A stretch of 64,000 nt of DNA from a bacterium (GCA_021792615.1 JAJYUJ010000013.1:1-64000), one strand, 5' to 3'; positions 1-64,000 are shown, numbered from the stretch's first letter. Numbers and translations: made by a program. The notes: a model not told the origin generated them from the sequence alone.

Positions 1-573
1 GGAGACAAATCTCACAGTGCTTTTTCAACAACATTGCAGAGATTGAGATTGCTGACCGGTAATGATACGTGCCTCCAGCTTAAGGAAGGCCGGTTGTCCC
101 TCGATCCCCGATACTGCTGGGTCGACGCATGGGCTTTTGAGCATCTCATGGACAGAGGCGATGCTTTGTGGAGCAGCAACCGCGATGAGGCGGCGGTCAT
201 AACCGCACGGGCTGCCGTTATGTACAAGGGCAGTTTTTTACCCAACGACACCGACCAATGGTGGACTACGTCTATGCGCGAGCGCATCAAAAGTAAGTTC
301 ATCCGTTCCATCAGCAGCCTGGGAAACTATTTGGAAGAGAATGGAAAATGGAGAGAGGCCCTGGAGTATTATCAGAAAGGGTTGGAAGCGGATAATCTGT
401 CGGAGGAGTTCTACCAATCCCTTATGTTGTGCTACCAATCAATGGGAAGAACCGGAGAGGCTTTGGCAGTGTACAACAGGTGTAAAAAAACACTTTTAAC
501 CATACTCAATATAGCTCCTTCATCCAAAACCGAAGCCCTTTATCAAAAGATAAAGGCTTCTCCGACAAGGTAG
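1..573 (+). CDS. SARP/BTAD-type transcriptional regulator, C-terminal part (truncated by window edge)
   Basis: The reading frame is open from base 1, so only the last 190 residues are present. It opens with the end of an OmpR-like winged helix (HSAFSTTLQRLRLLTG resembles the recognition helix of trans_reg_C domains), followed by a hairpin segment (GRLSLDPRYCWVDAWAFE) and a helical BTAD domain with TPR-like repeats (EALEYYQKGLEAD, GEALAVYNRCKK). This order is typical of SARP regulators and of large ATPase regulators that carry this module at the C-terminus. Such proteins bind direct repeats spaced by one helical turn and recruit RNA polymerase. The three downstream promoters carry exactly such repeats, so this protein is the likely local activator. 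The sensory part lies outside the window. Confidence 0.85.
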   Translation, partial: GDKSHSAFSTTLQRLRLLTGNDTCLQLKEGRLSLDPRYCWVDAWAFEHLMDRGDALWSSNRDEAAVITARAAVMYKGSFLPNDTDQWWTTSMRERIKSKFIRSISSLGNYLEENGKWREALEYYQKGLEADNLSEEFYQSLMLCYQSMGRTGEALAVYNRCKKTLLTILNIAPSSKTEALYQKIKASPTR

Positions 574-677
574 ACGCGGGTTTATCGCCCATTGCATTAA
601 CTTCCTTTTTATTTCAAACGAATTTTTTGGGTTAACCGATTTGAACCATAGAAACGGTTTACTAACAATTTCTCCAT

Positions 678-712
678 TTGTGACCAATCTGTGACTTTTC
701 GTGTGGTAAAAT
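678..712 (+). promoter_or_regulatory. SARP-like promoter 1 (11-bp-spaced direct repeats plus extended -10)
   Basis: TGTGAC occurs at 679-684 and again at 690-695, an 11-bp period. Eleven bases later comes an extended -10 element, TGG then TAAAAT at 707-712. No good -35 hexamer is present, as expected for an activator that covers the -35 region. Two more copies with the same layout occur at 2975 and 3761. The predicted transcription start is near 719, just ahead of the gene beginning at 722. Confidence 0.75.
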
Positions 713-721
713 TCAGCCATT

Positions 722-982
722 ATGGAAAACAAAGACCTTATGAAAACTTATATTATCCGTATTTACCGGCACAATATAGCGGATTCCAGATTTATTGTGG
801 GGACCGTAGAAAAAGTCGGTGTTCATGGAAAAATGGCTTTTTCCAACAGAGACGAACTCTGGGAAATCATGAATTCCAGCAGCATAAAGCCGGAAAAACA
901 CGACAACCAAAAGAACAGGTCACCGGCAATAAAATCCGTTATTCAAGAAATTTCTACAAAACAAAAAGGAGGAAAACAATGA
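722..982 (+). CDS. Small conserved cytosolic protein, function unknown
   Basis: This is an 86-residue protein without signal peptide. Its core (YIIRIYRHNIADSRFIVGTV, then KMAFSNRDELWEIM) resembles small hypothetical proteins I recall from deltaproteobacteria, in which a beta-rich half ends in a helix. Its stop overlaps the start of the lipoprotein gene (ATGA at 979-982), so translation of the two is probably coupled. The chosen ATG at 722 lies only a few bases after the predicted transcription start; the in-frame ATG at 740 (MKTYIIRIYR) is an equally plausible start. No function can be assigned. Confidence 0.65.
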   Translation: MENKDLMKTYIIRIYRHNIADSRFIVGTVEKVGVHGKMAFSNRDELWEIMNSSSIKPEKHDNQKNRSPAIKSVIQEISTKQKGGKQ

Positions 983-2394
983 AAACAAAACACTTAAAAA
1001 AAACAAGTTTGTTCAGCATGTTTATGCTGATAGCGCTCCTGGCAGGGGCAGGGTGTCAGGGAAGTAAAGGCGGCGGTGCTTCGCAATCAACAACGGTATC
1101 TTCTGCAACAACATCCGGCGGACTCGCGACGATAAATACCGGCAATCTGGTAATAGCCTTTATCCCGTCTACTTCCGGGGTAAGCGCGGTGCCTATAAAG
1201 CAGAGCGGGTCTTCGTTTACCACTGCATCGTACAAAGGATACTCTCTGAAACCCCAGTCACTGCCGGCTCCGGTAACCATAACCATATCGTTTATGGTGA
1301 ATAGCTGCGCTGCAGACGCTCAAAACCTGAAGGTCGTGTGCGTAGGTTACAACAGCTCAAAAGTCGCGGTCATCAATGTTGCAGGATACATCAGCAGCGG
1401 TTCTGCCCCCACGGTAACGGAATATGATCTGGGCAATTCGGTAACCTCCGGTTTCAGCGGCGGGAGCTGCCTTGACTGCGGCGTCATCATAGACCCGCTC
1501 GATCACGGATTCATCGTATCATCGGGAGACGGATACCGGGTCGTCAATTATTCCGGGTCTGTGATAAAATCATTCCTGTCCAATGCGTCTGCGACACCCC
1601 CGGTTGACCTTGCAACGGAAAATTTCGGATATGACCCTGTCCACGACATGATATACTCACCTGAATACGCTGACGGCGGATCCATAACATCGACGGATGA
1701 GTATCTATGGGTAATAGATGTCACCAAAGACAAGCTCTATCAATGGTCACACAGGATGGTGGATACAGCGACGGACCCGGCCTTAGGCATACCCGAGCTG
1801 AACAGCACAGGCATTGGCTCCATGACCGCAGATGCTGTTGCAATGGATCCAGAAACCGGAATCATGGCCATAGGACATGAATGGACGCCGCTTTTGCTTG
1901 CTCTCAATATGAGCGCAGCAACGTTCAACGCATCTGCCGGGACGTTTGACGCTCCGTATGCAGTCATCCCCCTGCAAAACGTTTATTCTCCGAGTGGTTT
2001 GCTTACCACGGGCATGGTGATAGAGCCGTCGAGCCACATCATGTTCCTTGAGGGCGAATTCGGGGACGAAATCGGGGCGGCACAGATGCCGGCGACCTCG
2101 CCATCCGGGAGTTTCACGGTCACATCCTACACATCCGCCCAAATGCCGACACCGACAACATGGTGTCCTGCCGTATCAACATGGAGCAATGTTGGTGATC
2201 CGCACGGGCTTTCCGCTTTCACAGCAGTCATCAATAAAGAGCCCATGGGACTTCTCATCGACGGTAGTAGATCGTGCCTTGCCATCGTAGACCTGAACAA
2301 GCTCCTTGCAGCACCGAAACAGGCGGGAACCAACACGGTTTCTTCAACCTATGATCTGGTGGCTAACGGGGTAATTAGTTTTATAGGAATATAA
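979..2394 (+). CDS. Secreted lipoprotein, probable beta-propeller-like protein of unknown function
   Basis: The start at 979 follows an AAAGGAGG ribosome site, and the product (471 aa) has a clear lipoprotein signal ending in LAGAGC with the lipid-carrying cysteine at residue 26. The mature part starts with a GSKGGGA linker that is nearly identical to that of the lipoprotein at 3820. The body is rich in Ser, Thr, Gly and short beta-strand-like stretches (KVAVINVAGYISSG, GFIVSSGDGYRVVNYSGSVIKSFL) suggestive of a beta-propeller surface protein. Cysteines in GSCLDCG and elsewhere could form disulfides. An upstream extension of the frame exists but lacks a ribosome site and a signal peptide, so it was not used. 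It shares a SARP-like promoter with the preceding gene. Exact function unknown. Confidence 0.75.
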   Translation: MKTKHLKKTSLFSMFMLIALLAGAGCQGSKGGGASQSTTVSSATTSGGLATINTGNLVIAFIPSTSGVSAVPIKQSGSSFTTASYKGYSLKPQSLPAPVTITISFMVNSCAADAQNLKVVCVGYNSSKVAVINVAGYISSGSAPTVTEYDLGNSVTSGFSGGSCLDCGVIIDPLDHGFIVSSGDGYRVVNYSGSVIKSFLSNASATPPVDLATENFGYDPVHDMIYSPEYADGGSITSTDEYLWVIDVTKDKLYQWSHRMVDTATDPALGIPELNSTGIGSMTADAVAMDPETGIMAIGHEWTPLLLALNMSAATFNASAGTFDAPYAVIPLQNVYSPSGLLTTGMVIEPSSHIMFLEGEFGDEIGAAQMPATSPSGSFTVTSYTSAQMPTPTTWCPAVSTWSNVGDPHGLSAFTAVINKEPMGLLIDGSRSCLAIVDLNKLLAAPKQAGTNTVSSTYDLVANGVISFIGI

Positions 2395-2433
2395 CCTATT
2401 GCAGCATGGAGAAAACTTTAGGCTAATCGCACC

Positions 2434-2474
2434 AAAATGCGGGCAAGGATGCATTCCTTGCCCGCTTGTTTTTT
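2434..2474 (+). terminator. Rho-independent terminator
   Basis: A perfect 10-bp stem (GCGGGCAAGG at 2439-2448 with CCTTGCCCGC at 2456-2465), 7-base loop, is followed by TTGTTTTTT. It ends the lipoprotein transcript that stops at 2394. Confidence 0.9.
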
Positions 2475-2542
2475 GATCTACCGGAACTTTTCTGTTTTCG
2501 GGATGTTTAATAATATAAATATAAACAAAAGGAGACAGGAAC

Positions 2543-2800
2543 ATGAAAAAAAGAATTATAGGGTTCACAGGGTTGTTAATCGTGTTGCTGACAGTGGTTT
2601 TTTGCGCAGCCCCGGCAGTGAATACTGCACAGGCATCAGGTCCACACCCCCGGATTGTTAAGGCCATAGATATGCTCAGGAACACGAGGTCAGTCCTTGA
2701 ACAGGCACCATCCGTGTTCGGCGGGCACAAGGCAATAGCCCTAAAACGCGTCAATGAAGCAATACATCAACTGCGCCTGGCCATGAAGTATGCGCGTTAA
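2543..2800 (+). CDS. Small periplasmic helical protein, function unknown
   Basis: This 85-residue protein has a signal peptide of roughly 32 residues (KRIIGFTGLLIVLLTVVF, then a cleavage region ending in AQA). The short mature part is helical with the pattern HPRIVKAIDMLRNTR, then FGGHKAIALKRVNEAIHQLRLA. That FGGH-K/R-A...NEAI-QL pattern recurs in small exported proteins of many proteobacteria, which have no assigned activity. It has a ribosome site (GGAGACAGG) and lies between two strong terminators, so it is a single-gene unit. It lacks the SARP-like promoter motif of its neighbours. Confidence 0.75.
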   Translation: MKKRIIGFTGLLIVLLTVVFCAAPAVNTAQASGPHPRIVKAIDMLRNTRSVLEQAPSVFGGHKAIALKRVNEAIHQLRLAMKYAR

Positions 2801-2862
2801 CGCATAAAACGGTTCAAACAGACTACGTTCAACGTTGGGTTACTGGTTTCATTTGAATGGAT

Positions 2863-2894
2863 GTTCGCCGCAATCCCCGCTGTTTACAGCTTGG
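2863..2894. repeat. Dispersed hairpin repeat, partial copy
   Basis: It begins GTTCGCCGCAATCC and continues into a small hairpin, GCTG-TTTA-CAGC, then TTGG. The reverse complement of the element at 11849-11891 starts with the same 14 bases and has the same hairpin layout. Here the outer closing arm (GGCGAAC) is missing, so it looks like a decayed or partial copy. Confidence 0.6.
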
Positions 2895-2909
2895 TACTTC
2901 AATTTCCGG

Positions 2910-2935
2910 GGCGGGGCTTTGCCCCGCCTTTTTTT
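2910..2935 (+). terminator. Rho-independent terminator
   Basis: A perfect 8-bp GC-rich stem (GGCGGGGC 2910-2917 with GCCCCGCC 2921-2928), triloop TTT, is followed by seven T. It ends the transcript of the small periplasmic protein gene at 2543-2800. Confidence 0.92.
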
Positions 2936-2974
2936 ACACACTCTTCCCGTCATTCTTTTCACAAAACATTCCAA

Positions 2975-3010
2975 TCTGTGACCGATCTGTGACTTTTCGC
3001 GTGGTATACG
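2975..3010 (+). promoter_or_regulatory. SARP-like promoter 2
   Basis: CTGTGAC at 2976-2982 and 2987-2993 (11-bp period), then 11 bases, then an extended -10 (TGG, TATACG at 3005-3010). The 3' half, from TCTGTGACTTTTCG to GTGGTA, is shared with the other two copies. The gene starting at 3046 lies about 30 bases from the expected transcription start. Confidence 0.78.
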
Positions 3011-3045
3011 ATGAGCCATCTAAAAAAGATAAAAGGAGAAAAAGT

Positions 3046-3663
3046 ATGAAAAGAATCAGCATGACCGTAGTAGCATTCCTGATAATACTTGCATGTGCAG
3101 TAACTTCACAAGCGGGTTATGTGGGAAGCTCAAGCCAAACATGGCAAGGTGGAGGGCCTGTATGGTCTGTCGCCCCCAAGCTTATAGTTTTCTTTCCCAA
3201 CAGCAGTGATCCAGGCTTAAATAATTTTGGCCCTGGTGTTGGTATCGGAGTTGACGGGCGTTATAATTTTATCAAGTATTTTGCCTTAGCGGGAGAACTT
3301 GATTATATTGGAGCCTCAAGCGCTACTATAGGTGGTTCGACTGAAAATTTCAGTAACTTTGCAATCAAGGTCGATGCCCTCGGTACAATACCATTAAATA
3401 GAATAACGCCATTCTTTGGACTTGGTCTGGTATACAATAACCCAAGCGTATCCGTTAGTGGCGGAGGCTACTCAAAGTCTTTGAGCGGAAGCGGTATTGG
3501 GTTGGAACTTGTAGGAGGAGCAGACTTCGTCGTAACAAAAAACGGTGCAGTTACCGCTCAAATCTCGATCCCGATCAGTCAGGGTGCCACGTTCAATGGC
3601 AGCAGCACAACTGTAGATGTTGGTGTTTACGAACTTATGGCAGGGTATAGGTTTCTTTTTTAG
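3046..3663 (+). CDS. Outer-membrane beta-barrel protein (OmpW/OmpA-like small barrel)
   Basis: The ATG at 3046 follows AAAGGAG and gives a 205-residue protein with a Sec signal peptide ending near TSQA-GY. The mature chain alternates polar and hydrophobic residues in the manner of an eight-stranded barrel (FNFGPGVGIGVDGRYNF, FAIKVDALGTI, ITPFFGLGLVYN, GVYELMAGYRFLF) and ends in phenylalanine, the usual recognition residue for the BAM complex. Its role could be a passive pore or an adhesin; nothing in the sequence decides this. It is a single-gene unit with SARP-like promoter 2 in front and a strong terminator behind. Confidence 0.8.
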   Translation: MKRISMTVVAFLIILACAVTSQAGYVGSSSQTWQGGGPVWSVAPKLIVFFPNSSDPGLNNFGPGVGIGVDGRYNFIKYFALAGELDYIGASSATIGGSTENFSNFAIKVDALGTIPLNRITPFFGLGLVYNNPSVSVSGGGYSKSLSGSGIGLELVGGADFVVTKNGAVTAQISIPISQGATFNGSSTTVDVGVYELMAGYRFLF

Positions 3664-3692
3664 CCCTACTTCTTAGTCTCTTGTTCATTATG

Positions 3693-3724
3693 AAAAGGTG
3701 TGCGCTCTGCACACCTTTTTCTTT
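3693..3724 (+). terminator. Rho-independent terminator
   Basis: GGTGTGC (3697-3703) pairs with GCACACC (3709-3715); flanking AAAA and TTTTT extend the stem, and the T tract ends the barrel-protein transcript. Confidence 0.88.
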
Positions 3725-3760
3725 GGTTACACCTCTAACGCCCTGTCGGCAGCCCCCCAA

Positions 3761-3796
3761 TCTGTGACCGTTCTGTGACTTTTCGCGTGGTATAGT
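3761..3796 (+). promoter_or_regulatory. SARP-like promoter 3
   Basis: CTGTGAC at 3762-3768 and 3773-3779 (11-bp period), 11 bases, then an extended -10 (TGG, TATAGT at 3791-3796). The layout is base-for-base the same as in copies 1 and 2. Transcription should start near 3803, 17 bases before the next gene. Confidence 0.78.
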
Positions 3797-3819
3797 TTCA
3801 GTATAATAAGGAGTAACAA

Positions 3820-5769
3820 ATGAAAACAATGATCCACAGAACAATGTTCGTCTCGATGTTCGCCCTGCTTGGAATAGCAGGATGCAGCAGTGGTTCAAAA
3901 GGCGGCGGAGCCCCTGCTCTACCCGTTATCCACAGTTTAAGTATCCAGGGATTACCTGCACATCCCGGAAATACGGTCACTGCAACAGTGAATGCAAGCA
4001 GTCCGGCCAGCCTGGCACTGACCTATACATGGACGGTTTCCGGCACATGGTCGGTCGGCAGTGGAGCAAACACATCAACAGCAATACTCACAGCACCCAA
4101 TGCGTACAGTGCAGGCGGTTCGGTCACGGTGATAGTGTCCGACACCAGGGGCGGCTTTGTCACCGGCACATCGTCATTAAGCACACAAGGAAACAGTGCA
4201 CCAGTCATACATAATCTTGCGGTATCTGCCAACCCCGTATTCACAGGTTCCACAATAACCGCAACCGCCGGTGCGTCCGACCCTGACGGAGACACGCCTG
4301 CATATACATGGGCGGCGAGTACAGGATGGGCTGTCACCGGCTATGGTGCAACGGCAACCGTAACAGCACCTTCCGTACACAGTGCCGCAGGTAATATTAC
4401 GGTAACCGTCAGCGACGGATACGGAGCTTCCGCAAGCAGTTCGATTGCAATCGACACAACCTCGGACAGCGCACCCGTGATAACATCTATGACCATATCC
4501 CCGCAGCCGGTTACCACAACCGCAAGCCTTGTATCCAGTGCCTACGACCCTGACGGAGACAGCCTGCTGACCTATACATGGAACATAGGCGGAACGAACA
4601 TAACAACGGGTAGCAGCGCAATATGGCAATCACCCGGCATATCCGGCAATTATAATGCCGTGGTCAGTGTGAGCGATGTATACGGGTCAACGGCAACACA
4701 GGGCAGCTCCATCAGTGTAACCAGCCAGAGCCCGTGGCCAAAGTTCAGGAACAACCTCCAATCCACAGGGCTGAGCGGGATCAGTGCAACCCCTACAACA
4801 GGTGCACTGGAGTGGAGCTTCACGACAGGTAGCTCGGTAGATCCCTCACCCGCTATAGGTGCTGATGGAGCGATCTACGTAGGCAATGGCAATGGTTATC
4901 TATACGCGTTAAACGTTACCAATGGCACTCTGCTATGGAACTATTCTGTCGGGGGGTACCTGTATTCCTCACCGGCAATTGGTGCCGATGGCACGATCTA
5001 TGTTGGGATGGGGTATGATCTCTATGCGATCAATCCCAATGGTACCAAAAAATGGAATTACGCAACCGGCAATATGGTCGATTCCTCTCCGGTAATTGGC
5101 GCTGACGGTACCATATATGTAGGGTCATGGGATGCTCACCTTTATGCAATCAATCCGGATGGCGGCATGAAGTGGAGCTACACCACCGGTGGAAGGGTAA
5201 ATTCCTCACCTGCAATAGCACCTGATGGGACAATATATGTAGGCTCACAGGACGATCATCTTTATGCAATCAATCCGGATGGCGGCATGAAGTGGAGCTA
5301 TACAACCGGGAACTTGATAGATTTCTCTTCTCCTGCAATAGGTGCCGACGGAACCATCTACATAGGCGCGTTTGATAGAAAGCTCTACGCTATCAATCCC
5401 GACGGTACATTCAAATGGAGCTACACTACCCCGGGCGATATCGAATCTTCTCCGGCAATAGGCGCTGACGGCACAATTTATGTAGGGTTTGGCTATGTCG
5501 GGCCCGGCGGCCTCTGTGCTATCGATCCAAACGGTGGATTCAAGTGGAGCTATACAACCAGCCAATGGATAAGCGACGCCCCTGCCATTGGATCGGATGG
5601 CACAATCTATGTTGGATCAGTAAATGATTACCTTTATGCGATTAATCCGAACGGCGGACTCAATTGGAGCTACACAACGGGTAATCCAATTTATTCGTCT
5701 CCAGCGATCGGGGCAGATGGCACAATCTACATAGGGTCAGACGACGGACACCTCTACGCGTTTCACTGA
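3820..5769 (+). CDS. Surface lipoprotein with three PKD/Ig-like domains and an eight-repeat PQQ-type beta-propeller
   Basis: This 649-residue protein has a lipoprotein signal (LLGIAGC, lipidated Cys22) and a GSKGGGA linker shared with the lipoprotein at 979. Residues about 35-300 hold three PKD/cadherin-like repeats, each starting PVI and ending in a VTVSD-type strand. After SPWPKFRNN come eight repeats built on SPAIGADGTIYVG...LYAINPDG...KWSYTTG, the pattern of PQQ-like beta-propellers that do not necessarily bind PQQ. It is probably anchored at the outer surface and may act in adhesion or scaffold binding. The near-identical repeats suggest recent internal duplication. SARP-like promoter 3 and an AAGGAG ribosome site precede it. 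Confidence 0.85.
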   Translation: MKTMIHRTMFVSMFALLGIAGCSSGSKGGGAPALPVIHSLSIQGLPAHPGNTVTATVNASSPASLALTYTWTVSGTWSVGSGANTSTAILTAPNAYSAGGSVTVIVSDTRGGFVTGTSSLSTQGNSAPVIHNLAVSANPVFTGSTITATAGASDPDGDTPAYTWAASTGWAVTGYGATATVTAPSVHSAAGNITVTVSDGYGASASSSIAIDTTSDSAPVITSMTISPQPVTTTASLVSSAYDPDGDSLLTYTWNIGGTNITTGSSAIWQSPGISGNYNAVVSVSDVYGSTATQGSSISVTSQSPWPKFRNNLQSTGLSGISATPTTGALEWSFTTGSSVDPSPAIGADGAIYVGNGNGYLYALNVTNGTLLWNYSVGGYLYSSPAIGADGTIYVGMGYDLYAINPNGTKKWNYATGNMVDSSPVIGADGTIYVGSWDAHLYAINPDGGMKWSYTTGGRVNSSPAIAPDGTIYVGSQDDHLYAINPDGGMKWSYTTGNLIDFSSPAIGADGTIYIGAFDRKLYAINPDGTFKWSYTTPGDIESSPAIGADGTIYVGFGYVGPGGLCAIDPNGGFKWSYTTSQWISDAPAIGSDGTIYVGSVNDYLYAINPNGGLNWSYTTGNPIYSSPAIGADGTIYIGSDDGHLYAFH

Positions 5770-5778
5770 TTTTTGAGG

Positions 5779-5796
5779 GGCTGGTGAGAACCAGCC
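5779..5796 (+). terminator. Hairpin, possible weak terminator
   Basis: GGCTGGT pairs with ACCAGCC around a GAGA tetraloop just after the propeller lipoprotein gene. The T-rich stretch lies about 17 bases further on rather than directly behind the stem, so termination is uncertain. Confidence 0.4.
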
Positions 5797-5937
5797 ACTT
5801 ACTTAAAAATCTTTTTTACAAAAACAAACGGCAGGACAAGTAAGGCCATCGATCACTATACCGTATCATAGTTCATCTTTCAACTTTCATTGACAATTCA
5901 TCAAAATAAATCAAAAATAGATGCCGGGTAAGCAAAC

Positions 5938-6038
5938 CCCGTTAGAAAGGACATGGCTTTAAACCACGCCCCTTCTCTAAGGAATAAAGAAATTATCATA
6001 GCATCCCCGCCATTTATGGCGGGGCTTTCTAACGGGGC
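5938..6038. mobile_element. MITE-like non-coding element, 101 bp
   Basis: The ends are perfect 13-bp inverted repeats: CCCCGTTAGAAAG (5938-5950) and CTTTCTAACGGGG (6026-6038). CAAA stands on both outer flanks and may be a 4-bp target duplication. An inner hairpin (CCCCGCC, ATTTAT, GGCGGGG) sits next to the right end. No coding potential is visible. It lies just upstream of the ribosome site of the acyl-CoA dehydrogenase gene, so it may influence that gene's transcript. A degenerate copy of similar length is at 58040 and single ends occur at 48750 and near 38222. Confidence 0.7.
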
Positions 6039-6067
6039 AAACTATGCCTGAAATAAAAGGAGGCACT

Positions 6068-7303
6068 ATGTTAGATATTTACATGGATTCGAAAAAAACC
6101 GCACTGATGAACGAGACACGGGACTTCGTGAAATCCGTTCCCAAAAAGCTCCTCATGGATATGGACGACAATAAGGTCGTTTATCCGACAGACTATGTCC
6201 GCGACGCAGCAAAGAGACATTTGCTGGGACTACGCTTTTCACCGGAGTTCGGCGGCAGGGGACTTAAGTGGGAGGATGAAATAATAGCCCTTGAAGAGGT
6301 CGGTGTACTCGGAACATCGCTTGCCTGTCTGTACTCGCTCGTGAGCATCGTGGGCGAGGCTATTCAAACATTCGGGAGCGATGCCCAGCGTAAAAAATAT
6401 CTGAAACCGCTCCTTGAAGGCAAGATTTTTTGTGCCGAGGCGCTGACGGAGCCGCGCGGAGGTTCTGATTTCTTCGGCGCGACGACAACAGCAAAAAAAG
6501 AAGGAGACCACTACATCCTCAACGGACAAAAGAGGTTTGTTGTGGGTGCGGAAGGTGCCGATATATTCCTGGTATACGCAAAGACCGACGAGAAGGCAAA
6601 ACCGCAGACTTCCCTGAGTGTATTTGTGGTCGAGAGAGACATGGGTGTTGAGGTTAAGCATGTGTACGGATTGCTCGGGACCAGAGGAGGCGGCGCTGGA
6701 AGGATTGTGTTCAAGAATGTCAAGGTTCCTGCTGAGAATGTCATAGGTGCCGAAGGCGCAGGAGGTCTTATCTTCAATCAGATGATGATCCCGGAAAGGA
6801 TGACATCCGCGGCCGGAGCACTCGGAGGCGCACGGGAACTGCTAAAGATCGCCGCCCGCTATTCCGACAGGCGGAAGGCATTCGGTCAGAAAATCCGTTC
6901 ATTTCAGGCTGTCAGTTTCAAGGTTGCAGATAGTATCATGGATCTGGACTCCGCAGCTGCCCTTGTCCATGCAGCTGCGCGGTCTGTAGACGAGTACGGG
7001 AGCACGGGTATGACACGGAGGATCGTTTCAGAGGCAAAACGCGCTGCTACGGAGATGGCATGGAGGGTCACGAACAATGTCATGCAGATCCTCGGCGGTA
7101 TCGGTTATACGAACATCTACCCGGTTGAGCGCGCACTCAGGGACGCACGGCTCGCCATGATATGGACAGGAACAAGCGAGATCATGAACCTCATAATCCA
7201 GCACGAGTACTATAAAGAGGTACTCGGCGAAAAGACAGCCATCAGGAACCTCGAAGCAGATGCGCCGGAATCGGATAAAGAAGAAGAAAAGATATACGAA
7301 TAA
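6068..7303 (+). CDS. Acyl-CoA dehydrogenase family flavoprotein
   Basis: This 411-residue protein matches the acyl-CoA dehydrogenase fold through its whole length: FAD/substrate motif [17 protein letters not shown], middle beta domain, and C-terminal helices with RRKAFGQKI and [21 protein letters not shown]. It should oxidise an acyl-CoA at C2-C3 and pass electrons to ETF. At the place where MCAD-type enzymes carry the catalytic glutamate (YEGT) it reads WTGT, so the base must come from elsewhere or the substrate class differs. The start at 6068 was chosen because AAAGGAGG lies 5 bases ahead; an in-frame ATG at 6044 has no such site. It stands alone, without ETF genes nearby. Confidence 0.9.
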
Positions 7304-7328
7304 ATATAATGAATGATCAACGGAAGCT

Positions 7329-7359
7329 GTCATTGCGAGGGCAGTAGCCCGAAGCAATC
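7329..7359. repeat. Dispersed repeat of the GTCATTGCGAG...GAAGCAATC type
   Basis: The unit starts GTCATTGCGAGGGCAGTAGC and ends CCCGAAGCAATC, with a GGGC/GCCC mini-stem. From memory, very similar intergenic repeats are spread through many bacterial genomes. It is next to a second repeat type at 7366-7438. Confidence 0.55.
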
Positions 7360-7365
7360 TTTTTT

Positions 7366-7438
7366 GTCATTCCACACTTTATGCGGATTCCAGAGAAAAT
7401 AATAAAAAAACCGGATTCCCACTTTCGTGGGAATGACA
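7366..7438. repeat. Two copies of the GGATTCC...GGAATGAC dispersed repeat
   Basis: GTCATTCC...GGATTCC at 7366-7390 is followed by a second copy at 7411-7438, which forms a hairpin, GATTCCCAC-TTTC-GTGGGAATG. Related copies are at 44769, 45943, 50591 and 63907. It fills the gap before the GH31 gene. Confidence 0.6.
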
Positions 7439-7518
7439 AAACAGAACAAGGATTTTTACTGGAGTTTACCCCCGTACTGCGATACGGTACTGGAAATGAT
7501 AATTGAGAAGGAGGCAAT

Positions 7519-9867
7519 ATGAAAAGAATGGCTTACTTAGTTATAACGGCTTTATTGTTCAGTATACTGACAACAGGGTGCACCAGTTCGTCATCCGGAG
7601 TGAAATCATATAAACTCGGAACATTCAATGTTCAGGTCGGCGGTACAACCCTGTCTGTTACAGACCAATTCGGCAGGACTATCCTGCCGGGCTATAATAA
7701 CACTTTTATGTTTGGCAGCGGCACGCCGTCCGTAAAAGAAACATTCGGCTCTTTTGCCATTACAGAGACAGCAACATGGATAAAGCCTGTATCGTTTACT
7801 GTACTCTCCTCAAATAACGGATATATGAGCATTGCGGTAAATACACCCCTCGGCAATTCCTATGCTCAGGGCTATATAAGTATAACCCCTATCAGCACTA
7901 CCCTGCTCGGCATATCCATTACGGCACCTGCCGGTACAACAGCAACCGGTCAGCCCATCAACAGGACAATGCTGAATATGGCATGCAGCAGTAATGATCA
8001 TTTTTACGGGCTTGGCGAGCAGTACAACAGCTTTGATCAAAAGGGCAATATCGTTGGTATATGGACACAGGATCACGGATTCTTGCAGGACACTCTCATT
8101 GCATCGAGTTTTCAGGCAGCACTGCACCCGACATACTTCCCCGAGCCGTTTATGCTGACGAGCAAGCCCGCAGGGCTGCTTATCAGTTCGGCAGCGTACA
8201 GCAAGTTCGACCTTTGTGCTTCAAACGCAAAGCAGGCAAGCATAGAGCTGTGGGACACCACGATGCATATTATTCTTATCTCTGATTCTGATCCGATCCA
8301 TATTATCCAGGACTTCACGGGCATTGTGGGCAGACAGCCCCTTTCTCCGCCCTGGGTCATAGGCCCGTGGATTTCGGTCGAGGGCGGCAGTCTTTCTTTA
8401 ACGACCACTGCAGACCAGTTGCGTACGAACGGCATACCCTCCTCCGCAATATGGTATCAGGATTGGGTCGGGGGAAACGCTGATGGACCCAGGTACGACC
8501 TCCCCTACCACTGGACACCGGATTATACCCTGTATCCCGATATGGCAGGGGTGAATATGACCCTCAATACCATGGGGTTCAAGGCTCTCGCATACTTTAA
8601 CAGTTTTGTGGATGAAGCCCTGGACCAATGGACACAGGCGACAACAAACGGCTATCTGATAACCGGCAGCGCAGGCCAGCCGTACACGTTTACCGGCGCT
8701 CACGGCACTCCCGAGAGCATGGTGGATCTGACCGACCCTGCTGCAAACACATGGGTCGAAGGCTACATGCAGAGCGCCACGACACTCGGGTTCAGCGGAT
8801 GGATGGCTGATTTCGGCGAATATCTTCCGTTTGATTCATACATGCAAGCCGGTGCAGCGCCCATGCTTCATAATGAATACCCGGTGCTCTGGGCAAAATT
8901 GAATTATCAGGCCATGTCCACGGAAATACCCTCCGGCGATTTTGCATTTTTCATGCGATCGGGCTATCTCGGTTCACAGCCGTACCAGCCGGTTGTATGG
9001 GGAGGGGATCAGAATACGGACTTCGATCCGACCTTCGGCCTGCCGACGGTAGTACCCGCTGCGATCAACATGGGCATATCCGGTGTGCCGATATTCACAC
9101 ACGACATAGCCGGCTTTTCAAGCGTAGCAAATCCGCCGTCAACGCAGGAACTCTACTTCAGATGGACAGAGCTCGGATGCTTCACCCCGGTCATGCGAAC
9201 GCACAACGGTCTGGATTACTTTACAAACTGGAACTGGAATTCCAACACCGCTACGATCCAGATGTTCAAAACCTATGCAACCCTTCATGTCGAACTGTTT
9301 CCGTATATCTATACCTACCTTACCCGGGCGCACGATAGCGGTACACCCATTATGCAGGCATTGTGGCTGAAGTATTACACTGATCCGAAAACGGCAACAA
9401 TTGATGACGAGTATCTGTTCGGCGACAATATGCTGGTAGCACCGGTCATCACGCAGGGTGCAACGAGCAGAACCTTGTACCTGCCCCAAGGCAACTGGTA
9501 TCCGTTCAACGGCGGGAATGCTGTTGCAGGAGGTGTGAGCGTAACCGTTTCTGCACCCGTGGACAGCATCCCGGTCTATGTTCCGGCAGGTTCTATAATA
9601 CCTATGCTCACCCAGGCGCCGGACACGCTGATAACCGGCACAACCGTAACAACCGGTACAACCCTTGCGGATGTCATTACTGCACAGACCATCCGTGTGT
9701 ACCCGGGTGCAAGCGGGAGTTTTACCGTGTACGATGGCTCTTCTTTCTCGCTCACGTCATCAATAACGGGATTAAATCCGGCAAACGGGCTTGCATTGAC
9801 TGATGGAAGCGGCCAGGCGCTCCAGCCGTGTGCTGCCACAGACAGCAGCGTGTTGCATGTGGTATGA
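7519..9867 (+). CDS. Glycoside hydrolase family 31 lipoprotein (alpha-glycosidase), 3' end frameshifted
   Basis: The product is 782 residues with a lipoprotein signal (SILTTGC). GH31 marks are clear: FYGLGEQ near the N-terminal beta domain, PPWVIGPWIS, IWYQDWVGG, the nucleophile motif GWMADFGEYLP (Asp), and FMRSGYLGSQ...VWGGDQNTDF, where the aspartate of GGDQ is the expected acid/base. GWMADFGEYLP and the FMR...GDQN block resemble the sulfoquinovosidase (YihQ) branch, but the RxxW sulfonate signature recalled for YihQ is not visible, so the substrate is open. It should cleave alpha-linked glycans at the cell surface. The last strand of the C-terminal domain is missing from this frame and continues in another frame (see 9864-9965). 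AAGGAGG precedes the start. Confidence 0.88.
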   Translation: MKRMAYLVITALLFSILTTGCTSSSSGVKSYKLGTFNVQVGGTTLSVTDQFGRTILPGYNNTFMFGSGTPSVKETFGSFAITETATWIKPVSFTVLSSNNGYMSIAVNTPLGNSYAQGYISITPISTTLLGISITAPAGTTATGQPINRTMLNMACSSNDHFYGLGEQYNSFDQKGNIVGIWTQDHGFLQDTLIASSFQAALHPTYFPEPFMLTSKPAGLLISSAAYSKFDLCASNAKQASIELWDTTMHIILISDSDPIHIIQDFTGIVGRQPLSPPWVIGPWISVEGGSLSLTTTADQLRTNGIPSSAIWYQDWVGGNADGPRYDLPYHWTPDYTLYPDMAGVNMTLNTMGFKALAYFNSFVDEALDQWTQATTNGYLITGSAGQPYTFTGAHGTPESMVDLTDPAANTWVEGYMQSATTLGFSGWMADFGEYLPFDSYMQAGAAPMLHNEYPVLWAKLNYQAMSTEIPSGDFAFFMRSGYLGSQPYQPVVWGGDQNTDFDPTFGLPTVVPAAINMGISGVPIFTHDIAGFSSVANPPSTQELYFRWTELGCFTPVMRTHNGLDYFTNWNWNSNTATIQMFKTYATLHVELFPYIYTYLTRAHDSGTPIMQALWLKYYTDPKTATIDDEYLFGDNMLVAPVITQGATSRTLYLPQGNWYPFNGGNAVAGGVSVTVSAPVDSIPVYVPAGSIIPMLTQAPDTLITGTTVTTGTTLADVITAQTIRVYPGASGSFTVYDGSSFSLTSSITGLNPANGLALTDGSGQALQPCAATDSSVLHVV

Positions 9868-9965
9868 TAAGCGGTACAACATTTGAGGTAAACAGCACCG
9901 GTATTTTCACCTTACAGGGCACACCGGCAAACCCGGCCACTGCATATCGAATAGAGGTGTTTTAG
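9864..9965 (+). pseudogene. Displaced C-terminal segment of the GH31 protein (frame -1)
   Basis: Directly at the GH31 stop (TGA 9865-9867) an ATG opens another frame of 33 codons. It reads ISGTTFEVNSTGIFTLQG, then TPANPATAYRIEVF, a beta-rich pattern typical of the last strands of GH31 C-terminal domains. The simplest reading is a single-base indel (or sequencing error) near 9860 that cut the gene; a coupled mini-gene via the ATGA overlap is less likely. Confidence 0.6.
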
Positions 9966-9971
9966 GTTATT

Positions 9972-10388
9972 CTAAACGCGGGGGTTAGACAGTGTCGTTT
10001 GTTTCAGCGCGGTAGCTTTTGTTTTTTTTAACCCTGCCATCTTTATCATATTGGCAAGGTTCTCAATCTTGAAAGGCTTTTCAATATAAAACATCGCACC
10101 TGAAGTAAATGCCATCTTGATAACATCCTCAGTACCATAAGCGGTCATCATAATGATAGCAACATCAGGCCACCTGTTTTTTATAACCTCTGCTAGCTTT
10201 ATACCGCTCATGGCGGGTAATTTCATATCCGTAATGACGATATTGACGGGCGAGTTCTCGAGCTCTTTCAATGCATCTTCACTGCTTTTAACAGCCGTTA
10301 TCTGTAATTGATCGTCCATTCCCTGAAGAGTCCTTGCAACATTTAATGCAAACTGAACCTCGTCATCAACTATGATTACTTTTTTCAT
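9972..10388 (-). CDS. Stand-alone response-regulator receiver protein (CheY-like)
   Basis: The 138-residue protein is a single receiver domain: acidic pair DDE at residues 8-10, phospho-acceptor Asp54 in VITDMKLP, conserved Thr in MMTAYG and Lys in IEKPF. A short basic tail (KKTKATALKQTT) follows, with no output domain. It therefore works by binding a partner, perhaps as a phosphorelay middle step; no histidine kinase is in the window. A strong sigma-54 promoter (10440-10455) and a good ribosome site lie in front, so an enhancer-binding protein should control it. It converges with the GH31 gene. Confidence 0.88.
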   Translation of the reverse strand: MKKVIIVDDEVQFALNVARTLQGMDDQLQITAVKSSEDALKELENSPVNIVITDMKLPAMSGIKLAEVIKNRWPDVAIIMMTAYGTEDVIKMAFTSGAMFYIEKPFKIENLANMIKMAGLKKTKATALKQTTLSNPRV

Positions 10389-10439
10389 TTCAATCCTCCT
10401 CTCTGCATTTTATTGAGTACCCTTCCTTTTGAAATTAAT

Positions 10440-10455
10440 CGCAATATATGTGCCA
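10440..10455 (-). promoter_or_regulatory. Sigma-54 (-24/-12) promoter for the receiver gene
   Basis: On the minus strand it reads TGGCACATATATTGCG, which has full TGGCAC and TTGC elements at the standard distance. It lies 52 bases upstream of the receiver gene start. Confidence 0.78.
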
Positions 10456-10589
10456 GTTTCGTTCGTAATTAACAGCTTGAAATTGTTATACTATTGTAAT
10501 GGCTATTATCCCGTTAACATATGTTGTACTCTCTATGTGTAAAAACTGCATTCATACTCTGCTCCCTATCAGAAAAAGAAGACACATTG

Positions 10590-10605
10590 CGTGATCAACA
10601 TCACA
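10590..10605. promoter_or_regulatory. Possible CRP/FNR-family site in the 384-bp divergent region
   Basis: CGTGATCAACATCACA fits the TGTGA-N6-TCACA pattern with one mismatch. It lies between the divergent receiver and fabH genes, about 170 bp from fabH. Apart from this and the sigma-54 promoter at 10440, no gene or repeat is visible in 10389-10772. Confidence 0.4.
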
Positions 10606-10772
10606 CCGGCAAACTCGTCTCACCTATTCACGCGGTTCATGAGAAAAAGATTTATTTTACTGCCATAGTGTAGTATGCATTCGATAGGTAGGCTGGCTCG
10701 TTTACCTGATAGCGTTCTTTATCGTGCTGAGGTTCATATACCTTTAACCCTCAATGATGAAAGGAGAACAAA

Positions 10773-11744
10773 GTGCAATCAAAAATAATCGGCACAGGTG
10801 CCTTCGTTCCCGGCGGTGTTTTGACAAACAAGACGCTGGAAAAAATGGTCGTCACGTCCGATGAATGGATTGTTTCACGAACGGGTATCAAAGAGCGCAG
10901 ACGGACCACGATAAGCGAGGCTTCGTCGGACCTCGCGTATACCGCGGCACAACGTGCATTGAAGAACGCCGGGGTCAAACCCGGCAAGATCGATCTGGTC
11001 ATTACTGCAACTGCAACTCCGGACATGCTCCTGCCTTCTACGGCATGCCTCGTTCAGGGAAGGCTGGGTATGAGGAATGTTCCTGCATTCGACCTGAATG
11101 CCGTATGCAGTGGATTTATTTATGGTCTGGCCGCTGCCGATACATTCATACGTTCAGGCGCTTATAAAACCGTACTGCTTATAGGGGTTGACACGATCAC
11201 AAAGTTCACGAATTACAAGGACCGCTCAACCTGTATAATCTTCGGGGACGGTGCAGGAGCCGTCGTGCTCCAAGCTGCCAGGGGAAAGAAAGGTATCCTT
11301 GGTTCGAGGTTATACGCCGATGGTACCAAATGGGATTACATCCATGTTCCCGGAGGCGGCTCAAGAATTCCATCGTATGCTGCTGCCCCAAAGGATTATT
11401 TTATGATCATGAAGGGACATGACACCTTCAGGGTTGCCGTCAGGGGGCTTGAGCAGGCCATTATTGCCCTGCTCAGGCAAGCCCGCATTTCCATGCGGGA
11501 TATCGACATCATCATACCGCATCAGGCGAACATAAGGATTATAGAGGCACTCGCAATGAAACTGCATTATCCCATGGAAAAGATATTCGTTAATATCGAT
11601 AAATACGGCAACACCTCGGCGGCATCCATACCCATTGCATTGCATGAGGCGGTTGCAGCAAAAAGAATACACAATAACGATCTTATCCTTTTTGCGGCAT
11701 TCGGCAGCGGTCTAACCTGGGGTGCAAGCCTGGTCAAATGGTGA
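10773..11744 (+). CDS. fabH: 3-oxoacyl-ACP synthase III (KAS III)
   Basis: This 323-residue enzyme condenses acetyl-CoA (or another short acyl-CoA) with malonyl-ACP to start fatty-acid synthesis. The catalytic triad is visible: Cys112 in LNAVCSGFIYGL, His in PHQANIRIIEA, and Asn in KYGNTSAASIP. The glycine-rich end FGSGLTWGASLVKW is typical. The start is GTG with AAAGGAG ahead. It stands alone rather than in a fab cluster, so it may serve as an extra starter enzyme or make a special acyl chain. Confidence 0.92.
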   Translation: MQSKIIGTGAFVPGGVLTNKTLEKMVVTSDEWIVSRTGIKERRRTTISEASSDLAYTAAQRALKNAGVKPGKIDLVITATATPDMLLPSTACLVQGRLGMRNVPAFDLNAVCSGFIYGLAAADTFIRSGAYKTVLLIGVDTITKFTNYKDRSTCIIFGDGAGAVVLQAARGKKGILGSRLYADGTKWDYIHVPGGGSRIPSYAAAPKDYFMIMKGHDTFRVAVRGLEQAIIALLRQARISMRDIDIIIPHQANIRIIEALAMKLHYPMEKIFVNIDKYGNTSAASIPIALHEAVAAKRIHNNDLILFAAFGSGLTWGASLVKW

Positions 11745-11788
11745 TACCCTTATCCCCGGCTGTTTTATTCCGGACAAACAAAATTCTT

Positions 11789-11821
11789 GAAGAACCACGC
11801 TGTAAACGGCATGGATTCTTC
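11789..11821. repeat. Hairpin repeat copy with GAAGAA/TTCTTC outer arms
   Basis: The outer arms GAAGAA and TTCTTC enclose a core CCACGCTG-TAAA-CGGCATGG. The core matches that of the element at 11849-11891 in layout and most bases, while the outer arms differ, so the core seems to be the conserved part. Confidence 0.6.
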
Positions 11822-11848
11822 GTCGGTATGGAATAGATCAATCGTATA

Positions 11849-11891
11849 GTTCGCCTTGACCACGCTATAAATAGCGTGGATTGCGGCGAAC
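11849..11891. repeat. Hairpin repeat, full copy
   Basis: It is a 43-bp imperfect palindrome: GTTCGCC (11849-11855), CCACGCTA, loop TAAA, TAGCGTGG, then GGCGAAC (11885-11891). A partial inverted copy lies at 2863. It sits between the convergent fabH and porin genes. Confidence 0.65.
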
Positions 11892-11906
11892 ACCCGTTCG
11901 TGCAAA

Positions 11907-11928
11907 GGGGCGGGCCTGCGCCCGCCCC
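11907..11928 (-). terminator. GC-rich hairpin, probable terminator of the satP-acs-porin operon
   Basis: GGGGCGGGC pairs with GCCCGCCCC around a CTGC loop. In the minus direction only TTTG follows, so the T tract is short. Its place just past the end of the porin gene supports the role. Confidence 0.55.
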
Positions 11929-11960
11929 CTTCTGAAAACCCTTTTTCCTTACCGGTGAAC

Positions 11961-13181
11961 TTAAAGCAATATCTGGAATTGCACGGTAGCAGCGTCCAGC
12001 CCCTGAGCGTTTGTACCGTTTATCTTGCCGTTTTCGCTGTCGACAAGATACTCCGCTTTTATATTTGCCTCGTGTTCCTTAAGCCAGTAATTGACACCGA
12101 AGTGATACCGGGCAAAATCGAGGTATGTCCCGTTTGCCGGTGTCTGCGAGCTTGTAAAACTGTCGATCTTGATAACAGGTTCGAGCCTTCCCCAGCCGAC
12201 GACCCACGGCAGCAAATATCCTATCTCAGCATACCAGGCGGCACCGTCGTTATAATTGAGCTTGTCATAGTTGTAATTCAAGTAAGCTGCCTGTACCGTC
12301 AGGACACCGCTGGCGATGGATGGCCATGCGATTGGATAATCCAAAAACACATCGACATCGTAGGCGCTGTAATTGCCAACCTTGGTGAAATTGACGTTGC
12401 TTGGATCGTCTGATATCGAATCCGGCTGTTCGTCATAACTTGCACCCACCGAAAGGATCCTCTTGGCACCAAGGTAGGTACCTGCATAGAAAAATCCGAG
12501 CACATCATCCGTGTCGAACACATTGTACTGCAGCCTGCCGGTAAACCTCTTCGTGTCGTTCGGATTCAAGACCGCGGTGCTTGTCGTTATCTTGCTGGCC
12601 TGTGCATTTTCTCCGTTTGAAACCAGTGCTATGTAATTCAAGTGTCCCTTGATCAGAAAACCGCTCAGTTCAGCACCAAAGACCCTTCCTACCACATTCT
12701 GACTGCCCTCTGCGGGATACCTTCCAAACACCGATGATATATCATAATCCACAGGCAGTAATGTGCTTGCAGCTTCCCTGCCGTTATGGGAGAACGGAAG
12801 CAGCAGCATACCCGTATCGAGCTTTACTTCATCCTTGTACAGGTGCAAAGTAATATATGCATCCTGTATAAAAAAGCTCGGATTATTATTACCCCTTTTC
12901 CCATAGTCGGGTTCATCGGTCTCGACAAAATAATTTACGTACGGCGTTACATTACCAAAAAGAATAATCCTCGCCCTCCTCACGAAGAAGTCCCCTGCCC
13001 ATCCTTTCCCGTTATACGTTGCGTTTTGTTCTGCCTGGGCCTGTACCTGCAACAGGAATTTAACCGTGGTTGACGCGTCTTTACTCTCGGTAACCGTTAC
13101 AGCGTATGAACTCCGTACACCGATCGCCATCACCAGAAGGGTAACGACAAAGCACGTTAAAAACCATAGACCATGTTTCAT
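11961..13181 (-). CDS. Porin of the phosphate-selective O/P type
   Basis: This 406-residue outer-membrane protein has a signal peptide (WFLTCFVVTLLVMAIG...SSYA) and the O/P-porin hallmarks: FFVRRARIILFGNVTPYVNYFVETDEP near the N-terminus, SFFIQDAYITLHL, a long set of amphipathic strands and a C-terminal strand ending ATVQFQILL. It should form a trimeric 16-strand pore for small anions. Its start is 15 bases after the acs stop, so it belongs to the acetate operon and could admit acetate or similar organic acids. A related but distinct porin is at 36340. Confidence 0.85.
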   Translation of the reverse strand: MKHGLWFLTCFVVTLLVMAIGVRSSYAVTVTESKDASTTVKFLLQVQAQAEQNATYNGKGWAGDFFVRRARIILFGNVTPYVNYFVETDEPDYGKRGNNNPSFFIQDAYITLHLYKDEVKLDTGMLLLPFSHNGREAASTLLPVDYDISSVFGRYPAEGSQNVVGRVFGAELSGFLIKGHLNYIALVSNGENAQASKITTSTAVLNPNDTKRFTGRLQYNVFDTDDVLGFFYAGTYLGAKRILSVGASYDEQPDSISDDPSNVNFTKVGNYSAYDVDVFLDYPIAWPSIASGVLTVQAAYLNYNYDKLNYNDGAAWYAEIGYLLPWVVGWGRLEPVIKIDSFTSSQTPANGTYLDFARYHFGVNYWLKEHEANIKAEYLVDSENGKINGTNAQGLDAATVQFQILL

Positions 13182-13196
13182 ACATCCTCCTTATAG

Positions 13197-15302
13197 TTAT
13201 TTTTCTTCACCAAAGCGTTCGAGGTCTTCCGGGGCCTTTTCCGCTGCCACCTTTTCCTTGCCCTGGACAAGTACACGAATCTTTTCAACGACGTCTGCAT
13301 TCGCAAGTGTCGTAACATCACCTATATTGAACCTGTTTGAAATAGCAGAAAGCACCCGGCGCATGATCTTGCCGGAGCGTGTTTTCGGCATGTCCGGCAC
13401 TATGTAAATATTTTTCGGCCTGGCAATCTTTCCGATCTCTTTTTCAATCATGGCCACGACCTTCTGCGCTATCTGTTCAGCCTGTTTCTCATAACCCGGC
13501 TTTAACGCTATATAGACGACGGGCACCCTGCCTTTGACCTCATCCACAACAGGCACAACCGCTGCCTCTGCAATCTCCGGGACCATGAGACATGCCGATT
13601 CCAGTTCCTTTGTTCCAAGGCGGTGCCCTGCTACGTTGATCACATCGTCGATCCTGCCCAGTATCCTGTAATATCCGTCTTCGGCTTGCATGGCCCCATC
13701 ACCGGCAAAGTACGGCCAGTCGTGCCAATCCTTGCTGCCTTTGTTCTTGCAATACTTCTCATAATAGGTTTTCACAAACCGGTCGGGATCCCCCCATATC
13801 GTCTGGAAGATACCAGGCCATGGATTGCGGATACAGATATTCCCTGCCCTGCCCGAGCCTTTTTCGATCTCCCTGCTGTTTTCGTCGTAGATGACCGGGT
13901 AGATGCCCGGCATACCGGGTCCGGCACTGCCCGGCTTCATGGGTTTGATTGCAGGCACCGTACTGCAGAGGAAACCTCCGTTCTCCGTCTGCCACCACGT
14001 ATCGACAATGGCGGCCTCCTTTTTTCCGACTTCGTAATAGTACCATCTCCAAACATCGGGTTCTATGGGCTCTCCGACGGTTGTCATGTGTTTGAAGTGA
14101 TAGTTGTACTTGGCCGGTTCGTTGGGTCCTGCCTTTCTGAGCATTCGTATGGATGTCGGTGCCGTATGAAAGATATTGACGTTGAGACGCTCGGCGATCC
14201 TCCATGGCCGTCCGGCGTCGGGATATGTCGGAACACCTTCGTACATAACACTCGTTGCCGCAAGCGCGAGCGGGCCATAGACAATATAGGAATGTCCGGT
14301 AATCCACCCGATGTCGGCCATGCACCAGTACACGTCTTCGGGATGAATGTCCTGAATGTACTTCGAAGTGCCTGCTACGTAGGAAAGATATCCGCCGGTA
14401 CTGTGCTGTGCACCCTTTGGCTTGCCGGTTGTGCCGCTCGTATACATGATAAACAGAGGCGCTTCGGCAGGCATGGATACGGGCTCAACCCGTGCTCCCC
14501 GGTAATCTTTCAGAAGCTCATCGATAAAGAAGTCCCTGCCCTTTACCATGGGAGACTTGGATGCGTATTGCCCCTTGTGCCTTCTCCACACGAGTACCTT
14601 GTCCACCTTCTGGCCGAGTTCCTCTGCCCTTTGTACCGCTATGTCTGCATTTGCCTTGTGATCGATGAGCGTGCCTGACCGGTAATAACCGTCTATGGTC
14701 ACCAGGACCGTACTTCCGGAATCCTGGATCCTGTCGCCGCAGGCCTGTCCGCTGAAACCGCCGTACACCTCGGAATGGATGATACCGAGCCGGGCGCTCG
14801 CCAGCATCGATATCGGGAGCTCCGGCACCATGGGAAGATGGAAGGTGATCCGGTCGCCTGTTTTCAGTCCGGCAAAGTCCCTCAGCAATGCTGCAAATTC
14901 ATTCACCCGGACAAAAAGCTCCTGATAGGTAATAACCGCATCCGGTTCTTCCTCTGGCTCAGGTACCCAGATGAGAGCGGCCTTGTTTTTATACTTCTGC
15001 AGATGCCGGTCGATACAGTTATAGCTCGCATTCAATTTGCCGCCGACAAACCACTTCCAGAATGGCGGATTGCTCGTATCAAGTGTTGTATGCCAGTACC
15101 TGTCCCATGAAAGCATGTCCGCGTATTCCTTGAAACATTCGGGAAAATTTTTCTCGCTGAAGCGTTCGTAGATATTCGGATCCGCCATGTTTGCTTGCGC
15201 AACAAAGGTCGTCGGCGGATAGATCAGCTCTTCTTCCTTCCAGTGAACGGCAATCTCCGCTTCGCTGAACCCCCTTCCGTTCTGCTTGATTTCGTTTGCC
15301 AT
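13197..15302 (-). CDS. acs: Acetyl-CoA synthetase (AMP-forming)
   Basis: This 701-residue enzyme activates acetate to acetyl-CoA via acetyl-AMP. Visible signatures are the N-terminal block WDRYWHTTLDTSNPPFWKWF, the P-loop YTSGTTGKPKG, the acetate-pocket region WWQTENGGF, and the C-terminal acetylation motif SGKIMRR with the catalytic lysine. The start at 15302 (MANEIKQ) was chosen because AAAAAGGAGG lies upstream; an in-frame ATG at 15380 would add a lysine-rich tail with only a weak site. It lies between the acetate transporter and a porin, pointing to acetate uptake and use. Lysine acetylation may control it, as in the family. Confidence 0.95.
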   Translation of the reverse strand: MANEIKQNGRGFSEAEIAVHWKEEELIYPPTTFVAQANMADPNIYERFSEKNFPECFKEYADMLSWDRYWHTTLDTSNPPFWKWFVGGKLNASYNCIDRHLQKYKNKAALIWVPEPEEEPDAVITYQELFVRVNEFAALLRDFAGLKTGDRITFHLPMVPELPISMLASARLGIIHSEVYGGFSGQACGDRIQDSGSTVLVTIDGYYRSGTLIDHKANADIAVQRAEELGQKVDKVLVWRRHKGQYASKSPMVKGRDFFIDELLKDYRGARVEPVSMPAEAPLFIMYTSGTTGKPKGAQHSTGGYLSYVAGTSKYIQDIHPEDVYWCMADIGWITGHSYIVYGPLALAATSVMYEGVPTYPDAGRPWRIAERLNVNIFHTAPTSIRMLRKAGPNEPAKYNYHFKHMTTVGEPIEPDVWRWYYYEVGKKEAAIVDTWWQTENGGFLCSTVPAIKPMKPGSAGPGMPGIYPVIYDENSREIEKGSGRAGNICIRNPWPGIFQTIWGDPDRFVKTYYEKYCKNKGSKDWHDWPYFAGDGAMQAEDGYYRILGRIDDVINVAGHRLGTKELESACLMVPEIAEAAVVPVVDEVKGRVPVVYIALKPGYEKQAEQIAQKVVAMIEKEIGKIARPKNIYIVPDMPKTRSGKIMRRVLSAISNRFNIGDVTTLANADVVEKIRVLVQGKEKVAAEKAPEDLERFGEEK

Positions 15303-15430
15303 AGGTTTCTGAACCTCCTTTTTGGATGTTTTATGTTGTACTGTCTTTTTATTGTTCTGTGTCCGCTTATCCGGCTTCATAGAAATTCTCTCTCAAGATT
15401 TTCCGTCCCGGTGCCTGCCGGGAACTGTAC

Positions 15431-16027
15431 TTATTTTACAGGGCCGAGCGGCCATACTGTCTTGCCGTACACTTCATTCAAAACCTGGGCAAGGCCCGCA
15501 TAAATTGCAGACAGACCGCATATAATCCCCTCATATCCTGCTATGAGATGGATGACTTTACTGCCGGTTGCATCACCTGCCGCAAGCAGGAAAAACAAAA
15601 CGAACAGGGTAAAAAATACAAACTGAAGTGCTTTGTTGAGCTGCAACGTGCCGATGTACATGACGAGCGTAAAAACACCCCAGAGGATCAAATAGGCAAC
15701 CATGCCTCCGCTATCCTGCCCTGAGATCCATCCCCATTTTCCGAAGAAAATAAGCGCAACAAGGGTTAGCCAGAAAAGCCCGTACGATGTGAATGCCGTG
15801 GCACCGAAGGTGTTTTTTTTCTTCCATTCTTCGATACCCGCAATGACCTGAGCAATACCCCCGTAAAAAACACCCATTGCCATGATCATGCTTCCAAGAG
15901 AGATTATCCCTGCATTCGCAAGATTCAAAAGTACCGTTGTCATGCCAAAACCCAATAAGCCCAATGGTGCGGGATTTCCTGTTGTGTCCTGAAGTGTGGT
16001 TAAAACCACCTGTTTTTCTTCTGACAT
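15431..16027 (-). CDS. satP: Acetate/succinate transporter of the GPR1/FUN34/YaaH family
   Basis: The 198-residue protein has six hydrophobic segments and the family signature [23 protein letters not shown] near the N-terminus. SatP-type proteins move acetate with protons across the inner membrane. It is the first gene of a minus-strand operon with acs and a porin, giving a complete route from outer membrane to acetyl-CoA. AAAAAGGAGG precedes the start and a sigma-54 promoter lies 67 bases upstream. Confidence 0.92.
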
Positions 16028-16093
16028 AAACTACCTCCTTTTTAATTTATTGATATGAACAATGATCCCCTCGGTCCGACTAAAGGTAGAAAG

Positions 16094-16109
16094 AGCACGA
16101 TAAATGCCA
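16094..16109 (-). promoter_or_regulatory. Sigma-54 promoter of the satP-acs-porin operon
   Basis: The minus strand reads TGGCATTTATCGTGCT: TGGCA and TGC at the correct -24/-12 spacing. Acetate genes under sigma-54 control are plausible, but no activator gene lies nearby. Confidence 0.7.
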
Positions 16110-16222
16110 GATAAGAAAAAACTATAGAGTGTTTATTTATTAAGAAGTTGCACGAGGAGATCTTTTTTTGCGTCTACTCGAAGTGAAACTTAAAGTAACT
16201 GACGGAAAGGATACCGTTACTT

Positions 16223-16879
16223 TCAGTAACGTACTTTCTCTTGTAACCTATCCTCTGCTGTTGCCTCTTGCTGTTCCATGCGCTGTTGAGCAAGGTGCAT
16301 GCCTTCTCTTCTTTGAAGCCCTTGCAGAAAGAGGGGCTCCCCGTAGATTGCAACCGCTCTTGTGAACGGCATGGGAATGAGAAATCTGTCCCATGATTGT
16401 AACTGGATATAATGTTTGAACCGTGCGGTAACGGGAATAAGCGGCATATTCATCTTCTGCGCAAACCATATCGGTCCTGGTTTCATGACATGATACGGCC
16501 CTTTGGGACCGTCGCCTGCGAGGCCTATTGTATACTTATTTTTCAGGAGTTCCATGGTTTCGAGTATGGCGGTTTCAGCCCCGCGCGTACTCGACCCTCT
16601 GATAGCGTCGAAGCCGAAACGCTTGATCACCGCTGTTGCTATATCGCCGTCCTTGCTCTTACTGATGATGATCGCCACTTTTCTATGCCGGTGGGTATAC
16701 GGAAGCATCAACAACTCGCCATGCCAGAAAACGGCAACGGCCCCAGTTTTTGCCATGATGCCATCGAACTGCTCCTTGCCGATGAATGTCCATCTGATCG
16801 TTAAAGATACAAGATAGGTCAACACCCATATCAGCCAGCCGGCAACAACGGGAACAATGGCATCAAGGATTTTTTTCAT
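16223..16879 (-). CDS. DUF374 / LpxL-like lysophospholipid acyltransferase
   Basis: This 218-residue protein has an N-terminal membrane helix (VVAGWLIWVLTYLVSL) and the DUF374 core: FWHGELLMLPY, ISKSKDGDIATAVIKRFGF, IRGSSTRGA and GLAGDGPKGP. In the family these include the HX4D-like catalytic region of lipid A secondary acyltransferases. It is the last gene of the lipid A operon and overlaps the end of msbA by 17 bases, so it likely acylates lipid A or its precursor at the inner membrane. The ATG at 16879 is preferred over an upstream TTG. Confidence 0.82.
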   Translation of the reverse strand: MKKILDAIVPVVAGWLIWVLTYLVSLTIRWTFIGKEQFDGIMAKTGAVAVFWHGELLMLPYTHRHRKVAIIISKSKDGDIATAVIKRFGFDAIRGSSTRGAETAILETMELLKNKYTIGLAGDGPKGPYHVMKPGPIWFAQKMNMPLIPVTARFKHYIQLQSWDRFLIPMPFTRAVAIYGEPLFLQGLQRREGMHLAQQRMEQQEATAEDRLQEKVRY

Positions 16880-18674
16880 CGTGAACAGGCGTTTCTTTTG
16901 CAAAGAGCGTGTGCTGCAGCGTATACAGTTTATGGTAATAGCCAGCGTTTCTCATCAGGACATCGTGCGGCCCCTCTTCAACGAGCTGGCCTTTCACCAG
17001 TACAGCTATCCGGTCGGCCCTCTCTGCCGTATACAGTCTATGGGCTATCAGGAATGTTGTTTTGCCTTTCATGAGGTTATCAAGCGCCTTCTGTACCTCA
17101 TTTTCCGATCGCGCATCGAGGTTTGACGTTGCTTCATCGAGTATGAGAATAGACGGGTTCTTCAGCACAGCCCGTGCAATTGCAATCCTCTGCCTTTCTC
17201 CACCCGATAATTTTGCGCCCCGCTCACCAAGGTTTGTATTGTACCCGTCCGGCAGGTTGACGATAAAATCGTGTGCATAAGCTGATTTTGCCGCCTTCAC
17301 AACATCGTCATAGGTAGCATCCCTCTTGCCGTAGATGATATTATTATAAACCGTATCGTCGAACAGAACGGTCTCCTGCGTAACGATGCCGATAGCACCC
17401 CGCAGGGATTTCAGCGTAATGTTTCTTATATCGGTATCATCTATCTTGATGGAACCCGATGTCACATCGTAAAATCTTGCAAGAAGGCCCACCAGCGTAC
17501 TTTTACCCGCACCGCTGTCCCCGACGATTGCAAGTATCTCTCCCTTTTTTATCTTGACGGATATGTTCTTCAGGACCTCTTGTTCCTGGTATTTAAACCC
17601 TATATTGTTAAAGGATATCTGATGCTGTATGTCACCGAGCGTTTGAGTGCCCTGTTTAAGCGTTTCCGGAGGTTCGTCCAAAACGTCGAACACACGCGTC
17701 GATGCGGCAAGTCCATCCTGGATGACGCTGTTTATATTGCTTAAATTTTTTACGGGCTGATAGAGGAGCCCTATTGCCGCAAAGAACGAAAAGAACCCTT
17801 CCGGCGTGAGCGTACCGTTCATGATACGCATGCCCCCGTACCAGAAGGCGCCCACGAACCCCAGGATCATGAGGAATTCCATGGACGGTACAAAAAGGGC
17901 ATTTACCTTTATGCCCCGCATCAGTGCGACATAGAGGTTCGAGGTAAATTTTTTAAACCGGTTGACCTCGTGCTCCTCCTGATTGAATGCCTTGACGATG
18001 TTCATACTCGATATGGATTCGAACAACTTGTTGTTGAGACCTGCCGCAGCATTCTGGCCCTGTATGCTCACCTTTCTCAGCTTCTTGCCGACCAATACCA
18101 CGGCATAACCCGCAATAGGGTAAACGAGGAACGTAAGGACAGCGAGCTTCCAGTCCAAATAGAATGCAAGCCCTATCAGAACGATGATCGAAAAGCTGTC
18201 CCTGAGACTTCCGGCTACGGCACTGGTTACAGCCCCCTGAACAAGCCCGACATCGTTCATGATCCTGGATACGAGCGTGCCCGTATTTACCCTTGAGAAA
18301 TAATCCATGGGCAGGGACTGGATATGCTCAAACAAGTCGTTGCGGATATCCATGATCACCCGCTGACCGATATTTCCCATAAAATAAGCCTGACCATAGT
18401 AGGAAAGCCCCTTGAGCAATGCGACAAAAATGAGCGTCACCGGCAGGTAATAAAACAAATCTTTTTTGGGGATCTTCGCAAGGAAGAGGAAAGGGCCCGC
18501 AATGTGCAGTGTCGTTGCCGCGGGATTTATCACAAATTTTACGAGAGGACCTGCAAGGTATGCGAGTGCGCCCGTCATCAGGGACAGGACGATCATAAGG
18601 ACCATGGCGATCATGAACCTTCCCATGTACGGCCTTAAATAGCTGAGTAACCGCGAAACGATTTTTTTATTCAT
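16863..18674 (-). CDS. msbA: Lipid A export ABC transporter MsbA
   Basis: This 603-residue half transporter has six membrane helices in residues about 15-310 and an ABC domain with Walker A GDSGAGKST, signature LSGGERQR, Walker B ILILDEATS and the H-loop IAHRL. It flips lipid A-core across the inner membrane. Its start overlaps the lpxB stop (ATGA) and its end overlaps the DUF374 gene. The location right after lpxB favours MsbA over a drug exporter. Confidence 0.93.
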   Translation of the reverse strand: MNKKIVSRLLSYLRPYMGRFMIAMVLMIVLSLMTGALAYLAGPLVKFVINPAATTLHIAGPFLFLAKIPKKDLFYYLPVTLIFVALLKGLSYYGQAYFMGNIGQRVIMDIRNDLFEHIQSLPMDYFSRVNTGTLVSRIMNDVGLVQGAVTSAVAGSLRDSFSIIVLIGLAFYLDWKLAVLTFLVYPIAGYAVVLVGKKLRKVSIQGQNAAAGLNNKLFESISSMNIVKAFNQEEHEVNRFKKFTSNLYVALMRGIKVNALFVPSMEFLMILGFVGAFWYGGMRIMNGTLTPEGFFSFFAAIGLLYQPVKNLSNINSVIQDGLAASTRVFDVLDEPPETLKQGTQTLGDIQHQISFNNIGFKYQEQEVLKNISVKIKKGEILAIVGDSGAGKSTLVGLLARFYDVTSGSIKIDDTDIRNITLKSLRGAIGIVTQETVLFDDTVYNNIIYGKRDATYDDVVKAAKSAYAHDFIVNLPDGYNTNLGERGAKLSGGERQRIAIARAVLKNPSILILDEATSNLDARSENEVQKALDNLMKGKTTFLIAHRLYTAERADRIAVLVKGQLVEEGPHDVLMRNAGYYHKLYTLQHTLFAKETPVHDEKNP

Positions 18675-19966
18675 ACGGCGTTTTCCAGTAAATTTACGAT
18701 CTCGTATGCAGCGACCTCCGACGCATCACGGTCACTGAGAATATTCCTGAGTTTCAAATAGCCTTCTTTCATTGTGCTGTAAGCCCCCTTATCTTTTAAA
18801 TACCTGTCCATCATATTTGCAAGTGTTTCAGGCTTCAGGCCGCTCTGAACGAGTTCCGGCACGATGTCCTCCCCGGTAGCTATGTTTATGATGCCGATAC
18901 GATCGATGGAAAGCATGACCTTTGCCACCATGTGCGATAAAAAAGAAACCTTGTACACAATTACCATCGGTATACCGAGCAGTGCGGTCTCCAGTGTCGC
19001 TGTACCCGATGTTACGACGGCAAACTCGGACATACCGACCGCATTATAAGTATCATCGATTATTATTTTTACCGGTACGTCGAACGCTTGCACTATCTGA
19101 GTACATATTCCGGCCTGTGACGACAGGACAGGGACAATAAACGATAACTCTTTGTAAGCCTTATTGATCCTTGATGCAGCCTCAAGCATTATGGGCAGGT
19201 GCCTTTTTACCTCCGCTGTCCTGCTTCCGGGCAGCATCGCTATTGTCCTGGTGCCGGCAGGAATATCATATTTTTTCAAAAGCTCTTCCTTCGTTTTCGT
19301 CATCTTCACTGTTTTTACAAGAGGATGACCGACAAATTTTACATCCACCCCTGCATTTTTATAGAAAGATTCCTCAAAACCGAAAATCACCAGAATCTTT
19401 TTGAAATACCGTGCTATTTTTTTTACTCTGCCCTTTCTCCATGCCCAGACTTGCGGAGAGATATAGTAAACAAGGGGCACCTGCATTTTATAAAGCTTCT
19501 TTGCAAGACGGAGATTGAAATCCGGGAAATCGATCAGCACTGCAAGGTCTATATGCTCTTTGTGTACCAAGGCCTCTACCGTCTGAAACGCCTGCCGTAT
19601 CATGCCGAGATGCTTTATGACCTCAGATATACCGACAACCGCTATCTTATCAGCGTCGTAAATGATGTTGACGCCCGCCTCCTTCATCAGCCTGCCGCCA
19701 ATACCGGTAAATTCGACATCATCCGGTTTGTAAATTCCTTCTATCGCCTGTTTCGTAATTTCCTCTGTCCCCTCTTGAGCCAAAGGGCCGGGTACCGAAG
19801 CGGGACTTGGTTCAGCGGATCTTTCTTGCGTAAAGGAAGCTGGACGGCCAGACGAGCCTTGGGTCTGAGGGGTATTCTGGGCAACCCGTTCCCGTATTGC
19901 CTTCACCAGGTTTGCTCCGTGAAGATCCGCGGACGGCTCACCTGCTATGATCAATATTTTTTTCAT
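18671..19966 (-). CDS. lpxB: Lipid-A-disaccharide synthase with an extra N-terminal segment
   Basis: LpxB joins UDP-diacylglucosamine and lipid X. Family features are IAGEPSADLHGANLVKAI at the start, FTGIGGRLMKEAG, the LIDFPDFNLRLAK block, YYISPQVWAWRKGR and LPGSRTAEVKRHLP. At 431 residues it is about 50 longer than usual. The excess is a Pro/Ser/Gln/Glu-rich stretch at about residues 31-80 (TPQTQGSSGRPASF...GPLAQEGTEEI) inserted between the first helix and the FTGIGG strand. Its DNA has roughly inverted ends (CCCCTC...GAGGGG), so a palindromic repeat may have inserted in frame. The catalytic core looks intact. It overlaps both neighbours. Confidence 0.93.
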   Translation of the reverse strand: MKKILIIAGEPSADLHGANLVKAIRERVAQNTPQTQGSSGRPASFTQERSAEPSPASVPGPLAQEGTEEITKQAIEGIYKPDDVEFTGIGGRLMKEAGVNIIYDADKIAVVGISEVIKHLGMIRQAFQTVEALVHKEHIDLAVLIDFPDFNLRLAKKLYKMQVPLVYYISPQVWAWRKGRVKKIARYFKKILVIFGFEESFYKNAGVDVKFVGHPLVKTVKMTKTKEELLKKYDIPAGTRTIAMLPGSRTAEVKRHLPIMLEAASRINKAYKELSFIVPVLSSQAGICTQIVQAFDVPVKIIIDDTYNAVGMSEFAVVTSGTATLETALLGIPMVIVYKVSFLSHMVAKVMLSIDRIGIINIATGEDIVPELVQSGLKPETLANMMDRYLKDKGAYSTMKEGYLKLRNILSDRDASEVAAYEIVNLLENAV

Positions 19967-20903
19967 AACCTACTGTGGTAAGATTCTTTTCTATCCTGGC
20001 GAGGATCTTGAACGCTATCCCGAGTGCCGACAGGCCGTCCCTGCCTTTGACAAGGGGTTCTCCCCCGGTCTTTACGGCATGGATAAAGCTTTTTATTTCC
20101 TCGAGCAGGCTGTCTTCCTTTGATATCTCAAGCTGCTGCGCATCCAGTTCGGGACTGGGGCCGGAATGTATCCTGACGATGTTGACCTTCGATGCACCGT
20201 AGTCTATGGAAAAATAAGCGTCGCTCTGAAACAGGCGTATCTTCCGCATCCTCTCGGTAGAGACCCTGCTTGCGGTAACGTTCGCAACGCAGCCGTTTTT
20301 GAATTTCAGCCTCGCGTTCGCAATATCAATCTTATTGGTCAATACGGGTACCCCGACGGCATCGATAGCTACGATGTCCGACGGAATCAGCGAGAGTATA
20401 ATATCGAGGTCATGGATCATAAGATCCCTGACAACGTCGACATCCGTTCCCCTGACCGTAAAAGGGCTGAGCCTGTGTACCTCTATAAATACCGGCTTGC
20501 GTATCATGCCCTTGACCGTTCGTATCGCATTGTTGAAACGTTCAAGGTGCCCGATTTGAAATGCGGTGTTATTTTGTTCGGCGATGGTTACCAGTTTTCT
20601 TGCATGCAGTACCGTATCGGTAATCGGCTTCTCCAGCAGAACCGGTATGCCGCGTTTCAGAAAAAATCCCGCGACTTCATAATGGCTGACGGTCGGAACA
20701 ACGATACTGACGGCATCGACGATGCCGTATAAATTTTTATAATCCGCGTAGGTGGCAACCTTGAACCTGTCGGAGGCCTTTTTTCTCTTTTCCTCGTCCG
20801 TGTCGGCTATGGCAACAAGCTCTGCGTCATCGAGATGCAGGTATTTATCGCAGTGGAAAGTTCCGAGATAGCCCGCACCGACAACGCCTATCCGTAACTT
20901 CAT
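19938..20903 (-). CDS. Gfo/Idh/MocA-family NAD(P) oxidoreductase (GnnA-like position)
   Basis: The 321-residue protein has a Rossmann motif VVGAGYLGTFHCDKY, the family motif VLLEKPITDTVLHA (EKP), and the HDLDIILSLIP block of the C-terminal domain. It sits between lpxA and lpxB, overlapping both. In some bacteria (from memory, Acidithiobacillus and Leptospira) the dehydrogenase GnnA there works with the aminotransferase GnnB to make the 3-amino sugar of lipid A. No GnnB is in the window, so that role is not proven. A part in a lipid A sugar modification is the best guess. Confidence 0.85.
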   Translation of the reverse strand: MKLRIGVVGAGYLGTFHCDKYLHLDDAELVAIADTDEEKRKKASDRFKVATYADYKNLYGIVDAVSIVVPTVSHYEVAGFFLKRGIPVLLEKPITDTVLHARKLVTIAEQNNTAFQIGHLERFNNAIRTVKGMIRKPVFIEVHRLSPFTVRGTDVDVVRDLMIHDLDIILSLIPSDIVAIDAVGVPVLTNKIDIANARLKFKNGCVANVTASRVSTERMRKIRLFQSDAYFSIDYGASKVNIVRIHSGPSPELDAQQLEISKEDSLLEEIKSFIHAVKTGGEPLVKGRDGLSALGIAFKILARIEKNLTTVGYEKNIDHSR

Positions 20904-21679
20904 AACCTATACCTGCAAACACCCCGTTTTGATGTCTGAATGAATTCTATCAGGTACCGGATGTCCGGATCGGGCTGGATCTCGTCCTGGACCTTCTTTA
21001 TTGCATCGGCGAGGCTGTAGTTGCTTCTGAAAAGCAGTCTGAACGCCTTTTCTATAAGCAGGATCTTTTCTTTCGTGTATCCCCTGCGCCGCAGACCGAT
21101 TATGTTTATGCCGTACAGCTTTGCCCTGTCGCCGCTCGCAACGGCAAAAGGAGGGACATCCATTGTTGCCATTGCGCCTCCTCCAACCATTGCGAGCCTG
21201 CCTATCCTCGCGAACTGGTGGACCGCTATAAGCCCGCCCAGTATCGCCATGCTCTCGACCGTAACATGGCCGGCAAGGGTCGCATTGTTTGCGAACACGG
21301 TCTCATCCCCGACGATGCAATCGTGCGCCACGTGCGAACCTATCATGAAGAGATTTTTACTGCCTATCGTCGTTATTGTCCTGCCCGTAGGCGTTCCGGG
21401 ATTTATGACGACGTGTTCCCGTATAATATTGTTGTCTCCGATTACGAGGCGGGTGGGTTCATTCTTGTATTTAAGGTCCTGCGGAGGCGAGCCCAGCGAG
21501 GAAAATTGAAATATTTTATTGTTCTTGCCTATCGTCGTGTGTCCGTCGATCACTGCAGACGGGCCGATGACCGTGCCATCGTCTATGCAAACGTCCGGGC
21601 CGATGACCGTATAGGGTCCTATTTCAACATCACCGAGCTTGGCAGACGGAGATATGATCGCAGTTTGATGTATGTTCAT
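20900..21679 (-). CDS. lpxA: UDP-N-acetylglucosamine acyltransferase
   Basis: This 259-residue enzyme transfers a 3-hydroxyacyl chain from ACP to UDP-GlcNAc (or its 3-amino form), the first step of lipid A synthesis. The hexapeptide-repeat left-handed helix is visible (AKLGDVEIGPYTVIGPDVCI, NLFMIGSHVAHDCIVGDETV), including the catalytic His in SHVAHDC, followed by the helical tail. It overlaps fabZ and the Gfo/Idh gene by four bases each. Confidence 0.95.
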   Translation of the reverse strand: MNIHQTAIISPSAKLGDVEIGPYTVIGPDVCIDDGTVIGPSAVIDGHTTIGKNNKIFQFSSLGSPPQDLKYKNEPTRLVIGDNNIIREHVVINPGTPTGRTITTIGSKNLFMIGSHVAHDCIVGDETVFANNATLAGHVTVESMAILGGLIAVHQFARIGRLAMVGGGAMATMDVPPFAVASGDRAKLYGINIIGLRRRGYTKEKILLIEKAFRLLFRSNYSLADAIKKVQDEIQPDPDIRYLIEFIQTSKRGVCRYRL

Positions 21680-22119
21680 CTGTCCTCCTTCTTTACAATG
21701 GCGGTTAATATTTCTCCTTCTGCTATAACCTGATCGTCGATATATGCTTTACACACAAAGGTGGTAAAATTCTTGATGCGCCTTTTAATGGCTGATTCAA
21801 GCCTGAGACAATCGCCGGGCACTACCGGCTTCCTGAATTTGAAATTGTTTATCCCGACAAAATAGGGAATACCATTAATCCCCTGGGGCATGGATTTTGC
21901 CGCGAGTACTCCGCTTGCCTGGGCAAGCGCTTCAATAATGATAACACCGGGTAACGTCGGTTCACCCGGGAAATGCCCCTGGAACAGTGGCTCATCGATC
22001 GAAATATTCTTTATGGCTATAATCTTTTCGTTGACGATCAGTTCCTCGACCTTGTCTACAAACAAAAACGGGTACCTCTGGGGAATAAGCTCCATGATTC
22101 CTTTGCTATCTATCTTCAT
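21676..22119 (-). CDS. fabZ: 3-hydroxyacyl-ACP dehydratase
   Basis: The 147-residue hot-dog enzyme dehydrates 3-hydroxyacyl-ACP in fatty-acid synthesis. Catalytic His is in FQGHFPGEPTLPGV and catalytic Glu in IIIEALAQASG; the N-terminus MELIPQRYPFLFVDKV is typical. The position between lpxD and lpxA is standard, where it competes with lipid A synthesis for the same substrate. Four-base overlaps on both sides indicate coupled translation. Confidence 0.96.
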   Translation of the reverse strand: MKIDSKGIMELIPQRYPFLFVDKVEELIVNEKIIAIKNISIDEPLFQGHFPGEPTLPGVIIIEALAQASGVLAAKSMPQGINGIPYFVGINNFKFRKPVVPGDCLRLESAIKRRIKNFTTFVCKAYIDDQVIAEGEILTAIVKKEDR

Positions 22120-23147
22120 TTTTTCTCTTCCATAGTCTGCTCCAATCCTGCACGCTTTTTTAGTTCATTGAGCAATTTTTTCATCTCCGGCAATTCTTTG
22201 AACACCGAAACCGCCTTCAGCCAATCGAGATGATTGAATGCCGGGGTACCGGATACAACCGCATGGGGGGGCAGGTCCTTGGGTATACCCGACTGTGCTC
22301 CGATCATGACGAAATCACCTATCTTGATATGACCGATAATACCTACCTGGCCAGCGATCGTGACATTGTTTCCGATGTGCGTACTGCCGGATATGCCCGC
22401 CTGGCTTACGATGAGACAGTTTTCACCAGTACGTACGTTGTGTGCTATCTGGACAAGGTTATCTATCTTTGTACCGTTACCGATGCGGGTTATCCCGAGT
22501 GATGCCCTGTCGATCGTCGTATTGGCACCTATTTCGACATCGTCCCCTATCTCCACATGCCCTATCTGCTGTATCTTGACATTCCTTAAGCCGTCTTTTG
22601 CGAAGCCAAAACCATCGGAGCCGATAACAGAACCTGCGTGAATGATGCACCGCCTGCCGATAACGGTGTGGTGATACACGGAGACATTCGGGTAGAGAAT
22701 GGTATCGTCGTGGATAATACTGCCATGGCCGACGTAGGTATGGGGGTATATGCGCACCCGGTTCCCTATCTGGACATCGCTTTCCACATAACAGAATGGT
22801 GCAAGGTGAGTATCCTTCCCTACCTGTGTATTCCTGCCGACATAAGCCCTGCCGTCTATGCCCCAATCGGGGTGAGAGGGTGGATGAAACCGTGCCACAA
22901 TTTTTGCAAATGCAAGGTACGGATCTTTTACGACAATCTGCGCTACGTTCAGGCCCTCAATGCTGCTCTCCGTAACAAGGGCGGAAGCCCTTGTCTGGTA
23001 CACAAGCGGTTTGTACTTCGGGTTCGAAATAAAGGTGATAACACCGTTCTCCGCATCTTCAAGCGTACCGACATCGTGTATTTCGATGCTCTCATCACCT
23101 TCCACTCTGCCATTAATGAACTGGGCAAGTTCTTTCAGGGTGTACAT
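22116..23147 (-). CDS. lpxD: UDP-3-O-(3-hydroxyacyl)glucosamine N-acyltransferase
   Basis: The 343-residue enzyme adds the N-linked acyl chain in lipid A synthesis. It has the N-terminal uridine-binding domain (ALVTESSIEGLNVAQIVVKDPYLAFAK), a long hexapeptide-repeat helix (GYVGRNTQVG-like units, NTTIDRASLG, DNLVQIAHNVRTG with the catalytic His) and a C-terminal helix (MKKLLNELKKR). The gene starts 7 bases after ompH and overlaps fabZ. Confidence 0.96.
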   Translation of the reverse strand: MYTLKELAQFINGRVEGDESIEIHDVGTLEDAENGVITFISNPKYKPLVYQTRASALVTESSIEGLNVAQIVVKDPYLAFAKIVARFHPPSHPDWGIDGRAYVGRNTQVGKDTHLAPFCYVESDVQIGNRVRIYPHTYVGHGSIIHDDTILYPNVSVYHHTVIGRRCIIHAGSVIGSDGFGFAKDGLRNVKIQQIGHVEIGDDVEIGANTTIDRASLGITRIGNGTKIDNLVQIAHNVRTGENCLIVSQAGISGSTHIGNNVTIAGQVGIIGHIKIGDFVMIGAQSGIPKDLPPHAVVSGTPAFNHLDWLKAVSVFKELPEMKKLLNELKKRAGLEQTMEEKK

Positions 23148-23154
23148 ATGTACC

Positions 23155-23703
23155 TCAGTCGTTCGTCTTGCTCTTCTTTTCCGATTCCTGGTTAAAAAGC
23201 TTCAATACCCTGTCCGTTAGGTCTTCGTTTTCCGGCGCGTACAGTATACCGCCCTGGGATTTCTCCAGTATTACGCTGTACTTCCCGTCTCTGCCGATCT
23301 TCGTTATTATATCCTGGAGCTGGAGCAGTATGTTCTTGGTCATATCGCCATCCTGTTTCTGAAGCTCTTTATCGTACTGCTGAACCAGTTTCAGGAATTG
23401 ATCTCTTTTTTTCAGAAATTCTGCCTGCTTTTCGGCAAGGGCATCGCGCGAAAGCATGGAACTCTGGGTTTCGAGGGACTTCTGCATGTCCTCAAGCTCC
23501 TGCTTCTTTTGATTCAGCTCTTTTTTTCTGGCCGCGAACTGCTTCTCGAGAGCAACCTTTGCCTTTTTACCCTCATTTGACTGGAGAAGGATTTTTTGCA
23601 GATCGATATAACCTATCTTCGTCGGTGCATCCGCAGCAAAAACCTTCGTTCCTGTTGTCGCGAACATCATGGATACGGCAAGTATCATGATAATTTTCTT
23701 CAT
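23155..23703 (-). CDS. ompH: OmpH/Skp-family periplasmic chaperone
   Basis: The 182-residue protein has a signal peptide (MILAVSMMFATTGTKVFA), then the Skp start KIGYIDLQKILLQSNEGKKAK, two long coiled-coil helices (residues about 45-130) and the closing SVILEKSQGGILYAPENEDLTDRVLKLFN. Skp-like chaperones carry unfolded barrel proteins to BamA, whose gene is directly upstream. Start supported by AAGGAGG. Confidence 0.93.
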   Translation of the reverse strand: MKKIIMILAVSMMFATTGTKVFAADAPTKIGYIDLQKILLQSNEGKKAKVALEKQFAARKKELNQKKQELEDMQKSLETQSSMLSRDALAEKQAEFLKKRDQFLKLVQQYDKELQKQDGDMTKNILLQLQDIITKIGRDGKYSVILEKSQGGILYAPENEDLTDRVLKLFNQESEKKSKTND

Positions 23704-23719
23704 TTTTCCTCCTTAACTG

Positions 23720-26026
23720 TTAATAAAATGTTCCAATCGAAAACTCAAATACATTGGGTTGATCCGTGGGTCTGGGATTGAGTGGAAAACCCCACTCGAA
23801 TCTGAACGGAGCGATGGGAGTAAACCACCGTATCCCGAAACCGTACCCCATCTGCAGAGGCGAGGCCAAGTACCCCTGATTTTCCGCATAGGCGTTCCCG
23901 GTATCAAAGAACAGAACCCCGTCAATTTTGGCTTCCTTGATCAAGGGAAAAACATATTCCATTGTTGTCGCTATCATCTTGTTACCACCATACATAAGTT
24001 GTGTTGTCGGTGCAAGCGGATCGGTGTTGGTCAGCAGTGCCGGCATCTCCGGACCGACAGTCCTGTAATTATACCCCCGGAGAGAATTAATGCCGCCGAG
24101 GAAGTACCTGCTCGTAAAGGGCAGGATACCGTTCCCCGGTACAAATCCGTATCCTATCCTTCCATTTATCATGAAAACGGTATCAAACGGCAGGGGAAAA
24201 TACCTCGATGCCGATGCGTCGAATTTAAGAAACGTAAATGTCCCTCCGAACGGTCCGCCCGCAAATTCCGCCGACCCGCTCAAAAGAGAGCCCTTGGTCG
24301 TATACAAGGGATTGTCCCTCGTATCCTGTACAAAACCCAGGGTCACTGCACTGGTGGCTCCATTCTGGAGCAGATAGGAATATGCATTGCTGATACTCGA
24401 AAAATAGGCGTCATCGTAACCGTAATTCGCATAAATCCTCAACCGGTCGATAAGCCAGTAACCGAGCTGGAAGGTACCGCCGGTATCATTGGTCGTGTAA
24501 CCGGGGTAGATGTTCGACATGTTGTAGAGACTCGTGGACATGGACCACCTCGTATCCAAGAAATACGGATCAAAATAAGATAAGCTGTACTGCTTGGTAA
24601 TACCACCTACCTGAGCCATAAGGCTGAGCTGTGTTCCAAGACCCGCAAGGTTCTGGAGCTGGATCTGCGCCGTAACGAAAAATTGCTGGTACGAGCTGTA
24701 TCCTCCCCCGAGCATAGCCATGCCTCCATGCCCTTCCTTTACCTTTACGTCAAGGTCCATCTTTTCGGTATTACCTTCAGACGTGCCCTTTGAGGTGCTT
24801 ATATCCACGTTGTCAAAAAAACCTGTTGCTTTGATGAGCTCTTTGGATTCTTTTATCATGTTTTCTTTGTAAAGTTCTCCTTCCCATACCCGCATCTGCC
24901 TCCGTATGACCTTGTCCCTCGTCTTCGTATTCCCGATGATGGTAATCCTGTTTATGTAGGTAAGAAGTCCTTTATTGATCTGAAAAACTACGGCAACGGT
25001 CTTGTTCTTATCGTTGATGGCTGTTTCTGGATTGATGTTCGCGAATGCATATCCGTTATTGGTATACACATCGGTTAATCTGAAAATATCTTCCATAAGT
25101 TTCGACCTGTTGAACCATTCACCCGTTTTTGTATGTATCTTCTTCATCAGTTTATCTTTGGGGAATAAAAGATCGCCCTGTATATCGATCGAGGATATTC
25201 TATATCTGTTTCCTTCTTCAAGGTTTATGACGATGTCGATGGTTTTACCGTCGGGATTCAGGAATATGTGCGGTTGTTCTATTTTAATATTAATATACCC
25301 GCTGTCCATGTAAAACATGGTAAGCCTGGTTATGTCCCTGTCGAGTTCTGCCTCGTTGAATTTCCCGCTGCCGGTGATAAAACTGAGAAGGCCAGGAGTT
25401 GAGCTTTCCATCTTCGAATGCAGGACTTTGCTGCTGAACGCATGGTTACCGATAAAGTTTATAGCGCCGATCCTTACAACCTGTCCCTCATGAACGTGGA
25501 TTTCCACATTCACCTCCATGGCGGAAACGGGTATGACCTCATAGGTTACTTTCACGTTATAATAACCTTTTGCCTTGTACATATCCACTATCTTATCGAT
25601 GGAAGCGGATATCGCTGCCTTGTCAAAAAAACTTCTGGGCTTGAAGGTAAGAGCTTCTTTGAGCTTATCATTCGATATTTCCGAGTTACCCTTGAACTCT
25701 ATACTCTTGATAAGCGGCCTTTCAACAACGCTGTATATAAGGTTGATACCCTTCCCGAAAGGTTCTTCGTAAACGATGATGCTGTCAAAATATCCGAGCT
25801 TGAACAATCTGAGAATATCATCATTCACCGTGAGTTCGGACAGAGGACTTCCGATGGGCTGTTTTATGTTTTCCCGTATAACCTCCGTTTGTATCCTCTG
25901 GTTGCCTTCTACGGTTATCTTCTCGACGACAGGCTGGTCTGCAAATAACATTTTGGGCACCTGTAGAATTACGACGACGGTAATAAACAATAAGAGTTTA
26001 ATCGGAATTCTGGAACAATACCCCAT
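23720..26026 (-). CDS. bamA: Outer-membrane protein assembly factor BamA
   Basis: This 768-residue protein has a signal segment, five POTRA domains in residues about 30-430 (for example VVEKITVEGNQRIQTEVIRENI and GAINFIGNHAFSSKVL) and a 16-strand barrel with the family block GFVQDTRDNPLYTTKGS and FLGGINSLRGYNYRTVGP (the VRGF/Y-like motif in loop 6). It inserts barrel proteins in the outer membrane. The ATG at 26026 is preferred over the GTG directly before it. The start lies inside the end of lolD. Confidence 0.95.
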   Translation of the reverse strand: MGYCSRIPIKLLLFITVVVILQVPKMLFADQPVVEKITVEGNQRIQTEVIRENIKQPIGSPLSELTVNDDILRLFKLGYFDSIIVYEEPFGKGINLIYSVVERPLIKSIEFKGNSEISNDKLKEALTFKPRSFFDKAAISASIDKIVDMYKAKGYYNVKVTYEVIPVSAMEVNVEIHVHEGQVVRIGAINFIGNHAFSSKVLHSKMESSTPGLLSFITGSGKFNEAELDRDITRLTMFYMDSGYINIKIEQPHIFLNPDGKTIDIVINLEEGNRYRISSIDIQGDLLFPKDKLMKKIHTKTGEWFNRSKLMEDIFRLTDVYTNNGYAFANINPETAINDKNKTVAVVFQINKGLLTYINRITIIGNTKTRDKVIRRQMRVWEGELYKENMIKESKELIKATGFFDNVDISTSKGTSEGNTEKMDLDVKVKEGHGGMAMLGGGYSSYQQFFVTAQIQLQNLAGLGTQLSLMAQVGGITKQYSLSYFDPYFLDTRWSMSTSLYNMSNIYPGYTTNDTGGTFQLGYWLIDRLRIYANYGYDDAYFSSISNAYSYLLQNGATSAVTLGFVQDTRDNPLYTTKGSLLSGSAEFAGGPFGGTFTFLKFDASASRYFPLPFDTVFMINGRIGYGFVPGNGILPFTSRYFLGGINSLRGYNYRTVGPEMPALLTNTDPLAPTTQLMYGGNKMIATTMEYVFPLIKEAKIDGVLFFDTGNAYAENQGYLASPLQMGYGFGIRWFTPIAPFRFEWGFPLNPRPTDQPNVFEFSIGTFY

Positions 26027-26690
26027 CACTTATCCTGTATCTTCTTGACATCATCCGTGCGAACGGCTCATTATGCGTGACCATTATAATCGTTATCCCC
26101 ATCGTTTTATTAAAGTGCAATAAAAGGTTCATTATTACCTCGCCGCTGTGAGAATCGAGGTTCCCTGTCGGCTCATCAGCAAGCACAATCGGCGGAGACA
26201 TACTGAGCGCCCTTGCAACAGCAACCTTTTGTTGTTCTCCTCCTGAGAGTTCGGAAGGCTTGTTACCAACTTTCTCAGACAACCCCACATCATTCAATAA
26301 GTCAAGTGCATTATCTTCTGCCTTCTTTCTGTCCTGTCCCGATATGATGGCCGGGAACATGACGTTTTCGACGAGATCGAATTCCATGAGCAGATGGTGT
26401 GCCTGAAAAATGAATCCTACATTTGCGTTTCTGAATGCAGACATGGCGTTTGCTGATTTTTCGAAGACACTTTCGTTCTTAAAAAAGACATCGCCCGCTG
26501 TCGGCTTGTCAAGGCTGCCGATGATCTGCAACAGTGTCGTCTTGCCCGAACCGGAGACCCCCATGATACTGACGGTCTCTCCGCTCCGGACATCGAGATT
26601 CACACCTTTCAAGACATCGATATGCCGTTTGCTGTCGTGGAAACTTTTCTGTATGTCGGAAACTTTAAGCAACGGTTCAAAATTGTTCAT
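25998..26690 (-). CDS. lolD: Lipoprotein-release ABC ATPase LolD
   Basis: This 230-residue ATPase has Walker A GVSGSGKTT, Q-loop FQAHHLLMEF, signature LSGGEQQKVAVARAL, Walker B PIVLADEPTGNLD and MVTHNE. LolD powers transfer of lipoproteins from the inner membrane to LolA. Here it opens the lipid A/outer-membrane operon but no lolC or lolE permease gene precedes it; the upstream gene is an unrelated efflux pump. The ATG at 26690 (MNNFEPLLKV) was chosen; an upstream GTG would lie in probable promoter DNA. No clear ribosome site is seen. Confidence 0.9.
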   Translation of the reverse strand: MNNFEPLLKVSDIQKSFHDSKRHIDVLKGVNLDVRSGETVSIMGVSGSGKTTLLQIIGSLDKPTAGDVFFKNESVFEKSANAMSAFRNANVGFIFQAHHLLMEFDLVENVMFPAIISGQDRKKAEDNALDLLNDVGLSEKVGNKPSELSGGEQQKVAVARALSMSPPIVLADEPTGNLDSHSGEVIMNLLLHFNKTMGITIIMVTHNEPFARMMSRRYRISDGVLFQNSD

Positions 26691-26817
26691 ATTGTCTGCA
26701 TTCAATAGAATACAGAGCACGTTAAGTCAAGAATATAAACGATAGTAAAGTCCCCTGGAATTGAAAAGCCGGCATGGAACAGGTGAGCCCGAAAAATGCG
26801 ATTGGAAAATATGGTGT

Positions 26818-28374
26818 CTATATCTCCATGACCGGGGGTTCTGCCTTATCCGCTCCATGCTTCGCAGCTTTGACACCTTTCAACACGAAGACAATTGGCA
26901 GGGTTACAAGAAAAGCGAGCGCCATAAACAAAAAAGCATGGTTCGACGCGATCATGAACGCCTGTTTTGTCACCAGCCCGTTGATCAGCGTCAGCGCCTT
27001 TTGCGTCGGCGGATAGACGACAGGGGCATGGGTGAGAGCAGCAGCATGCTTCAAAAGCATAAGGCTTGGGGTATTGTAAACACTGACATTCCTGCCGAGC
27101 ACCTCGTGGTTCAATTGGACATTATTGTCCATCATGGTGGCAAGCATGGCAATGCCTACGGATCCTGCAACCTGCCGGATCAAGTTATACAATCCCGATG
27201 CATCCGTCTTGAACTTGTTCTCAATGGTCAGCAGCGATGACACATTCAGGGAAACAATGATGAATCCAAAGCCTATACCCTGAACAAATTGCGGCCAGAA
27301 TATTTCCCAAAAGCCCATGTCCAGGCTAAGGCTGCCGAGCTGAATGGATGAGATTATCGCCAATACAAAACCGGCGCCAACCAGAAGTTTCGGTCCCAGT
27401 TTGTTGAACAGCTTGCCCGCAAGAGGCATCGCAAAAGCCATTGCAAGCCCCCGTGACATTATTGCAAGGCCTGCATCATACGCAGAATACCCCATGATAT
27501 TCTGGAGGAACATGGGCAGAAGGAAAAGACTGCCGAACATGCCGAGACTAAATACCATGGAAAGAAATGAGTTTGCAGAAAGGTTTATATCTTTCAATAC
27601 TTTTAAATTGACCGCCGGATGTTCTGATACGAGTTCTTTCACAATGAAGAGGATTATGGCAAGCGCCGAAATGACTGTTAGCGCCACGATATAATTCGAA
27701 GAAAACCAGTCTTTGTACTCCCCGTCCGTTAAGACAATCTGCATGGCACCCAGGCCGATGGTAAGAAAGGTTATACCGAACCAATCCACGCCTCCTTTGA
27801 GCTTCTGAATAAAGGGAGGGTCCTCGATAAACATATACAGGAGAACAAGGTTGATGAGACCGATCGGCAGATTGACATAAAACACCCATGGCCATGAGTA
27901 GTTTGTGACGATCCATCCGCCCAGGTAAGGACCTATCGCAGGTCCAAGGACAATGGCAAGGCTGAATATCGCCATTGCAGTTCCCTGCTCTTCCCGTGGA
28001 AACGTTTCGGCGAGGATTGCCTGAGCGAGCGGTATCAGCGCACCACCGCCCATGCCCTGCAAGAGCCGGAACACGACGATAGACGGCAGGTCCCATGCAA
28101 CGCCGCACAATAAGGAGCTCACCGTGAACAGGAGGACCGACAGCATGTAATAGTTTTTCCTCCCAAAAAGCGAACTGAAAAAACCTACCAGCGGCATCAG
28201 TACGACACCGGAGAGCATATAGCCGGTTATCACCCAGGTTATTTCTTCTATGGACGCCGACATGGACCCTTTGATATAGGGCAATGCCACGTTGACAACG
28301 CTCATATCTATACTGAAGAGCGTTGTGCTCGGGATGACCGCTAAGGTCACAAGCCATTTGTTGGTTTTCGTCAT
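26818..28374 (-). CDS. emrB: MFS multidrug transporter, DHA2 / EmrB type
   Basis: The 518-residue protein has 14 predicted membrane helices and the DHA2 signatures: SMSVVNVALPYI in helix 1, LFGRKNYYML in loop 2-3, LLQGMGGGALIPLAQAIL, and FPREEQGTAMAIFSLAIVLGPAIGPYLGGWI (antiporter motif C). It should export drugs or acids with proton uptake, working with the EmrA-like and TolC-like proteins encoded just upstream. Last gene of the TolC-EmrA-EmrB operon. Confidence 0.92.
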   Translation of the reverse strand: MTKTNKWLVTLAVIPSTTLFSIDMSVVNVALPYIKGSMSASIEEITWVITGYMLSGVVLMPLVGFFSSLFGRKNYYMLSVLLFTVSSLLCGVAWDLPSIVVFRLLQGMGGGALIPLAQAILAETFPREEQGTAMAIFSLAIVLGPAIGPYLGGWIVTNYSWPWVFYVNLPIGLINLVLLYMFIEDPPFIQKLKGGVDWFGITFLTIGLGAMQIVLTDGEYKDWFSSNYIVALTVISALAIILFIVKELVSEHPAVNLKVLKDINLSANSFLSMVFSLGMFGSLFLLPMFLQNIMGYSAYDAGLAIMSRGLAMAFAMPLAGKLFNKLGPKLLVGAGFVLAIISSIQLGSLSLDMGFWEIFWPQFVQGIGFGFIIVSLNVSSLLTIENKFKTDASGLYNLIRQVAGSVGIAMLATMMDNNVQLNHEVLGRNVSVYNTPSLMLLKHAAALTHAPVVYPPTQKALTLINGLVTKQAFMIASNHAFLFMALAFLVTLPIVFVLKGVKAAKHGADKAEPPVMEI

Positions 28375-28387
28375 TGTTTTTTCCCGG

Positions 28388-29476
28388 TTACTGTTCTATC
28401 CGCACATACGGATAAACCGACAACCCCGGATACAGGGGTGTATCCACAGAAGATACACGATCCAGAACAATCTTTACCGGTACCCTCTGTACGACCTTGA
28501 TAAAGTTACCGGTTGCGTTCTCGGGCGGCAACAGACTGAATGCGGAACCACTGCCCGATTGAAAGCTTGCAACATGACCTTTGAATGTCTTACCCGGATA
28601 TGCATCAACTTTAATGATAACCGGCGCTCCGATCTTTATCTTGTTCAGATCTGTTTCTTTGAAATTGGCTACAATCCATACATTGTCGAGGTCCACGACA
28701 CTCAGATAGGGAATGCCGGGCATAACATACGTACCGGGGTTTACGTTCTTTTTGGTAACATAGCCGGCACATGGGGCATAAACCGTTGTCCTTTGCAGAT
28801 TGATGAGAGCCAATTTATATCCGGACTCGAGTGCCTTCGTGACCAGTGCCTTCGTTTTTAGCCCCTCTTTTAAATTTTGAACGCTGGTTTGCAGTTGCAT
28901 GATATTTGCCTGATCTACCTTCACCTTTGCAGAACTCACCTCGAACTTTGTTTGCATTTCATCGTAAGAAAGCCTGGAAACTGCATTATCTTTCCACAGG
29001 TTTGCATATCGCCGTGCGTTTTCTTCATTCAGGGTATTCATCGCGGTATCGGCCTTCAACTCATACCGGGCTTTCAAAAGCATTTGCTTTTGCATGGCTA
29101 TGGACAAGGCTAATTGTTTGAGTTCGTTAGTGTTTGCCTCATACTGTGCCTGTGCCTTGTTTGTGTTTTCGGCATAATCGGAGGTATCGATGGTAAATAA
29201 CGGATCCCCCTGCTTCACGTATTGATTGTCGTGAATGAATACCTTGAGCACCTGGCCTTTTACCTGCGGTGCAACCGGAACAATAGCACTGCTTCCCTCT
29301 ACAAAGGCATCATCCGTATCCACATGGGTAAACATAAACCGAATATGAGGAATCTCTGCTATCGATACTATGAGAATAACTATCGCTGAGACAATCAATA
29401 TTATTTTTCTTTTTGACCTGTTGTGCGGCTTCTTCAAAGGTTCTTTTGAATTGCTTTCCGTGTTTTTATTTTCCAT
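28388..29476 (-). CDS. emrA: EmrA/HlyD-type periplasmic adaptor
   Basis: The 362-residue adaptor has one N-terminal membrane helix (IILIVSAIVILIVSIAEI), a barrel-sandwich lipoyl half (VKGQVLKVFIHDNQYVKQGDPLF), a long coiled-coil hairpin and the matching half TTVYAPCAGYVTKKNVNPGTYV. It bridges the EmrB pump and a TolC-like channel. It overlaps the outer-membrane channel gene by 11 bases and has a GGGAGG ribosome site. Confidence 0.93.
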   Translation of the reverse strand: MENKNTESNSKEPLKKPHNRSKRKIILIVSAIVILIVSIAEIPHIRFMFTHVDTDDAFVEGSSAIVPVAPQVKGQVLKVFIHDNQYVKQGDPLFTIDTSDYAENTNKAQAQYEANTNELKQLALSIAMQKQMLLKARYELKADTAMNTLNEENARRYANLWKDNAVSRLSYDEMQTKFEVSSAKVKVDQANIMQLQTSVQNLKEGLKTKALVTKALESGYKLALINLQRTTVYAPCAGYVTKKNVNPGTYVMPGIPYLSVVDLDNVWIVANFKETDLNKIKIGAPVIIKVDAYPGKTFKGHVASFQSGSGSAFSLLPPENATGNFIKVVQRVPVKIVLDRVSSVDTPLYPGLSVYPYVRIEQ

Positions 29477-30845
29477 AATCGTTCCTCCCTAAACTTCTTT
29501 CAAGTTTTGCCAGGCTTATTTCATAACCATACAGTGCATTGTAATAATTAAGTTCAGCCTGTGTAAGATATGTTTGTGCATCCAAAACCTCCGTGGATGT
29601 GACCAGTTGCTGCCCGTATTGAAGGTTTGTTATCCGGTAGTTTTCTTTTGCCTGTGCGAGTGCCGTTTCCGAAGTGCTGATGTCCTGCGCTGCTGTGTCC
29701 AGCTCTATAAGATTACTCCGGACCTGAAGTTTTACCGCGTTCATAAACGCATGGAGCTGGTTTATTATTGCTGACTTGGTATAATCCGCCTGTTGTGCAT
29801 TATCGTTCGTCTTGAGCCAGTTGAATATCGTCCATTTTATACCGATGCCGACCATCTGATTGTATTGATTCTGGTACTCATTGCGTGCCGCAAAGCCGTC
29901 TTGCCCTGCCTGGGTATATGCAGCGAATGCAAAGATGTGCGGGTAATATTCGCTCTCCGCAAGCTTTACGTGCGTAGCTGCCTGCTGTACCCGAATACCC
30001 AATGCCTTGAGTTCGGGTCTGTTCTGCAGCGCTTCATCCGTCAATGAAGCAGGATCGTAGCTTGCTGCAGTCACGGATGTAATATCTTCCAACTGTACGT
30101 TCCTGGCAAGATCCCTGTTTAATAGTGTATTGAAGTTTGCTCTTGCAATATTCAGATTTGCTTCTGCCTGAGACTTGAATTGAACTGCATCTGCCAGTGC
30201 AACCTGCGATTTGAGCTGGTCATTGTACGCTACAATGCCCCGGTCATAAAAATGCCGTGCCTCATGTACATGTGATGTCAGTTGTTCTACCCGCTCATCG
30301 GCAACCTGTACTTGTTTCTGAGCGCGAAGAACATTAAAATACGCAATCTTCACCTCTTCCCCGATATCGAGAATAGCCTCCTCACGCTGGACCATGGTTA
30401 CGTCGATACCCAGATCGGCAAGTTTTCGCTGATTGAAGAGTGCGAAGCCGGTAAAGATCGGCTGTTTCAACTCGATCTCCCAGTTTATCAATGCGGTTCC
30501 GTTCATATACATGCGGGGCGGAAGGTAAACGTAATCGCCATTTGGTTTCCCGCCGTTCAAAACCGGCAATGGCCGGTGCGGTATTTGCAGGTACGGTTGA
30601 TTCTTTAGTCCCACGGCGCTGTATTCAAAGGAAAGCTCCGGAAGCATACTCGCGGTTGCACTCCGCCTCTGCGCCTGTGCGGCTTTGATCTGATCCACGG
30701 TGCCCTGGATAAGATAATTATTGTGAATCGCCTCCTGAATGGCCGAATCAAGCGAATACAGGTCGTCCGCCCTTATCTGCATGGAGAATGCCGTGAGCGC
30801 AACAACGATAAGGAAAACCGATAGAGCATATGTTTTTATCTGCAT
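29466..30845 (-). CDS. TolC-family outer-membrane efflux protein
   Basis: The 459-residue protein has a signal peptide (ALSVFLIVVALTAFSMQIRA) and the two-repeat TolC pattern of long helices and short strands (AIQEAIHNNYLIQGTVDQIKAAQAQRRSA; ENYRITNLQYGQQLVTSTEVLDAQTYLTQAELNYYNALYGYEISLAKLERSLG). It forms the exit duct for the EmrAB pump encoded downstream. A TetR operator lies about 60 bases before its start. Confidence 0.93.
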   Translation of the reverse strand: MQIKTYALSVFLIVVALTAFSMQIRADDLYSLDSAIQEAIHNNYLIQGTVDQIKAAQAQRRSATASMLPELSFEYSAVGLKNQPYLQIPHRPLPVLNGGKPNGDYVYLPPRMYMNGTALINWEIELKQPIFTGFALFNQRKLADLGIDVTMVQREEAILDIGEEVKIAYFNVLRAQKQVQVADERVEQLTSHVHEARHFYDRGIVAYNDQLKSQVALADAVQFKSQAEANLNIARANFNTLLNRDLARNVQLEDITSVTAASYDPASLTDEALQNRPELKALGIRVQQAATHVKLAESEYYPHIFAFAAYTQAGQDGFAARNEYQNQYNQMVGIGIKWTIFNWLKTNDNAQQADYTKSAIINQLHAFMNAVKLQVRSNLIELDTAAQDISTSETALAQAKENYRITNLQYGQQLVTSTEVLDAQTYLTQAELNYYNALYGYEISLAKLERSLGRNDYGK

Positions 30846-30904
30846 AAATCTACCCTCATCTTTGCCGTTCTATCTTTTCTGTACTTCATTTTTTCCTCCA
30901 TAAT

Positions 30905-30924
30905 ATGTAATCGTTTACTTACAT
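30905..30924. promoter_or_regulatory. TetR operator in front of the efflux operon
   Basis: ATGTAATCGTTTACTTACAT lies inside a larger perfect inverted repeat (TAATATGTAA...TTACATATTA, 30901-30928). The same 20-bp sequence with three changes occurs at 31565 in front of the TetR gene. Confidence 0.72.
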
Positions 30925-30965
30925 ATTACTGCACAATTTTTCCATGTCAAGTGTTTTCATAAAAT

Positions 30966-31556
30966 TTACTTAGACATCATGCGCTGCATCAAAAAGAACA
31001 TTCTTTTGCAGAAGCCGTGCATATCGAATCTGTCTTCGTTCAGAATGAGCTCTATGTTCAGAGTAATGGGAATGCCCATGTAGATAGTTGCAATATCATC
31101 CACAGCGAGCTTCTTGTTCCATAGACCCTCGGTCATCCCGTCCCGTATAATCTTGCTGATCAGGGATTTCTGTTCGGAGAGTATTTCGTGTAAATTTTCC
31201 TTCAGTTCCTTATCGTTCATGTGAGCTGCTTCTGAGAAGAGAAGTATGGTGATACCTTTGTTTTCAATCAGATATTTCACATGCCTGCAAAGGAAGGCTG
31301 ATAATCTTTTCTCCGATCCGTCGGCATCCAGGGTAATCTTCCTCAGTTCGCCGATAAGACCGATTTTTACGTCCTGCATGATGCCGAGCATGATGTCCCG
31401 TTTTGACTTGAAATGGCGGAATATCGCACCTTCTGTAATGCCGACCCTTTTCGCCAGGTTCCTCGTTGACAGTTGATCCAGCCCGTCCGTGAAGATAATG
31501 TCCAGTACTGCCTTTTTAATCTGTTCCTGCCTGATTTCGGTTGTTTGTCTTTCCAT
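30966..31556 (-). CDS. TetR-family repressor, probable regulator of the TolC-EmrAB operon
   Basis: The 196-residue protein has the TetR DNA-binding domain: QIKKAVLDIIFTDGLDQLSTRNLAKRVGITEGAIFRHFKSKRDIMLGI, and an all-helical ligand domain. It lies directly upstream of the efflux operon on the same strand. Matching operators at 30905 and 31565 suggest control of both its own gene and the pump. The ATG at 31556 is used; an upstream ATG would lie in the operator. It has no ribosome site, so the mRNA may be leaderless. Confidence 0.9.
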   Translation of the reverse strand: MERQTTEIRQEQIKKAVLDIIFTDGLDQLSTRNLAKRVGITEGAIFRHFKSKRDIMLGIMQDVKIGLIGELRKITLDADGSEKRLSAFLCRHVKYLIENKGITILLFSEAAHMNDKELKENLHEILSEQKSLISKIIRDGMTEGLWNKKLAVDDIATIYMGIPITLNIELILNEDRFDMHGFCKRMFFLMQRMMSK

Positions 31557-31564
31557 AGCATTAC

Positions 31565-31584
31565 ATATAATCACTTACTTACAT
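31565..31584. promoter_or_regulatory. TetR operator upstream of its own gene
   Basis: ATATAATCACTTACTTACAT matches the operator at 30905 in 17 of 20 positions and ends 9 bases before the TetR start codon, as expected for autorepression. Confidence 0.7.
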
Positions 31585-31688
31585 GCTGTCAAGCATTTTC
31601 TTCGTTTAAATTTCTTCCCAAAACAGAGGATAATTCGCGCATTGCCAGACGGGCGATATCCTGAGAAAATCTGTTTTTTGGCCTATTC

Positions 31689-32633
31689 TTATTGTTTTAT
31701 ATCCCAAAATTGCGGCATGCCGTCGGCACCCATGGGCTGATGGCCACTGAGATGGCAATTATAGCATGATGCGTTAGACAGAGTGCGGTTCGTCGTTGTG
31801 TCCGAGAAGCCGTGGCAGTAGGCACATACCGGCAGGGCGGCATGTGCCGGATCGATCCGTGCCTGTGTGGCACCGATGATGTTTATATGACTCTGGTGAA
31901 GCCCATTGCTGACTGATGGATCAAACACATGACAGTCCGTGCACTCTGCGATATGCCCGTGACGCGGCCCGTCCCAATTATGGCATCCGCCGCACCCTGC
32001 GCTTAAATGGCGTATCGCAAGATCCGGATTATCCTGTGTGATCCTGAATCCTGAAAGATAAATGCCGGTGTGTGCAGTTTGAACAGAGGTCAACAGTGTG
32101 TAGGGGTCGAGCGTTCCATAGTAGGTCGGTGTCGTGCCTGTGCTGGATGAAAAACCGGCACTCTGAACATCCCCCTCGAGCCATGTATGACAGTTGCCTG
32201 CACAGTTTATACCTCCGCTATATAAATACCTTAATGCCTGTGCCGGGTATTCACTGTTGCTGTGATTCTCGATATTGTTGTAGATAGGATGGCATTGGGC
32301 GCAATCGTTGGTGTTCAGATCAAAAGGATGTCTTCCCCTGAGCGGCCACTCGATTATAAACAAATAAAGCGGAGGCGGGCTATAGGGTTGTATCATGACC
32401 AGACCGCTGCTGCCTGTCTGCATCCATTCTTTAATTCCGAGTGCTTCGTTGGAACGTGACATGCTTATCAGATAGGGATCGTGGCAATCATAGCAGCTTA
32501 CCGCATTTGATTGCACGGTTTTTGTTGTCTGACATCCTATGTTTGCTACTGTCACGACGGCAAGCATGGCCAATAACAAAATCCGGTAACCTTGATAGAA
32601 TTTTATGTTTTTTGTAAAGGTATATCCAGCCAT
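31689..32633 (-). CDS. Multihaem c-type cytochrome lipoprotein
   Basis: The 314-residue protein has a lipoprotein signal (VTVANIGC) and seven haem-attachment motifs: CYDCH, CAQCH, CGGCH, CTDCH, CAYCH and CYNCH plus one unusual CAGNCH with three intervening residues. Such proteins carry electrons in the periplasm or at the outer membrane. It is the third gene after a GMC dehydrogenase and its Tat-exported small subunit, so it is the probable electron acceptor of that enzyme. Histidines elsewhere could serve as second axial ligands. Confidence 0.88.
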   Translation of the reverse strand: MAGYTFTKNIKFYQGYRILLLAMLAVVTVANIGCQTTKTVQSNAVSCYDCHDPYLISMSRSNEALGIKEWMQTGSSGLVMIQPYSPPPLYLFIIEWPLRGRHPFDLNTNDCAQCHPIYNNIENHSNSEYPAQALRYLYSGGINCAGNCHTWLEGDVQSAGFSSSTGTTPTYYGTLDPYTLLTSVQTAHTGIYLSGFRITQDNPDLAIRHLSAGCGGCHNWDGPRHGHIAECTDCHVFDPSVSNGLHQSHINIIGATQARIDPAHAALPVCAYCHGFSDTTTNRTLSNASCYNCHLSGHQPMGADGMPQFWDIKQ

Positions 32634-32653
32634 TTATTTACTATTCCCTGTAT

Positions 32654-33265
32654 CTACGGCAGATTTCCGTCCGACGTCATTTCATTCGACATAGGTTTAT
32701 AAAAGCTGAATTCCTGGTTTCTGTAGCCCAGATTCGGACCCGGGTCACCCATGTACTCCATGCCGAGGGTACTGATAATACCGATATAAAACGGCCCCTT
32801 CAGAAACATGTATATTTGATCGATCAACCCGAGTATGGTTTCGCTGTTTTTCAGCACTGTGGTTCTCTGGGCAAGATCAAGCTCGTACAACGGCTTGCCG
32901 AATTCCTTCTGCGCCTCGGCATTGAACAGCGGAAGCACGAGTGGCAGTTCCTGAACAACGCCATAAAACTTGTCATAAGCGAAATCCATGGTCCCCACAT
33001 CGACTGCGCCCGGAGCACCGCTGGGATCCGAGGTCCTTCCGGGAAGTACAGTGTCACATAAAGCGTACACGGTCTTCTCGTCCGCTGTCTGCGGGACCAT
33101 GTACGGGGTCGACTGGAGACCCGTCTCCGGAACTGTGCCGCAGCTGATCTGGTCCATCAGACCGAACATGGATAGAACAACAGATGCCTGTGCTATCCAC
33201 TTGAAAAATTCCCGTCTGTTCAATTCCCGCTGTATCGCATCGTCAATAAGTTTTGTAATATCCAT
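32654..33265 (-). CDS. Tat-exported small subunit of a GMC dehydrogenase (gluconate 2-dehydrogenase subunit 3-like)
   Basis: The 203-residue protein begins with a twin-arginine signal (NRREFFKWIAQASVVLSMFG) and then has the pattern DEKTVYALCDTVLPG and AYDKFYGVVQELPLVLPLFN, which resembles subunit 3 of gluconate/alcohol dehydrogenases. The catalytic GMC protein just upstream has no signal of its own, so this subunit could carry it through the Tat pore in a hitch-hiker manner, as known for that family. Start six bases after the GMC stop. Confidence 0.78.
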   Translation of the reverse strand: MDITKLIDDAIQRELNRREFFKWIAQASVVLSMFGLMDQISCGTVPETGLQSTPYMVPQTADEKTVYALCDTVLPGRTSDPSGAPGAVDVGTMDFAYDKFYGVVQELPLVLPLFNAEAQKEFGKPLYELDLAQRTTVLKNSETILGLIDQIYMFLKGPFYIGIISTLGMEYMGDPGPNLGYRNQEFSFYKPMSNEMTSDGNLP

Positions 33266-33271
33266 ATATCC

Positions 33272-34699
33272 CTACCAGTTCGCCACGATATACTGTGCAA
33301 TACGCTCTGCGTTTGCCGCTATGGTCGTCGAAGGGTTAACGCCTGTACCACAGGGAATAGAGCTTGAATCCGAAACAAACAATCCCGGATAGTTCCGTAT
33401 CTGCCCGTTCCCATCTGCAACAGAGCGTGCCGGATCGTCTCCCATCCTGCACGTGCCGAGCATGTGATCTATGGAATACATATAACCGGTTGGCATGGTC
33501 TGGAGCAGGAATGCATTGTTTGCCGTGGCAAGCGCCTGGATCGGGGCGATCTTACCGCTGATGTAATTCGAGAGGTTCTTCGTCAACGGGAAATGCACGG
33601 AAGGAAGATTGTTGTTGTTCAGGTATACATAGCCTTCACCGGTCACCGGCCCCATGATGTTTGCGATGATCAATTTCGAGGGATACACGGAGTGCGCCCA
33701 TTGCTTGAAGTCGAGTCCCCAGCCAAGTTCACCCTCCCTGTGGATATTCAGGGTAAATATCGATGCCGGCGATGTGCCTGCCTCAATGGTAATGCCGTAA
33801 TCTTTCCAGTAGGCATAGGTCATTACCCCGGCACTATCCATGCCCTTATAGCATTCTATAGAGGGAAGGCCGTCCGGCAGCTCAATGCCGAAGCGTACGC
33901 CTCCGTTGTTGTTAAAATTCTGGCCAACCTGGTCTGATAACTGTGGAAGGGATTGCTTTGATCGCAGCAGCAGCTCCGGTGAATAGATCGCGCCTGCCGC
34001 AAGGATGACGATGGTCCCCTGTACCGTGGACAGCGTGTCATCAGGTCCGACATACTGTACCGTGTAACCTGCACTCGCCGGAGAAACCTGCATTGCCCTG
34101 CATCCTGTCCTGAATTCTACACCAGCTGCCTGCGCCTGCGGTATATAATTATGCATCAGCGATTGTTTTGCCCCGTAGATGCAGCCTGCCTCGCAGTAAC
34201 CGCATTGTCTGCAATTCACATAGGGAAACCGTGCACGGTCGCAGGTCAGGCCGACATTGTCCAGCAGCTTCGCAAACATACCGCCGGTCTTTGATACCTC
34301 ATCCCATGTCGCCTGACGAATTTGCATCATGCTCTCGACCATATCGTAATAGGGATCAAGCACCTGTCTTGTTATTGCATCGGGCCACACCTTGTAGCCG
34401 TTGTAATCTGTAAACTGAAACGTTTCCGAAGGCGATCTGTTCATGAGCCCCGAGAACACGACAGAGCCTCCTCCCAGCACCATGCCGGATCGAAAGAACG
34501 TTGCATAATCATCGGATGTGGTTATGCTGAGGAGATTGGATAGATATTTGAGGTCCCACGATTGTTTGAAGTCCTGTTCCGTGTAAACTCTGCCCTGTTC
34601 AAGCACAAGCACCTTTTTGTTTGCCTGGGCTAGCCGGAGAGCCGGGATAGATCCGCCAAACCCGGAACCAACAATGACAACATCAAACGTATTTGCCAT
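33272..34699 (-). CDS. GMC-family FAD-dependent alcohol/sterol-type dehydrogenase
   Basis: The 475-residue flavoprotein has the FAD motif VVIVGSGFGGSIPALRLAQANKKVLVLEQG, the GMC region VLGGGSVVFSGLMNR, and the C-terminal HMLGTCRMGDDPARSVAD and NPSTTIAANAERIAQYI blocks. A cysteine cluster CRQCGYCEAGCIYGAK at about residues 165-180 resembles that of cholesterol-oxidase-like and long-chain alcohol dehydrogenases. With the Tat subunit and the multihaem cytochrome it forms a periplasmic oxidation module whose substrate (alcohol, sterol or sugar) is unknown. The mRNA may be leaderless: no ribosome site, and a promoter with TATAAT 10 bases ahead. Confidence 0.88.
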   Translation of the reverse strand: MANTFDVVIVGSGFGGSIPALRLAQANKKVLVLEQGRVYTEQDFKQSWDLKYLSNLLSITTSDDYATFFRSGMVLGGGSVVFSGLMNRSPSETFQFTDYNGYKVWPDAITRQVLDPYYDMVESMMQIRQATWDEVSKTGGMFAKLLDNVGLTCDRARFPYVNCRQCGYCEAGCIYGAKQSLMHNYIPQAQAAGVEFRTGCRAMQVSPASAGYTVQYVGPDDTLSTVQGTIVILAAGAIYSPELLLRSKQSLPQLSDQVGQNFNNNGGVRFGIELPDGLPSIECYKGMDSAGVMTYAYWKDYGITIEAGTSPASIFTLNIHREGELGWGLDFKQWAHSVYPSKLIIANIMGPVTGEGYVYLNNNNLPSVHFPLTKNLSNYISGKIAPIQALATANNAFLLQTMPTGYMYSIDHMLGTCRMGDDPARSVADGNGQIRNYPGLFVSDSSSIPCGTGVNPSTTIAANAERIAQYIVANW

Positions 34700-34708
34700 A
34701 CGTTAAAA

Positions 34709-34735
34709 ATTATATTTTTGTTATAACCTTGTCAA
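34709..34735 (-). promoter_or_regulatory. Sigma-70 promoter of the GMC-cytochrome operon
   Basis: Perfect hexamers TTGACA and TATAAT on the minus strand are separated by 15 bases, shorter than ideal. The expected start is within a few bases of the GMC start codon. Confidence 0.5.
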
Positions 34736-34822
34736 ATAAATTTATTATCTAACCTTCCTTTTTTGAGGTCGTAGTTTGCACGACGACCATTTTTCTCTAT
34801 ACCGTGCTATCAAAACGGACGG

Positions 34823-35437
34823 TTAACCGGCCATCAACTTTTCCTGGCACGGGATGCATACCTTTAATCCATCGTAGATGCGTCCGTATTTCTCAACCAC
34901 CATATCCCCGCATTGCTCACATACAAATGATGCAAACGATTCTTTACCTTTTTCAACTTCATATTCGAAAATTGGGCTTATCGTCATAAGTTGCTCATCC
35001 GCCTCATCCATTACCATTTCTATTAACGGTTCCACTACTTTAGCCGGTACTTTTGAAGCAGGAACACCTTTCTCCCGATAGTCTTTAAAGAATTCCGTTT
35101 TCTTTGTCGCTACCTGCACCTCTGCCTTCGGGACTACCCGTACAGCCCTTTTATTGGCCACATCTATAAGGGTCAGTCCGAACTTTCCATAGCCGAGCTG
35201 ATGAATATTCCCTTTACCGAACGTACAGCCGGTTATTACCTGTATTCCATCTGCAAAGCAGTGAGAGCAATGGGAATCTCCGAGTTCAACAAGGGCTATA
35301 AGCTGGCCGTCTGTTGCACGTTCTACTCCCAATGCGTTCATTGCTGCTGCACCTACCCTAAGTCCGAGTGGCATTGCAGGACACTTGTGTCCATGAAGCT
35401 TAAAACCTGTTTCAAGATATTCTCTTGGTTTGATCAT
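34823..35437 (-). CDS. FmdE-family protein with C-terminal zinc ribbon (copy 1)
   Basis: The 204-residue protein carries the FmdE core: FKLHGHKCPAMPLGLRVGAAAM (GHxCP), ELGDSHCSHCFADGIQVITGCTFGKGN, and a late zinc ribbon (CEQCG...CIPC). Despite the name, FmdE homologues occur in many non-methanogens and their role is unsettled; the Cys/His cluster suggests metal or sulfur ligand binding. It ends an operon fmdE-porin-TauE/SafE-fmdE whose promoter carries an ArsR-type operator. The start at 35437 has GGGAGG eight bases ahead; the ATG two codons earlier is too close to it. Confidence 0.85.
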   Translation of the reverse strand: MIKPREYLETGFKLHGHKCPAMPLGLRVGAAAMNALGVERATDGQLIALVELGDSHCSHCFADGIQVITGCTFGKGNIHQLGYGKFGLTLIDVANKRAVRVVPKAEVQVATKKTEFFKDYREKGVPASKVPAKVVEPLIEMVMDEADEQLMTISPIFEYEVEKGKESFASFVCEQCGDMVVEKYGRIYDGLKVCIPCQEKLMAG

Positions 35438-35571
35438 AATCATATCCTCCCTTTATTTTTTAATTTTAGTTCCTTTAATTTAAGCGTCTATCTTCGCATC
35501 GTTAAAAACTCTTTTCCCTTTTATAGGTTATGCTCCCTTGAGGGAAAGAATAATTGGGATTATCGTAATTT

Positions 35572-36324
35572 TCATTTTACGAGCAGCCCCAACATCATTT
35601 TCCCCGCAATGCCTAGCAGCACAATACCGATGATAAGCTTCACCTGTTTTCTTTTGAGTTTAGCCGTCATGAGCCATGCACCCAAAACAGCTCCAAGGGC
35701 AGAGGCAATTGCAGTGAACCCAAACAATTTAATATCAATACTACCAAGCGTTGCATGTCCTAAAAATCCTGATAAAGAAGAAAAGATAACAATAAATGCG
35801 GTGGTCGCAGATGCCTTTTTGGGGTTAATTCCCATCCATACAAGTACAGGAATAATGATATTCCCTCCGCCTACACCAAGCAGGCCGCCAAGATATCCTG
35901 CAACCGCTCCTATAGAGATGCCGTAGAAAAGCTGTTTATTCCTTGAACTTTCAATGTCCCTTTCTTCCGGTTCATAAAAAAGCATCATGAAACCTGCAAA
36001 CAGAAGGAACCCGACAAACAACCATTTCAGTATGTGATCGTTGAGCCCTTGGCTTACATAAGCCCCAACAGGCGACAGTGCTGTTGCGACAATGAGTATT
36101 GGTATTGCCACTTTCCAAAGTACCAGTTTTGCTTTTATATAGCTGTACGAAGCAAAAGACATTGCAATAGAATTCAACAACAGTGCAACTGCCATTGCTA
36201 CATGAATATCTATATGCAGGGCAATAAACACAGGTATTAATATAAAAGCAGCTCCCACGCCTGCAATGGTAAGTAAGGCTGTACATGCAAAGGTTATTAG
36301 ACCTGCTACAAGAGCTGTCGTCAT
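35572..36324 (-). CDS. TauE/SafE (TSUP) family sulfur-anion or organic-anion exporter
   Basis: The 250-residue membrane protein has eight hydrophobic segments in two repeats, with the family-type glycine-rich AGYLGGLLGVGGGNIIIPVLVWMG and the matching AGVGAAFILIPVFIALHI. TSUP proteins export sulfite, sulfoacetate or related anions. It lies between a porin and an FmdE gene in the same operon, suggesting removal or uptake of a sulfur or arsenic oxyanion; the substrate is a guess. Confidence 0.88.
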   Translation of the reverse strand: MTTALVAGLITFACTALLTIAGVGAAFILIPVFIALHIDIHVAMAVALLLNSIAMSFASYSYIKAKLVLWKVAIPILIVATALSPVGAYVSQGLNDHILKWLFVGFLLFAGFMMLFYEPEERDIESSRNKQLFYGISIGAVAGYLGGLLGVGGGNIIIPVLVWMGINPKKASATTAFIVIFSSLSGFLGHATLGSIDIKLFGFTAIASALGAVLGAWLMTAKLKRKQVKLIIGIVLLGIAGKMMLGLLVK

Positions 36325-36339
36325 TTCAATATACCTATT

Positions 36340-37425
36340 TTAAAACATTACCTGTAATTGAATTCTGGCTATGTCCGTATTGTTTGCCTCAAGCTTGCCG
36401 AACCGTTCAAAGGTGTAATCCGCCATAAGCTTGAACTTGTTTCCAGCAATGTAATAGTTCAACCCTGCTGTAAGCCACTTTGCATTCTTTGATGATTCTG
36501 CATACGTATCGGGATTGAATGTCTGATACTCTACTATGGGCTGAATGTAACGCGTTACAAAGTAAGCTGCCTGCAGATAATATCCATCGGATGTTACGGA
36601 TTTTATCTTAGCCTCGGCACTCGTAAGGATCGCCCTTATATACTCACCGATAAATGTAAATCCATTATAGGTGATCTCTCCGTCAATATTGTACCGGAAA
36701 TCCGTGCCGGTAAATGGCAGGCTGCTGTTGATTATATTACTCAGATTGGTTAAGCCATATGCCTTGCGGTATGAGACAGAGGTCCCGATACCGATTCCAG
36801 GGACACCATTCGCAGCATTTTCTTTCAGTGGCGTACCGACAACCCTCGCGACAGTAAGAAAGTTGCTATTTGTATTATGCGAAGGTATAGTGTTGGCACC
36901 GGTGCCGTTATACAAACCAACGGCATACTCAAAATACGTATTCAGCACATCTCCCTTTGCCTCGATACCAATGTCCCGCGCAAGCGTTTGTGATGACGGA
37001 ACAAGGTTGTTCGATATGAGCGAACGCTCTATTGTATCGATTTGCCAATCCGGCGTAAGCCTTTCCCTTCCGAATGGCGGTACCATCTGACCTGCAACAA
37101 TTTGTGCAAACGTAAACCTGTCATACACGACATAGGCATCCTGAAGCTGCGGAGACGGCAGGTCACTCCTGCCGACGAACTGAAACCGGTAGGTTACGTG
37201 ATCCGCTGCCGTGCCGGTTAAGATCACCTTTGCCCGTCTAATTTGAAACCCGTCACCGGTAAATGTTTTTGCTGCAGGGCCTATGTTCCCGTACGTTCCC
37301 CGCACCTGAATATATGCTGAAACGTCGGGTATTAGGCTTTTCGGTATTGCCTGCTGGTCCGCTGCTGCTGCGGATACAAAAGCACCGAGTATCAACAAAA
37401 TACCTATATGTGCCTTCAAAGGCAT
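36340..37425 (-). CDS. Porin of the phosphate-selective O/P type (second copy in window)
   Basis: The 361-residue protein has a signal peptide ending ASAAAA-DQ, the block DGFQIRRAKVILTGTAADHVTYRFQFVG and QDAYVVYDRFTFAQIVAGQMVPPFGRERL, and a C-terminal strand ending ARIQLQVMF with terminal Phe. It should be an outer-membrane anion pore and is the second gene of the fmdE-porin-TauE-fmdE operon. AAGGAG precedes the start. Confidence 0.85.
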   Translation of the reverse strand: MPLKAHIGILLILGAFVSAAAADQQAIPKSLIPDVSAYIQVRGTYGNIGPAAKTFTGDGFQIRRAKVILTGTAADHVTYRFQFVGRSDLPSPQLQDAYVVYDRFTFAQIVAGQMVPPFGRERLTPDWQIDTIERSLISNNLVPSSQTLARDIGIEAKGDVLNTYFEYAVGLYNGTGANTIPSHNTNSNFLTVARVVGTPLKENAANGVPGIGIGTSVSYRKAYGLTNLSNIINSSLPFTGTDFRYNIDGEITYNGFTFIGEYIRAILTSAEAKIKSVTSDGYYLQAAYFVTRYIQPIVEYQTFNPDTYAESSKNAKWLTAGLNYYIAGNKFKLMADYTFERFGKLEANNTDIARIQLQVMF

Positions 37426-37464
37426 AGTATCTCCTTCCCTGTTCTCGAGTGAACCCGGAATAGT

Positions 37465-38088
37465 TTATTTAAGTGGCAAATGGATAATTGTCTCTTCTTT
37501 TGTACGTTCCGAACAAGGTATACAAACAACCCTGTTGTCCTTGTGCCTGAGATACCGTTCAAAAACGTACTCGCCGCAAACTTCGCATTTTGCTTTATTG
37601 AACGAGCTTTTTACCGGTTCATAGTTGAAATCGGGCAACATCTTCACATTGAATAATTCTTCATTTGTTGCATCAAGTACAACTTGTATCACATCATCAA
37701 GCACCTTTTCCGGTATATCAGAAGGTTCAATCCCCTGCTTGCGATAATTGAAAAACTCATGGGTTGACAGTTTGTCACTGAATTCGTTTTTCAATGCGAT
37801 CCTGACCGCGCCTTTCCCGGGATACCAGAAAAGAGCTGCAATCTTCCCATAATTAAGCCTCTCTATCATGCCTTTCCCGAAAGTAGCACCGGTTGCTGAC
37901 ATGATCCCGTCCAGCATACATCCCTGCGGATGGCCGATACCCATCTCGGAAAACACATGCATTTCATGATTCTTGCTTCTTGGTGCCCCGAGTTTCTCCA
38001 GCGCCAGGGAGCCCATCCTGTAGCCTATGGGCATAAATGGACAATTGTGCCCGTGAAACTCGAATGCCCAGTTTGGTATGTTAAACAT
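37465..38088 (-). CDS. FmdE-family protein with C-terminal zinc ribbon (copy 2)
   Basis: The 207-residue protein shares the FmdE layout with copy 1 at 34823: FEFHGHNCPFMPIGYRMG, EMGIGHPQGCMLDGIMSATGATFGKGM and a zinc ribbon (CEVCG...CIPC). In place of the DSHCSHC of copy 1 it has IGHPQGC, so the metal site may differ and the pair may form a heterodimer. It is the first gene of the operon and starts at 38088 behind a strong AAGGAGG; the promoter region has an ArsR-type operator identical in core to that of the arsenic operon. Confidence 0.86.
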   Translation of the reverse strand: MFNIPNWAFEFHGHNCPFMPIGYRMGSLALEKLGAPRSKNHEMHVFSEMGIGHPQGCMLDGIMSATGATFGKGMIERLNYGKIAALFWYPGKGAVRIALKNEFSDKLSTHEFFNYRKQGIEPSDIPEKVLDDVIQVVLDATNEELFNVKMLPDFNYEPVKSSFNKAKCEVCGEYVFERYLRHKDNRVVCIPCSERTKEETIIHLPLK

Positions 38089-38175
38089 TCTTATGTTCCT
38101 CCTTGTTACTTTAAGCAATCTTTTACTTTCATACGGTCAAGACTACCTTCCGTCGCAGTACAGTTTTATATTCCT

Positions 38176-38221
38176 ATATCACGATATAGTGATATAATAT
38201 CCATAATCAGAAACGTGTCAA
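38176..38221 (-). promoter_or_regulatory. Promoter and ArsR-type operator of the FmdE operon
   Basis: On the minus strand TTGACA (38216-38221), 16 bases, then TATTAT (38194-38199). Just after the -10 box lies the inverted repeat ATATCAC-GATATA-GTGATAT (38176-38195). The 37 bases 38169-38205 agree at nearly all positions with the arsR promoter at 49623-49659. The 317 bp between genes also holds a MITE-like end near 38222 (see also 48750) and a hairpin at 38342. Confidence 0.8.
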
Positions 38222-38341
38222 GCAAACCCAGTTGGAAAGTTTTTTTAACCAGAACAATGCGATTGAAAAACAGAGGGTCGAAGAATATCGTGAGAGCAGG
38301 ATAACCGGTTTGACCGGCGATCTGGCATTGATACCGAAGCA

Positions 38342-38370
38342 GCATTTCATTCTATCGCTGCATGAAATGC
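38342..38370. repeat. Perfect 9-bp inverted repeat downstream of a methyltransferase gene
   Basis: GCATTTCAT and ATGAAATGC flank an 11-base loop. It lies past the stop of the minus-strand methyltransferase; it lacks a T tract, so it is at best a weak terminator or an mRNA-end hairpin. Confidence 0.45.
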
Positions 38371-38404
38371 AAGATGATGAAAATGAAAGAAATAACCGCT
38401 GTTT

Positions 38405-38968
38405 CTACTTCACGAACGTGATACCGTAATGATACGGTTTTAAGTCATACCGGGACGGATTATGAAACCCGGCACTCTCCGCCCATCGCATACAATCTTC
38501 CGGTTTCGGGCGAATAGCTAATGAAGGACCTCTTGGCGTTGAAGGATCATGATTCCAATGGATAATCCCTGCTATGCCACCTTTCTTCAATATCCTCCAT
38601 GCCTCGGCCAGCAGTACTGCCGGATTATCGAGGTGGAGGATATTGAAAAGCATGACATAATCCATACTTTCATCCGGTAAACCCGAGCCGTCAGCCATAA
38701 AATCCCGCAAAACGGGATTGATATTATTGAGATGCTGCTTCCTTGCCTTGTCTTCGACCATGCTGATTAAATCAGGCTCGATGTCTATCGCGAAGATCGT
38801 TCCCTGGATTATTTGGGCTGCAGGAAAAGTAAATGTCCCATAACCACAACCGAATTCCGCGACATTCCCTGTTCGAGAAGTCATCCCCAGCGTAGAAAGG
38901 ACACTGCGGGGATCAAAAAACTTTTCCCACATATCCTGCCCCGGCATTCCGCTTTCACGTATTTTCAT
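38405..38968 (-). CDS. Class I SAM-dependent methyltransferase
   Basis: The 187-residue protein has the SAM motif VAEFGCGYGTFTFPAA, an acidic strand end AIDIEPDLISMV, and the motif DYVMLFNILHLDNPAVLLAEAWRILKKGG. The substrate is unknown. It lies 40 bases after a DsrE-like gene and close to metal-resistance genes; the three-cysteine set of ArsM arsenite methyltransferases is not present, so ArsM is unlikely. A fragment of its 5' end is duplicated at 40171. Confidence 0.85.
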   Translation of the reverse strand: MKIRESGMPGQDMWEKFFDPRSVLSTLGMTSRTGNVAEFGCGYGTFTFPAAQIIQGTIFAIDIEPDLISMVEDKARKQHLNNINPVLRDFMADGSGLPDESMDYVMLFNILHLDNPAVLLAEAWRILKKGGIAGIIHWNHDPSTPRGPSLAIRPKPEDCMRWAESAGFHNPSRYDLKPYHYGITFVK

Positions 38969-39008
38969 TTTATTGAATCGATCCTCTTGAATTCAGAACA
39001 TGCATCAA

Positions 39009-39362
39009 TCAAAACGTGAACACTTTATCGGCCTCGACAGACCATTGGGCAAGCTCTGCCATAGTGCTGATCTCTGCCCCGTCGACAAGCTGAAGATTTG
39101 CAATACCCCGGGCATTTGCGCACGTTCCGCATGCTTTGAACTTTCCACCTTTGCTTATGACAGATTTTACCATGCGCTCTATGTTGTAATAGCCCTGTGC
39201 AGTTATCTGATCTGCCAGTGCACAATATACCGAGTCTGCCATTAAAAACACATTCACCTGTACTTCGGGATGGTCTTTTTGAAAAGCCATCGCAAGCCGC
39301 AATGCATTGTAAGATTTCTCGTTTCCGTACGGAGCATCATTGAGAACAATCAAAACTTTCAT
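39009..39362 (-). CDS. DsrE/DsrF-like sulfur-relay family protein
   Basis: The 117-residue protein is of DsrE type: KVLIVLNDAPYGNEKSYNALRLA at the start and the cysteine motif GKFKACGTCANARGI, where one cysteine is the likely persulfide carrier. Such proteins move sulfane sulfur between partners. It sits among an SQR-like oxidoreductase, TauE/SafE and FmdE genes, so a role in sulfur handling fits. GGGAGG precedes the start, and a promoter at 39438-39466 (minus strand) serves it. Confidence 0.88.
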   Translation of the reverse strand: MKVLIVLNDAPYGNEKSYNALRLAMAFQKDHPEVQVNVFLMADSVYCALADQITAQGYYNIERMVKSVISKGGKFKACGTCANARGIANLQLVDGAEISTMAELAQWSVEADKVFTF

Positions 39363-39437
39363 TTTTCCTCCCTGTTATTTTAAATTCTTTTCAGTCCATC
39401 ATCGTTCTTGAATTGTCACGACATCTTTTCTTAAAAA

Positions 39438-39466
39438 AATATATAGCATACATCACGAACATGCAA
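39438..39466 (-). promoter_or_regulatory. Sigma-70 promoter for the DsrE-methyltransferase unit
   Basis: On the minus strand, TTGCAT and TATATT are 17 bases apart. It is back to back with the promoter at 39486. Confidence 0.5.
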
Positions 39467-39485
39467 TAAAAGTTTGTTCATTCGT

Positions 39486-39515
39486 TTGACACTTTTCGTA
39501 TCCGCACCCTATGCT
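39486..39515 (+). promoter_or_regulatory. Sigma-70 promoter leading directly into a methyltransferase gene
   Basis: TTGACA (39486-39491), 18 bases, TATGCT (39510-39515). The transcription start is predicted at the start codon (39516-39522), so the message is likely leaderless. Confidence 0.55.
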
Positions 39516-39521
39516 ATGGTT

Positions 39522-40169
39522 ATGGCGTGGGAGGTCTTTACAGAAAAAGCTCAAGAGTATGATAACTGGTTCGACCGGCATTTCGGCGCCGGTGCATTTG
39601 CCCTTGAACTGAAATCCATAAAAAATATTCTAAAAAAGATCCCTGACGATTCCCTGGAAATTGGAGTCGGCACGGGCAGGTTCGCACGTTCGCTTGGCAT
39701 ACGATTCGGCATAGATCCTTCTGCCGCGGTACTGGAATATGCAAAAAAAAGAGGCATACGGGCCGCACGGGCGGCAGCCGAGTCACTTCCTTTTCCTGCA
39801 TCCGATTTTTCCGCTGTGTTTATGATAGTGACCGTATGTTTTCTCGATAACCCTCTTCAGGCGTTTGCAGAAGCAAACAGGGTCCTCAGGCCGGATGGTG
39901 TGCTTGTCCTCGGACTAATCCTGAGAGATTCAAGATGGGGCGAGTTCTATGAGCGCAAAAAGGCGTCCGGAAATGCATTCTATAAGCACGCGCACTTCTG
40001 GGGAAAAGATGAATTGTTCAATGCCCTCGATAAAACGGGCTTTAAGGTCACAGATTCGATATCAACCCTGTTTGATCCCCCCGGCTCGCTGATGATTATA
40101 AATCAAAAGATACAAACAGGTATTCATCCCGAAGCAGGGTTCCATTCTATCGTTGCAAGAAAAGTTTAG
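39522..40169 (+). CDS. Class I SAM-dependent methyltransferase (UbiE/MenG-like)
   Basis: The 215-residue protein has the SAM motif LEIGVGTGRFARSLG, a second motif PSAAVLEYAKKRGI, and LPFPASDFSAVFMIVTVCFLDNPLQAFAEANRVLRPDGVLVLG. The N-terminus EKAQEYDNWFDRHFGAGAFALEL resembles methyltransferases with small-molecule substrates. The ATG at 39522 is chosen because of the promoter position; 39516 is an alternative. No ribosome site is seen. Divergent to the DsrE gene. Confidence 0.85.
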   Translation: MAWEVFTEKAQEYDNWFDRHFGAGAFALELKSIKNILKKIPDDSLEIGVGTGRFARSLGIRFGIDPSAAVLEYAKKRGIRAARAAAESLPFPASDFSAVFMIVTVCFLDNPLQAFAEANRVLRPDGVLVLGLILRDSRWGEFYERKKASGNAFYKHAHFWGKDELFNALDKTGFKVTDSISTLFDPPGSLMIINQKIQTGIHPEAGFHSIVARKV

Positions 40170-40170
40170 A

Positions 40171-40242
40171 TGGATAGTGCGGGGATCGAGAACCTTGTTT
40201 TCCTATCTCCCGGGCCGGCATCCCGCTCTCACGAATCTTCAT
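40171..40242 (-). pseudogene. Fragment of a methyltransferase 5' end (duplicate of 38890-38968 region)
   Basis: On the minus strand it reads MKIRESGMP, then diverges, and later has the DNA GATCCCCGCA found at the same place in the gene at 38405-38968 (start MKIRESGMPGQDMW, then DPRSVL). The copy stops after about 72 bases at the end of the plus-strand methyltransferase. It looks like a decayed partial duplication. Confidence 0.6.
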
Positions 40243-40287
40243 TTTTACCAAAAACTCTTTATTCCATCTCCGTATTATGAATCACTC

Positions 40288-41526
40288 TTATAGCTTAACC
40301 GGCACCTTGTAAATCTTTGTTCCTGCATTCAACACATGCCGGAAGATACTGCCTCTCGTCGTAAGGGGAGCAAGCCACCACTTCTCGAAGAGTACCCTGC
40401 CGATATGCCATCTCATCCCTGCTTTACGGAGCAAAACCTGCGGGTGAGGCTCTGCCATAAAGTTTCCGTATGCGAGCCCTGCGACACCTTGACCTGCTTC
40501 AATGATACAATACCCTGTGCCTGAAAACTGTGCTGCAGGTTTCCCGTGATTTATTGCAGCAACAATCTGACCCGCAACAATCTCGCCCTCTGCATGTGCA
40601 AAAACGCCTGCCTTGGGCAGCGCCATGGATACTTCGGGGTTCCATCTGCCCGGGATGCTGAGAGAAGTTATATCGCCTACGGCAAAAACACCTTCATAGT
40701 TAGCCTTAAGCGTAGCGCTGTCAACCGGTATCCAGCCCGCCTCGTTTGTAATCCCTGCGTTCACTGCCACTGCTGGCGCACGGTGCGGCGGGATCGCAAT
40801 AAGCATATCGTAATGGACAGGTGTTTTGCCTTCAAAACGAAGTTCCTTGTTTTCAGCATCAACGGATGCGAGTTTGTGGAAAGGATAAAACTTTATCCCC
40901 CTTGACTCAGTCATTTGCTTGAGTACCCCGCCTAATTGAGGACCTGCAACAGGCATGGGCTGGGATTCTGGTGTAAACAGGTGAATATATACTTTCTGGC
41001 TTTGCGATCGCCGCTGGAGAAACGATGAAATGAGCATCGCTGCCTCGTGGGGTGCACCGGGACATTTATACGGCATGGAGCTTACAACAAGCGCTATATC
41101 CCCGCCTTTAAAGTTTTTGAGCGCCTCATGCAGCTTGCGGGCTCCATCCAAGGTGTAGAACGTATGTGCGTTGTCCATTAAGCCGGGAATAAGCTCGGAT
41201 CTCAGATCCGCACCAATCGCTATGACAAGATAATCATAATTGAACGGCCTTTGTTTTGTCTTAACAACCTTTTTTGCACAATCAATATCGGTCGCTTCAT
41301 CAATAACTATTTCAATGCCCTGACGAACAAGAGAACGGATATCTCTTGTGATCTGCCCTGACGTCCTGTAACCGGTCATCACCCACGGGAACGATGGGGC
41401 AAAGGTATGATCTCGATTCTTCTCTATAAGAACAATCCTGTGTTCCTGCCCAAGTTGAAGCCTCATTGAATTGGCAGCGATTAACCCGCCAACCCCTCCT
41501 CCAAGGACTACGATGGTCTGTCCCAT
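40288..41526 (-). CDS. Sulfide:quinone-reductase-like FAD oxidoreductase
   Basis: The 412-residue flavoprotein has the FAD motif VVLGGGVGGLIAANSMR, the SQR-type MPYKCPGAPHEAAML with its redox cysteine, GVFAVGDITSL and a later cysteine in GYCIIEAGQG. It probably oxidises sulfide or a related thiol at the membrane surface. Its start lies at the stop of an ArsR-type gene (ATGA overlap at 41529-41532), so both are one operon; 41526 is used as start because GGAG is eight bases ahead, 41532 being possible. Confidence 0.85.
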   Translation of the reverse strand: MGQTIVVLGGGVGGLIAANSMRLQLGQEHRIVLIEKNRDHTFAPSFPWVMTGYRTSGQITRDIRSLVRQGIEIVIDEATDIDCAKKVVKTKQRPFNYDYLVIAIGADLRSELIPGLMDNAHTFYTLDGARKLHEALKNFKGGDIALVVSSMPYKCPGAPHEAAMLISSFLQRRSQSQKVYIHLFTPESQPMPVAGPQLGGVLKQMTESRGIKFYPFHKLASVDAENKELRFEGKTPVHYDMLIAIPPHRAPAVAVNAGITNEAGWIPVDSATLKANYEGVFAVGDITSLSIPGRWNPEVSMALPKAGVFAHAEGEIVAGQIVAAINHGKPAAQFSGTGYCIIEAGQGVAGLAYGNFMAEPHPQVLLRKAGMRWHIGRVLFEKWWLAPLTTRGSIFRHVLNAGTKIYKVPVKL

Positions 41527-41528
41527 TA

Positions 41529-41861
41529 TCATTTCTCCTTTTGCGCCTGATCCATCAGCAAATGCCCTCTTTTCATATGATGTTCCAATAGGACCTCTCT
41601 CATCAGATTACAGGCACGTGCAATTTTTGGGCTTGTAATTCGATAATAGACATTCAGTCCTTCCCGCCTCGCATTGAGGACCCCCGCCTTACGCATGACG
41701 GCAAGATGCTGCGAGACGTTTGCCTTCGGTATACCCATTTGCTTCACGATATCGCCTGCAGCGGCTTCCTTATCTTTCAGTATGTGCACTATCTCCAGAC
41801 GCTTTGCATGAGCAAGCGCCTTGCAAACATCCGCATGGAGCTGGAATATCCGTTTATTCAT
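41529..41861 (-). CDS. ArsR-family repressor upstream of the SQR-like gene
   Basis: The 110-residue protein has the ArsR fold: CKALAHAKRLEIVHILKDKEAAAGDIVKQMGIPKANVSQHLAVMRKAGVLNARREGLNVYYRI. It lacks the CVC metal motif of classical ArsR; instead it has single cysteines at residues 13 and 84. Two such distant cysteines are reminiscent of persulfide sensors SqrR/BigR, which fits the SQR-like partner gene. An inverted repeat upstream (41887-41914) is its likely operator. Confidence 0.87.
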   Translation of the reverse strand: MNKRIFQLHADVCKALAHAKRLEIVHILKDKEAAAGDIVKQMGIPKANVSQHLAVMRKAGVLNARREGLNVYYRITSPKIARACNLMREVLLEHHMKRGHLLMDQAQKEK

Positions 41862-41886
41862 TTTGGCTTATTTTCATCCTCATGAT

Positions 41887-41914
41887 GTTTCGTAGTTTAG
41901 AAATATCGAAACTA
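41887..41914. promoter_or_regulatory. Probable operator of the SQR-linked ArsR
   Basis: Nested inverted repeats GTTTCG...CGAAAC (41887-41892, 41907-41912) and TAGTTT...AAACTA (41893-41898, 41909-41914) lie 25-50 bases upstream of the repressor start. The sequence differs from the ATATCAC-type operator of the other ArsR. Confidence 0.55.
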
Positions 41915-42009
41915 ACATAATGCCGGAGAATGAATATGTCAAATCTCCCGGCATATTTTTGGCGGTATTTCATTATACATGATTTCGCGTCCGGTAGAGT
42001 ATCGGCAGC

Positions 42010-43182
42010 TCAAAACAAAACCAGTGATATAACTGCTCCTGTCAAGACCACATAAAGGATGTTTACTTTTTTTATCAGTGCAGCCAGTACGACTACACCC
42101 AACAAAACTTTCGTAACATCCCATGGAACTGCCAGTGCAAATTTTATGGTAACAAAGAGCAAGAGGCCTACAAAGGAGGCAAGTATTCCTTTGGTTGACT
42201 TTAAAAACAATACCGATGCTTTTAATCTATCGAAAACAGGTGTCACCAAAACAAGTATCAAAAACGAAGGCGTAAATACGGCAACAGTCGCAACCACTGA
42301 CCCGATTATCCCATAGACGATAAAGCCGACAAAGGTCGCCGTTATAACAATCGGTCCCGGTGTTATCTGCCCCAATGCGATGCCGTCCATGAATGTTTTG
42401 TAACCCATCCATCCTTTGACAGAAACGACTTCATGGAGCATTAATGGTATGGATGCAAAACCGCCCCCGAACGCAAAGGTGTCTATCTTGATCATCAATG
42501 ACGCAAGGTTGAAGAGCCTGGTGTTTGTATAATAAAGCGCTATGAGCATGGCAACCGGAAGTATAAAAAGAAAGCCAATCTTCTTATATATCCCCTTCAT
42601 GCTGTCTTTCTGATTTGGAATGAATGATGGCGCGGATTTATCCGCTCCGAAAAAGACGATGCCGGCGAAAGCAGCACCGATAATGACAAGGAAAGGGCTC
42701 ACATCAAACCAGAAGAATATGGCAGCCATCATAGCTATAACGAGCTCTTTATAATCTTTTATTGAGCCTTTCCCGAAGGAATAGGTTGCGTTGGCTACAA
42801 TGGCAACAACGATCACCGCAAGCCCTCTGAATAATCCACTTACCTGATTCAGGCTGTTATATTTCACATAAAGGAATGAAAGGGTCAGCATGAGGACGAA
42901 TGCAGGCAAACCAAATCCAATGTAAGTGGACAATGCACCTCTTATACCCCGTGCCCTGAGACCCACATACGCCGCTGTCTGCATGGCAGTCGCCCCGGGG
43001 ATGGTCTGGCACAGTACAACTCCGTCCTTAAAAGTCTCCTCATCAAGCCAATTGTTCTTCTTTACCGACAGCTCTTTTATATACGCAACCATTGCAGGGC
43101 CCCCGAAGGCCGTCAGACCGAGCCTGAAGAATGACAAAAACAGACTCCACAAAGAGGGTTTTCCCCGGTAAGATTTGTTCAT
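42010..43182 (-). CDS. chrA: Chromate ion transporter (CHR family, two-domain)
   Basis: The 390-residue membrane protein has two homologous halves, each with the motif FRLGLTAFGGPAMVAYIKE or FAFGGGFASIPLMLHEVV and the following QTIPGAT / QITPGPIVI. CHR proteins export chromate by proton exchange. It may defend against chromate or act on related oxyanions. No chrB regulator is seen. Confidence 0.92.
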   Translation of the reverse strand: MNKSYRGKPSLWSLFLSFFRLGLTAFGGPAMVAYIKELSVKKNNWLDEETFKDGVVLCQTIPGATAMQTAAYVGLRARGIRGALSTYIGFGLPAFVLMLTLSFLYVKYNSLNQVSGLFRGLAVIVVAIVANATYSFGKGSIKDYKELVIAMMAAIFFWFDVSPFLVIIGAAFAGIVFFGADKSAPSFIPNQKDSMKGIYKKIGFLFILPVAMLIALYYTNTRLFNLASLMIKIDTFAFGGGFASIPLMLHEVVSVKGWMGYKTFMDGIALGQITPGPIVITATFVGFIVYGIIGSVVATVAVFTPSFLILVLVTPVFDRLKASVLFLKSTKGILASFVGLLLFVTIKFALAVPWDVTKVLLGVVVLAALIKKVNILYVVLTGAVISLVLF

Positions 43183-43204
43183 ATTTGTATTATATATTTA
43201 ACCT

Positions 43205-43257
43205 AAAAAGGAATAGGAAGGTCTGTTTGCTCACTCCCCTTCCTATTCATATTTTTT
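43205..43257. terminator. Bidirectional terminator between the small Cys/His protein and chrA
   Basis: GAATAGGAAGG (43211-43221) pairs with CCTTCCTATTC (43238-43248); an A tract at 43205 and T tract at 43250 allow use in both directions. On the minus strand it ends the gene at 43261-43527. Confidence 0.8.
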
Positions 43258-43260
43258 CGG

Positions 43261-43527
43261 TTAACTTTGTCCGCCTTTGAGCAAGACTTCGAGATCCGCT
43301 ATGCGTTTCTCCAATTCTGTTTTTTCTTCTTTGAGCCATTCGAGTGTTTTCTGCAAACGATCCCGCGACGGGAACAGTTCGTCTCTGAACCTGCGGCTGA
43401 ACCCATATCCGTGTTCATACCCATGCCCTTCTTCTCCACAGCAGCCCGCACCTGCGCGATGATGATGTTCATTCTCCCGCATGCCTCTGCCCCGACCTTC
43501 ATGGCAGCAACCTTCATGTCCGTTCAT
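43261..43527 (-). CDS. Small Cys/His-rich coiled-coil protein (DUF5320-like)
   Basis: The 88-residue protein has an N-terminal half rich in His, Cys, Gly and Arg (GHEGCCHEGRGRG, ENEHHHRAGAGCCGEEGHG) with two CC pairs, and a C-terminal coiled coil (RLQKTLEWLKEEKTELEKRIADLEVLL). The layout suggests a metal-binding protein that dimerises by the coil. The ATG at 43527 is used, with AAAGGGAGG ahead; a GTG three codons earlier overlaps that site. Its neighbours (chrA, ars genes) agree with metal binding, but no function is proven. Confidence 0.78.
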   Translation of the reverse strand: MNGHEGCCHEGRGRGMRENEHHHRAGAGCCGEEGHGYEHGYGFSRRFRDELFPSRDRLQKTLEWLKEEKTELEKRIADLEVLLKGGQS

Positions 43528-43761
43528 ATCATTCACCTCCCTTTACCCAACATTGATACTATGAAACTTACATCTATTTTAATCATATGCTCATTAAAGG
43601 TCAAGGACAACAATGACTATCCCGGCAGAGAGTTACGGTATTTTCATAAAAAATGTTTTGCAGGTTCCGAAAGCAGCCGTTCGATTAGCTTTTTGCTGAG
43701 GCAGTCCTCCTCATTTCGTGAGGTTCTGATTTCAAACACGTCCTTGTATCTTCCCAGAAAA

Positions 43762-44184
43762 CTATTTCTGAAGGAATGTACCAAATTTGCTCAGAAATTG
43801 TCGTATGTCCTGCAAGCGTGACTGCATGATTTTATAAATTTCAGTATCGTCGATGTCCCAGTAAATATGGACCAATCGGTTTCGAAATTTTGCCATTTGT
43901 ATCAGTAATTGAGTAAAGTCATTATCAAAGGCACCATTTTCTGACATAACTTTAAAGGTATCAGCATAGTCTTCCGGGGTTCTAAAGCCGTTTATGGCGA
44001 TAATATGATTACACAGATCAACCGCTCCTTCAATCGTTACAATAAAGTTGTATTTTGCGCTGCTTAATTTATGCGGATCTGATAGAAATTCTGCTTGAGA
44101 AAGTTTTTTCAGATCCTCCAGATTTTCCAATGCCTCGAGTATTTCGGAAGTAATTTTTCTAATCTTATCCTGATTAAACTTCAA
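43762..44184 (-). CDS. hepT: HepT-type toxin (DUF86) of a HepT-MntA module, first pair
   Basis: This 140-residue protein has the HepT RNase motif RNRLVHIYW (R-x4-H-x-Y) near the end of the helical domain. HepT toxins are neutralised by AMPylation by the adjacent MntA nucleotidyltransferase. It begins with TTG and overlaps the MntA gene by 11 bases; a GGAGA nine bases ahead could serve as ribosome site. Second such pair at 62595-63231. Confidence 0.85.
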   Translation of the reverse strand: MKFNQDKIRKITSEILEALENLEDLKKLSQAEFLSDPHKLSSAKYNFIVTIEGAVDLCNHIIAINGFRTPEDYADTFKVMSENGAFDNDFTQLLIQMAKFRNRLVHIYWDIDDTEIYKIMQSRLQDIRQFLSKFGTFLQK

Positions 44185-44599
44185 GTCCGAGAGTCTCCTT
44201 CAGATAAAGTTTTCTAAAAGGGGCGAAGTCAAAGTATTTATTCAGTGTATTTTCAACAAAATCTATCCGAATATTTTCATCCGCCACAAAAATGGGTATA
44301 CCATCTTTAATGGCATTATAAGCAAAAGACAATGGTGCATTATTCAAGAACTTGACATCCACAGGATAAGGTATGTCAGTACTGAAAAGTGCTTCTAACC
44401 GGAGTTCCATTTGAAGATACGACCCCGATATTTCATTCATATAGAGTGCAATATCAATATCTCTAAATTTTGACGCATTTTTGAAAGAACCATGCAGATA
44501 AACAAACGCAATCCCTCCGAGGTTGTCTATTACTCTCTTAAGTTTATTTATGATTATTTCCTTTTTTCCCGGTGCTATTTGATAATATTTTATTTCCAT
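44174..44599 (-). CDS. mntA: MntA-type minimal nucleotidyltransferase antitoxin, first pair
   Basis: The 141-residue protein has the nucleotidyltransferase signature YLHGSFKNASKFRDIDIALY (GS...DxD), the active site used to AMPylate HepT. It is the first gene of the HepT-MntA pair. An extra C-terminal helix (ENTLNKYFDFAPFRKLYLKETLG) is present. Confidence 0.86.
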   Translation of the reverse strand: MEIKYYQIAPGKKEIIINKLKRVIDNLGGIAFVYLHGSFKNASKFRDIDIALYMNEISGSYLQMELRLEALFSTDIPYPVDVKFLNNAPLSFAYNAIKDGIPIFVADENIRIDFVENTLNKYFDFAPFRKLYLKETLGLEV

Positions 44600-44768
44600 A
44601 CAGATATATTACCATGTTCACCTATCAATGGCAACAGGGCATAGATATAAGCCATGAACAATTTGTAACATTGAGAAACGGGAAAGTTTTTTCGGATGGG
44701 AACACATGGTTGTGAAAAATAGGAAGATCAACAGACCTCTATGGCACTGAGATCAAAAAGATAAAATG

Positions 44769-44797
44769 CTGGATTCCGCATCAAGTGTGGAATGATA
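44769..44797. repeat. Dispersed GGATTCC...GGAATGA repeat
   Basis: CTGGATTCCGCATCAAGTG then TGGAATGATA. A close copy, including part of the flanking AAAAAGATAAAA, is at 63907. The 257-bp gap between mntA and acr3 holds nothing else recognisable. Confidence 0.55.
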
Positions 44798-44856
44798 GGA
44801 AAAAGAAGAGTCTCCCATGTATGCGAGTAATGGTACGAACCGATATTTTTTGCATG

Positions 44857-45912
44857 CTAAACAGTCCCTTTTTTGAAGAGCCGGTATTCTGACTTTCTTG
44901 CGAACCAGACCAGCACGAGCATGACCGGCACTTCGATAAGCGGACCGATGACCGTTGCAAGGGCAACGGTGGGGTTGAATGCGGTTATGGCTATTGCAAT
45001 AGCTATCTCAAAGTCCCTGCCTGTAGAGTTGAATGCAACTGCAACAGAATCTTCGTAATTTAACTTTAGCCTCCAGCTCACGAGATAAACCACGACAAAC
45101 ATCGTCCAGAAAAATAGGACCATAGGTACTGCCATCTGAACTATGAAAAAAGGCTTCTTCAGGATCAGATCTCCTTTCAGGGCAAACATAACGATAAGGG
45201 TAAAAAGAAGCCCGACGATGGACAAGGTATCCAGATAAAATTTCAGTTTATTGAACCACGCTTCTCCAAACCTCTTTACACCCAATACTCTCGTCAGCAT
45301 ACCTGCGACAAGCGGGACACCGAGATACAGCAGCACGCTCTCCCCAACAACCCAGACATCAAAATGGACATTGCCGAGCAAAAGTTTTGCGTAGACCGGG
45401 ATCAGCAGCATTTGAATGATGGAATTCACGGCTACGAGTATTATTGCAAGCGGAGCATTGCCCTGTGCAAGGTAGGTAAACACGATCACCATTGCTATAC
45501 ACGGCGCAAGCCCATAGAGAACAAGCCCCGTGTACAGGTCAGGCTCACTGCCCAAAAAAATCCTTGCAAGCAAAAGCATAAAGAATGGGGCTATCGCATA
45601 GTTGAAAAACAGTACGATGAGAAGCTGTTTTGGCGATCGTGCAGCCTTGCCGAGGTCTTCAAACTTAATGTTTGCCATCGCTGGATATATCATCATGAAA
45701 AGACCGATAACGACCCCGAGTGCAAGGGTATTGGGAAGGTTAAACGCGTATATTCCGTGGAATATGGCTTTGATAGCGTCGATCGGTGGCGTCAGCACAA
45801 AATTGGAAATTCCGTATAACCTGCCGATACCGATGCCGATTGCCATGCTTACGATAACAAAGACCGGCAGCAGCCTGAAGTCGTGCAATTTTTCAAGAAG
45901 CCTCCTCGTCAT
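44857..45912 (-). CDS. acr3: Arsenite efflux permease ACR3
   Basis: The 351-residue protein has ten hydrophobic segments and ACR3 marks: GLAPCIAMVIVF with the essential cysteine, NSIIQMLLIPV and TGRDFEIAIAIAITAF with the conserved glutamate. It exports As(III), here perhaps driven by the ArsA ATPase encoded upstream. The ATG at 45912 has AAAGGAAA ahead; an upstream part of the frame lies in a repeat. Last gene of the ars operon. Confidence 0.94.
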   Translation of the reverse strand: MTRRLLEKLHDFRLLPVFVIVSMAIGIGIGRLYGISNFVLTPPIDAIKAIFHGIYAFNLPNTLALGVVIGLFMMIYPAMANIKFEDLGKAARSPKQLLIVLFFNYAIAPFFMLLLARIFLGSEPDLYTGLVLYGLAPCIAMVIVFTYLAQGNAPLAIILVAVNSIIQMLLIPVYAKLLLGNVHFDVWVVGESVLLYLGVPLVAGMLTRVLGVKRFGEAWFNKLKFYLDTLSIVGLLFTLIVMFALKGDLILKKPFFIVQMAVPMVLFFWTMFVVVYLVSWRLKLNYEDSVAVAFNSTGRDFEIAIAIAITAFNPTVALATVIGPLIEVPVMLVLVWFARKSEYRLFKKGTV

Positions 45913-45942
45913 TTCATATTTCCTTTGCTTTATCCCTTTTCT

Positions 45943-46010
45943 GTCATTCCGTGCTTGACTTAGCCTGCCCCGCACCTGATGCGGGGGAATCCAGTTTTTT
46001 TCTGGATTCC
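45943..46010. repeat. GGATTCC...GGAATGAC repeat overlapping the arsC 3' end
   Basis: GTCATTCC (45943-45950), a GCCCCGCACC/TGCGGGG hairpin and GGAATCCAG (45986-45994), then CTGGATTCC (46002-46010). The last 20 or so codons and the stop of arsC are read from it. Confidence 0.65.
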
Positions 46011-46462
46011 AATAGTATCTTACCCTTGTTTTTTACTCTATTCGGATTACGCCGTATATCTTCAATAAGCTTCGTTACCTGTTTCTTTATCTCATCCCTC
46101 GCACGACGAAAGGCATTGAGGACATCTTCTTCACTCCCGGTGGCTGTTTTTGGGTCATCGATAGACCAGTGGATGCGCCTTATCCGCGGCGGTGTCATGG
46201 GACACATTGCCTCTGCACTACTGCAAAGTGTAATTATCATATCCATCGTATTTAAAAGGTTTTCGTCTATGCCTTTTGATCTCTGGTTCGAAATGTCTCT
46301 GCCTGTCTCTTTCATCACCTGAACTGTTTTCGGATGCACTTCGGATGGCATCACACCGGCACTGCAAGGCTCTATCAATCCTTTACCCGATGCCCTTGCA
46401 ATGCCTTCTGCCATCTGACTCCTGCATGAATTACCCGTGCACAGGAACATTATCTTCAGCAT
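45944..46462 (-). CDS. arsC: Thioredoxin-type arsenate reductase (low-Mr phosphatase fold)
   Basis: The 172-residue protein has the CX5R loop FLCTGNSCRSQMAEG, further cysteines in ITLCSSAEAMCPMTP and the conserved WSIDDPKT. It reduces arsenate to arsenite for export. The family usually ends about 25-30 residues earlier; the tail (SRKKLDSPASGAGQAKSSTE) is encoded by a dispersed repeat and is probably unimportant for catalysis. It lies 13 bases after arsA. Confidence 0.93.
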   Translation of the reverse strand: MLKIMFLCTGNSCRSQMAEGIARASGKGLIEPCSAGVMPSEVHPKTVQVMKETGRDISNQRSKGIDENLLNTMDMIITLCSSAEAMCPMTPPRIRRIHWSIDDPKTATGSEEDVLNAFRRARDEIKKQVTKLIEDIRRNPNRVKNKGKILLESRKKLDSPASGAGQAKSSTE

Positions 46463-46475
46463 GGTTTACGCCCTC

Positions 46476-48317
46476 TCACAGCAAGGCAACGGCCTTTTTC
46501 AGAAGATCGAACCCTTTGATCTCATCCTGCATCAGAGGGAATTGCAGCACCGGCAGATTAAACTTTTGTTTTATCTCTTTGAGGTACTTTATCTGCATCT
46601 GTCGCCGGTTCCTGAAAAAGTCGTTGATACATACCCTGTCCGTCAATATCAGGTTTGCGGCGATAAGCTGTGTATCTATGCCTGCATTCCGGAGGTCAAC
46701 CATTGCCCTGTATGACTCCAGCAGAGGCGTTGATTCCGGGTAAAGGACAAAAGTAAAGACCGTCCGGTCTCTGTCCCTGAGCCTCTGTATGATTTTCTTA
46801 AACCTGTTCCGGGCAACGTCTTTAACAGCGGCATTGTTTCCGGTGCCGGCCATCATCTCAACCTGTTTCGCATATTCAAACGGCAGTTCAAGAAGCCGGA
46901 GCGTGTGACCTGTCGGGGCAGTATCGAAGACGACTGTCTGGTATTGATTGCTCTCGATGAACTGTATGAATTTGTCAAACGCAGCCATCTCCTCGGTGCA
47001 CGGGGAGTTCAATTCTTCATCCATGGCTGCAAGCATATCACCGGAATACTTTCCCCTTGCCTCGCTCAGCACTTTTTCTTTGTATTCTTTAAATGCTGCC
47101 TTCTGATCAATCATGACAGCATATAAGGTATCGGTAACCTTTGCCGGCTCAGCGCCAACCGTTACATTCAATACCTCGCCGATATGTGCCGCAGGATCAG
47201 TGGTAACAAGAAGTGTTTTAAAACCCTTTTGCGCATTGAACAGCGCCGCTATACAAGAGATCGTCGTCTTCCCGACGCCGCCCTTGCCCGTAAAAAACAG
47301 GGACTTCGTCATCCCGTCCGTAAAGAAGGTTGCTCCACTTTTTGCGGGCCGGTGTGTGTTCCCCGGCAGCCATAGTTTTTCGATATCCGGCTTCTCCAGG
47401 AGGACATCGCCGGTTGCAACATGTTTTTTGCCTGATTGGAATGACGGCTTCCTGTTATGAAACAGCTCGTCGGCTACCGATTGAAGGGATTTTAATCCTT
47501 TTACCTCATTGTCCCGTAAGAGCATGTATTGTTTCGGCTTATGGATGATGCTCTCAGCCTTACGGACTATATCCTGCTGGGCATCATATTTCTTTCTAAA
47601 AAATTCGATACCGCACACCTCTTCCGGCAGAATGCCGTTTATGATAAGCTCGCCGGAATTGATCCCGATCGTTTCAAGTTCCCTGGATGCACGCTGCGTT
47701 TCATAAAGGGAGAGCTCTTCAGGCCGCATGACGAATATAAATGTCGTCTTCACGGTATCTTTCAAGTGTGCGGTTGCCCTGTCATACTTATCCTTTGAGT
47801 CCTGAATGGTCTGCACAGGACCAAGGCACGTCTGGCCGCTGCCGCTTGCAGCCTCTTGAATGTGTTTGGACCAGTCAACCGGAAGCTGAAGCAGCCGTAT
47901 GGTATGTCCGGTCGGTGCGGTATCGAATACGATGATATCGTACCCATCCCCTTCCATAAAATCTATAAACCGGTCGAATGCAGCCATCTCGGTCGTACAG
48001 GGGCCGCTGAGGTTTTCCTCGAGGGACGCTATGACATCCTCCGGCATTATATCACGATACGGACCAATGATCCTTTCCTTATATTCTTTGGCTGCTTTGT
48101 CCGGCTCTATCTCCATTGCCCATAGATTTTGTATGCCCTTGATCGGGGTAATCTTATGTCCTAGCTCCTGTTCAAAAACATCCGCAAGGTTAGAAGCCGG
48201 GTCTGTCGTCACTATCAATGTTTTGTTGCCGTTCATAGCGTAATGAACGGCGCTTGCCGATGCCATGGTGGTTTTACCCACACCGCCCTTACCTGAAAAA
48301 AACAAATATCTCGTCAT
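46476..48317 (-). CDS. arsA: Arsenite-pump ATPase ArsA, two-domain
   Basis: The 613-residue ATPase has two homologous halves, each with a P-loop (FSGKGGVGKTT, FTGKGGVGKTT) and the signature DTAPTGHT. Metal-site cysteines are visible in SGPCTTEMAAFDRF, TCLGP and SPCTEEMAAFDKF, matching the three cysteines of the As(III)-binding site. It energises arsenite extrusion. The start at 48317 (MTRYLFFSGKGG) is taken in place of an upstream TTG. It follows an IscA-like gene, and arsD precedes. Confidence 0.95.
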   Translation of the reverse strand: MTRYLFFSGKGGVGKTTMASASAVHYAMNGNKTLIVTTDPASNLADVFEQELGHKITPIKGIQNLWAMEIEPDKAAKEYKERIIGPYRDIMPEDVIASLEENLSGPCTTEMAAFDRFIDFMEGDGYDIIVFDTAPTGHTIRLLQLPVDWSKHIQEAASGSGQTCLGPVQTIQDSKDKYDRATAHLKDTVKTTFIFVMRPEELSLYETQRASRELETIGINSGELIINGILPEEVCGIEFFRKKYDAQQDIVRKAESIIHKPKQYMLLRDNEVKGLKSLQSVADELFHNRKPSFQSGKKHVATGDVLLEKPDIEKLWLPGNTHRPAKSGATFFTDGMTKSLFFTGKGGVGKTTISCIAALFNAQKGFKTLLVTTDPAAHIGEVLNVTVGAEPAKVTDTLYAVMIDQKAAFKEYKEKVLSEARGKYSGDMLAAMDEELNSPCTEEMAAFDKFIQFIESNQYQTVVFDTAPTGHTLRLLELPFEYAKQVEMMAGTGNNAAVKDVARNRFKKIIQRLRDRDRTVFTFVLYPESTPLLESYRAMVDLRNAGIDTQLIAANLILTDRVCINDFFRNRRQMQIKYLKEIKQKFNLPVLQFPLMQDEIKGFDLLKKAVALL

Positions 48318-48385
48318 TGCCTGTTCTACTTTTCTGATAAAATTTCCTGTTTTCAAACGCAGGAAGAACTTCGATCTTTACATGA

Positions 48386-48733
48386 TTATTCATCGCACTC
48401 GTCGCAGGATCCATCATCACAGGATCCTTCATCGCAGCTACCTTCTCCGCACGAATGTTCCTCCATGCCTGTTAATACGAATCCGCGTTGTTCGGAGAAA
48501 TCCATTGATGCCGCTGCAAGCGTCGCATCCGCAGCTTTTTCAATGAAAACCCTCAAGCCGCTTTTCTCGATGGTTATATCCCCATCCTCGGCTTGTTCCA
48601 CCATGTCCAGAGCAAGAGACGGGCCGCAGCATCCTGTGCCTGCGGTGAATATCCTGATCCCGTAGCTTTCATTTCCCTGCTCCTTGAGAATCTTTTTGAA
48701 TCTCTCCAATGCCTTGTCCGTTAAAGTAACCAT
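48386..48733 (-). CDS. IscA/HesB-like Fe-S scaffold with a cysteine-rich tail
   Basis: The 115-residue protein has the A-type scaffold fold (VTLTDKALERFKKILKEQG...GIRIFTAGTGCCGPSLALDMVE). The usual three-cysteine pattern is altered, with CC early. The C-terminal 22 residues are a tandem of SC-acidic-G units (SCGEGSCDEGSC followed by two more cysteine units), five cysteines in all, likely a soft-metal binding tail. It stands inside the ars operon between arsD and arsA, so a role as As(III) chaperone or binder is possible. GAGGAGG precedes the start. Confidence 0.83.
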   Translation of the reverse strand: MVTLTDKALERFKKILKEQGNESYGIRIFTAGTGCCGPSLALDMVEQAEDGDITIEKSGLRVFIEKAADATLAAASMDFSEQRGFVLTGMEEHSCGEGSCDEGSCDDGSCDECDE

Positions 48734-48749
48734 CCATCCTCCTCGTTAG

Positions 48750-48763
48750 CCCCGTTAGAAAGG
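48750..48763. repeat. Single MITE-like end
   Basis: CCCCGTTAGAAAGG is identical to the left end of the element at 5938. The other end is not seen (only GACGGG 15 bases on), so this is a solo end or a decayed copy between arsD and the IscA-like gene. Confidence 0.5.
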
Positions 48764-48881
48764 TCTGCCCTTTTTGACGGGAATGATATTGCAAATTTTT
48801 AAGCCCTTAAAGAAAACTCGTGCGCTCAAGCCATATCTAAACCATCAGACGAATCAGCCTACGGCTGGTTTCGAACCGGGT

Positions 48882-49229
48882 TTATCGTACTGATAGTGTC
48901 ATGGGCTTTTGCCGTAACGGCTCAATATCCAGAGCACTGCACAGTTCCTCGTATGATGGATATGCTCCGGTTTTAATGACAGAGCCGTCCACGATAATTA
49001 CCGGTAACACCTTTTTGCCGTTTTTATGCAGCAGATCTGCCACGGTTTTGTTCGTCATAAAATCTTTTGCCTGCTGGGAAAGGTTGAACCTTTCTACCTC
49101 TACACCCTGTTTTTTCAATGCGAGGACGGCATCGTTTACCTTTACCAGCACCGGATCGACCACCGGGCCGCACAACCCGGTGGAACAACACATTGCCGGA
49201 TCGTAGATCGCTATTTTTTTACCCGGCAT
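48882..49229 (-). CDS. arsD: Arsenic metallochaperone ArsD
   Basis: The 115-residue thioredoxin-fold protein has the ArsD cysteines in IYDPAMCCSTGLCGPVVDP and the following FNLSQQAKDF and VLPVIIVDG blocks. ArsD passes As(III) to ArsA and can act as a weak repressor. It overlaps arsR by 11 bases and has AAAGGAG ahead. Confidence 0.94.
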   Translation of the reverse strand: MPGKKIAIYDPAMCCSTGLCGPVVDPVLVKVNDAVLALKKQGVEVERFNLSQQAKDFMTNKTVADLLHKNGKKVLPVIIVDGSVIKTGAYPSYEELCSALDIEPLRQKPMTLSVR

Positions 49230-49617
49230 GGTTACTCCTTTCCCTGATCCTCCTGCCTAATTCTATCGTATTGCAAAACGTTATGCCTCTTTTGTTTACC
49301 TTTATCAATTTCTTTTCATCATTTTGTATAAAGGGATCGTTTTTCGGCAATGACGAAAGAATGCGGATGAAGTCGAGATTATGCTTGTTCGCCTTGTCCC
49401 GGCTAAGCCCGTAGAAAGACCATGTTCCTCTTTTCTCCACCTCGATAAGCCCTGCATTTCTGAGAATACCAAGGTGCTTTGATACCGTTGATTGTCCCAT
49501 GCCAAGTATCTCCATAAGCTGACACACGCACAGTTCATTTCGCATGAGAAGGATCACTATCCTCACCCTTGTTTCATCCGACAATGCTTTCGATGTTTTA
49601 ATAATATCTTTCAGCAT
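49219..49617 (-). CDS. arsR: ArsR-family arsenite-responsive repressor
   Basis: The 132-residue repressor has the winged helix DETRVRIVILLMRNELCVCQLMEILGMGQSTVSKHLGILRNAGLIE with the As(III)-binding ELCVCQL motif. It should block the ars operon until As(III) binds. The operator ATATCAC-type inverted repeat overlies its own promoter. The same operator stands before the FmdE operon at 38176, which widens its likely regulon. Confidence 0.95.
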   Translation of the reverse strand: MLKDIIKTSKALSDETRVRIVILLMRNELCVCQLMEILGMGQSTVSKHLGILRNAGLIEVEKRGTWSFYGLSRDKANKHNLDFIRILSSLPKNDPFIQNDEKKLIKVNKRGITFCNTIELGRRIRERSNHAG

Positions 49618-49630
49618 ATTTGTATTCCTT

Positions 49631-49676
49631 TATCACGATATAGTGATATATTATCTATCGCAGCAGCTGCTGTCAA
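49631..49676 (-). promoter_or_regulatory. Promoter and operator of the arsenic operon
   Basis: On the minus strand TTGACA (49671-49676), 17 bases, TAATAT (49648-49653), with the inverted repeat TATCAC-N6-GTGATA (49631-49648) right after it and an AAAGGAA ribosome site. It is nearly identical in core with the FmdE promoter at 38176. The rest of 49677-49944 shows no gene. Confidence 0.82.
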
Positions 49677-49944
49677 GTAAATTCTTATGCTTCCTGCCGT
49701 ATTTTCTCCCTTTTTGGCGGACGATCTGACATCTTTGAGCAAAGAGCCGCATAAAGACCGGACCTGAAGCTCTCGCAGCTAACCGCAAGGAAGATTATTC
49801 AACCCTCCTTCCTTAACCTAAACAATAACGCACCTTGCAATTTTGATCGTAGTGTCCGGACATTATTGAGATACAGCTACATTATTGTACCGGTTTTTTA
49901 CGGGAGAGGCACAAAGTCCGGCCTTTTACTGCATTAACGCCGGA

Positions 49945-49960
49945 TGGCATACTCTATGCT
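49945..49960 (+). promoter_or_regulatory. Sigma-54 promoter of glnB
   Basis: TGGCATACTCTATGCT has TGGCA and TGCT at -24/-12 spacing. It lies 95 bases before the glnB start. A palindrome TGTCCGGACA (49853-49862) upstream could bind an activator, but this is a guess. Confidence 0.68.
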
Positions 49961-49967
49961 TTCTTAA

Positions 49968-50393
<426 letters not shown>

Positions 50394-50549
50394 GTAATAC
50401 AGTTTCTTTGCATGCTGAGTACTTCCTTTTTTATTTTATAGAAGAGTATCTTCTCTTTCGAGAGGGAAAGACATCGGGCCCCCTGCCTCAGTGTATTCCC
50501 CAAAGGCGGGGCAGGAATGACGAAGGACCGGCATAGACAGATTCTCATA

Positions 50550-50617
50550 ACCGCCGCAAAAGGCGGCGGTTTCATGTTCGGCTGAAAGCCGTCATTCCCG
50601 TGAAAACGGGAATCCAG
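50550..50617. repeat. Hairpin and dispersed repeats between glnB and the transport operon
   Basis: A perfect 8-bp stem, ACCGCCGC-AAAAG-GCGGCGGT (50550-50570), is followed by a GTCATTCCCG...CGGGAATCCAG repeat (50591-50617); another copy of the latter type seems to lie at 50480-50525. Together with the sigma-54 promoter at 50799 these are the contents of the 447-bp gap. The hairpin may end glnB transcription. Confidence 0.5.
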
Positions 50618-50798
50618 TCCTTTATTAAAGGACTATTGTATAAAAATAACGATTCGCCGGGTATCCGGCCTGGCAAACATTATTGTAACAAAACAACGAC
50701 ATTATCCGACAATCCACTTTTTCTTTCAATGCCTCAAAATTACCGGCATCTCCAGCAAACCGGCATCAGAAGCCAATGGCAGGGGTGCCGGTGCATAC

Positions 50799-50814
50799 TG
50801 GCACATGTTGTGCT
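50799..50814 (+). promoter_or_regulatory. Sigma-54 promoter of the OMP-permease-phosphatase-kinase operon
   Basis: TGGCACATGTTGTGCT has TGGCAC and TGC at exact -24/-12 spacing. The start would be near 50826, just ahead of the AGGAGG ribosome site. Confidence 0.75.
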
Positions 50815-50840
50815 ATTACTACTTTCAGGAGGAATAAAAC

Positions 50841-51590
50841 ATGAAACCAATTAAACTTGTAAATATTATTGTATTCGTTGCAATGCTGGGAACAGCATCA
50901 AATAGCTTTGCATGGGAAACCACCGAGTACTGGACACCCTGCGTAGAAGACGTACATCCATACGGGGTCCCGGAACTAATGATAGGAAACTTTTTCAGCG
51001 TTGAAAAAAGCGCGATAAACGGAAGCACTTCCTTTCCATCGGATCTGGCTTTTGAGATCGGTGTACTTCCTTATGACAAGGTACAGATGGAGGTAGGTAT
51101 AGATGCGATGTATCCGTCCGCCGATCCCTATATGTTCAACACAAAAATTGGAACACCGGAAGGCTCCCTGTTCAAAGGTTCGCCAGGTTTTTCCGTCGGT
51201 ATTTTTGACGTCGGCACAAACCAGTCCACAACGGGATACGATATCGGAGATGTGGTCATAGGTAAAACCATTCCTTACCTTGGAAGGCTCCATGCCGGCT
51301 ACTATTACGGCAATCACGCCGTACTGTTGAACAGCAACGGTCAGTCGGACAATCAGGGATGGATGGTTGCATTCGACAGAACGATCTGGGATCCCGGTAA
51401 GGCCTGGCTTGACTCCATGGTACTCGCTGCCGACTATGCATCGGGTAAGAACTACATCGGCGGAGGAGGATTCGGAATTTATTTCAATTGGACCAAAAAC
51501 ATAAGTCTGCTCACGGGTCCTGTATGGTTCAACGACACCGGCATAAACGGGACATGGAAATGGACCACGCAGGTCTACATTAACCTGTAA
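50841..51590 (+). CDS. Probable outer-membrane protein, function unknown
   Basis: The 249-residue protein has a signal peptide (LVNIIVFVAMLGTASNSFA) and then beta-rich segments (PELMIGNFFSVEK, DLAFEIGVLPYDKVQMEVGID, LHAGYYYGN, FGIYFNWTKNISLLTGPVWF, WTTQVYINL). This fits a small barrel of the outer membrane. As the first gene in an operon with an amino-acid permease it may be the outer-membrane entry for the same substrate. I do not recognise the family. Confidence 0.7.
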   Translation: MKPIKLVNIIVFVAMLGTASNSFAWETTEYWTPCVEDVHPYGVPELMIGNFFSVEKSAINGSTSFPSDLAFEIGVLPYDKVQMEVGIDAMYPSADPYMFNTKIGTPEGSLFKGSPGFSVGIFDVGTNQSTTGYDIGDVVIGKTIPYLGRLHAGYYYGNHAVLLNSNGQSDNQGWMVAFDRTIWDPGKAWLDSMVLAADYASGKNYIGGGGFGIYFNWTKNISLLTGPVWFNDTGINGTWKWTTQVYINL

Positions 51591-51610
51591 AAAGATAAAA
51601 GGATGTAGTC

Positions 51611-53206
51611 ATGGACGAACAAAAAACAAACATAGGAACAGTGAACCCCGCCAGAAAGGATGTTTCGAACGGGGTGAAATCCACCCTCGGATTGACGGGT
51701 GTAACGGTCAATGCAATGGCATTGATAGCACCGGGGGCGTTTCTCTGGATAACGTATCAAATGCAGGCAGCTGCTACCTCACCAAGCGGGGCCTCGGTAG
51801 CTTCTGATATATGGCCGGGCATCATTTTTGCATTGATCCTTGCGTTTCTGACAGCACTTTCTTACGCAGAGCTCGCAAAAATATATCCCGAGGCCGGTTT
51901 TGGAAGCTCCTATTACTTCGCAGAAAAGGCCTTTCTGGATCAGGAAAATAAAACCCATCATAAATGGGCACGTATTGCCAAATTGCTGACAGGATGGGCC
52001 GCGCACCTGTTCTACTGGGTATATCCCGGTGTCATGGTTGCAATGATGGCCATCCTGATAGGATATATCTATACTCAATTTACCGGTCATACCCTGAACA
52101 ACACGGAGCTGACGATCATAGCTATAGCTTTTGCCGCAGCGACCGGATACATAGCATACCGGGGTGTAACCGGATCGACCCTTACGGCACTGGTCATCAA
52201 CATCATTCAGTTGATCTCGTTGATCGGCTTCAGCGTTGCGGCCATTATCTACAGGCTTCATAACCCGGCACATGCAACGACATGGGCATTCACCAGTGCA
52301 TGGGACGTTGTCAGGATCCACTCGTTCCAGGGCGTATTGATACAGTCCACACTGGCAATACTCATCCTGGTTGGGTTCGAAAGTTCCACGGCGTTTGCAG
52401 CAGAGGCAAAAAACCCGAAACGGGACATCCCGAAGGCTGTTATTATTTCTCTCGTGATCCAGGGATTGTTTGCCTACCTTTTCGAATACTTCTCCGCAAA
52501 CTATATGGTCAGTGAGAAACTTATCAATACGGCCGTCAATAGAGGCGTTACCACCACGCTGACCGGGCTTGCAGCCGCAGGTGCGTCGAGTGCACCGATG
52601 GGTGACATGGCAATTCTTATAGGCAACAGCCTTCTCGGCGGCATAGGATTCGGGTTGATGATTTCCATAGCTGTTACCGTTGCACTTGCGATACTCGGAA
52701 CAACCCTGAGTGCCATGAATACAGCTGTACGGGTCAGTTATGCAATGGCCCAGGACAAAGAGATGCCGGCACTGCTGAATTCCCTGCACGGCCGTTTCGC
52801 AACACCGCACAGGGCGATATGGGTGCTTGTCGTTGCGTCCTCGCTCATAGCCGCAGTTGGTGTGCGCTCTGTCGTCGGTCTGACCGGCATAACCCTGGCC
52901 TCCAACCTGGGGACCTTCGTTCTCTATGGCCTGACCTGTGTTTGGACGATCATTGCCTTTTCCAGACGGAAGGAACATAGTGTTATAAAGCACACGCTTA
53001 TTCCGGTGCTCGGGCTCATAGCCAACATAGCTATGCTGGGTGCAATTCTGTATCTCTACATCATCGGCAACAGCGATGCCAAAAGTGAGGCATATATCTG
53101 TTTCGGAATCGCGGGTCTATGGGCAGCCGGGAGTGCCCTGTATGTAGCAGTGAACAGCAAACGTTCAGGACGTCCCATAATAGGAGTTCAGTATAAACAG
53201 TTATGA
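51611..53206 (+). CDS. APC-family amino-acid permease
   Basis: The 531-residue membrane protein has twelve or more helices with APC marks: TLGLTGVTVNAMALIAPGAFLWI in helix 1, ALSYAELAKIYPEAGFGSSYYFAEKAF, and GFESSTAFAAEAKNPKRDIPKAV. It should import amino acids or amines with protons. It overlaps the phosphatase gene by four bases, so permease, phosphatase and the kinase downstream are likely one regulatory unit. Confidence 0.9.
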   Translation: MDEQKTNIGTVNPARKDVSNGVKSTLGLTGVTVNAMALIAPGAFLWITYQMQAAATSPSGASVASDIWPGIIFALILAFLTALSYAELAKIYPEAGFGSSYYFAEKAFLDQENKTHHKWARIAKLLTGWAAHLFYWVYPGVMVAMMAILIGYIYTQFTGHTLNNTELTIIAIAFAAATGYIAYRGVTGSTLTALVINIIQLISLIGFSVAAIIYRLHNPAHATTWAFTSAWDVVRIHSFQGVLIQSTLAILILVGFESSTAFAAEAKNPKRDIPKAVIISLVIQGLFAYLFEYFSANYMVSEKLINTAVNRGVTTTLTGLAAAGASSAPMGDMAILIGNSLLGGIGFGLMISIAVTVALAILGTTLSAMNTAVRVSYAMAQDKEMPALLNSLHGRFATPHRAIWVLVVASSLIAAVGVRSVVGLTGITLASNLGTFVLYGLTCVWTIIAFSRRKEHSVIKHTLIPVLGLIANIAMLGAILYLYIIGNSDAKSEAYICFGIAGLWAAGSALYVAVNSKRSGRPIIGVQYKQL

Positions 53207-53991
53207 CTCAGTACAAACCGGAAATAGATTTTTTTCAACTGACGGATAAAGGTCCGGTACGCGAAAACAACGAGGATGCATTGGGCTCCTCTGCGTACGA
53301 GGACGGGGTTTTGATGATTGTGGCAGACGGGCTGGGTGCTCATAACGCAGGTGAGGTTGCGAGCACCCTTGCCATAGAAGTGATGGAAAGGGAGATGTCC
53401 CTTGCGGCCAGCCCCGTGTTATCCATGAAAAATCTCAGGCATGCCGTCCAGCAGGCAAACCTTGATGTCTACCAGAAGGCCATAACAGTCCCTGAATTAT
53501 ACCACATGGGGACAGCGGTGATAGCGAGTGTGATAACGGGCAACACACTCTTCACCGCACATATAGGTGATTGCAGGCTCTACATGCTGCGCGATGGTGT
53601 ATTTACGCAGCTTACCAAAGACCATACCTGGGTCGGGGAAAGGGTGCAATGCGGCATCCTCACACCAGAAGAGGCACGGACACATCCGAACCGCCACATG
53701 CTCACCCGCTATCTTGGCTATGAGCTGCTTGCATCCATAGATTTTTTAAAGATAGACATTCGGTCAGGGGATGTACTGGTACAATGCAGCGACGGTGCTT
53801 ATGAGGCGCTTCTCGATCCGGAACTGGCTGCACTTGCCGGATCGAACACGCCGGAAGCTGCTTGCAAGGCGATAGTTCAAAAATCCCGTGAAGCCGGAGC
53901 AGAGGACAATATCAGCCTACAGGTAGCATCGGTTATCGCCCCGGGGACCGCTATCGATCAGCCGTCGTGGTGGAAATTCTGGTGGCGATAA
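53203..53991 (+). CDS. PP2C-family Ser/Thr protein phosphatase
   Basis: The 262-residue protein has PP2C motifs in order: DKGPVRENNEDALGSS, VADGLGAHNAGEVAS, TAHIGDCRLYMLRDG, LTKDHTW, VLVQCSDGAYEAL and AEDNISLQVA; the metal-binding aspartates are all present. It ends with a Trp-rich tail (PSWWKFWWR). It reverses phosphorylation made by the kinase encoded 230 bp downstream. Start overlaps the permease stop. Confidence 0.93.
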   Translation: MTQYKPEIDFFQLTDKGPVRENNEDALGSSAYEDGVLMIVADGLGAHNAGEVASTLAIEVMEREMSLAASPVLSMKNLRHAVQQANLDVYQKAITVPELYHMGTAVIASVITGNTLFTAHIGDCRLYMLRDGVFTQLTKDHTWVGERVQCGILTPEEARTHPNRHMLTRYLGYELLASIDFLKIDIRSGDVLVQCSDGAYEALLDPELAALAGSNTPEAACKAIVQKSREAGAEDNISLQVASVIAPGTAIDQPSWWKFWWR

Positions 53992-54221
53992 ATCTCTCCC
54001 CCGTCAGAAAGCTCCTCTGGTATGACGGTGATACTATGATACTGCGCGAATTCCTTAGAGAAATGGCATGGTATCACGTAATTTCTCGGCCACAGGTCTT
54101 GCGCCCGGGGCGCATCCACATTTGGAGGATATCTGCCTTTGTCCGGCCTTCCGACAGGGTTTACTTTCGGTGTCATACGTTTGACAAGCAGGGTACTTTC
54201 GGTTAGTTAAAAGCCTCATAT

Positions 54222-55157
54222 ATGAGCGAACTTACCCCCGGACAAATGCTTGATCAATACGAGCTCCTCGAGAGTGTAGCCAATAGCGGGATGGCGACGA
54301 TATTCCGTGCACGCGACACCGAAGACGGGAAAATAGTCGCGGTGAAGGTGCCGCACCTGCGGTATGCAAGCGATATCGTATTCCATCAAAGATTTCTCCG
54401 CGAGGAACACATAGGCTTGAGTCTTGACCATCCGGGCATCATAAAGGTTCTGAACACGAAGGAAAAAAGCAGGCTTTACCTTGTCATGGAATATGTGGAG
54501 GGTGAACTCCTGAGCAAGCGGCTCCAGCGTGAACGCCGGTTGCCGGTCTCAACTGCCGTTGATTTTGCAATCCAGCTTTCCGACATACTCATCTATCTCC
54601 ACGATCGTAATGTGGTACACAGGGACCTGAAACCCGATAACATCGTGATCATGCCGGATGGTAAATTAAAATTGATAGACTTCGGTATCGCACTTGATAC
54701 TGCCCTGAGAAAGATCACGTGGACAGGGCTGTCCCAGCCTGTCGGCACGCCGGACTATATGTCGCCCGAACAAATAAAAGGCAGCCGGGGCAGTACACGC
54801 ACGGACATCTACAGCCTTGGTATAATCCTGTATGAAATGCTGACCGGTAACGTGCCGTTCCAGGGACAAACTGTTTACACAGCCATGCAGGCAAAGATGA
54901 CGGAAAATCCCGTACCCCCGCGCCAGCTCCGTCCTGAAGTCTCTCCGCAGCTCGAAGAAATAATCCTGCACGCCATAGAAAGGGACCCAAAGGAGAGGTT
55001 TGCCGGTGCCCGCGAATTACGCGAGGCATTGCTCCACCAGGACAGGGTAACGCTCACCGGCAGGGTGTCCCGGAAACCGGACAAATCCAGAATAGCACTC
55101 TTGCTCTGGAAGCTCCGGGCGTTTGCTCTCGGTCTGTCCTCTTCTTCGGAAAAATAA
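54222..55157 (+). CDS. Hanks-type Ser/Thr protein kinase, soluble
   Basis: The 311-residue protein is almost only a kinase domain: VAVKVPHL (VAIK lysine), HRDLKPDN catalytic loop, LIDFGIA (DFG), GTPDYMSPEQ and DIYSLGIILYEM. It lacks a membrane helix and PASTA or other sensor domains; a basic tail follows. It likely phosphorylates a member of the preceding transport unit or PII pathway, though this is inference. No ribosome site is visible and 230 bp separate it from the phosphatase gene; this gap shows nothing else recognisable. Confidence 0.92.
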   Translation: MSELTPGQMLDQYELLESVANSGMATIFRARDTEDGKIVAVKVPHLRYASDIVFHQRFLREEHIGLSLDHPGIIKVLNTKEKSRLYLVMEYVEGELLSKRLQRERRLPVSTAVDFAIQLSDILIYLHDRNVVHRDLKPDNIVIMPDGKLKLIDFGIALDTALRKITWTGLSQPVGTPDYMSPEQIKGSRGSTRTDIYSLGIILYEMLTGNVPFQGQTVYTAMQAKMTENPVPPRQLRPEVSPQLEEIILHAIERDPKERFAGARELREALLHQDRVTLTGRVSRKPDKSRIALLLWKLRAFALGLSSSSEK

Positions 55158-55172
55158 CCGTTGCGTTCTGGT

Positions 55173-56747
55173 TTACCGTGAATTCAGGCGGCGATACATG
55201 GCTTTATTGTTTCTATAGATGTTCAGAAATTCCTTATAAATCCCGTCATAGAGCGATACGTTATTTTTACCGGGACTGAACGTTTGATCGTAGCGGATCA
55301 GGGACGGTATATCATCGAAGCTTATGTAACCGAGCGAGACCGCTGCTATAAATGCAGCGCCCCGTGCGTTTGCCTGGATGGGATCGCTTACCCGCCGAAT
55401 ATTTCTCTGGAGCACGTCGGCAAATATCTGGCACCAGATGTCCGATTGCGCCCCCCCGCCTACGATATTGATGGTCTCGAACTTCCTGCCCGCAAATCTT
55501 TCCACGTACCCGAGGTTCCACCGGGTGTTATAGGCAACCCCTTCAAAAAAGGCACGGACAATGTCATTCATATTTGTTGTTACGGATATATTGTACAGGC
55601 CGCCCCTCAGGGTTGTGGTATCGACCGGACTCCGCTCCCCATTCAGCCATGGAGTAAAGATGACCCCGTTGCTGCCCGCAGGGACCTTTGCCGCGATCTT
55701 GTCCATGCGCTCGTAGGGCATTTCAGGCGGTAGTGCCTGATTCAGTTCGTTGTTAAAGAACAAGATGTTGTTCAGAAGAAACGGCAGACTGCCGCCGGCA
55801 ATGTCCTGTTCGTCTATACACTGATACCTGCCGGGCAGGGCCGACGGCAGTGAAGCAATGCTGTGGAACATATCGGTTTTTTTAAACGGTACGATGCACT
55901 CTATCCACGAGGATGTTCCTATGTACAGGTGTCCTTCGAAATCCCTGACAGCCCCCGAGCCGACCAGCGCTGACTGATGATCCGGAGAGCCGCAGACCAC
56001 CTTGACACCGGTACTCAATCCGAGTGCTTCCGCAGCTTCTTTGCTCAGCGTGCCCACAACATCGGTAGCGCGGATAAGACCGGGCAGTTTTTCTCTGTCT
56101 ATCTTCAGCCGTTTTATAAGAGCGTCATCGTAGTGAATATCGTTGACGTCCCTGATGTCGGTTATCCAGAAAAGCATAATCGAATCGTACGATGCATAAA
56201 ACTTTCCCGTGAGCCGCAAATTCAGGTAATCCTTGCTCCCGAGAAACTTGTAGGTTTTTTCGTACACCTCCGGATACTGGTGTTGAACAAGCAGCACATG
56301 GGCTATATCGTCTTTACCCGAAAGCTGCGGGCCGCCTGCCGTTTTGTGGATCCACTTAAGGATCTTGCGCAGGCCGTATCCTTCAATGTTGATCGTACCG
56401 GTCATTGCCTCTTTGATGTACGGTGCACCACGCGAATCCATCCAGGTGATTGCCCGCATCAACGCCCTGCCCTGCTTATCAACGGGTACGGTTGTCGAGA
56501 ACGTACTGGATACTACCACGGAAATGATATCCTCCGGCTTTACCTTTCCCCGCGCCAGGAGCTTTTTCGCGGCATTGACAATGCCGTTCCACCAGTCCTC
56601 TGTGTCCTGCTCTGCTCCTCCCCCCGGGGAAAAATAGAGGGGGGTAGGCTCGAATGCGGAATCGACCACCTCACCGTGGATGGATATAATCGCTACCTTG
56701 CACCCGGATGTTCCGTGATCGATGGCAAGGATATACGGTATGCTCAT
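55173..56747 (-). CDS. FGGY-family carbohydrate kinase (xylulokinase-like)
   Basis: The 524-residue kinase has the N-terminal ATP-fold motif LAIDHGTSGCKVAIIS, the substrate block VCGSPDHQSALVGSGA and the late GGGAQSDIWCQIFADVLQRNI. Sugar substrate cannot be told; xylulose- or ribulose-like sugars are the nearest. It follows a saccharopine-dehydrogenase-like gene by 23 bases, so both may share a pathway. Confidence 0.88.
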   Translation of the reverse strand: MSIPYILAIDHGTSGCKVAIISIHGEVVDSAFEPTPLYFSPGGGAEQDTEDWWNGIVNAAKKLLARGKVKPEDIISVVVSSTFSTTVPVDKQGRALMRAITWMDSRGAPYIKEAMTGTINIEGYGLRKILKWIHKTAGGPQLSGKDDIAHVLLVQHQYPEVYEKTYKFLGSKDYLNLRLTGKFYASYDSIMLFWITDIRDVNDIHYDDALIKRLKIDREKLPGLIRATDVVGTLSKEAAEALGLSTGVKVVCGSPDHQSALVGSGAVRDFEGHLYIGTSSWIECIVPFKKTDMFHSIASLPSALPGRYQCIDEQDIAGGSLPFLLNNILFFNNELNQALPPEMPYERMDKIAAKVPAGSNGVIFTPWLNGERSPVDTTTLRGGLYNISVTTNMNDIVRAFFEGVAYNTRWNLGYVERFAGRKFETINIVGGGAQSDIWCQIFADVLQRNIRRVSDPIQANARGAAFIAAVSLGYISFDDIPSLIRYDQTFSPGKNNVSLYDGIYKEFLNIYRNNKAMYRRLNSR

Positions 56748-56770
56748 TGTCGTTTACCCATACAGGTAAT

Positions 56771-58006
56771 CTACATGTCCACCGTTGAGACATTTCCGTT
56801 TTCGTCCACCTTCTCGATGAGAAACCCGCTGAAACTTCCGGCGCTCGCCTTTGCTTTTTCCATGTCCATAACCTGCGGCAGCAGGCCGAGAAAGTCCGCG
56901 GGATTAACCGCAGCCTCCGGCGGTAAAATCCCTCTCTCCGTTATCTTGCCCTGATGCATCAGTATTGCAGCCATTGCAACCGGGATGCCCGTGCCCTCAC
57001 CGAGTGCCTGGCTCTGCGATGCCATGTGGAACCGGTATTCCCTGTATTTCCCGTCATGTTTGCCCTTCACGACAACGGACACACACCCCCGCTGCCGGCC
57101 GAAGTGTGTTTCCTTGAGAATGCGCTCCCGTTGCTTGATAATGTATGCCACTGCAAAATCATACGGAACCACCGTCTTTCCTTTCACCCCGATTGGTTCC
57201 TTGCTTGCAAGCCCGAGCCTGCACATCTCACCGATAAGGTTGTAGTATTCATTGGGTACGACAGAACCTTTGTTCGTAACCCGGTTGAGTTTTATGTATT
57301 TCGGTATGGTCACCTGTTCAGGATGGGGATACGGAAAAATCGGCACCTCTCCCAGCACAGGGAATGTAAACGTTTGGCGGAGCTTCATGCCGCTCTCTTC
57401 GAAATATTTGACATACTGCAGCCTGCCGTCGAGATACATGGGAATATCGATCGTCATGCAATGAAAACGGTGGCCGATAACGCCTTCTCCCTCGACAGGC
57501 TCTCCTCCGTGCGCATGAAATATGTCGACGGAATCCGTTTCAGACAAAAACTGTCCAGACACGAGTTTTGCAATGATGTTTGTTACACCCGGAGAGCTGC
57601 CCATACCGATTAAAGCCGTAATACCCGCTTTCTTTGCCCTGTCGGTCATTTCAAGGATATCGAGTGTTACATCGACATCATCGCAGACATCCACATAATT
57701 GATGCGGGCCTTCATGACAGCGCTCAGTATGGGTTTGACCGTATTATAGAACGGCCCCACGCAGTTTACGACAATGTCGCTTCCCCTGATGGCTTTTTCA
57801 ACGCTTGCTTTATTGAGTGCGTCGAATTTTACTGCCGTCACTTGCTTCCCTCTGAGCTTTGCCGCCATTCCCTTTGCTTTCTTCAGGTTATAATCGGCTA
57901 TGACAACCTCTGAAAACTCGGGATGTCTGACAAGCGTTTTTACCGCAACGCTTCCCACTGCGCCGCAGCCGCCGAGTACCGTTACCTTAGGACCGTGTGA
58001 TTTCAT
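56771..58006 (-). CDS. Saccharopine dehydrogenase-like NAD(P) oxidoreductase
   Basis: The 411-residue protein has the Rossmann start VTVLGGCGAVGSVAVKTLVRHPEFSEVVIADYN, the family block DIVVNCVGPFYNTVKPIL and ALIGMGSSPGVTNIIAKLV. Substrate unknown; members serve in lysine breakdown or polyamine and lipid pathways. The ATG at 58006 has GGAGG eight bases ahead; the codon before it is TTG. It precedes the FGGY kinase gene. Confidence 0.86.
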   Translation of the reverse strand: MKSHGPKVTVLGGCGAVGSVAVKTLVRHPEFSEVVIADYNLKKAKGMAAKLRGKQVTAVKFDALNKASVEKAIRGSDIVVNCVGPFYNTVKPILSAVMKARINYVDVCDDVDVTLDILEMTDRAKKAGITALIGMGSSPGVTNIIAKLVSGQFLSETDSVDIFHAHGGEPVEGEGVIGHRFHCMTIDIPMYLDGRLQYVKYFEESGMKLRQTFTFPVLGEVPIFPYPHPEQVTIPKYIKLNRVTNKGSVVPNEYYNLIGEMCRLGLASKEPIGVKGKTVVPYDFAVAYIIKQRERILKETHFGRQRGCVSVVVKGKHDGKYREYRFHMASQSQALGEGTGIPVAMAAILMHQGKITERGILPPEAAVNPADFLGLLPQVMDMEKAKASAGSFSGFLIEKVDENGNVSTVDM

Positions 58007-58039
58007 CAAAGAATCCTCCTTTATTTACTACAGAATGTA

Positions 58040-58132
58040 CCCCGTTAGATAATCCCCGGCAGCGCATACGCATAATCTTGTCGGCGTACGTTGTTCAATC
58101 CTTCGGTTGCATACACGGGTTTTCCAACAGGG
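58040..58132. mobile_element. Degenerate MITE-like element related to the one at 5938
   Basis: Left end CCCCGTTAGATAA (58040-58052) and right end TTTTCCAACAGGG (58120-58132) are imperfect inverted repeats. At 93 bp it has nearly the length of the copy at 5938. It lies between the saccharopine-dehydrogenase-like gene and the DUF2378-like gene and may be a decayed copy. Confidence 0.5.
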
Positions 58133-58139
58133 TAAATTT

Positions 58140-58700
58140 TTATGCGCTAAACGTATAATGTATTTCTGTTACGGGATCGCCATTACTCTGGCATTTTACA
58201 ATCTCGGACCGTAAACCCTTCAGCTTGAGTGCAATTAAAAAAAACTGTTCTACCCATCCCTGCACGTTCTTGACATGTGCCATATCTATATCCGGAAAAT
58301 CTTTTATCAGATACGTCGCCTCCGTATCGGTCAACGGATTGATCTCTACCTCACCTGTATCGTAATAACTGTTCCATGCAACCATTACTCTCGACACCAT
58401 GCTCTGAACATTGCTGAAATTCAAAAACATCTTGAACATTGTCGAAAGATCATGCTGTGCAGAAAGCCTGCCCTGCTCGATGCAGGTGGAGAGATCCCCT
58501 TTGCCAACAACCTTGTCCGGAGCGCGCAGCAGATCCGTGTACAACTGATAGGGATACCATTCTGTGACCAGTATATGCTCCTGCATATACTTTGCGGATT
58601 CTGCCGGCAAGGCGCTAATCACGTTATTTAAGACATTTTTGTAATTCTTTTTTATGAACTTCACCTGTCCAAGTACCGCTACACCTTTTACCTTAGGCAT
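58140..58700 (-). CDS. DUF2378-like (TIGR02265-type) protein
   Basis: The 186-residue protein has the pattern GVAVLGQVKFIKKNYKNVLNNVISALP, then WYPYQLYTDLLRAPDKV and ALPAESAKYM, recalling the DUF2378 family known from myxobacteria, whose members lack a known function. The ATG at 58700 has AAAGGAGG ahead. Own promoter at 58724-58751 on the minus strand. Confidence 0.7.
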   Translation of the reverse strand: MPKVKGVAVLGQVKFIKKNYKNVLNNVISALPAESAKYMQEHILVTEWYPYQLYTDLLRAPDKVVGKGDLSTCIEQGRLSAQHDLSTMFKMFLNFSNVQSMVSRVMVAWNSYYDTGEVEINPLTDTEATYLIKDFPDIDMAHVKNVQGWVEQFFLIALKLKGLRSEIVKCQSNGDPVTEIHYTFSA

Positions 58701-58723
58701 ATACCCTCCTTTCTTCAGAAAGA

Positions 58724-58751
58724 ATTTTACTACGTCTGTTCGACAAGTCAA
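58724..58751 (-). promoter_or_regulatory. Sigma-70 promoter of the DUF2378-like gene
   Basis: On the minus strand TTGACT (58746-58751), 16 bases, TAAAAT (58724-58729), 23 bases ahead of the start codon. Confidence 0.55.
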
Positions 58752-58792
58752 TACATTAAACTCAGAAATACAATAAAGAATGATTACAATTA

Positions 58793-59305
58793 TTATTTCC
58801 GGGATAAAACGCCGATATAATCAAGGTCACGGTATCTGCCGTTATAATCCATGCCATACCCAACAAAGAACATGCTGCCCGGCACTTCGAATCCGCTATG
58901 GTCCAGCCTGACAGGACACGTATGATTGCCCGGCTTATCCAAAAGGACAATCGTGATAACATCTTTCGGTAAAAGAGCTTGCACAGAGCACAGGGTATGT
59001 CCGGAATCACAAATATCATCGATCAGAAGTGTCGGCTTGCGGTAATCTACCTTCTTGAGTTTCAACAGATCGGCATTATTCAGCCTGGGCTTATAGGTTG
59101 ACGATGTACCTGCATAGGTATGTATCTTGATAGGAATCAGCGTTGTTCCCTGTCCTATTCTTGAGACGAGGGCGTCCGCAAACCTCCTGCTGCCGTCCTT
59201 GATATAGATGATGTTGCAATCGCTTGCATGAGGGAGCGCCCGTACGAGTTCATCACACCTGCTTTCTATGCGTTGATGGTCGATATAGGGAATTATAGCT
59301 TCCAT
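58793..59305 (-). CDS. Purine-type phosphoribosyltransferase (HPRT-like)
   Basis: The 170-residue protein has the PRPP-binding motif PTLLIDDICDSGHTL and a YIKDGSRRFADAL block; the C-terminal part (FFVGYGMDYNGRYRDLDYIGVL) matches the hypoxanthine phosphoribosyltransferase end. It salvages a purine base with PRPP. Start ATG at 59305 is chosen because it opens right after the radical SAM gene (10-base gap); a longer frame upstream would overlap that gene. Confidence 0.87.
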   Translation of the reverse strand: MEAIIPYIDHQRIESRCDELVRALPHASDCNIIYIKDGSRRFADALVSRIGQGTTLIPIKIHTYAGTSSTYKPRLNNADLLKLKKVDYRKPTLLIDDICDSGHTLCSVQALLPKDVITIVLLDKPGNHTCPVRLDHSGFEVPGSMFFVGYGMDYNGRYRDLDYIGVLSRK

Positions 59306-59315
59306 GGCCCTGAAT

Positions 59316-60743
59316 TCAGTAGTCCCTGGACAATGCAAAATCGCGAAATGCCTTTGCCGCCTTCCTGACATAGTCCAGGCTGACAAGCACATCCCGGTTG
59401 TTCCACATGTTCGGCGGCCAGAAATATACCTCAAACCACGAACGACGGAAGATGCGGTAGATCTGCTCCGGCGTAACGCCTTTCGGTGAATAGAGGGGAA
59501 GCCGGCCATTGCCGAGCATAAAATTCGTCCACACGTCCGGTGCAACCTCACCATCCGCTTTTGCCCGTTCGAAGAGTTCAGAACCGGGGAATGGCATCAT
59601 CCTGCTGAACGATGGGTAGTTCGCACCGAGCTTTCGCGCAAACCGCACTGTTTCTTTCATCTCGTCCGGAGTCTCTGTCGGATGCCCGAAGATGAAACAA
59701 GCCTGCGTCTTTATCCCATGGCGCTTGCACAGGGAAACAGCGTTTCTTATCTGATCGTTGGTAACTCTCTTCCTGTCAAGATAGCGAATGCGTTCTACTC
59801 CCGATTCGACACCGAAACCTATTTTGCGGCACCCGGCTTCTTTCATGAGTAGCAAGAGTTCCTCGTCGATCCGGTCCGCCCGGGATCCGCATCCCCACTC
59901 GAAGACAAGCCCGCGTTTAAGAATACCCTCACAGAGATCCGTTACCCGGCTGCTGTTGAGTGTGAAGACTTCATCAACAAACTCAATCCACTCCATCCCG
60001 AGTCCGTGAACCAGCCATTCCAGCTGATCCAGCGTATTCTCGACGCTGAGACTCCTGACGCGTATGCGATCTACTTTACTGCAGTAAATACAATCGTACG
60101 GGCACCCCCTGGAGGAGATGAATGACATTGTCCGGTGATGCGTACTGGGTGAATAGTATCTTTCTACAGGCAGCAGATCCATGGCCGGCCAGGGCAGGGC
60201 ATCCAGGTCATCCACGATCTTTCTTGCTCCAACCGAGATCTCCCCGTGCTTATGCACGATCAGGTTTGGCATCTGCGAAGGCTCTCTGCCTCCCAGAATG
60301 GCGGTACAGAAATCCAGAAACTCGTACTCGCTTTCGCCGATAAACCCGTAGGGCACGTTGAGATCCCTTACGCTCCCGGGATCCGCATTGATGTGCGCCC
60401 CGCCGGCAACGACTACGGTTTCCGGATAGGAAGCCTCGATTGCACGAATAAGCTGATACGCTGAACGCAGGGTAAGAGACATTATCGAGAGTCCTATGAT
60501 CCTTGGCCTGATGTCTCCGATAGCACGGATAACATCGCTGCCCGTCATGCCGAGGGCCGAACTGTCCAAAATTGCGACCGAGACACCGTGCGATCGCAGC
60601 ATGCCAGCCAGCTGTGCAAGACCGAGGTATGGATAGCGGGTTGGTATATCCGGCGGATTCAGCAAGAGACAGTCAACATGACCGGACGGTATGGCTGGCT
60701 GCCCTTTCCCTAAAATGAAAGTTTGCTGTAGAGTGTCTTTCAT
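59316..60743 (-). CDS. B12-binding radical SAM protein
   Basis: The 475-residue protein has an N-terminal cobalamin-binding Rossmann domain (LLLNPPDIPTRYPYLGLAQLAGML) and a radical SAM barrel with CPYDCIYCSK (CX3CX2C for the 4Fe-4S cluster) at about residue 210. Such proteins catalyse methyl transfers or ring rearrangements, for example in lipid or cofactor synthesis. The target here is unknown. Downstream it is closely linked to the phosphoribosyltransferase gene. Confidence 0.9.
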   Translation of the reverse strand: MKDTLQQTFILGKGQPAIPSGHVDCLLLNPPDIPTRYPYLGLAQLAGMLRSHGVSVAILDSSALGMTGSDVIRAIGDIRPRIIGLSIMSLTLRSAYQLIRAIEASYPETVVVAGGAHINADPGSVRDLNVPYGFIGESEYEFLDFCTAILGGREPSQMPNLIVHKHGEISVGARKIVDDLDALPWPAMDLLPVERYYSPSTHHRTMSFISSRGCPYDCIYCSKVDRIRVRSLSVENTLDQLEWLVHGLGMEWIEFVDEVFTLNSSRVTDLCEGILKRGLVFEWGCGSRADRIDEELLLLMKEAGCRKIGFGVESGVERIRYLDRKRVTNDQIRNAVSLCKRHGIKTQACFIFGHPTETPDEMKETVRFARKLGANYPSFSRMMPFPGSELFERAKADGEVAPDVWTNFMLGNGRLPLYSPKGVTPEQIYRIFRRSWFEVYFWPPNMWNNRDVLVSLDYVRKAAKAFRDFALSRDY

Positions 60744-60829
60744 GTACCCTTTCGCATGACTCTATTCTTCAGGCATGCCTTTGCGCCATAAGGTTCAATG
60801 CTCTGCTTGAAACAGCTTGAAAGCAAAGC

Positions 60830-62182
60830 TCAGAATTCAACCGCATAAACTGGGGATGTCGTAACCGTCAATGCATAGCCCGTGCCTGCGGCCGGCGGTT
60901 TGAAGGTCGTACCCGAAATATCATAAAATGTAAGTCCGGTAATGGAAAGGAGTGCTGTCTGTGGTGCACTACCATGTTCGTTGAAAAACACCCATATCTT
61001 CTGCAGGCTGGCGCTTGAGGTGAAATATAAAACGCGTGCACCGGTAAGATGGAACTGCGCGGCTACATCCCGGTTAAAGTATGAACCATCGAGCAGGGTA
61101 TGCATCGTTTGCAGGACATAAAAAGACTGCTTTGGCTGAGGTGGCGTGGAAATCGATGGAGAGGTTATGTAGTTAAAAAGCCCGAAATGGCACTCCTGAA
61201 CAGGTGCGGAACAGCCTGTACCGTCAATAAAATCGTACCAGTATATTCCATTGATATTCTGCTCCAAACCTTCGAGGTACATGCGTACAAGCCACCGCGC
61301 CTGCGTTGATTCGTCCACCGGTGGATAGGTAGGCCAGCCCACCTCGGTAATCCACAAAGGTTTTGTGAGCGCATGCTTGTTGAGAACGGTCTTCATATTA
61401 TCACACATCTGATCAAACGAAAGCTGTGATGATGAACTATAATCGGGTGCAACCGAAGGGGGGTAGTTCATGTAAGGATGAAATGCAACGGCATCCATAA
61501 AATGGCCGAGGTCCGGATAGAGGGATAAGACCTGATCGAGGAATGAATCGCCCGTAGGATCGGCCGGGAAAAAAGACTTCATGAGAACACCTCCAAAGGC
61601 AACAAGGGCATTGGGGTCTGCCGATTTTATGGCAGGATAGACAGCCTCTAAAAGAGCTCCGTAAGCCTTTGGATCTGCACCCGGAGGCCAGAACTGGGCG
61701 GTGTTTTCTTCATTCCACAGCTCGTATCGCTGGATTTTACCCTTATAGTGCAGGGCAACTTGATACGCAAAATCAGTAAAACGGGCGACTGCAGCGGGAG
61801 TGTCCGGCGGCGAGCATGTACCCTGAGTAAACGAGGTCGAACAATCGAGTATTGCCGTAATTTGCATACCGTTATTCAACACGGCATTCACAAGGCTGTC
61901 GTATCCGGTAAAATCAAACCCGCCCTGCGGAGGTTCTATATCGGCCCACGTAAAATCCGTCCTTACATAAACCACACCGGCTGATTTCAATTGCTGCAAC
62001 TGGTAGGTGCACGCGGACATGGCTGTCGCATTCGTGGGGTCCTTGCACATGTCGAGATGCGTGGATATGCCGGGGAGTTGGGAAAAAGGCTGCGGGTTAT
62101 TTGACGGATTTTTTTGTGCGGTCGTAGCACAACCGGAGATAAACGATAACATGACAACCACGAAAGATATGGTAACTTTCAT
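60830..62182 (-). CDS. Secreted lipoprotein glycosidase of clan GH-A type
   Basis: The 450-residue protein has a lipoprotein signal (VVVMLSFISGC) and a TIM-barrel glycosidase body: YVRTDFTWADIEPPQGGFDFTGYDSLV, the acid/base motif YELWNEENTAQFW (Glu) and the nucleophile motif KPLWITEVGWPTY (Glu). This arrangement is that of GH39/GH5-like clan A enzymes. It may cut beta-glycans at the surface. The ATG at 62182 is used; a TTG further up is less likely, and no ribosome site is visible. Confidence 0.82.
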   Translation of the reverse strand: MKVTISFVVVMLSFISGCATTAQKNPSNNPQPFSQLPGISTHLDMCKDPTNATAMSACTYQLQQLKSAGVVYVRTDFTWADIEPPQGGFDFTGYDSLVNAVLNNGMQITAILDCSTSFTQGTCSPPDTPAAVARFTDFAYQVALHYKGKIQRYELWNEENTAQFWPPGADPKAYGALLEAVYPAIKSADPNALVAFGGVLMKSFFPADPTGDSFLDQVLSLYPDLGHFMDAVAFHPYMNYPPSVAPDYSSSSQLSFDQMCDNMKTVLNKHALTKPLWITEVGWPTYPPVDESTQARWLVRMYLEGLEQNINGIYWYDFIDGTGCSAPVQECHFGLFNYITSPSISTPPQPKQSFYVLQTMHTLLDGSYFNRDVAAQFHLTGARVLYFTSSASLQKIWVFFNEHGSAPQTALLSITGLTFYDISGTTFKPPAAGTGYALTVTTSPVYAVEF

Positions 62183-62213
62183 AACAGATTTTATGGCACA
62201 TTCTTCTCTAAAA

Positions 62214-62468
62214 GTCAAAAAACATAAGGGAAGAAATGATGAGGAAATATTCAGATTTGCTCAGCAAGAGAAAGCCGTCATTTTAACCGGTGATTTTGGT
62301 TTTGGAAATACTTTGAAATATCCAACCGGTTCTCATTATCGTCTCATTGCGTCTCATTTTTATCAATTTGCGTCTCATGAGACGCAGAAGTGTTCGGAAT
62401 ATATAAGGTTTATTTCCACCCTTTCCCGCCCTATTCTGGTCATAAAACCGTGTGATGTGATGATTTAA
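62214..62468 (+). pseudogene. 5'-truncated DUF5615 (PIN-like) toxin gene
   Basis: The frame has the C-terminal half of DUF5615/Mut7-C-like proteins: NDEEIFRFAQQEKAVILTGDFGFGNTLKYPTGSHYRLI and, at the end, RPILVIKPCDVMI. The N-terminal half with the first active-site residues (usually LLDENLP-like) is missing; in its place is antisense sequence of the glycosidase gene. The middle is interrupted by GCGTCTCAT repeats. Probably a dead remnant of a toxin-antitoxin pair. Confidence 0.65.
62370..62385. repeat. Perfect 16-bp palindrome within a GTCTCAT repeat cluster
   Basis: GCGTCTCATGAGACGC is preceded by GTCTCATTGCGTCTCATTT at 62341-62359. The GCGTCTCAT unit recurs within 45 bp inside the toxin remnant. 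Confidence 0.55.
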
Positions 62469-62594
62469 AACTGCATCTTATTTTCTGTGGATTGTGCAAT
62501 CTGCAGCCGCGGCCCCAGTTTCTTTCCCTTCGATCGCACACCACTTAATTCATTTTATCAATGTCCAATGTCAAGGTCTGCCCCCTAGTCTTCT

Positions 62595-62945
62595 CTAGTC
62601 TTCTTTGAAATCCTTGAATGTCTTCTCTATTTCGGCCTTAAAGGCCGGGAGGTCATTTTTTACTGTCTCCCAGACAATGAAAAAACTTACGCCGAAGTAC
62701 CCGTGGATCAGCTTGTCCCTCATACCTGCAGCAGCCCGCCAGTTTACAGCCGGATACTTATCCTTAACGGCATCAGGGGTATTCTTGACCGCTTCTCCTA
62801 TAATCTCCAGATTCCTCACAACCGCATCTTTTGTCTTTTCATCCGCTATAAACTGCTCGTAGGATATCTTGTTGGTGTAGGTTTCGATTTTACCGATCGA
62901 TTCAAGTATATCGCTTATAAAGAGGTTACTATCTCTTTTAGACAT
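62595..62945 (-). CDS. hepT: HepT-type toxin (DUF86), second HepT-MntA pair
   Basis: The 116-residue helical protein has the HepT motif RDKLIHGYFGV (R-x4-H-x-Y) and the preceding VRNLEIIGEAVKNTPD block. The RNase activity is held down by AMPylation through the adjacent MntA. It overlaps the mntA gene by 8 bases. It differs clearly from the HepT at 43762. Confidence 0.9.
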   Translation of the reverse strand: MSKRDSNLFISDILESIGKIETYTNKISYEQFIADEKTKDAVVRNLEIIGEAVKNTPDAVKDKYPAVNWRAAAGMRDKLIHGYFGVSFFIVWETVKNDLPAFKAEIEKTFKDFKED

Positions 62946-63231
62946 AAATAATATCCTCCATTACATGGGGCTTGACCAACGGCTTCAAAGCATCATCAGT
63001 CACAAGCTCAACCTTGATCTTTAATTTCTCTGTCAGATAATCTTCGAGTTCGATAAATTTGAAAAATCCTATCGGCCTCTCAAAATCTACAAGCAGGTCT
63101 ATATCACTATGCATTGTCTGCTCGCCCCTTGAATATGAACCAAATAGCCCAATCTTTCTCACCCCGTATTTCTCATTGAGTTTCGGAAACTCAGACTTGA
63201 TGATATGTAATATTTCGTCCTTTGTTTTCAT
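62938..63231 (-). CDS. mntA: MntA-type nucleotidyltransferase antitoxin, second pair
   Basis: The 97-residue protein has the minimal nucleotidyltransferase signature IGLFGSYSRGEQTMHSDIDLLVDF (GSxxRGE...DxD), the active site used for HepT AMPylation. The ATG at 63231 has AAAGGAGG ahead; an upstream ATG in the same frame lies before that site. First gene of the pair. Confidence 0.9.
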   Translation of the reverse strand: MKTKDEILHIIKSEFPKLNEKYGVRKIGLFGSYSRGEQTMHSDIDLLVDFERPIGFFKFIELEDYLTEKLKIKVELVTDDALKPLVKPHVMEDIIYV

Positions 63232-63384
63232 AACCTTAACCTCCTTTTTTGTAGACAACAAATCATTTAATTTAGCTAATTTAGTTTATTTTTCTTATTA
63301 AGCCTCTTGAGTCGTTCAAAACATTTATTTGAACTTCAATCAATTCTGGCAATAACCTCACGAGAGGCAATCTCTGAGGTATCG

Positions 63385-63411
63385 GGGGCAGCCCTTGAAA
63401 TGTGAAATGAT
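63385..63411 (+). repeat. 27-bp direct repeat, copy 1
   Basis: It starts GGGGCAGCCCTTGAAATGTG and ends AAATGAT. Copy 2 at 63691-63717 agrees in 24 of 27 positions. The sequence recalls ends of transposase-linked repeats, but no transposase gene is seen. Confidence 0.6.
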
Positions 63412-63690
63412 GTTCGAAGTTTACTTCGGAATAAGGGCGTGTGTTCCTGCCAATTAAACAAATAGCCATTGGTTACTTTTAACCCATTCTATCACTTCTG
63501 TTACTTCTATAATAGGTTGATCATCCATAAAATTCATATATCAAACCCCGGCAGAAAGAACAAGACTGTTTAATCAGAATAATGGCGGGAGGTTTTACAC
63601 ACTCCTGCGCCACTCTTGTTAGAGGGGATGCAGAAAGAAACTCCCCGACCGCTTACATAAGGGGGATGACGCGGCAGTGCATGGAACCAT

Positions 63691-63717
63691 GGGGCAGTCT
63701 TTGAAACGTGAAATGAT
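63691..63717 (+). repeat. 27-bp direct repeat, copy 2
   Basis: It starts GGGGCAGTCTTTGAAACGTG and ends AAATGAT; see the copy at 63385. Confidence 0.6.
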
Positions 63718-63906
63718 ACCATTGAGTTCCTTCTGCAATCCTTTATCTTCATACATTTGCTTTTCCAGACTGCCGGCGGCCTTGCTCACCGACAAATAGC
63801 TTAATCCATAAGAAAGCGGGTCAGGCCTTGCTTCTTATATTCAGGGAAAAGACGCTATGTGTAGGCTGAAATTGCGATCGGTTGCTGATGGCAAAAAGAT
63901 AAAACA

Positions 63907-63936
63907 CTGGATTCCGCATCAAGTGCAAAATGACAG
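63907..63936. repeat. Dispersed GGATTCC repeat
   Basis: CTGGATTCCGCATCAAGTG followed by CAAAATGACAG; a close copy of 44769-44797, including the preceding AAAAAGATAAAA. Confidence 0.5.
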
Positions 63937-64000
63937 AAAAGTGGCAATATCTTGGTATCGTTCGATGACTCTTTGAAATCTAAAAGGCGGCATCCGGATT

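Follow-up and report, generated by a model that had tools for sequence, protein, structure and literature searches.

Direct-repeat promoters of surface-protein genes as predicted operators of a MalT-like regulator with a C-terminal SARP module

A regulator gene and three promoters of one architecture

The analyzed window, a stretch of 64,000 nucleotides, starts at base 1 of contig C23 in a 2.54-Mb assembly of 77 contigs. It opens with the C-terminal part of a regulator gene (1..573, plus strand), encoding the end of a winged helix with the recognition helix HSAFSTTLQRLRLL and a BTAD domain (E=1.4e-25). This ORF is cut by the contig end. Its N-terminal part ends contig C60. C23 and C60 overlap over 127 identical bp, which makes it probable that the gene runs on from one contig to the other. 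Paralogues of the regulator broken at contig ends are also found on contigs C70, C72, and C26 of the same genome (L033, L034, and L083, respectively). The breaks share a near-identical stretch; this family has several similar copies, which split the assembly.

Full-length orthologues are about 1,120 aa long and consist of a MalT-like NTPase, a TPR region, and then the winged helix and BTAD; in a protein of 1113 residues the NTPase occupies residues ~21-429 and the SARP module residues 866-1107. The NTPase matches 8bob (E=1.6e-19) and, below the cut-off of that model, NF003420 (E=2.5e-47), while the TPR region has a weak TPR_MalT match (E=4.2e-5), also below cut-off. The winged helix and BTAD align to the SARP domain of AfsR over both parts (8hvr, E=2.7e-5), and NF053617 gives a partial match over residues 866-1101. 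In three full-length regulators no GerE match, the mark of a LuxR-type helix-turn-helix, was found, the SARP module standing there instead, and the regulators had no Response_reg match that would reveal a receiver domain. These domain matches make the regulator a STAND protein whose MalT-like NTPase and TPR region are followed, at the C-terminus, by a SARP module, that is, an OmpR-type winged helix plus BTAD. The earlier note on this DNA had named the right class for the gene upstream of the promoters, a BTAD/winged-helix regulator, but the gene is not a small SARP: it is the C-terminus of a MalT-like STAND ATPase. A tblastn search of plasmids returned only distant BTAD proteins.

Three promoters on the plus strand follow, all composed of ATCTGTGAC, an 11-bp step, ATCTGTGAC again, eight bases, TGG, and a -10 hexamer, apart from one variant repeat each in promoters 1 and 3. 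Promoter 1 (676..712; profile E=2.4e-12) has the repeats ATTTGTGAC at 676-684 and ATCTGTGAC at 687-695, TGG at 704-706, and the -10 hexamer TAAAAT at 707-712. In promoter 2 (2974..3010; E=2.8e-14) both repeats are ATCTGTGAC (2974-2982 and 2985-2993), followed by TGG at 3002-3004 and TATACG at 3005-3010. Promoter 3 (3760..3796; E=3.0e-13) contains ATCTGTGAC at 3760-3768, TTCTGTGAC at 3771-3779, TGG at 3788-3790, and TATAGT at 3791-3796. The string TGTGAC-N5-TGTGAC-N4-CG-N-GTGGTA occurs three times in the window at 0 mismatches and 0 times in 100 dinucleotide shuffles, which bears out the common architecture that the earlier note had seen, and the tract TCTGTGACTTTTCG(C/T)GTGGTA, described there as conserved, is indeed exact in all three promoters. 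The sites are near-identical across about 38 bp (n=3).

Two details of that description had to be adjusted. The TGTGAC hexamer pairs start at 679/690, 2977/2988, and 3763/3774, and the heptamers at 678/689, 2976/2987, and 3762/3773; the second and third pairs had thus been placed correctly, and the first, given as 679/690, was one base off. The distance of exactly 11 bases had been assigned to the interval between the second repeat and TGG. It is in fact the distance to the -10 hexamer, TGG included, and TGG itself follows after 8 bases. A relaxed scan of the window for TGTGAC-N5-TGTGAC with two mismatches yielded 5 matches against 4.2 expected, and the extra matches are due to chance. The TGTGA word suggested a CRP/FNR site, which was rejected because the TCACA partner is absent and the repeats are direct.

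Each site precedes its own transcription unit (722-2394, 3046-3663, and 3820-5769), so that the targets form three separate units and not one operon as previously thought. The first unit starts with a gene for a small protein (722..982, plus strand; start at 722 or 740) with the core YIIRIYR...VGTVE...AFSNRDELWEI and a predicted fold of three strands and a helix. It has no match in Pfam or NCBIfam; the structure model is confident for residues 1-45 only, and a fold search with it gave nothing significant (best E=1.1). The second gene of this unit (979..2394, plus strand) encodes a 471-aa lipoprotein with the lipobox LLAGAGC and no known domain or Pfam match, whose structure prediction, made from four near-identical sequences, reaches only pLDDT 40. 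The second unit (3046..3663, plus strand) is a single gene for a 205-aa outer-membrane beta-barrel protein (OMP_b-brl, E=8.5e-13), and the third (3820..5769, plus strand) encodes a 649-aa lipoprotein with Ig/PKD-like domains followed by a PQQ-type beta-propeller (Beta-prop_ACSF4, E=1.9e-65; PQQ_2, E=7.4e-33; Big_9). By a simple rule, a lipobox occurs in 3 of the 57 other window ORFs of at least 100 aa. Two further genes lie nearby, both lacking a motif of their own: one for a small exported 85-aa protein without a Pfam match between promoter units 1 and 2 (2543-2800), and one for another lipoprotein (7519-9867), which, reading the sequence by eye, we take to be probably a glycoside hydrolase of family 31.

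Distribution of the sites and of the regulator

A genome-wide search, envisaged already in the earlier note, was productive. With up to three mismatches the pattern has four sites in the 2.54-Mb genome, and the reversed control has 0. The fourth site (contig C7:77832, minus strand) was found by both the pattern and a profile of 43 columns built from 22 sites; the profile recovers the same four sites at E <=1.1e-11 and nothing else up to E=1. All four precede genes for lipoproteins or outer-membrane barrels.

The phylum as sampled is one GTDB family of nine genomes, of which seven contain the 22 sites. An exported gene follows 20 of them, and the other two (G007 C20 and G001 C243) reach contig ends first. 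In the family, the sites lead to lipoproteins of the beta-propeller or collagen-like type, to outer-membrane barrels, or to the small protein with a lipoprotein after it. Among the window's targets, the 471-aa lipoprotein is kept behind the same promoter in G002, G004, and G007, as seen in alignment; the barrel gene has the same promoter in G002 and G007, and the beta-propeller lipoprotein gene in G002 and G001. From the first repeat through the -10 hexamer the sequence is near-invariant across sites and genera, the flanks diverge, and an A-rich tract is located about 10 bp upstream. Thus, the alternative raised in the earlier note, a widespread motif unrelated to exported proteins, does not describe the data: the genome has four sites, and in the family every target that can be seen is exported. 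Two sites in G007 have a single TGTGAC repeat with the TTTTyxTGTGxTATA part intact, one before a collagen-like lipoprotein (C39, L112, about 1500-1530) and one before an alpha/beta-hydrolase (C15, L113, about 1507, minus strand); these may be half-lost or single-site promoters.

In a phylogeny of 25 BTAD regulators from this family, the regulator orthologues form one clade of seven (support 100/99), one per motif-bearing genome. G003 and G005 have neither a clade member nor a TGTGAC site, and G005 has other BTAD regulators. The support from seven of nine genomes alone is modest (Fisher p about 0.03). In five genomes the clade regulator gene stops 51-108 bp short of a site; in the remaining two the distance from its end to one is 1.7-3.5 kb. 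The connection between regulator and sites, proposed in the earlier note, is supported at the sequence level by this phyletic pattern, by gene neighbourhood in seven genomes, and by repeat words that vary together with the recognition helix among paralogues and distant homologues.

The small protein shows a related distribution. It often comes after the promoter, and its homologues are encoded behind related regulators in G316, G366, G251, G008, and G006. Among 386 genomes, convincing matches (E <1e-7) come from seven of the family and from four others (G237, G251, G316, and G366), and STAND-SARP matches are present in all of these; no repeats were seen upstream of the small-protein gene in G237.

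Repeat words and recognition helices

Paralogues and distant homologues of the regulator are accompanied by other 11-bp-spaced words, CTGTAAG, CTGTAGT, CTGTAAC, and CTGTTAC, still with the -10 hexamer at N11. Behind regulators outside the clade we observed CTGTAAG/ATGTAAG/CTGTAAG, N11, TAGAAT in G005 (C56) and two copies of CTGTAGT, N11, TAGGAT in G008 (C70). Outside the phylum, the HyVt-415 MAG has CTGTAAG twice, N11, TAATTT; G316, CTGTGAC/CTGTAAC/CTGTAAC, N11, TATAAT, with TGA ahead of the -10; G366, three TGTTAC units, N11, TATAGT; and G251, CTGTAAC/CTGTAAG, N11, AAAAAT, about 650 bp behind the gene. In a strict test for repeats within 700 bp of such regulator loci, 5 of 10 pass, versus 0.05 expected from shuffles. 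No recognizable repeats were seen behind the homologues in G237 and G099 or behind the second copy in G251, which we count against the proposed link.

Exact CTGTAAG-N4-CTGTAAG occurs at fourteen sites in seven of the nine family genomes, four of them in the genome of the window, with TA at exactly N11 in 13 of the 14 and a TGN-TA extended -10 in 11. The general pattern CTGTDAS-N4-CTGTDAS-N8-TGNTA is found in 8 of 386 genomes, namely seven family genomes and G316, which carries a homologous regulator; the reversed control gives 0. Matches to a degenerate pattern in G005 (C1 and C148) and G001 (C26) have no TA at N11 and were put down to chance. The 80%-complete assembly G003 contains CTGTAAG sites, and no BTAD gene was found in it; this observation is likewise counted against the link.

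The recognition helix is STTLQRLR in the TGTGAC regulators, V(N/T)(I/L)IRLR in the CTGTAGT group, (T/N)(I/L/T)HRLR in the CTGTAAG/CTGTAAC regulators, and MTLSRLR in the CTGTTAC regulator. One residue tracks the word: Q corresponds to TGTGAC, H to TGTAAG or TGTAAC, I to TGTAGT, and S to CTGTTAC, a correlation with few independent changes behind it. In AfsR, T88 and R92 contact bases and S91 contacts a phosphate (PMC10936776). If the register is set by the shared RLR motif, the varying residue would correspond to AfsR S91 and the invariant arginine to R92. In the large paralogue clade with helix H, most regulators have no repeat right behind them, and its probable link to the CTGTAAG sites is drawn from the common helix and the presence of both in the same genomes.

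In the window's genome (G000), CTGTAAG repeats of the same geometry mark a second regulon class, at C11:31380(-), C18:28420(+), C33:762(-), and C57:14501(+) (L117, L126, L129, and L132). The genes behind these sites code for a response regulator, a DnaJ/TPR protein encoded next to DnaK, a PAS/LuxR-type protein, and a protein of 396 aa that has no Pfam match. In G008, a CTGTAAG pair on contig C88 (L131, 1501-1518, minus strand) is located in the 5 kb upstream of a STAND-SARP gene on the same contig, and autoregulation of that gene is possible. G316 has two further CTGTAAC pairs with TGN-TA (C44 and C59; L210 and L211). Their targets are not clearly exported, and therefore surface proteins as the common target may be a peculiarity of the window's family.

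Proposed mechanism and its place among known systems

Taken as a whole, we consider the three promoters to be predicted operators of the adjoining regulator, a putative tandem-dimer activator of extended -10 promoters, with a probability of roughly 0.85. A ligand and ATP would switch the ATPase/TPR part. Two SARP modules would then occupy the 11-bp direct repeats as neighbours on the same DNA face, at the -35 position, and would recruit RNA polymerase with its sigma factor to a promoter that lacks a -35 and has an extended -10. Activation would turn on surface proteins: the small protein with its lipoprotein, the outer-membrane barrel, the beta-propeller lipoprotein, and, elsewhere in the genome, a collagen-like lipoprotein. 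The choice of word would reside in the recognition helix.

The main competing explanation makes the sites boxes for a response regulator of the OmpR/PhoB type, with the STAND-SARP gene a mere neighbour or itself a target. The binding sites of such winged helices are 7-bp direct repeats separated by 4-bp spacers, and the repeat word resembles the pho box CTGTCAT of E. coli; such similar reading is counted against our interpretation. PhoP of Mycobacterium tuberculosis, with the same repeat length and spacer, reads TCACAGC, the reverse complement of GCTGTGA and nearly that of the word here, but it is a response regulator with a receiver domain and has neither BTAD nor a STAND ATPase (PMC4832192). 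An OmpR-type response-regulator gene does lie near the G007 locus (L044 10853-11554). However, no response-regulator gene is common to the loci, whereas the STAND-SARP gene is, and the sites lie behind this gene, not in front of it. Changes of word go along with changes in the STAND-SARP recognition helix, the pattern is absent from genomes that lack a STAND-SARP gene (most of these necessarily have PhoB-type regulators), and the targets are not phosphate genes. We regard this explanation as improbable.

Still less probable is a role of the bound regulator as repressor or silencer. The repeats extend into the region where polymerase binds, and a protein sitting there could block it. However, the promoters lack a -35 element, an extended -10 at fixed distance is a usual trait of activator-dependent promoters, the fixed N11 spacing points to polymerase contact, and BTAD/SARP proteins are activators (PMC10936776). 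Finally, an alternative sigma factor promoter, or a promoter element recently copied without a regulator, would fit the near-identity of the window sites but is highly improbable, given flanks and genes that differ between sites, a core kept across genera, and triplicated repeats (G005, G316, G366) and word changes at constant 11-bp periodicity, which are unlike a sigma factor.

The reading as operators of a SARP-type activator agrees with known large regulators in part. AfsR of Streptomyces coelicolor also unites an OmpR-type winged helix, BTAD, a STAND ATPase, and TPR in one protein, and its dimer binds a pair of 11-bp direct repeats that cover the -35 region and lie near the -10 (PMC10936776). 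It differs in domain order (the SARP module is N-terminal, with NOD and TPR after it, whereas the order here is ATPase, TPR, SARP), repeat word, distance to the -10 (8 bp versus 11 here, counted against an AfsR-like reading), lineage, and targets (antibiotic control versus surface proteins). In PimR and other SARP-LAL proteins the SARP is fused to a LuxR-family large-ATPase part, and the operators have two or three heptamers with 4-bp spacers; however, the SARP is N-terminal, the word is CGGCAAG, the targets are polyene antibiotic clusters, and the main operator of PimR does not overlap the -35 (PMC5930380). MalT, the STAND activator of maltose genes, has its NTPase and TPR N-terminal, in the same order and position as here, but a C-terminal LuxR-type helix-turn-helix in place of the SARP module. 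HilA of Salmonella, a non-actinobacterial protein with an OmpR/ToxR-type winged helix, controls surface structures through direct repeats; it has no STAND ATPase, and its repeats, lineage, and targets are different. Of the SARP-class features, the winged helix directly followed by BTAD and the target repeats 11 bp apart near the -10 are present, and the 8-bp distance to the -10 and the N-terminal SARP module with extra domains C-terminal are absent. The predicted mode of action is that of AfsR and PimR, yet the regulator departs from the canonical large SARP, and its resemblance to MalT is confined to the sensor and does not extend to the DNA-binding domain. Among open-licence papers we found none on C-terminal SARP-STAND regulators or their operators.

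A broader possibility, which we put forward tentatively, is that these loci represent a multi-phylum module: a MalT-type STAND sensor with a C-terminal SARP, a direct-repeat promoter behind its gene, a conserved, dedicated partner of ~50 residues with a beta-beta-beta-alpha fold that might act in feedback or as an anti-activator, and then surface or secreted proteins. Such a module would have been duplicated repeatedly, each copy evolving its own word via one or two helix residues, so that natural variation would spell out the SARP base-recognition code.

SARPs are known chiefly as activators of antibiotic clusters in Actinobacteria. Here the same DNA-binding and activation module is found at the opposite end of a STAND sensor, in an uncultured lineage and in others unrelated to it, and appears to control cell-surface proteins. 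Paralogues with different words at fixed geometry constitute a natural experiment on base choice by this winged helix, and the small protein offers a specific new candidate for a partner in signalling. Regulons of this kind are predictable from sequence in bacteria that have never been grown.

Follow-up and report, generated by a model that had tools for sequence, protein, structure and literature searches.

An operon of two FmdE-family proteins, a porin and a TSUP carrier shares a putative ArsR operator with an ars operon

Proteins of the FmdE family (PF02663) are widespread, were named after methanogen operons and have solved structures but, to our knowledge, no established role outside methanogens. 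The family name is uninformative on function. The TSUP carriers, to which TauE and SafE belong, take their name from sulfite and taurine-derived sulfonates. FmdE proteins of solved structure bind zinc or nickel, genes for metal transporters adjoin the majority of FmdE genes, and a regulatory role was suggested for the family in the structure paper (PMC2954224). In arsenic resistance, ArsR is able to act outside its own operon (PMC7965956), and mechanisms of thioarsenate resistance are expected to exist, as yet unverified, according to a large review on the ars genes (PMC6205960). Full-text searches of an open-access collection, which lacks most subscription papers, turned up no description of an FmdE-TSUP unit, of a part played by FmdE in arsenic resistance, or of TauE in connection with arsenic.

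The operon described here lies in a window of 64,000 nucleotides of bacterial DNA (GCA_021792615.1, JAJYUJ010000013.1:1-64000). Four genes on the minus strand (34823-38088) code, in 5' to 3' order, for FmdE-b, a porin, a TSUP/TauE carrier and FmdE-a. They are spaced by 39 bp (FmdE-b/porin), 15 bp (porin/TSUP) and 128 bp (TSUP/FmdE-a), and each has a plausible start codon. FmdE-b (207 aa, 37465-38088) starts at an ATG at position 38088 with GGAGG upstream. Its gene is followed by that of an outer-membrane porin of the Porin_O_P family (36340-37425; Pfam 77.9 bits), whose amino terminus features a hydrophobic stretch that, read by eye, resembles a signal peptide. Then come the genes of the TSUP/TauE-family inner-membrane carrier (35572-36324; Pfam TauE 150.5 bits, full length, 3-237/237) and of FmdE-a (206 aa, 34823-35443). 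Inspection by eye gave no signal peptide in either FmdE protein. The PF02663 profile yields 101.3 and 96.3 bits for the two copies (cut-off 22.9), all four Pfam assignments (FmdE twice, TauE, Porin_O_P) exceed their cut-offs, and the genome has no FmdE gene besides these two. The gene order and the Pfam matches bear out the preliminary description of an operon in which two FmdE proteins flank a porin and a TSUP exporter. The four-gene operon is a genuine, conserved unit; it is new in its combination and regulation, its component families being already known.

The regulation of the operon is suggested by the 22-bp palindrome TATATCACGATATAGTGATATA (38175-38196) found upstream of FmdE-b. It is overlapped by the -10 element of a sigma-70-type promoter, TTGACA-16-TATTAT (38194-38221, minus strand, 11/12 matches), which is the sole near-perfect promoter of the region. 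A second copy (49629-49650) is positioned 12 bp upstream of arsR. Allowing up to 3 mismatches, the search of the 2.54-Mb genome found exactly these 2 sites and no other copy; there were 0 matches in the reversed sequence and 0 in random sequence of 4 times the genome size. The arsR gene (49219-49617), whose product carries the LCVCQ As(III)-sensor motif, heads an ars operon on the minus strand coding ArsD (48882-49229; 128.9 bits, cut-off 90), an IscA/HesB-like protein (48386-48733), the ArsA ATPase (46476-48356), a thioredoxin-type ArsC (45944-46462; 157.6 bits, below the cut-off of 174.3) and an ACR3-like arsenite efflux carrier (44857-45975; 260.7 bits, below the cut-off of 282.8). Across related genomes of this phylum (n=9) the palindrome occurs at 18 sites, in 7 genomes. 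Four sites precede FmdE-b (in G000, G002, G004 and G006, which are all the genomes whose available sequence includes FmdE-b together with its upstream region) and 14/18 adjoin arsR, arsC-ACR3, arsM, arsD, or DUF169 genes that neighbour an ACR3-like gene. Every full-length ArsR adjoining these sites has the LCVCQ motif. Position and conservation thus point to the palindrome as a putative ArsR operator, and since it is common to the FmdE-b promoter and arsR and is kept in kin, the FmdE operon is very probably part of the regulon of the arsenite-type ArsR. One genome counts against an arsenic role: the porin-TSUP cassette of G001, with FmdE-a and a third type of FmdE, has neither FmdE-b nor the palindrome.

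Two further gene arrangements were seen at palindromes of this type. A DUF169 gene and a 127-aa partner lie directly behind one, beside an ACR3-like gene (L128:9885-10643, L124:3704-4453); these DUF169 genes are candidates for a further arsenic gene. A gene for a TOTE conflict-system primase-helicase (L129:1894-4098) immediately precedes an arsC-ACR3 unit headed by the palindrome, and a like gene is found in L123.

A second regulator gene, tetR (30966-31574, minus strand), is located about 6 kb from the first gene of the operon. Its product has 55-64% identity to the TetR proteins encoded at the head of the Bacteroidota FmdE cassettes. The TetR operator is found upstream of tetR (31568-31583, minus strand; exact match to TGTAAGTAAGTGATTA), and a further copy lies between tetR and the TolC gene (30908-30923, minus strand). 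A TolC-HlyD-MFS efflux pump (26818-30845, minus strand) stands under the same TetR operators; the arrangement of tetR with this pump recurs in L019, L033 and L130. Cassettes of the Bacteroidota type carry the 16-bp operator GTAAGTAANNGATTAC upstream of tetR, and most of them have it upstream of FmdE-b too; all exact matches in 14 genomes (11/11) are at the cassette. In the phylum of the window the operator precedes tetR and the TolC-HlyD-MFS pump, and also FmdE-b in L019 and, weakly, in L030. The operators and the level of identity place the window TetR in the regulatory family of the Bacteroidota cassette TetRs. The nearest named families of the cassette TetR are FadR- and MtrR-like, which speaks against an arsenic function. 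In L130, a genome without FmdE, the TetR/TolC-HlyD-MFS unit adjoins an ars operon. A NifX/FeMo-cofactor-binding-like protein is encoded just before FmdE-b or adjoining tetR at several loci (L006:7503-7982, L007:7568, L010:397, L033:2467-2850; for L006 and L033 the domain match was demonstrated). The interval between FmdE-a and tetR in the window (31689-34699) codes for a GMC oxidoreductase, a gluconate-dehydrogenase-subunit-3-like protein and a multihaem cytochrome.

The two FmdE proteins share 39% identity. The nearest solved protein to both is 2GVI, a zinc protein of Thermoplasma (E=4.5e-58 for FmdE-b), which is also the best PDB match of the FmdE-a AlphaFold model (pLDDT 93.5, TM 0.82). The core zinc ligands of 2GVI are His16, His18, Cys20 and Cys61 (PMC2954224), and alignment to 2GVI reveals all four in FmdE-a and FmdE-b. 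In the FmdE alignment H17, H19, C21 and C62, corresponding to the His-x-His-x-Cys zinc site and the distal Cys, are invariant, as are C175, C178, C196 and C199 of the carboxyl-terminal treble-clef finger that characterizes the two-domain subtype. The ligands of FmdE-b are found in HGHNC and GHPQGC, and FmdE-b-type proteins (n=21) carry SEMGxxHPQGCM or a near variant. FmdE-a has, besides the four ligands, an invariant extra Cys next to a zinc ligand, in the motif HCxxC, which is present in 19/19 FmdE-a-type proteins. It had been proposed that both copies keep a zinc ribbon and differ in their middle metal motif, DSHCSHC against IGHPQGC. The two motifs are there, but each ends in the Cys61-equivalent ligand, so that the differences lie beside a site whose four ligands are all kept. 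The supposed zinc ribbon is a treble-clef finger in the solved relatives, and it is of the C4 type in both copies. In the tree the FmdE-b clade has an SH-aLRT support of 100 and the FmdE-a clade a weaker one of 81, and genomes with both types have one of each. This distribution indicates that the pair is old and not the result of a recent duplication, and two old paralogue clades with their own signatures are compatible with a mixed FmdE-a/FmdE-b complex. TSUP genes are likewise the neighbours of a third type of FmdE, marked by HGHxCW, xNHxAxCFADG or similar motifs (L014:3137-3742, L026:1465-2073, L037:7962-8573). The finger, together with the role proposed in the structure paper, could suggest that the FmdE proteins act as sensors by way of their zinc finger, regulating the genes of the carrier and the porin and processing no substrate. 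This is very improbable: operators for ArsR and/or TetR are already present at the cassette, the conserved core cleft with its invariant His58/Cys62 points to ligand chemistry, and a DNA-binding signature was not found in FmdE.

Kin of FmdE-b are found in Ignavibacteria, Bacteroidota, Kapaibacteria, Kryptoniota and one gamma-proteobacterial bin. The order TetR, FmdE-b, TSUP, porin, FmdE-a is seen in L005, L008, L010, L011, L013, L014, L020 and L090, among others, and FmdE-TSUP without the porin in Citrobacter and Klebsiella plasmids, in Sulfuricella and in the archaeon Halorubrum. The association of FmdE with TauE noted in the preliminary description is not random: profile searches found TSUP within the locus at 24/26 two-domain FmdE loci, at 0/10 other FmdE loci and in 0/20 control regions, with the caveats that similarity to FmdE was the basis on which the loci were chosen, that some of them are of common ancestry, that the controls cover slightly less sequence and that the cassette carrier served as seed for the TSUP profile. 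In the TauE tree the cassette carriers group in a clade of their own (support 94). FmdE is present in about 3% of the genomes of two sampled groups, a sparseness that fits horizontal spread. An FmdE-TSUP pair lies among insertion sequences in L035 (NZ_CP135451.1) and about 19 more enterobacterial plasmids, with genes for an ArsR and for a fusion of CoA-disulfide reductase with rhodanese close by. The Citrobacter pair was absent from the E. coli genomes searched. A two-gene unit (706+473 aa) recurring downstream in Bacteroidota, considered as an enzyme, corresponds to a sensor kinase and a sigma-54 activator.

The neighbours of FmdE bear on what the unit handles. Genes of ars systems are found at 8/26 two-domain FmdE loci against 1/20 controls. 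Against an arsenic role, no ars gene is in view at 18/26 FmdE-TSUP loci, and the frequency of CDF cation pumps (7/26) and of sulfane-sulfur genes (about 10/26) is on a par with that of ars genes. The CDF pumps, missing from the controls (0/20), the FmdE-TSUP-CDF-ZIP arrangement of Halorubrum and the metals and metal transporters known from the family would suit an FmdE that buffers or chaperones zinc (or Cd/Ni) in thiophilic-metal stress, with zinc driven off thiols by arsenite and a counter-anion or thiol ligand leaving through TSUP. Such a function is improbable for the window operon, which has no CDF gene within about 8 kb and is preceded by a putative operator of an As(III)-type ArsR; moreover, TSUP is no cation carrier. 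In Citrobacter amalonaticus Y19 a CDF gene is found between FmdE and TSUP, and all of them adjoin arsRDCA-ACR3.

Sulfur chemistry is the other subject of these surroundings. The sulfane-sulfur neighbours are SQR/CoA-disulfide reductase, rhodanese or OsmC genes and occur in 0/20 control regions. In the window, the operon is preceded by genes (38405-41861) for a methyltransferase (38405), DsrE (39009), a second methyltransferase (39474, plus strand), an SQR-type III-like protein (40288) and an ArsR-family protein (41529). The small methyltransferase gene adjoining FmdE-b (38405-38968) lies beside tetR in L130, and its product has weak matches to named methyltransferases. The genome also carries dsrA, dsrB and an apparent dsrD, the last recognised by eye (L188, G000:C45:118042-120267); an internal TAG considered in dsrA is merely its stop codon, dsrB following in the same frame. 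The genome is probably that of a sulfate or sulfite reducer, an organism that, with dsrABD, probably makes sulfide. The unit might handle sulfur, either as an anion or in sulfane form (sulfite, thiosulfate, persulfide), with the zinc-site Cys of FmdE carrying the sulfur, TSUP exporting the product and arsenic inducing the operon only by disturbing thiol and sulfide pools. The probable sulfide production, the SQR, DsrE and ArsR-family genes directly upstream, the neighbours elsewhere and the name of the TSUP family all speak for this, as does the ligand, not identified, that lies 1.8 A from the zinc-site Cys in 2GVI (PMC2954224). The palindrome, however, is found on ars genes and is absent from the SQR-ArsR unit, and the Y19 plasmid genes are located in an ars island; a sulfur substrate is considered rather unlikely, though less so than metal buffering.

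The reading preferred here is that the operon is an arsenic-inducible detoxification and export unit, to which we give about an even chance. It is the simplest one for arsenite-type control joined to cytosolic FmdE proteins, an inner-membrane TSUP and an outer-membrane porin. Of the earlier proposal that the unit transports and processes an anion of sulfur, selenium or arsenic, the general outline survives, and the palindrome common with the ars operon favours arsenic. ArsR would in all likelihood silence the FmdE operon until As(III) appears, and in relatives a dedicated TetR would do this repression job or add to it. The later steps are less certain. The cytosolic FmdE pair, with its Zn-His2Cys2 cleft and the extra Cys of FmdE-a beside it, may bind a thiophilic arsenic species, or may act on it by adding or transferring sulfur; the anion so formed (arsenite-thiol or thioarsenate-like) may be carried from the cytoplasm by TSUP and may leave the periplasm through the porin. 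Both the Cys at the zinc site and the additional one of FmdE-a would fit a thiophilic metalloid as well as sulfane sulfur. The probable production of sulfide, the SQR and DsrE genes upstream and the sulfane-sulfur neighbours make an arsenic-sulfur anion attractive. It is conceivable, if quite improbable in this specific form, that FmdE-a and FmdE-b are a zinc-thiol enzyme pair passing sulfane sulfur to arsenite to yield thioarsenate, the arsenic analogue of thiosulfate, which the dedicated TSUP and porin would export. If true, this would be an unrecognised route of arsenic detoxification in sulfide-producing bacteria. Transcription in Acidiplasma, where an FmdE transcript is >14-fold lower on sulfur, pyrite and arsenopyrite than on ferrous iron (PMC12524180), speaks mildly against an arsenic role if that gene is orthologous to the window FmdE.

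Comparison with known systems places the locus as follows. With the FmdE of the formylmethanofuran dehydrogenase operon of methanogens the common point is the Pfam family; no Fwd/Fmd subunit gene is found among the annotated neighbours at the loci examined, and a role in methanogenesis or as a subunit of that enzyme was rejected for want of such genes. Ta1109 of Thermoplasma acidophilum (PDB 2GVI, PF02663) has the two-domain fold and the four zinc ligands in common with the window FmdE proteins; it differs in having Asp as the fourth finger ligand, where these are C4, and in lacking the extra His-Cys of FmdE-a. The porin shows a weak likeness to ExtI of selenite/tellurite reduction (NF040900), its 48.6 bits being far under the curated cut-off of 150, and no ext cluster is found among its identified neighbouring genes, so that assignment as a selenite-tellurite porin was discarded. 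With the TauE/SafE carriers, which include sulfite/sulfoacetate exporters and the CstR-linked TauE, the window carrier shares the Pfam TauE domain (150 bits), and its cassette clade differs from the four other TauE proteins of the genome. FmdE and TSUP are absent from the ars gene set in the main text of the large review (PMC6205960). The shared and conserved operator ties PF02663 to the putative arsenite regulon, giving the family a concrete, testable function, and with the FmdE-TSUP genes of enterobacterial plasmids the question reaches cultivable hosts. The accessory genes of ars systems (arsP, arsM, arsJ, arsK and others) are under ArsR, and the FmdE operon likewise shares the putative operator of arsR; the FmdE-TSUP-porin module would thereby join the list of arsenic-responsive genes.
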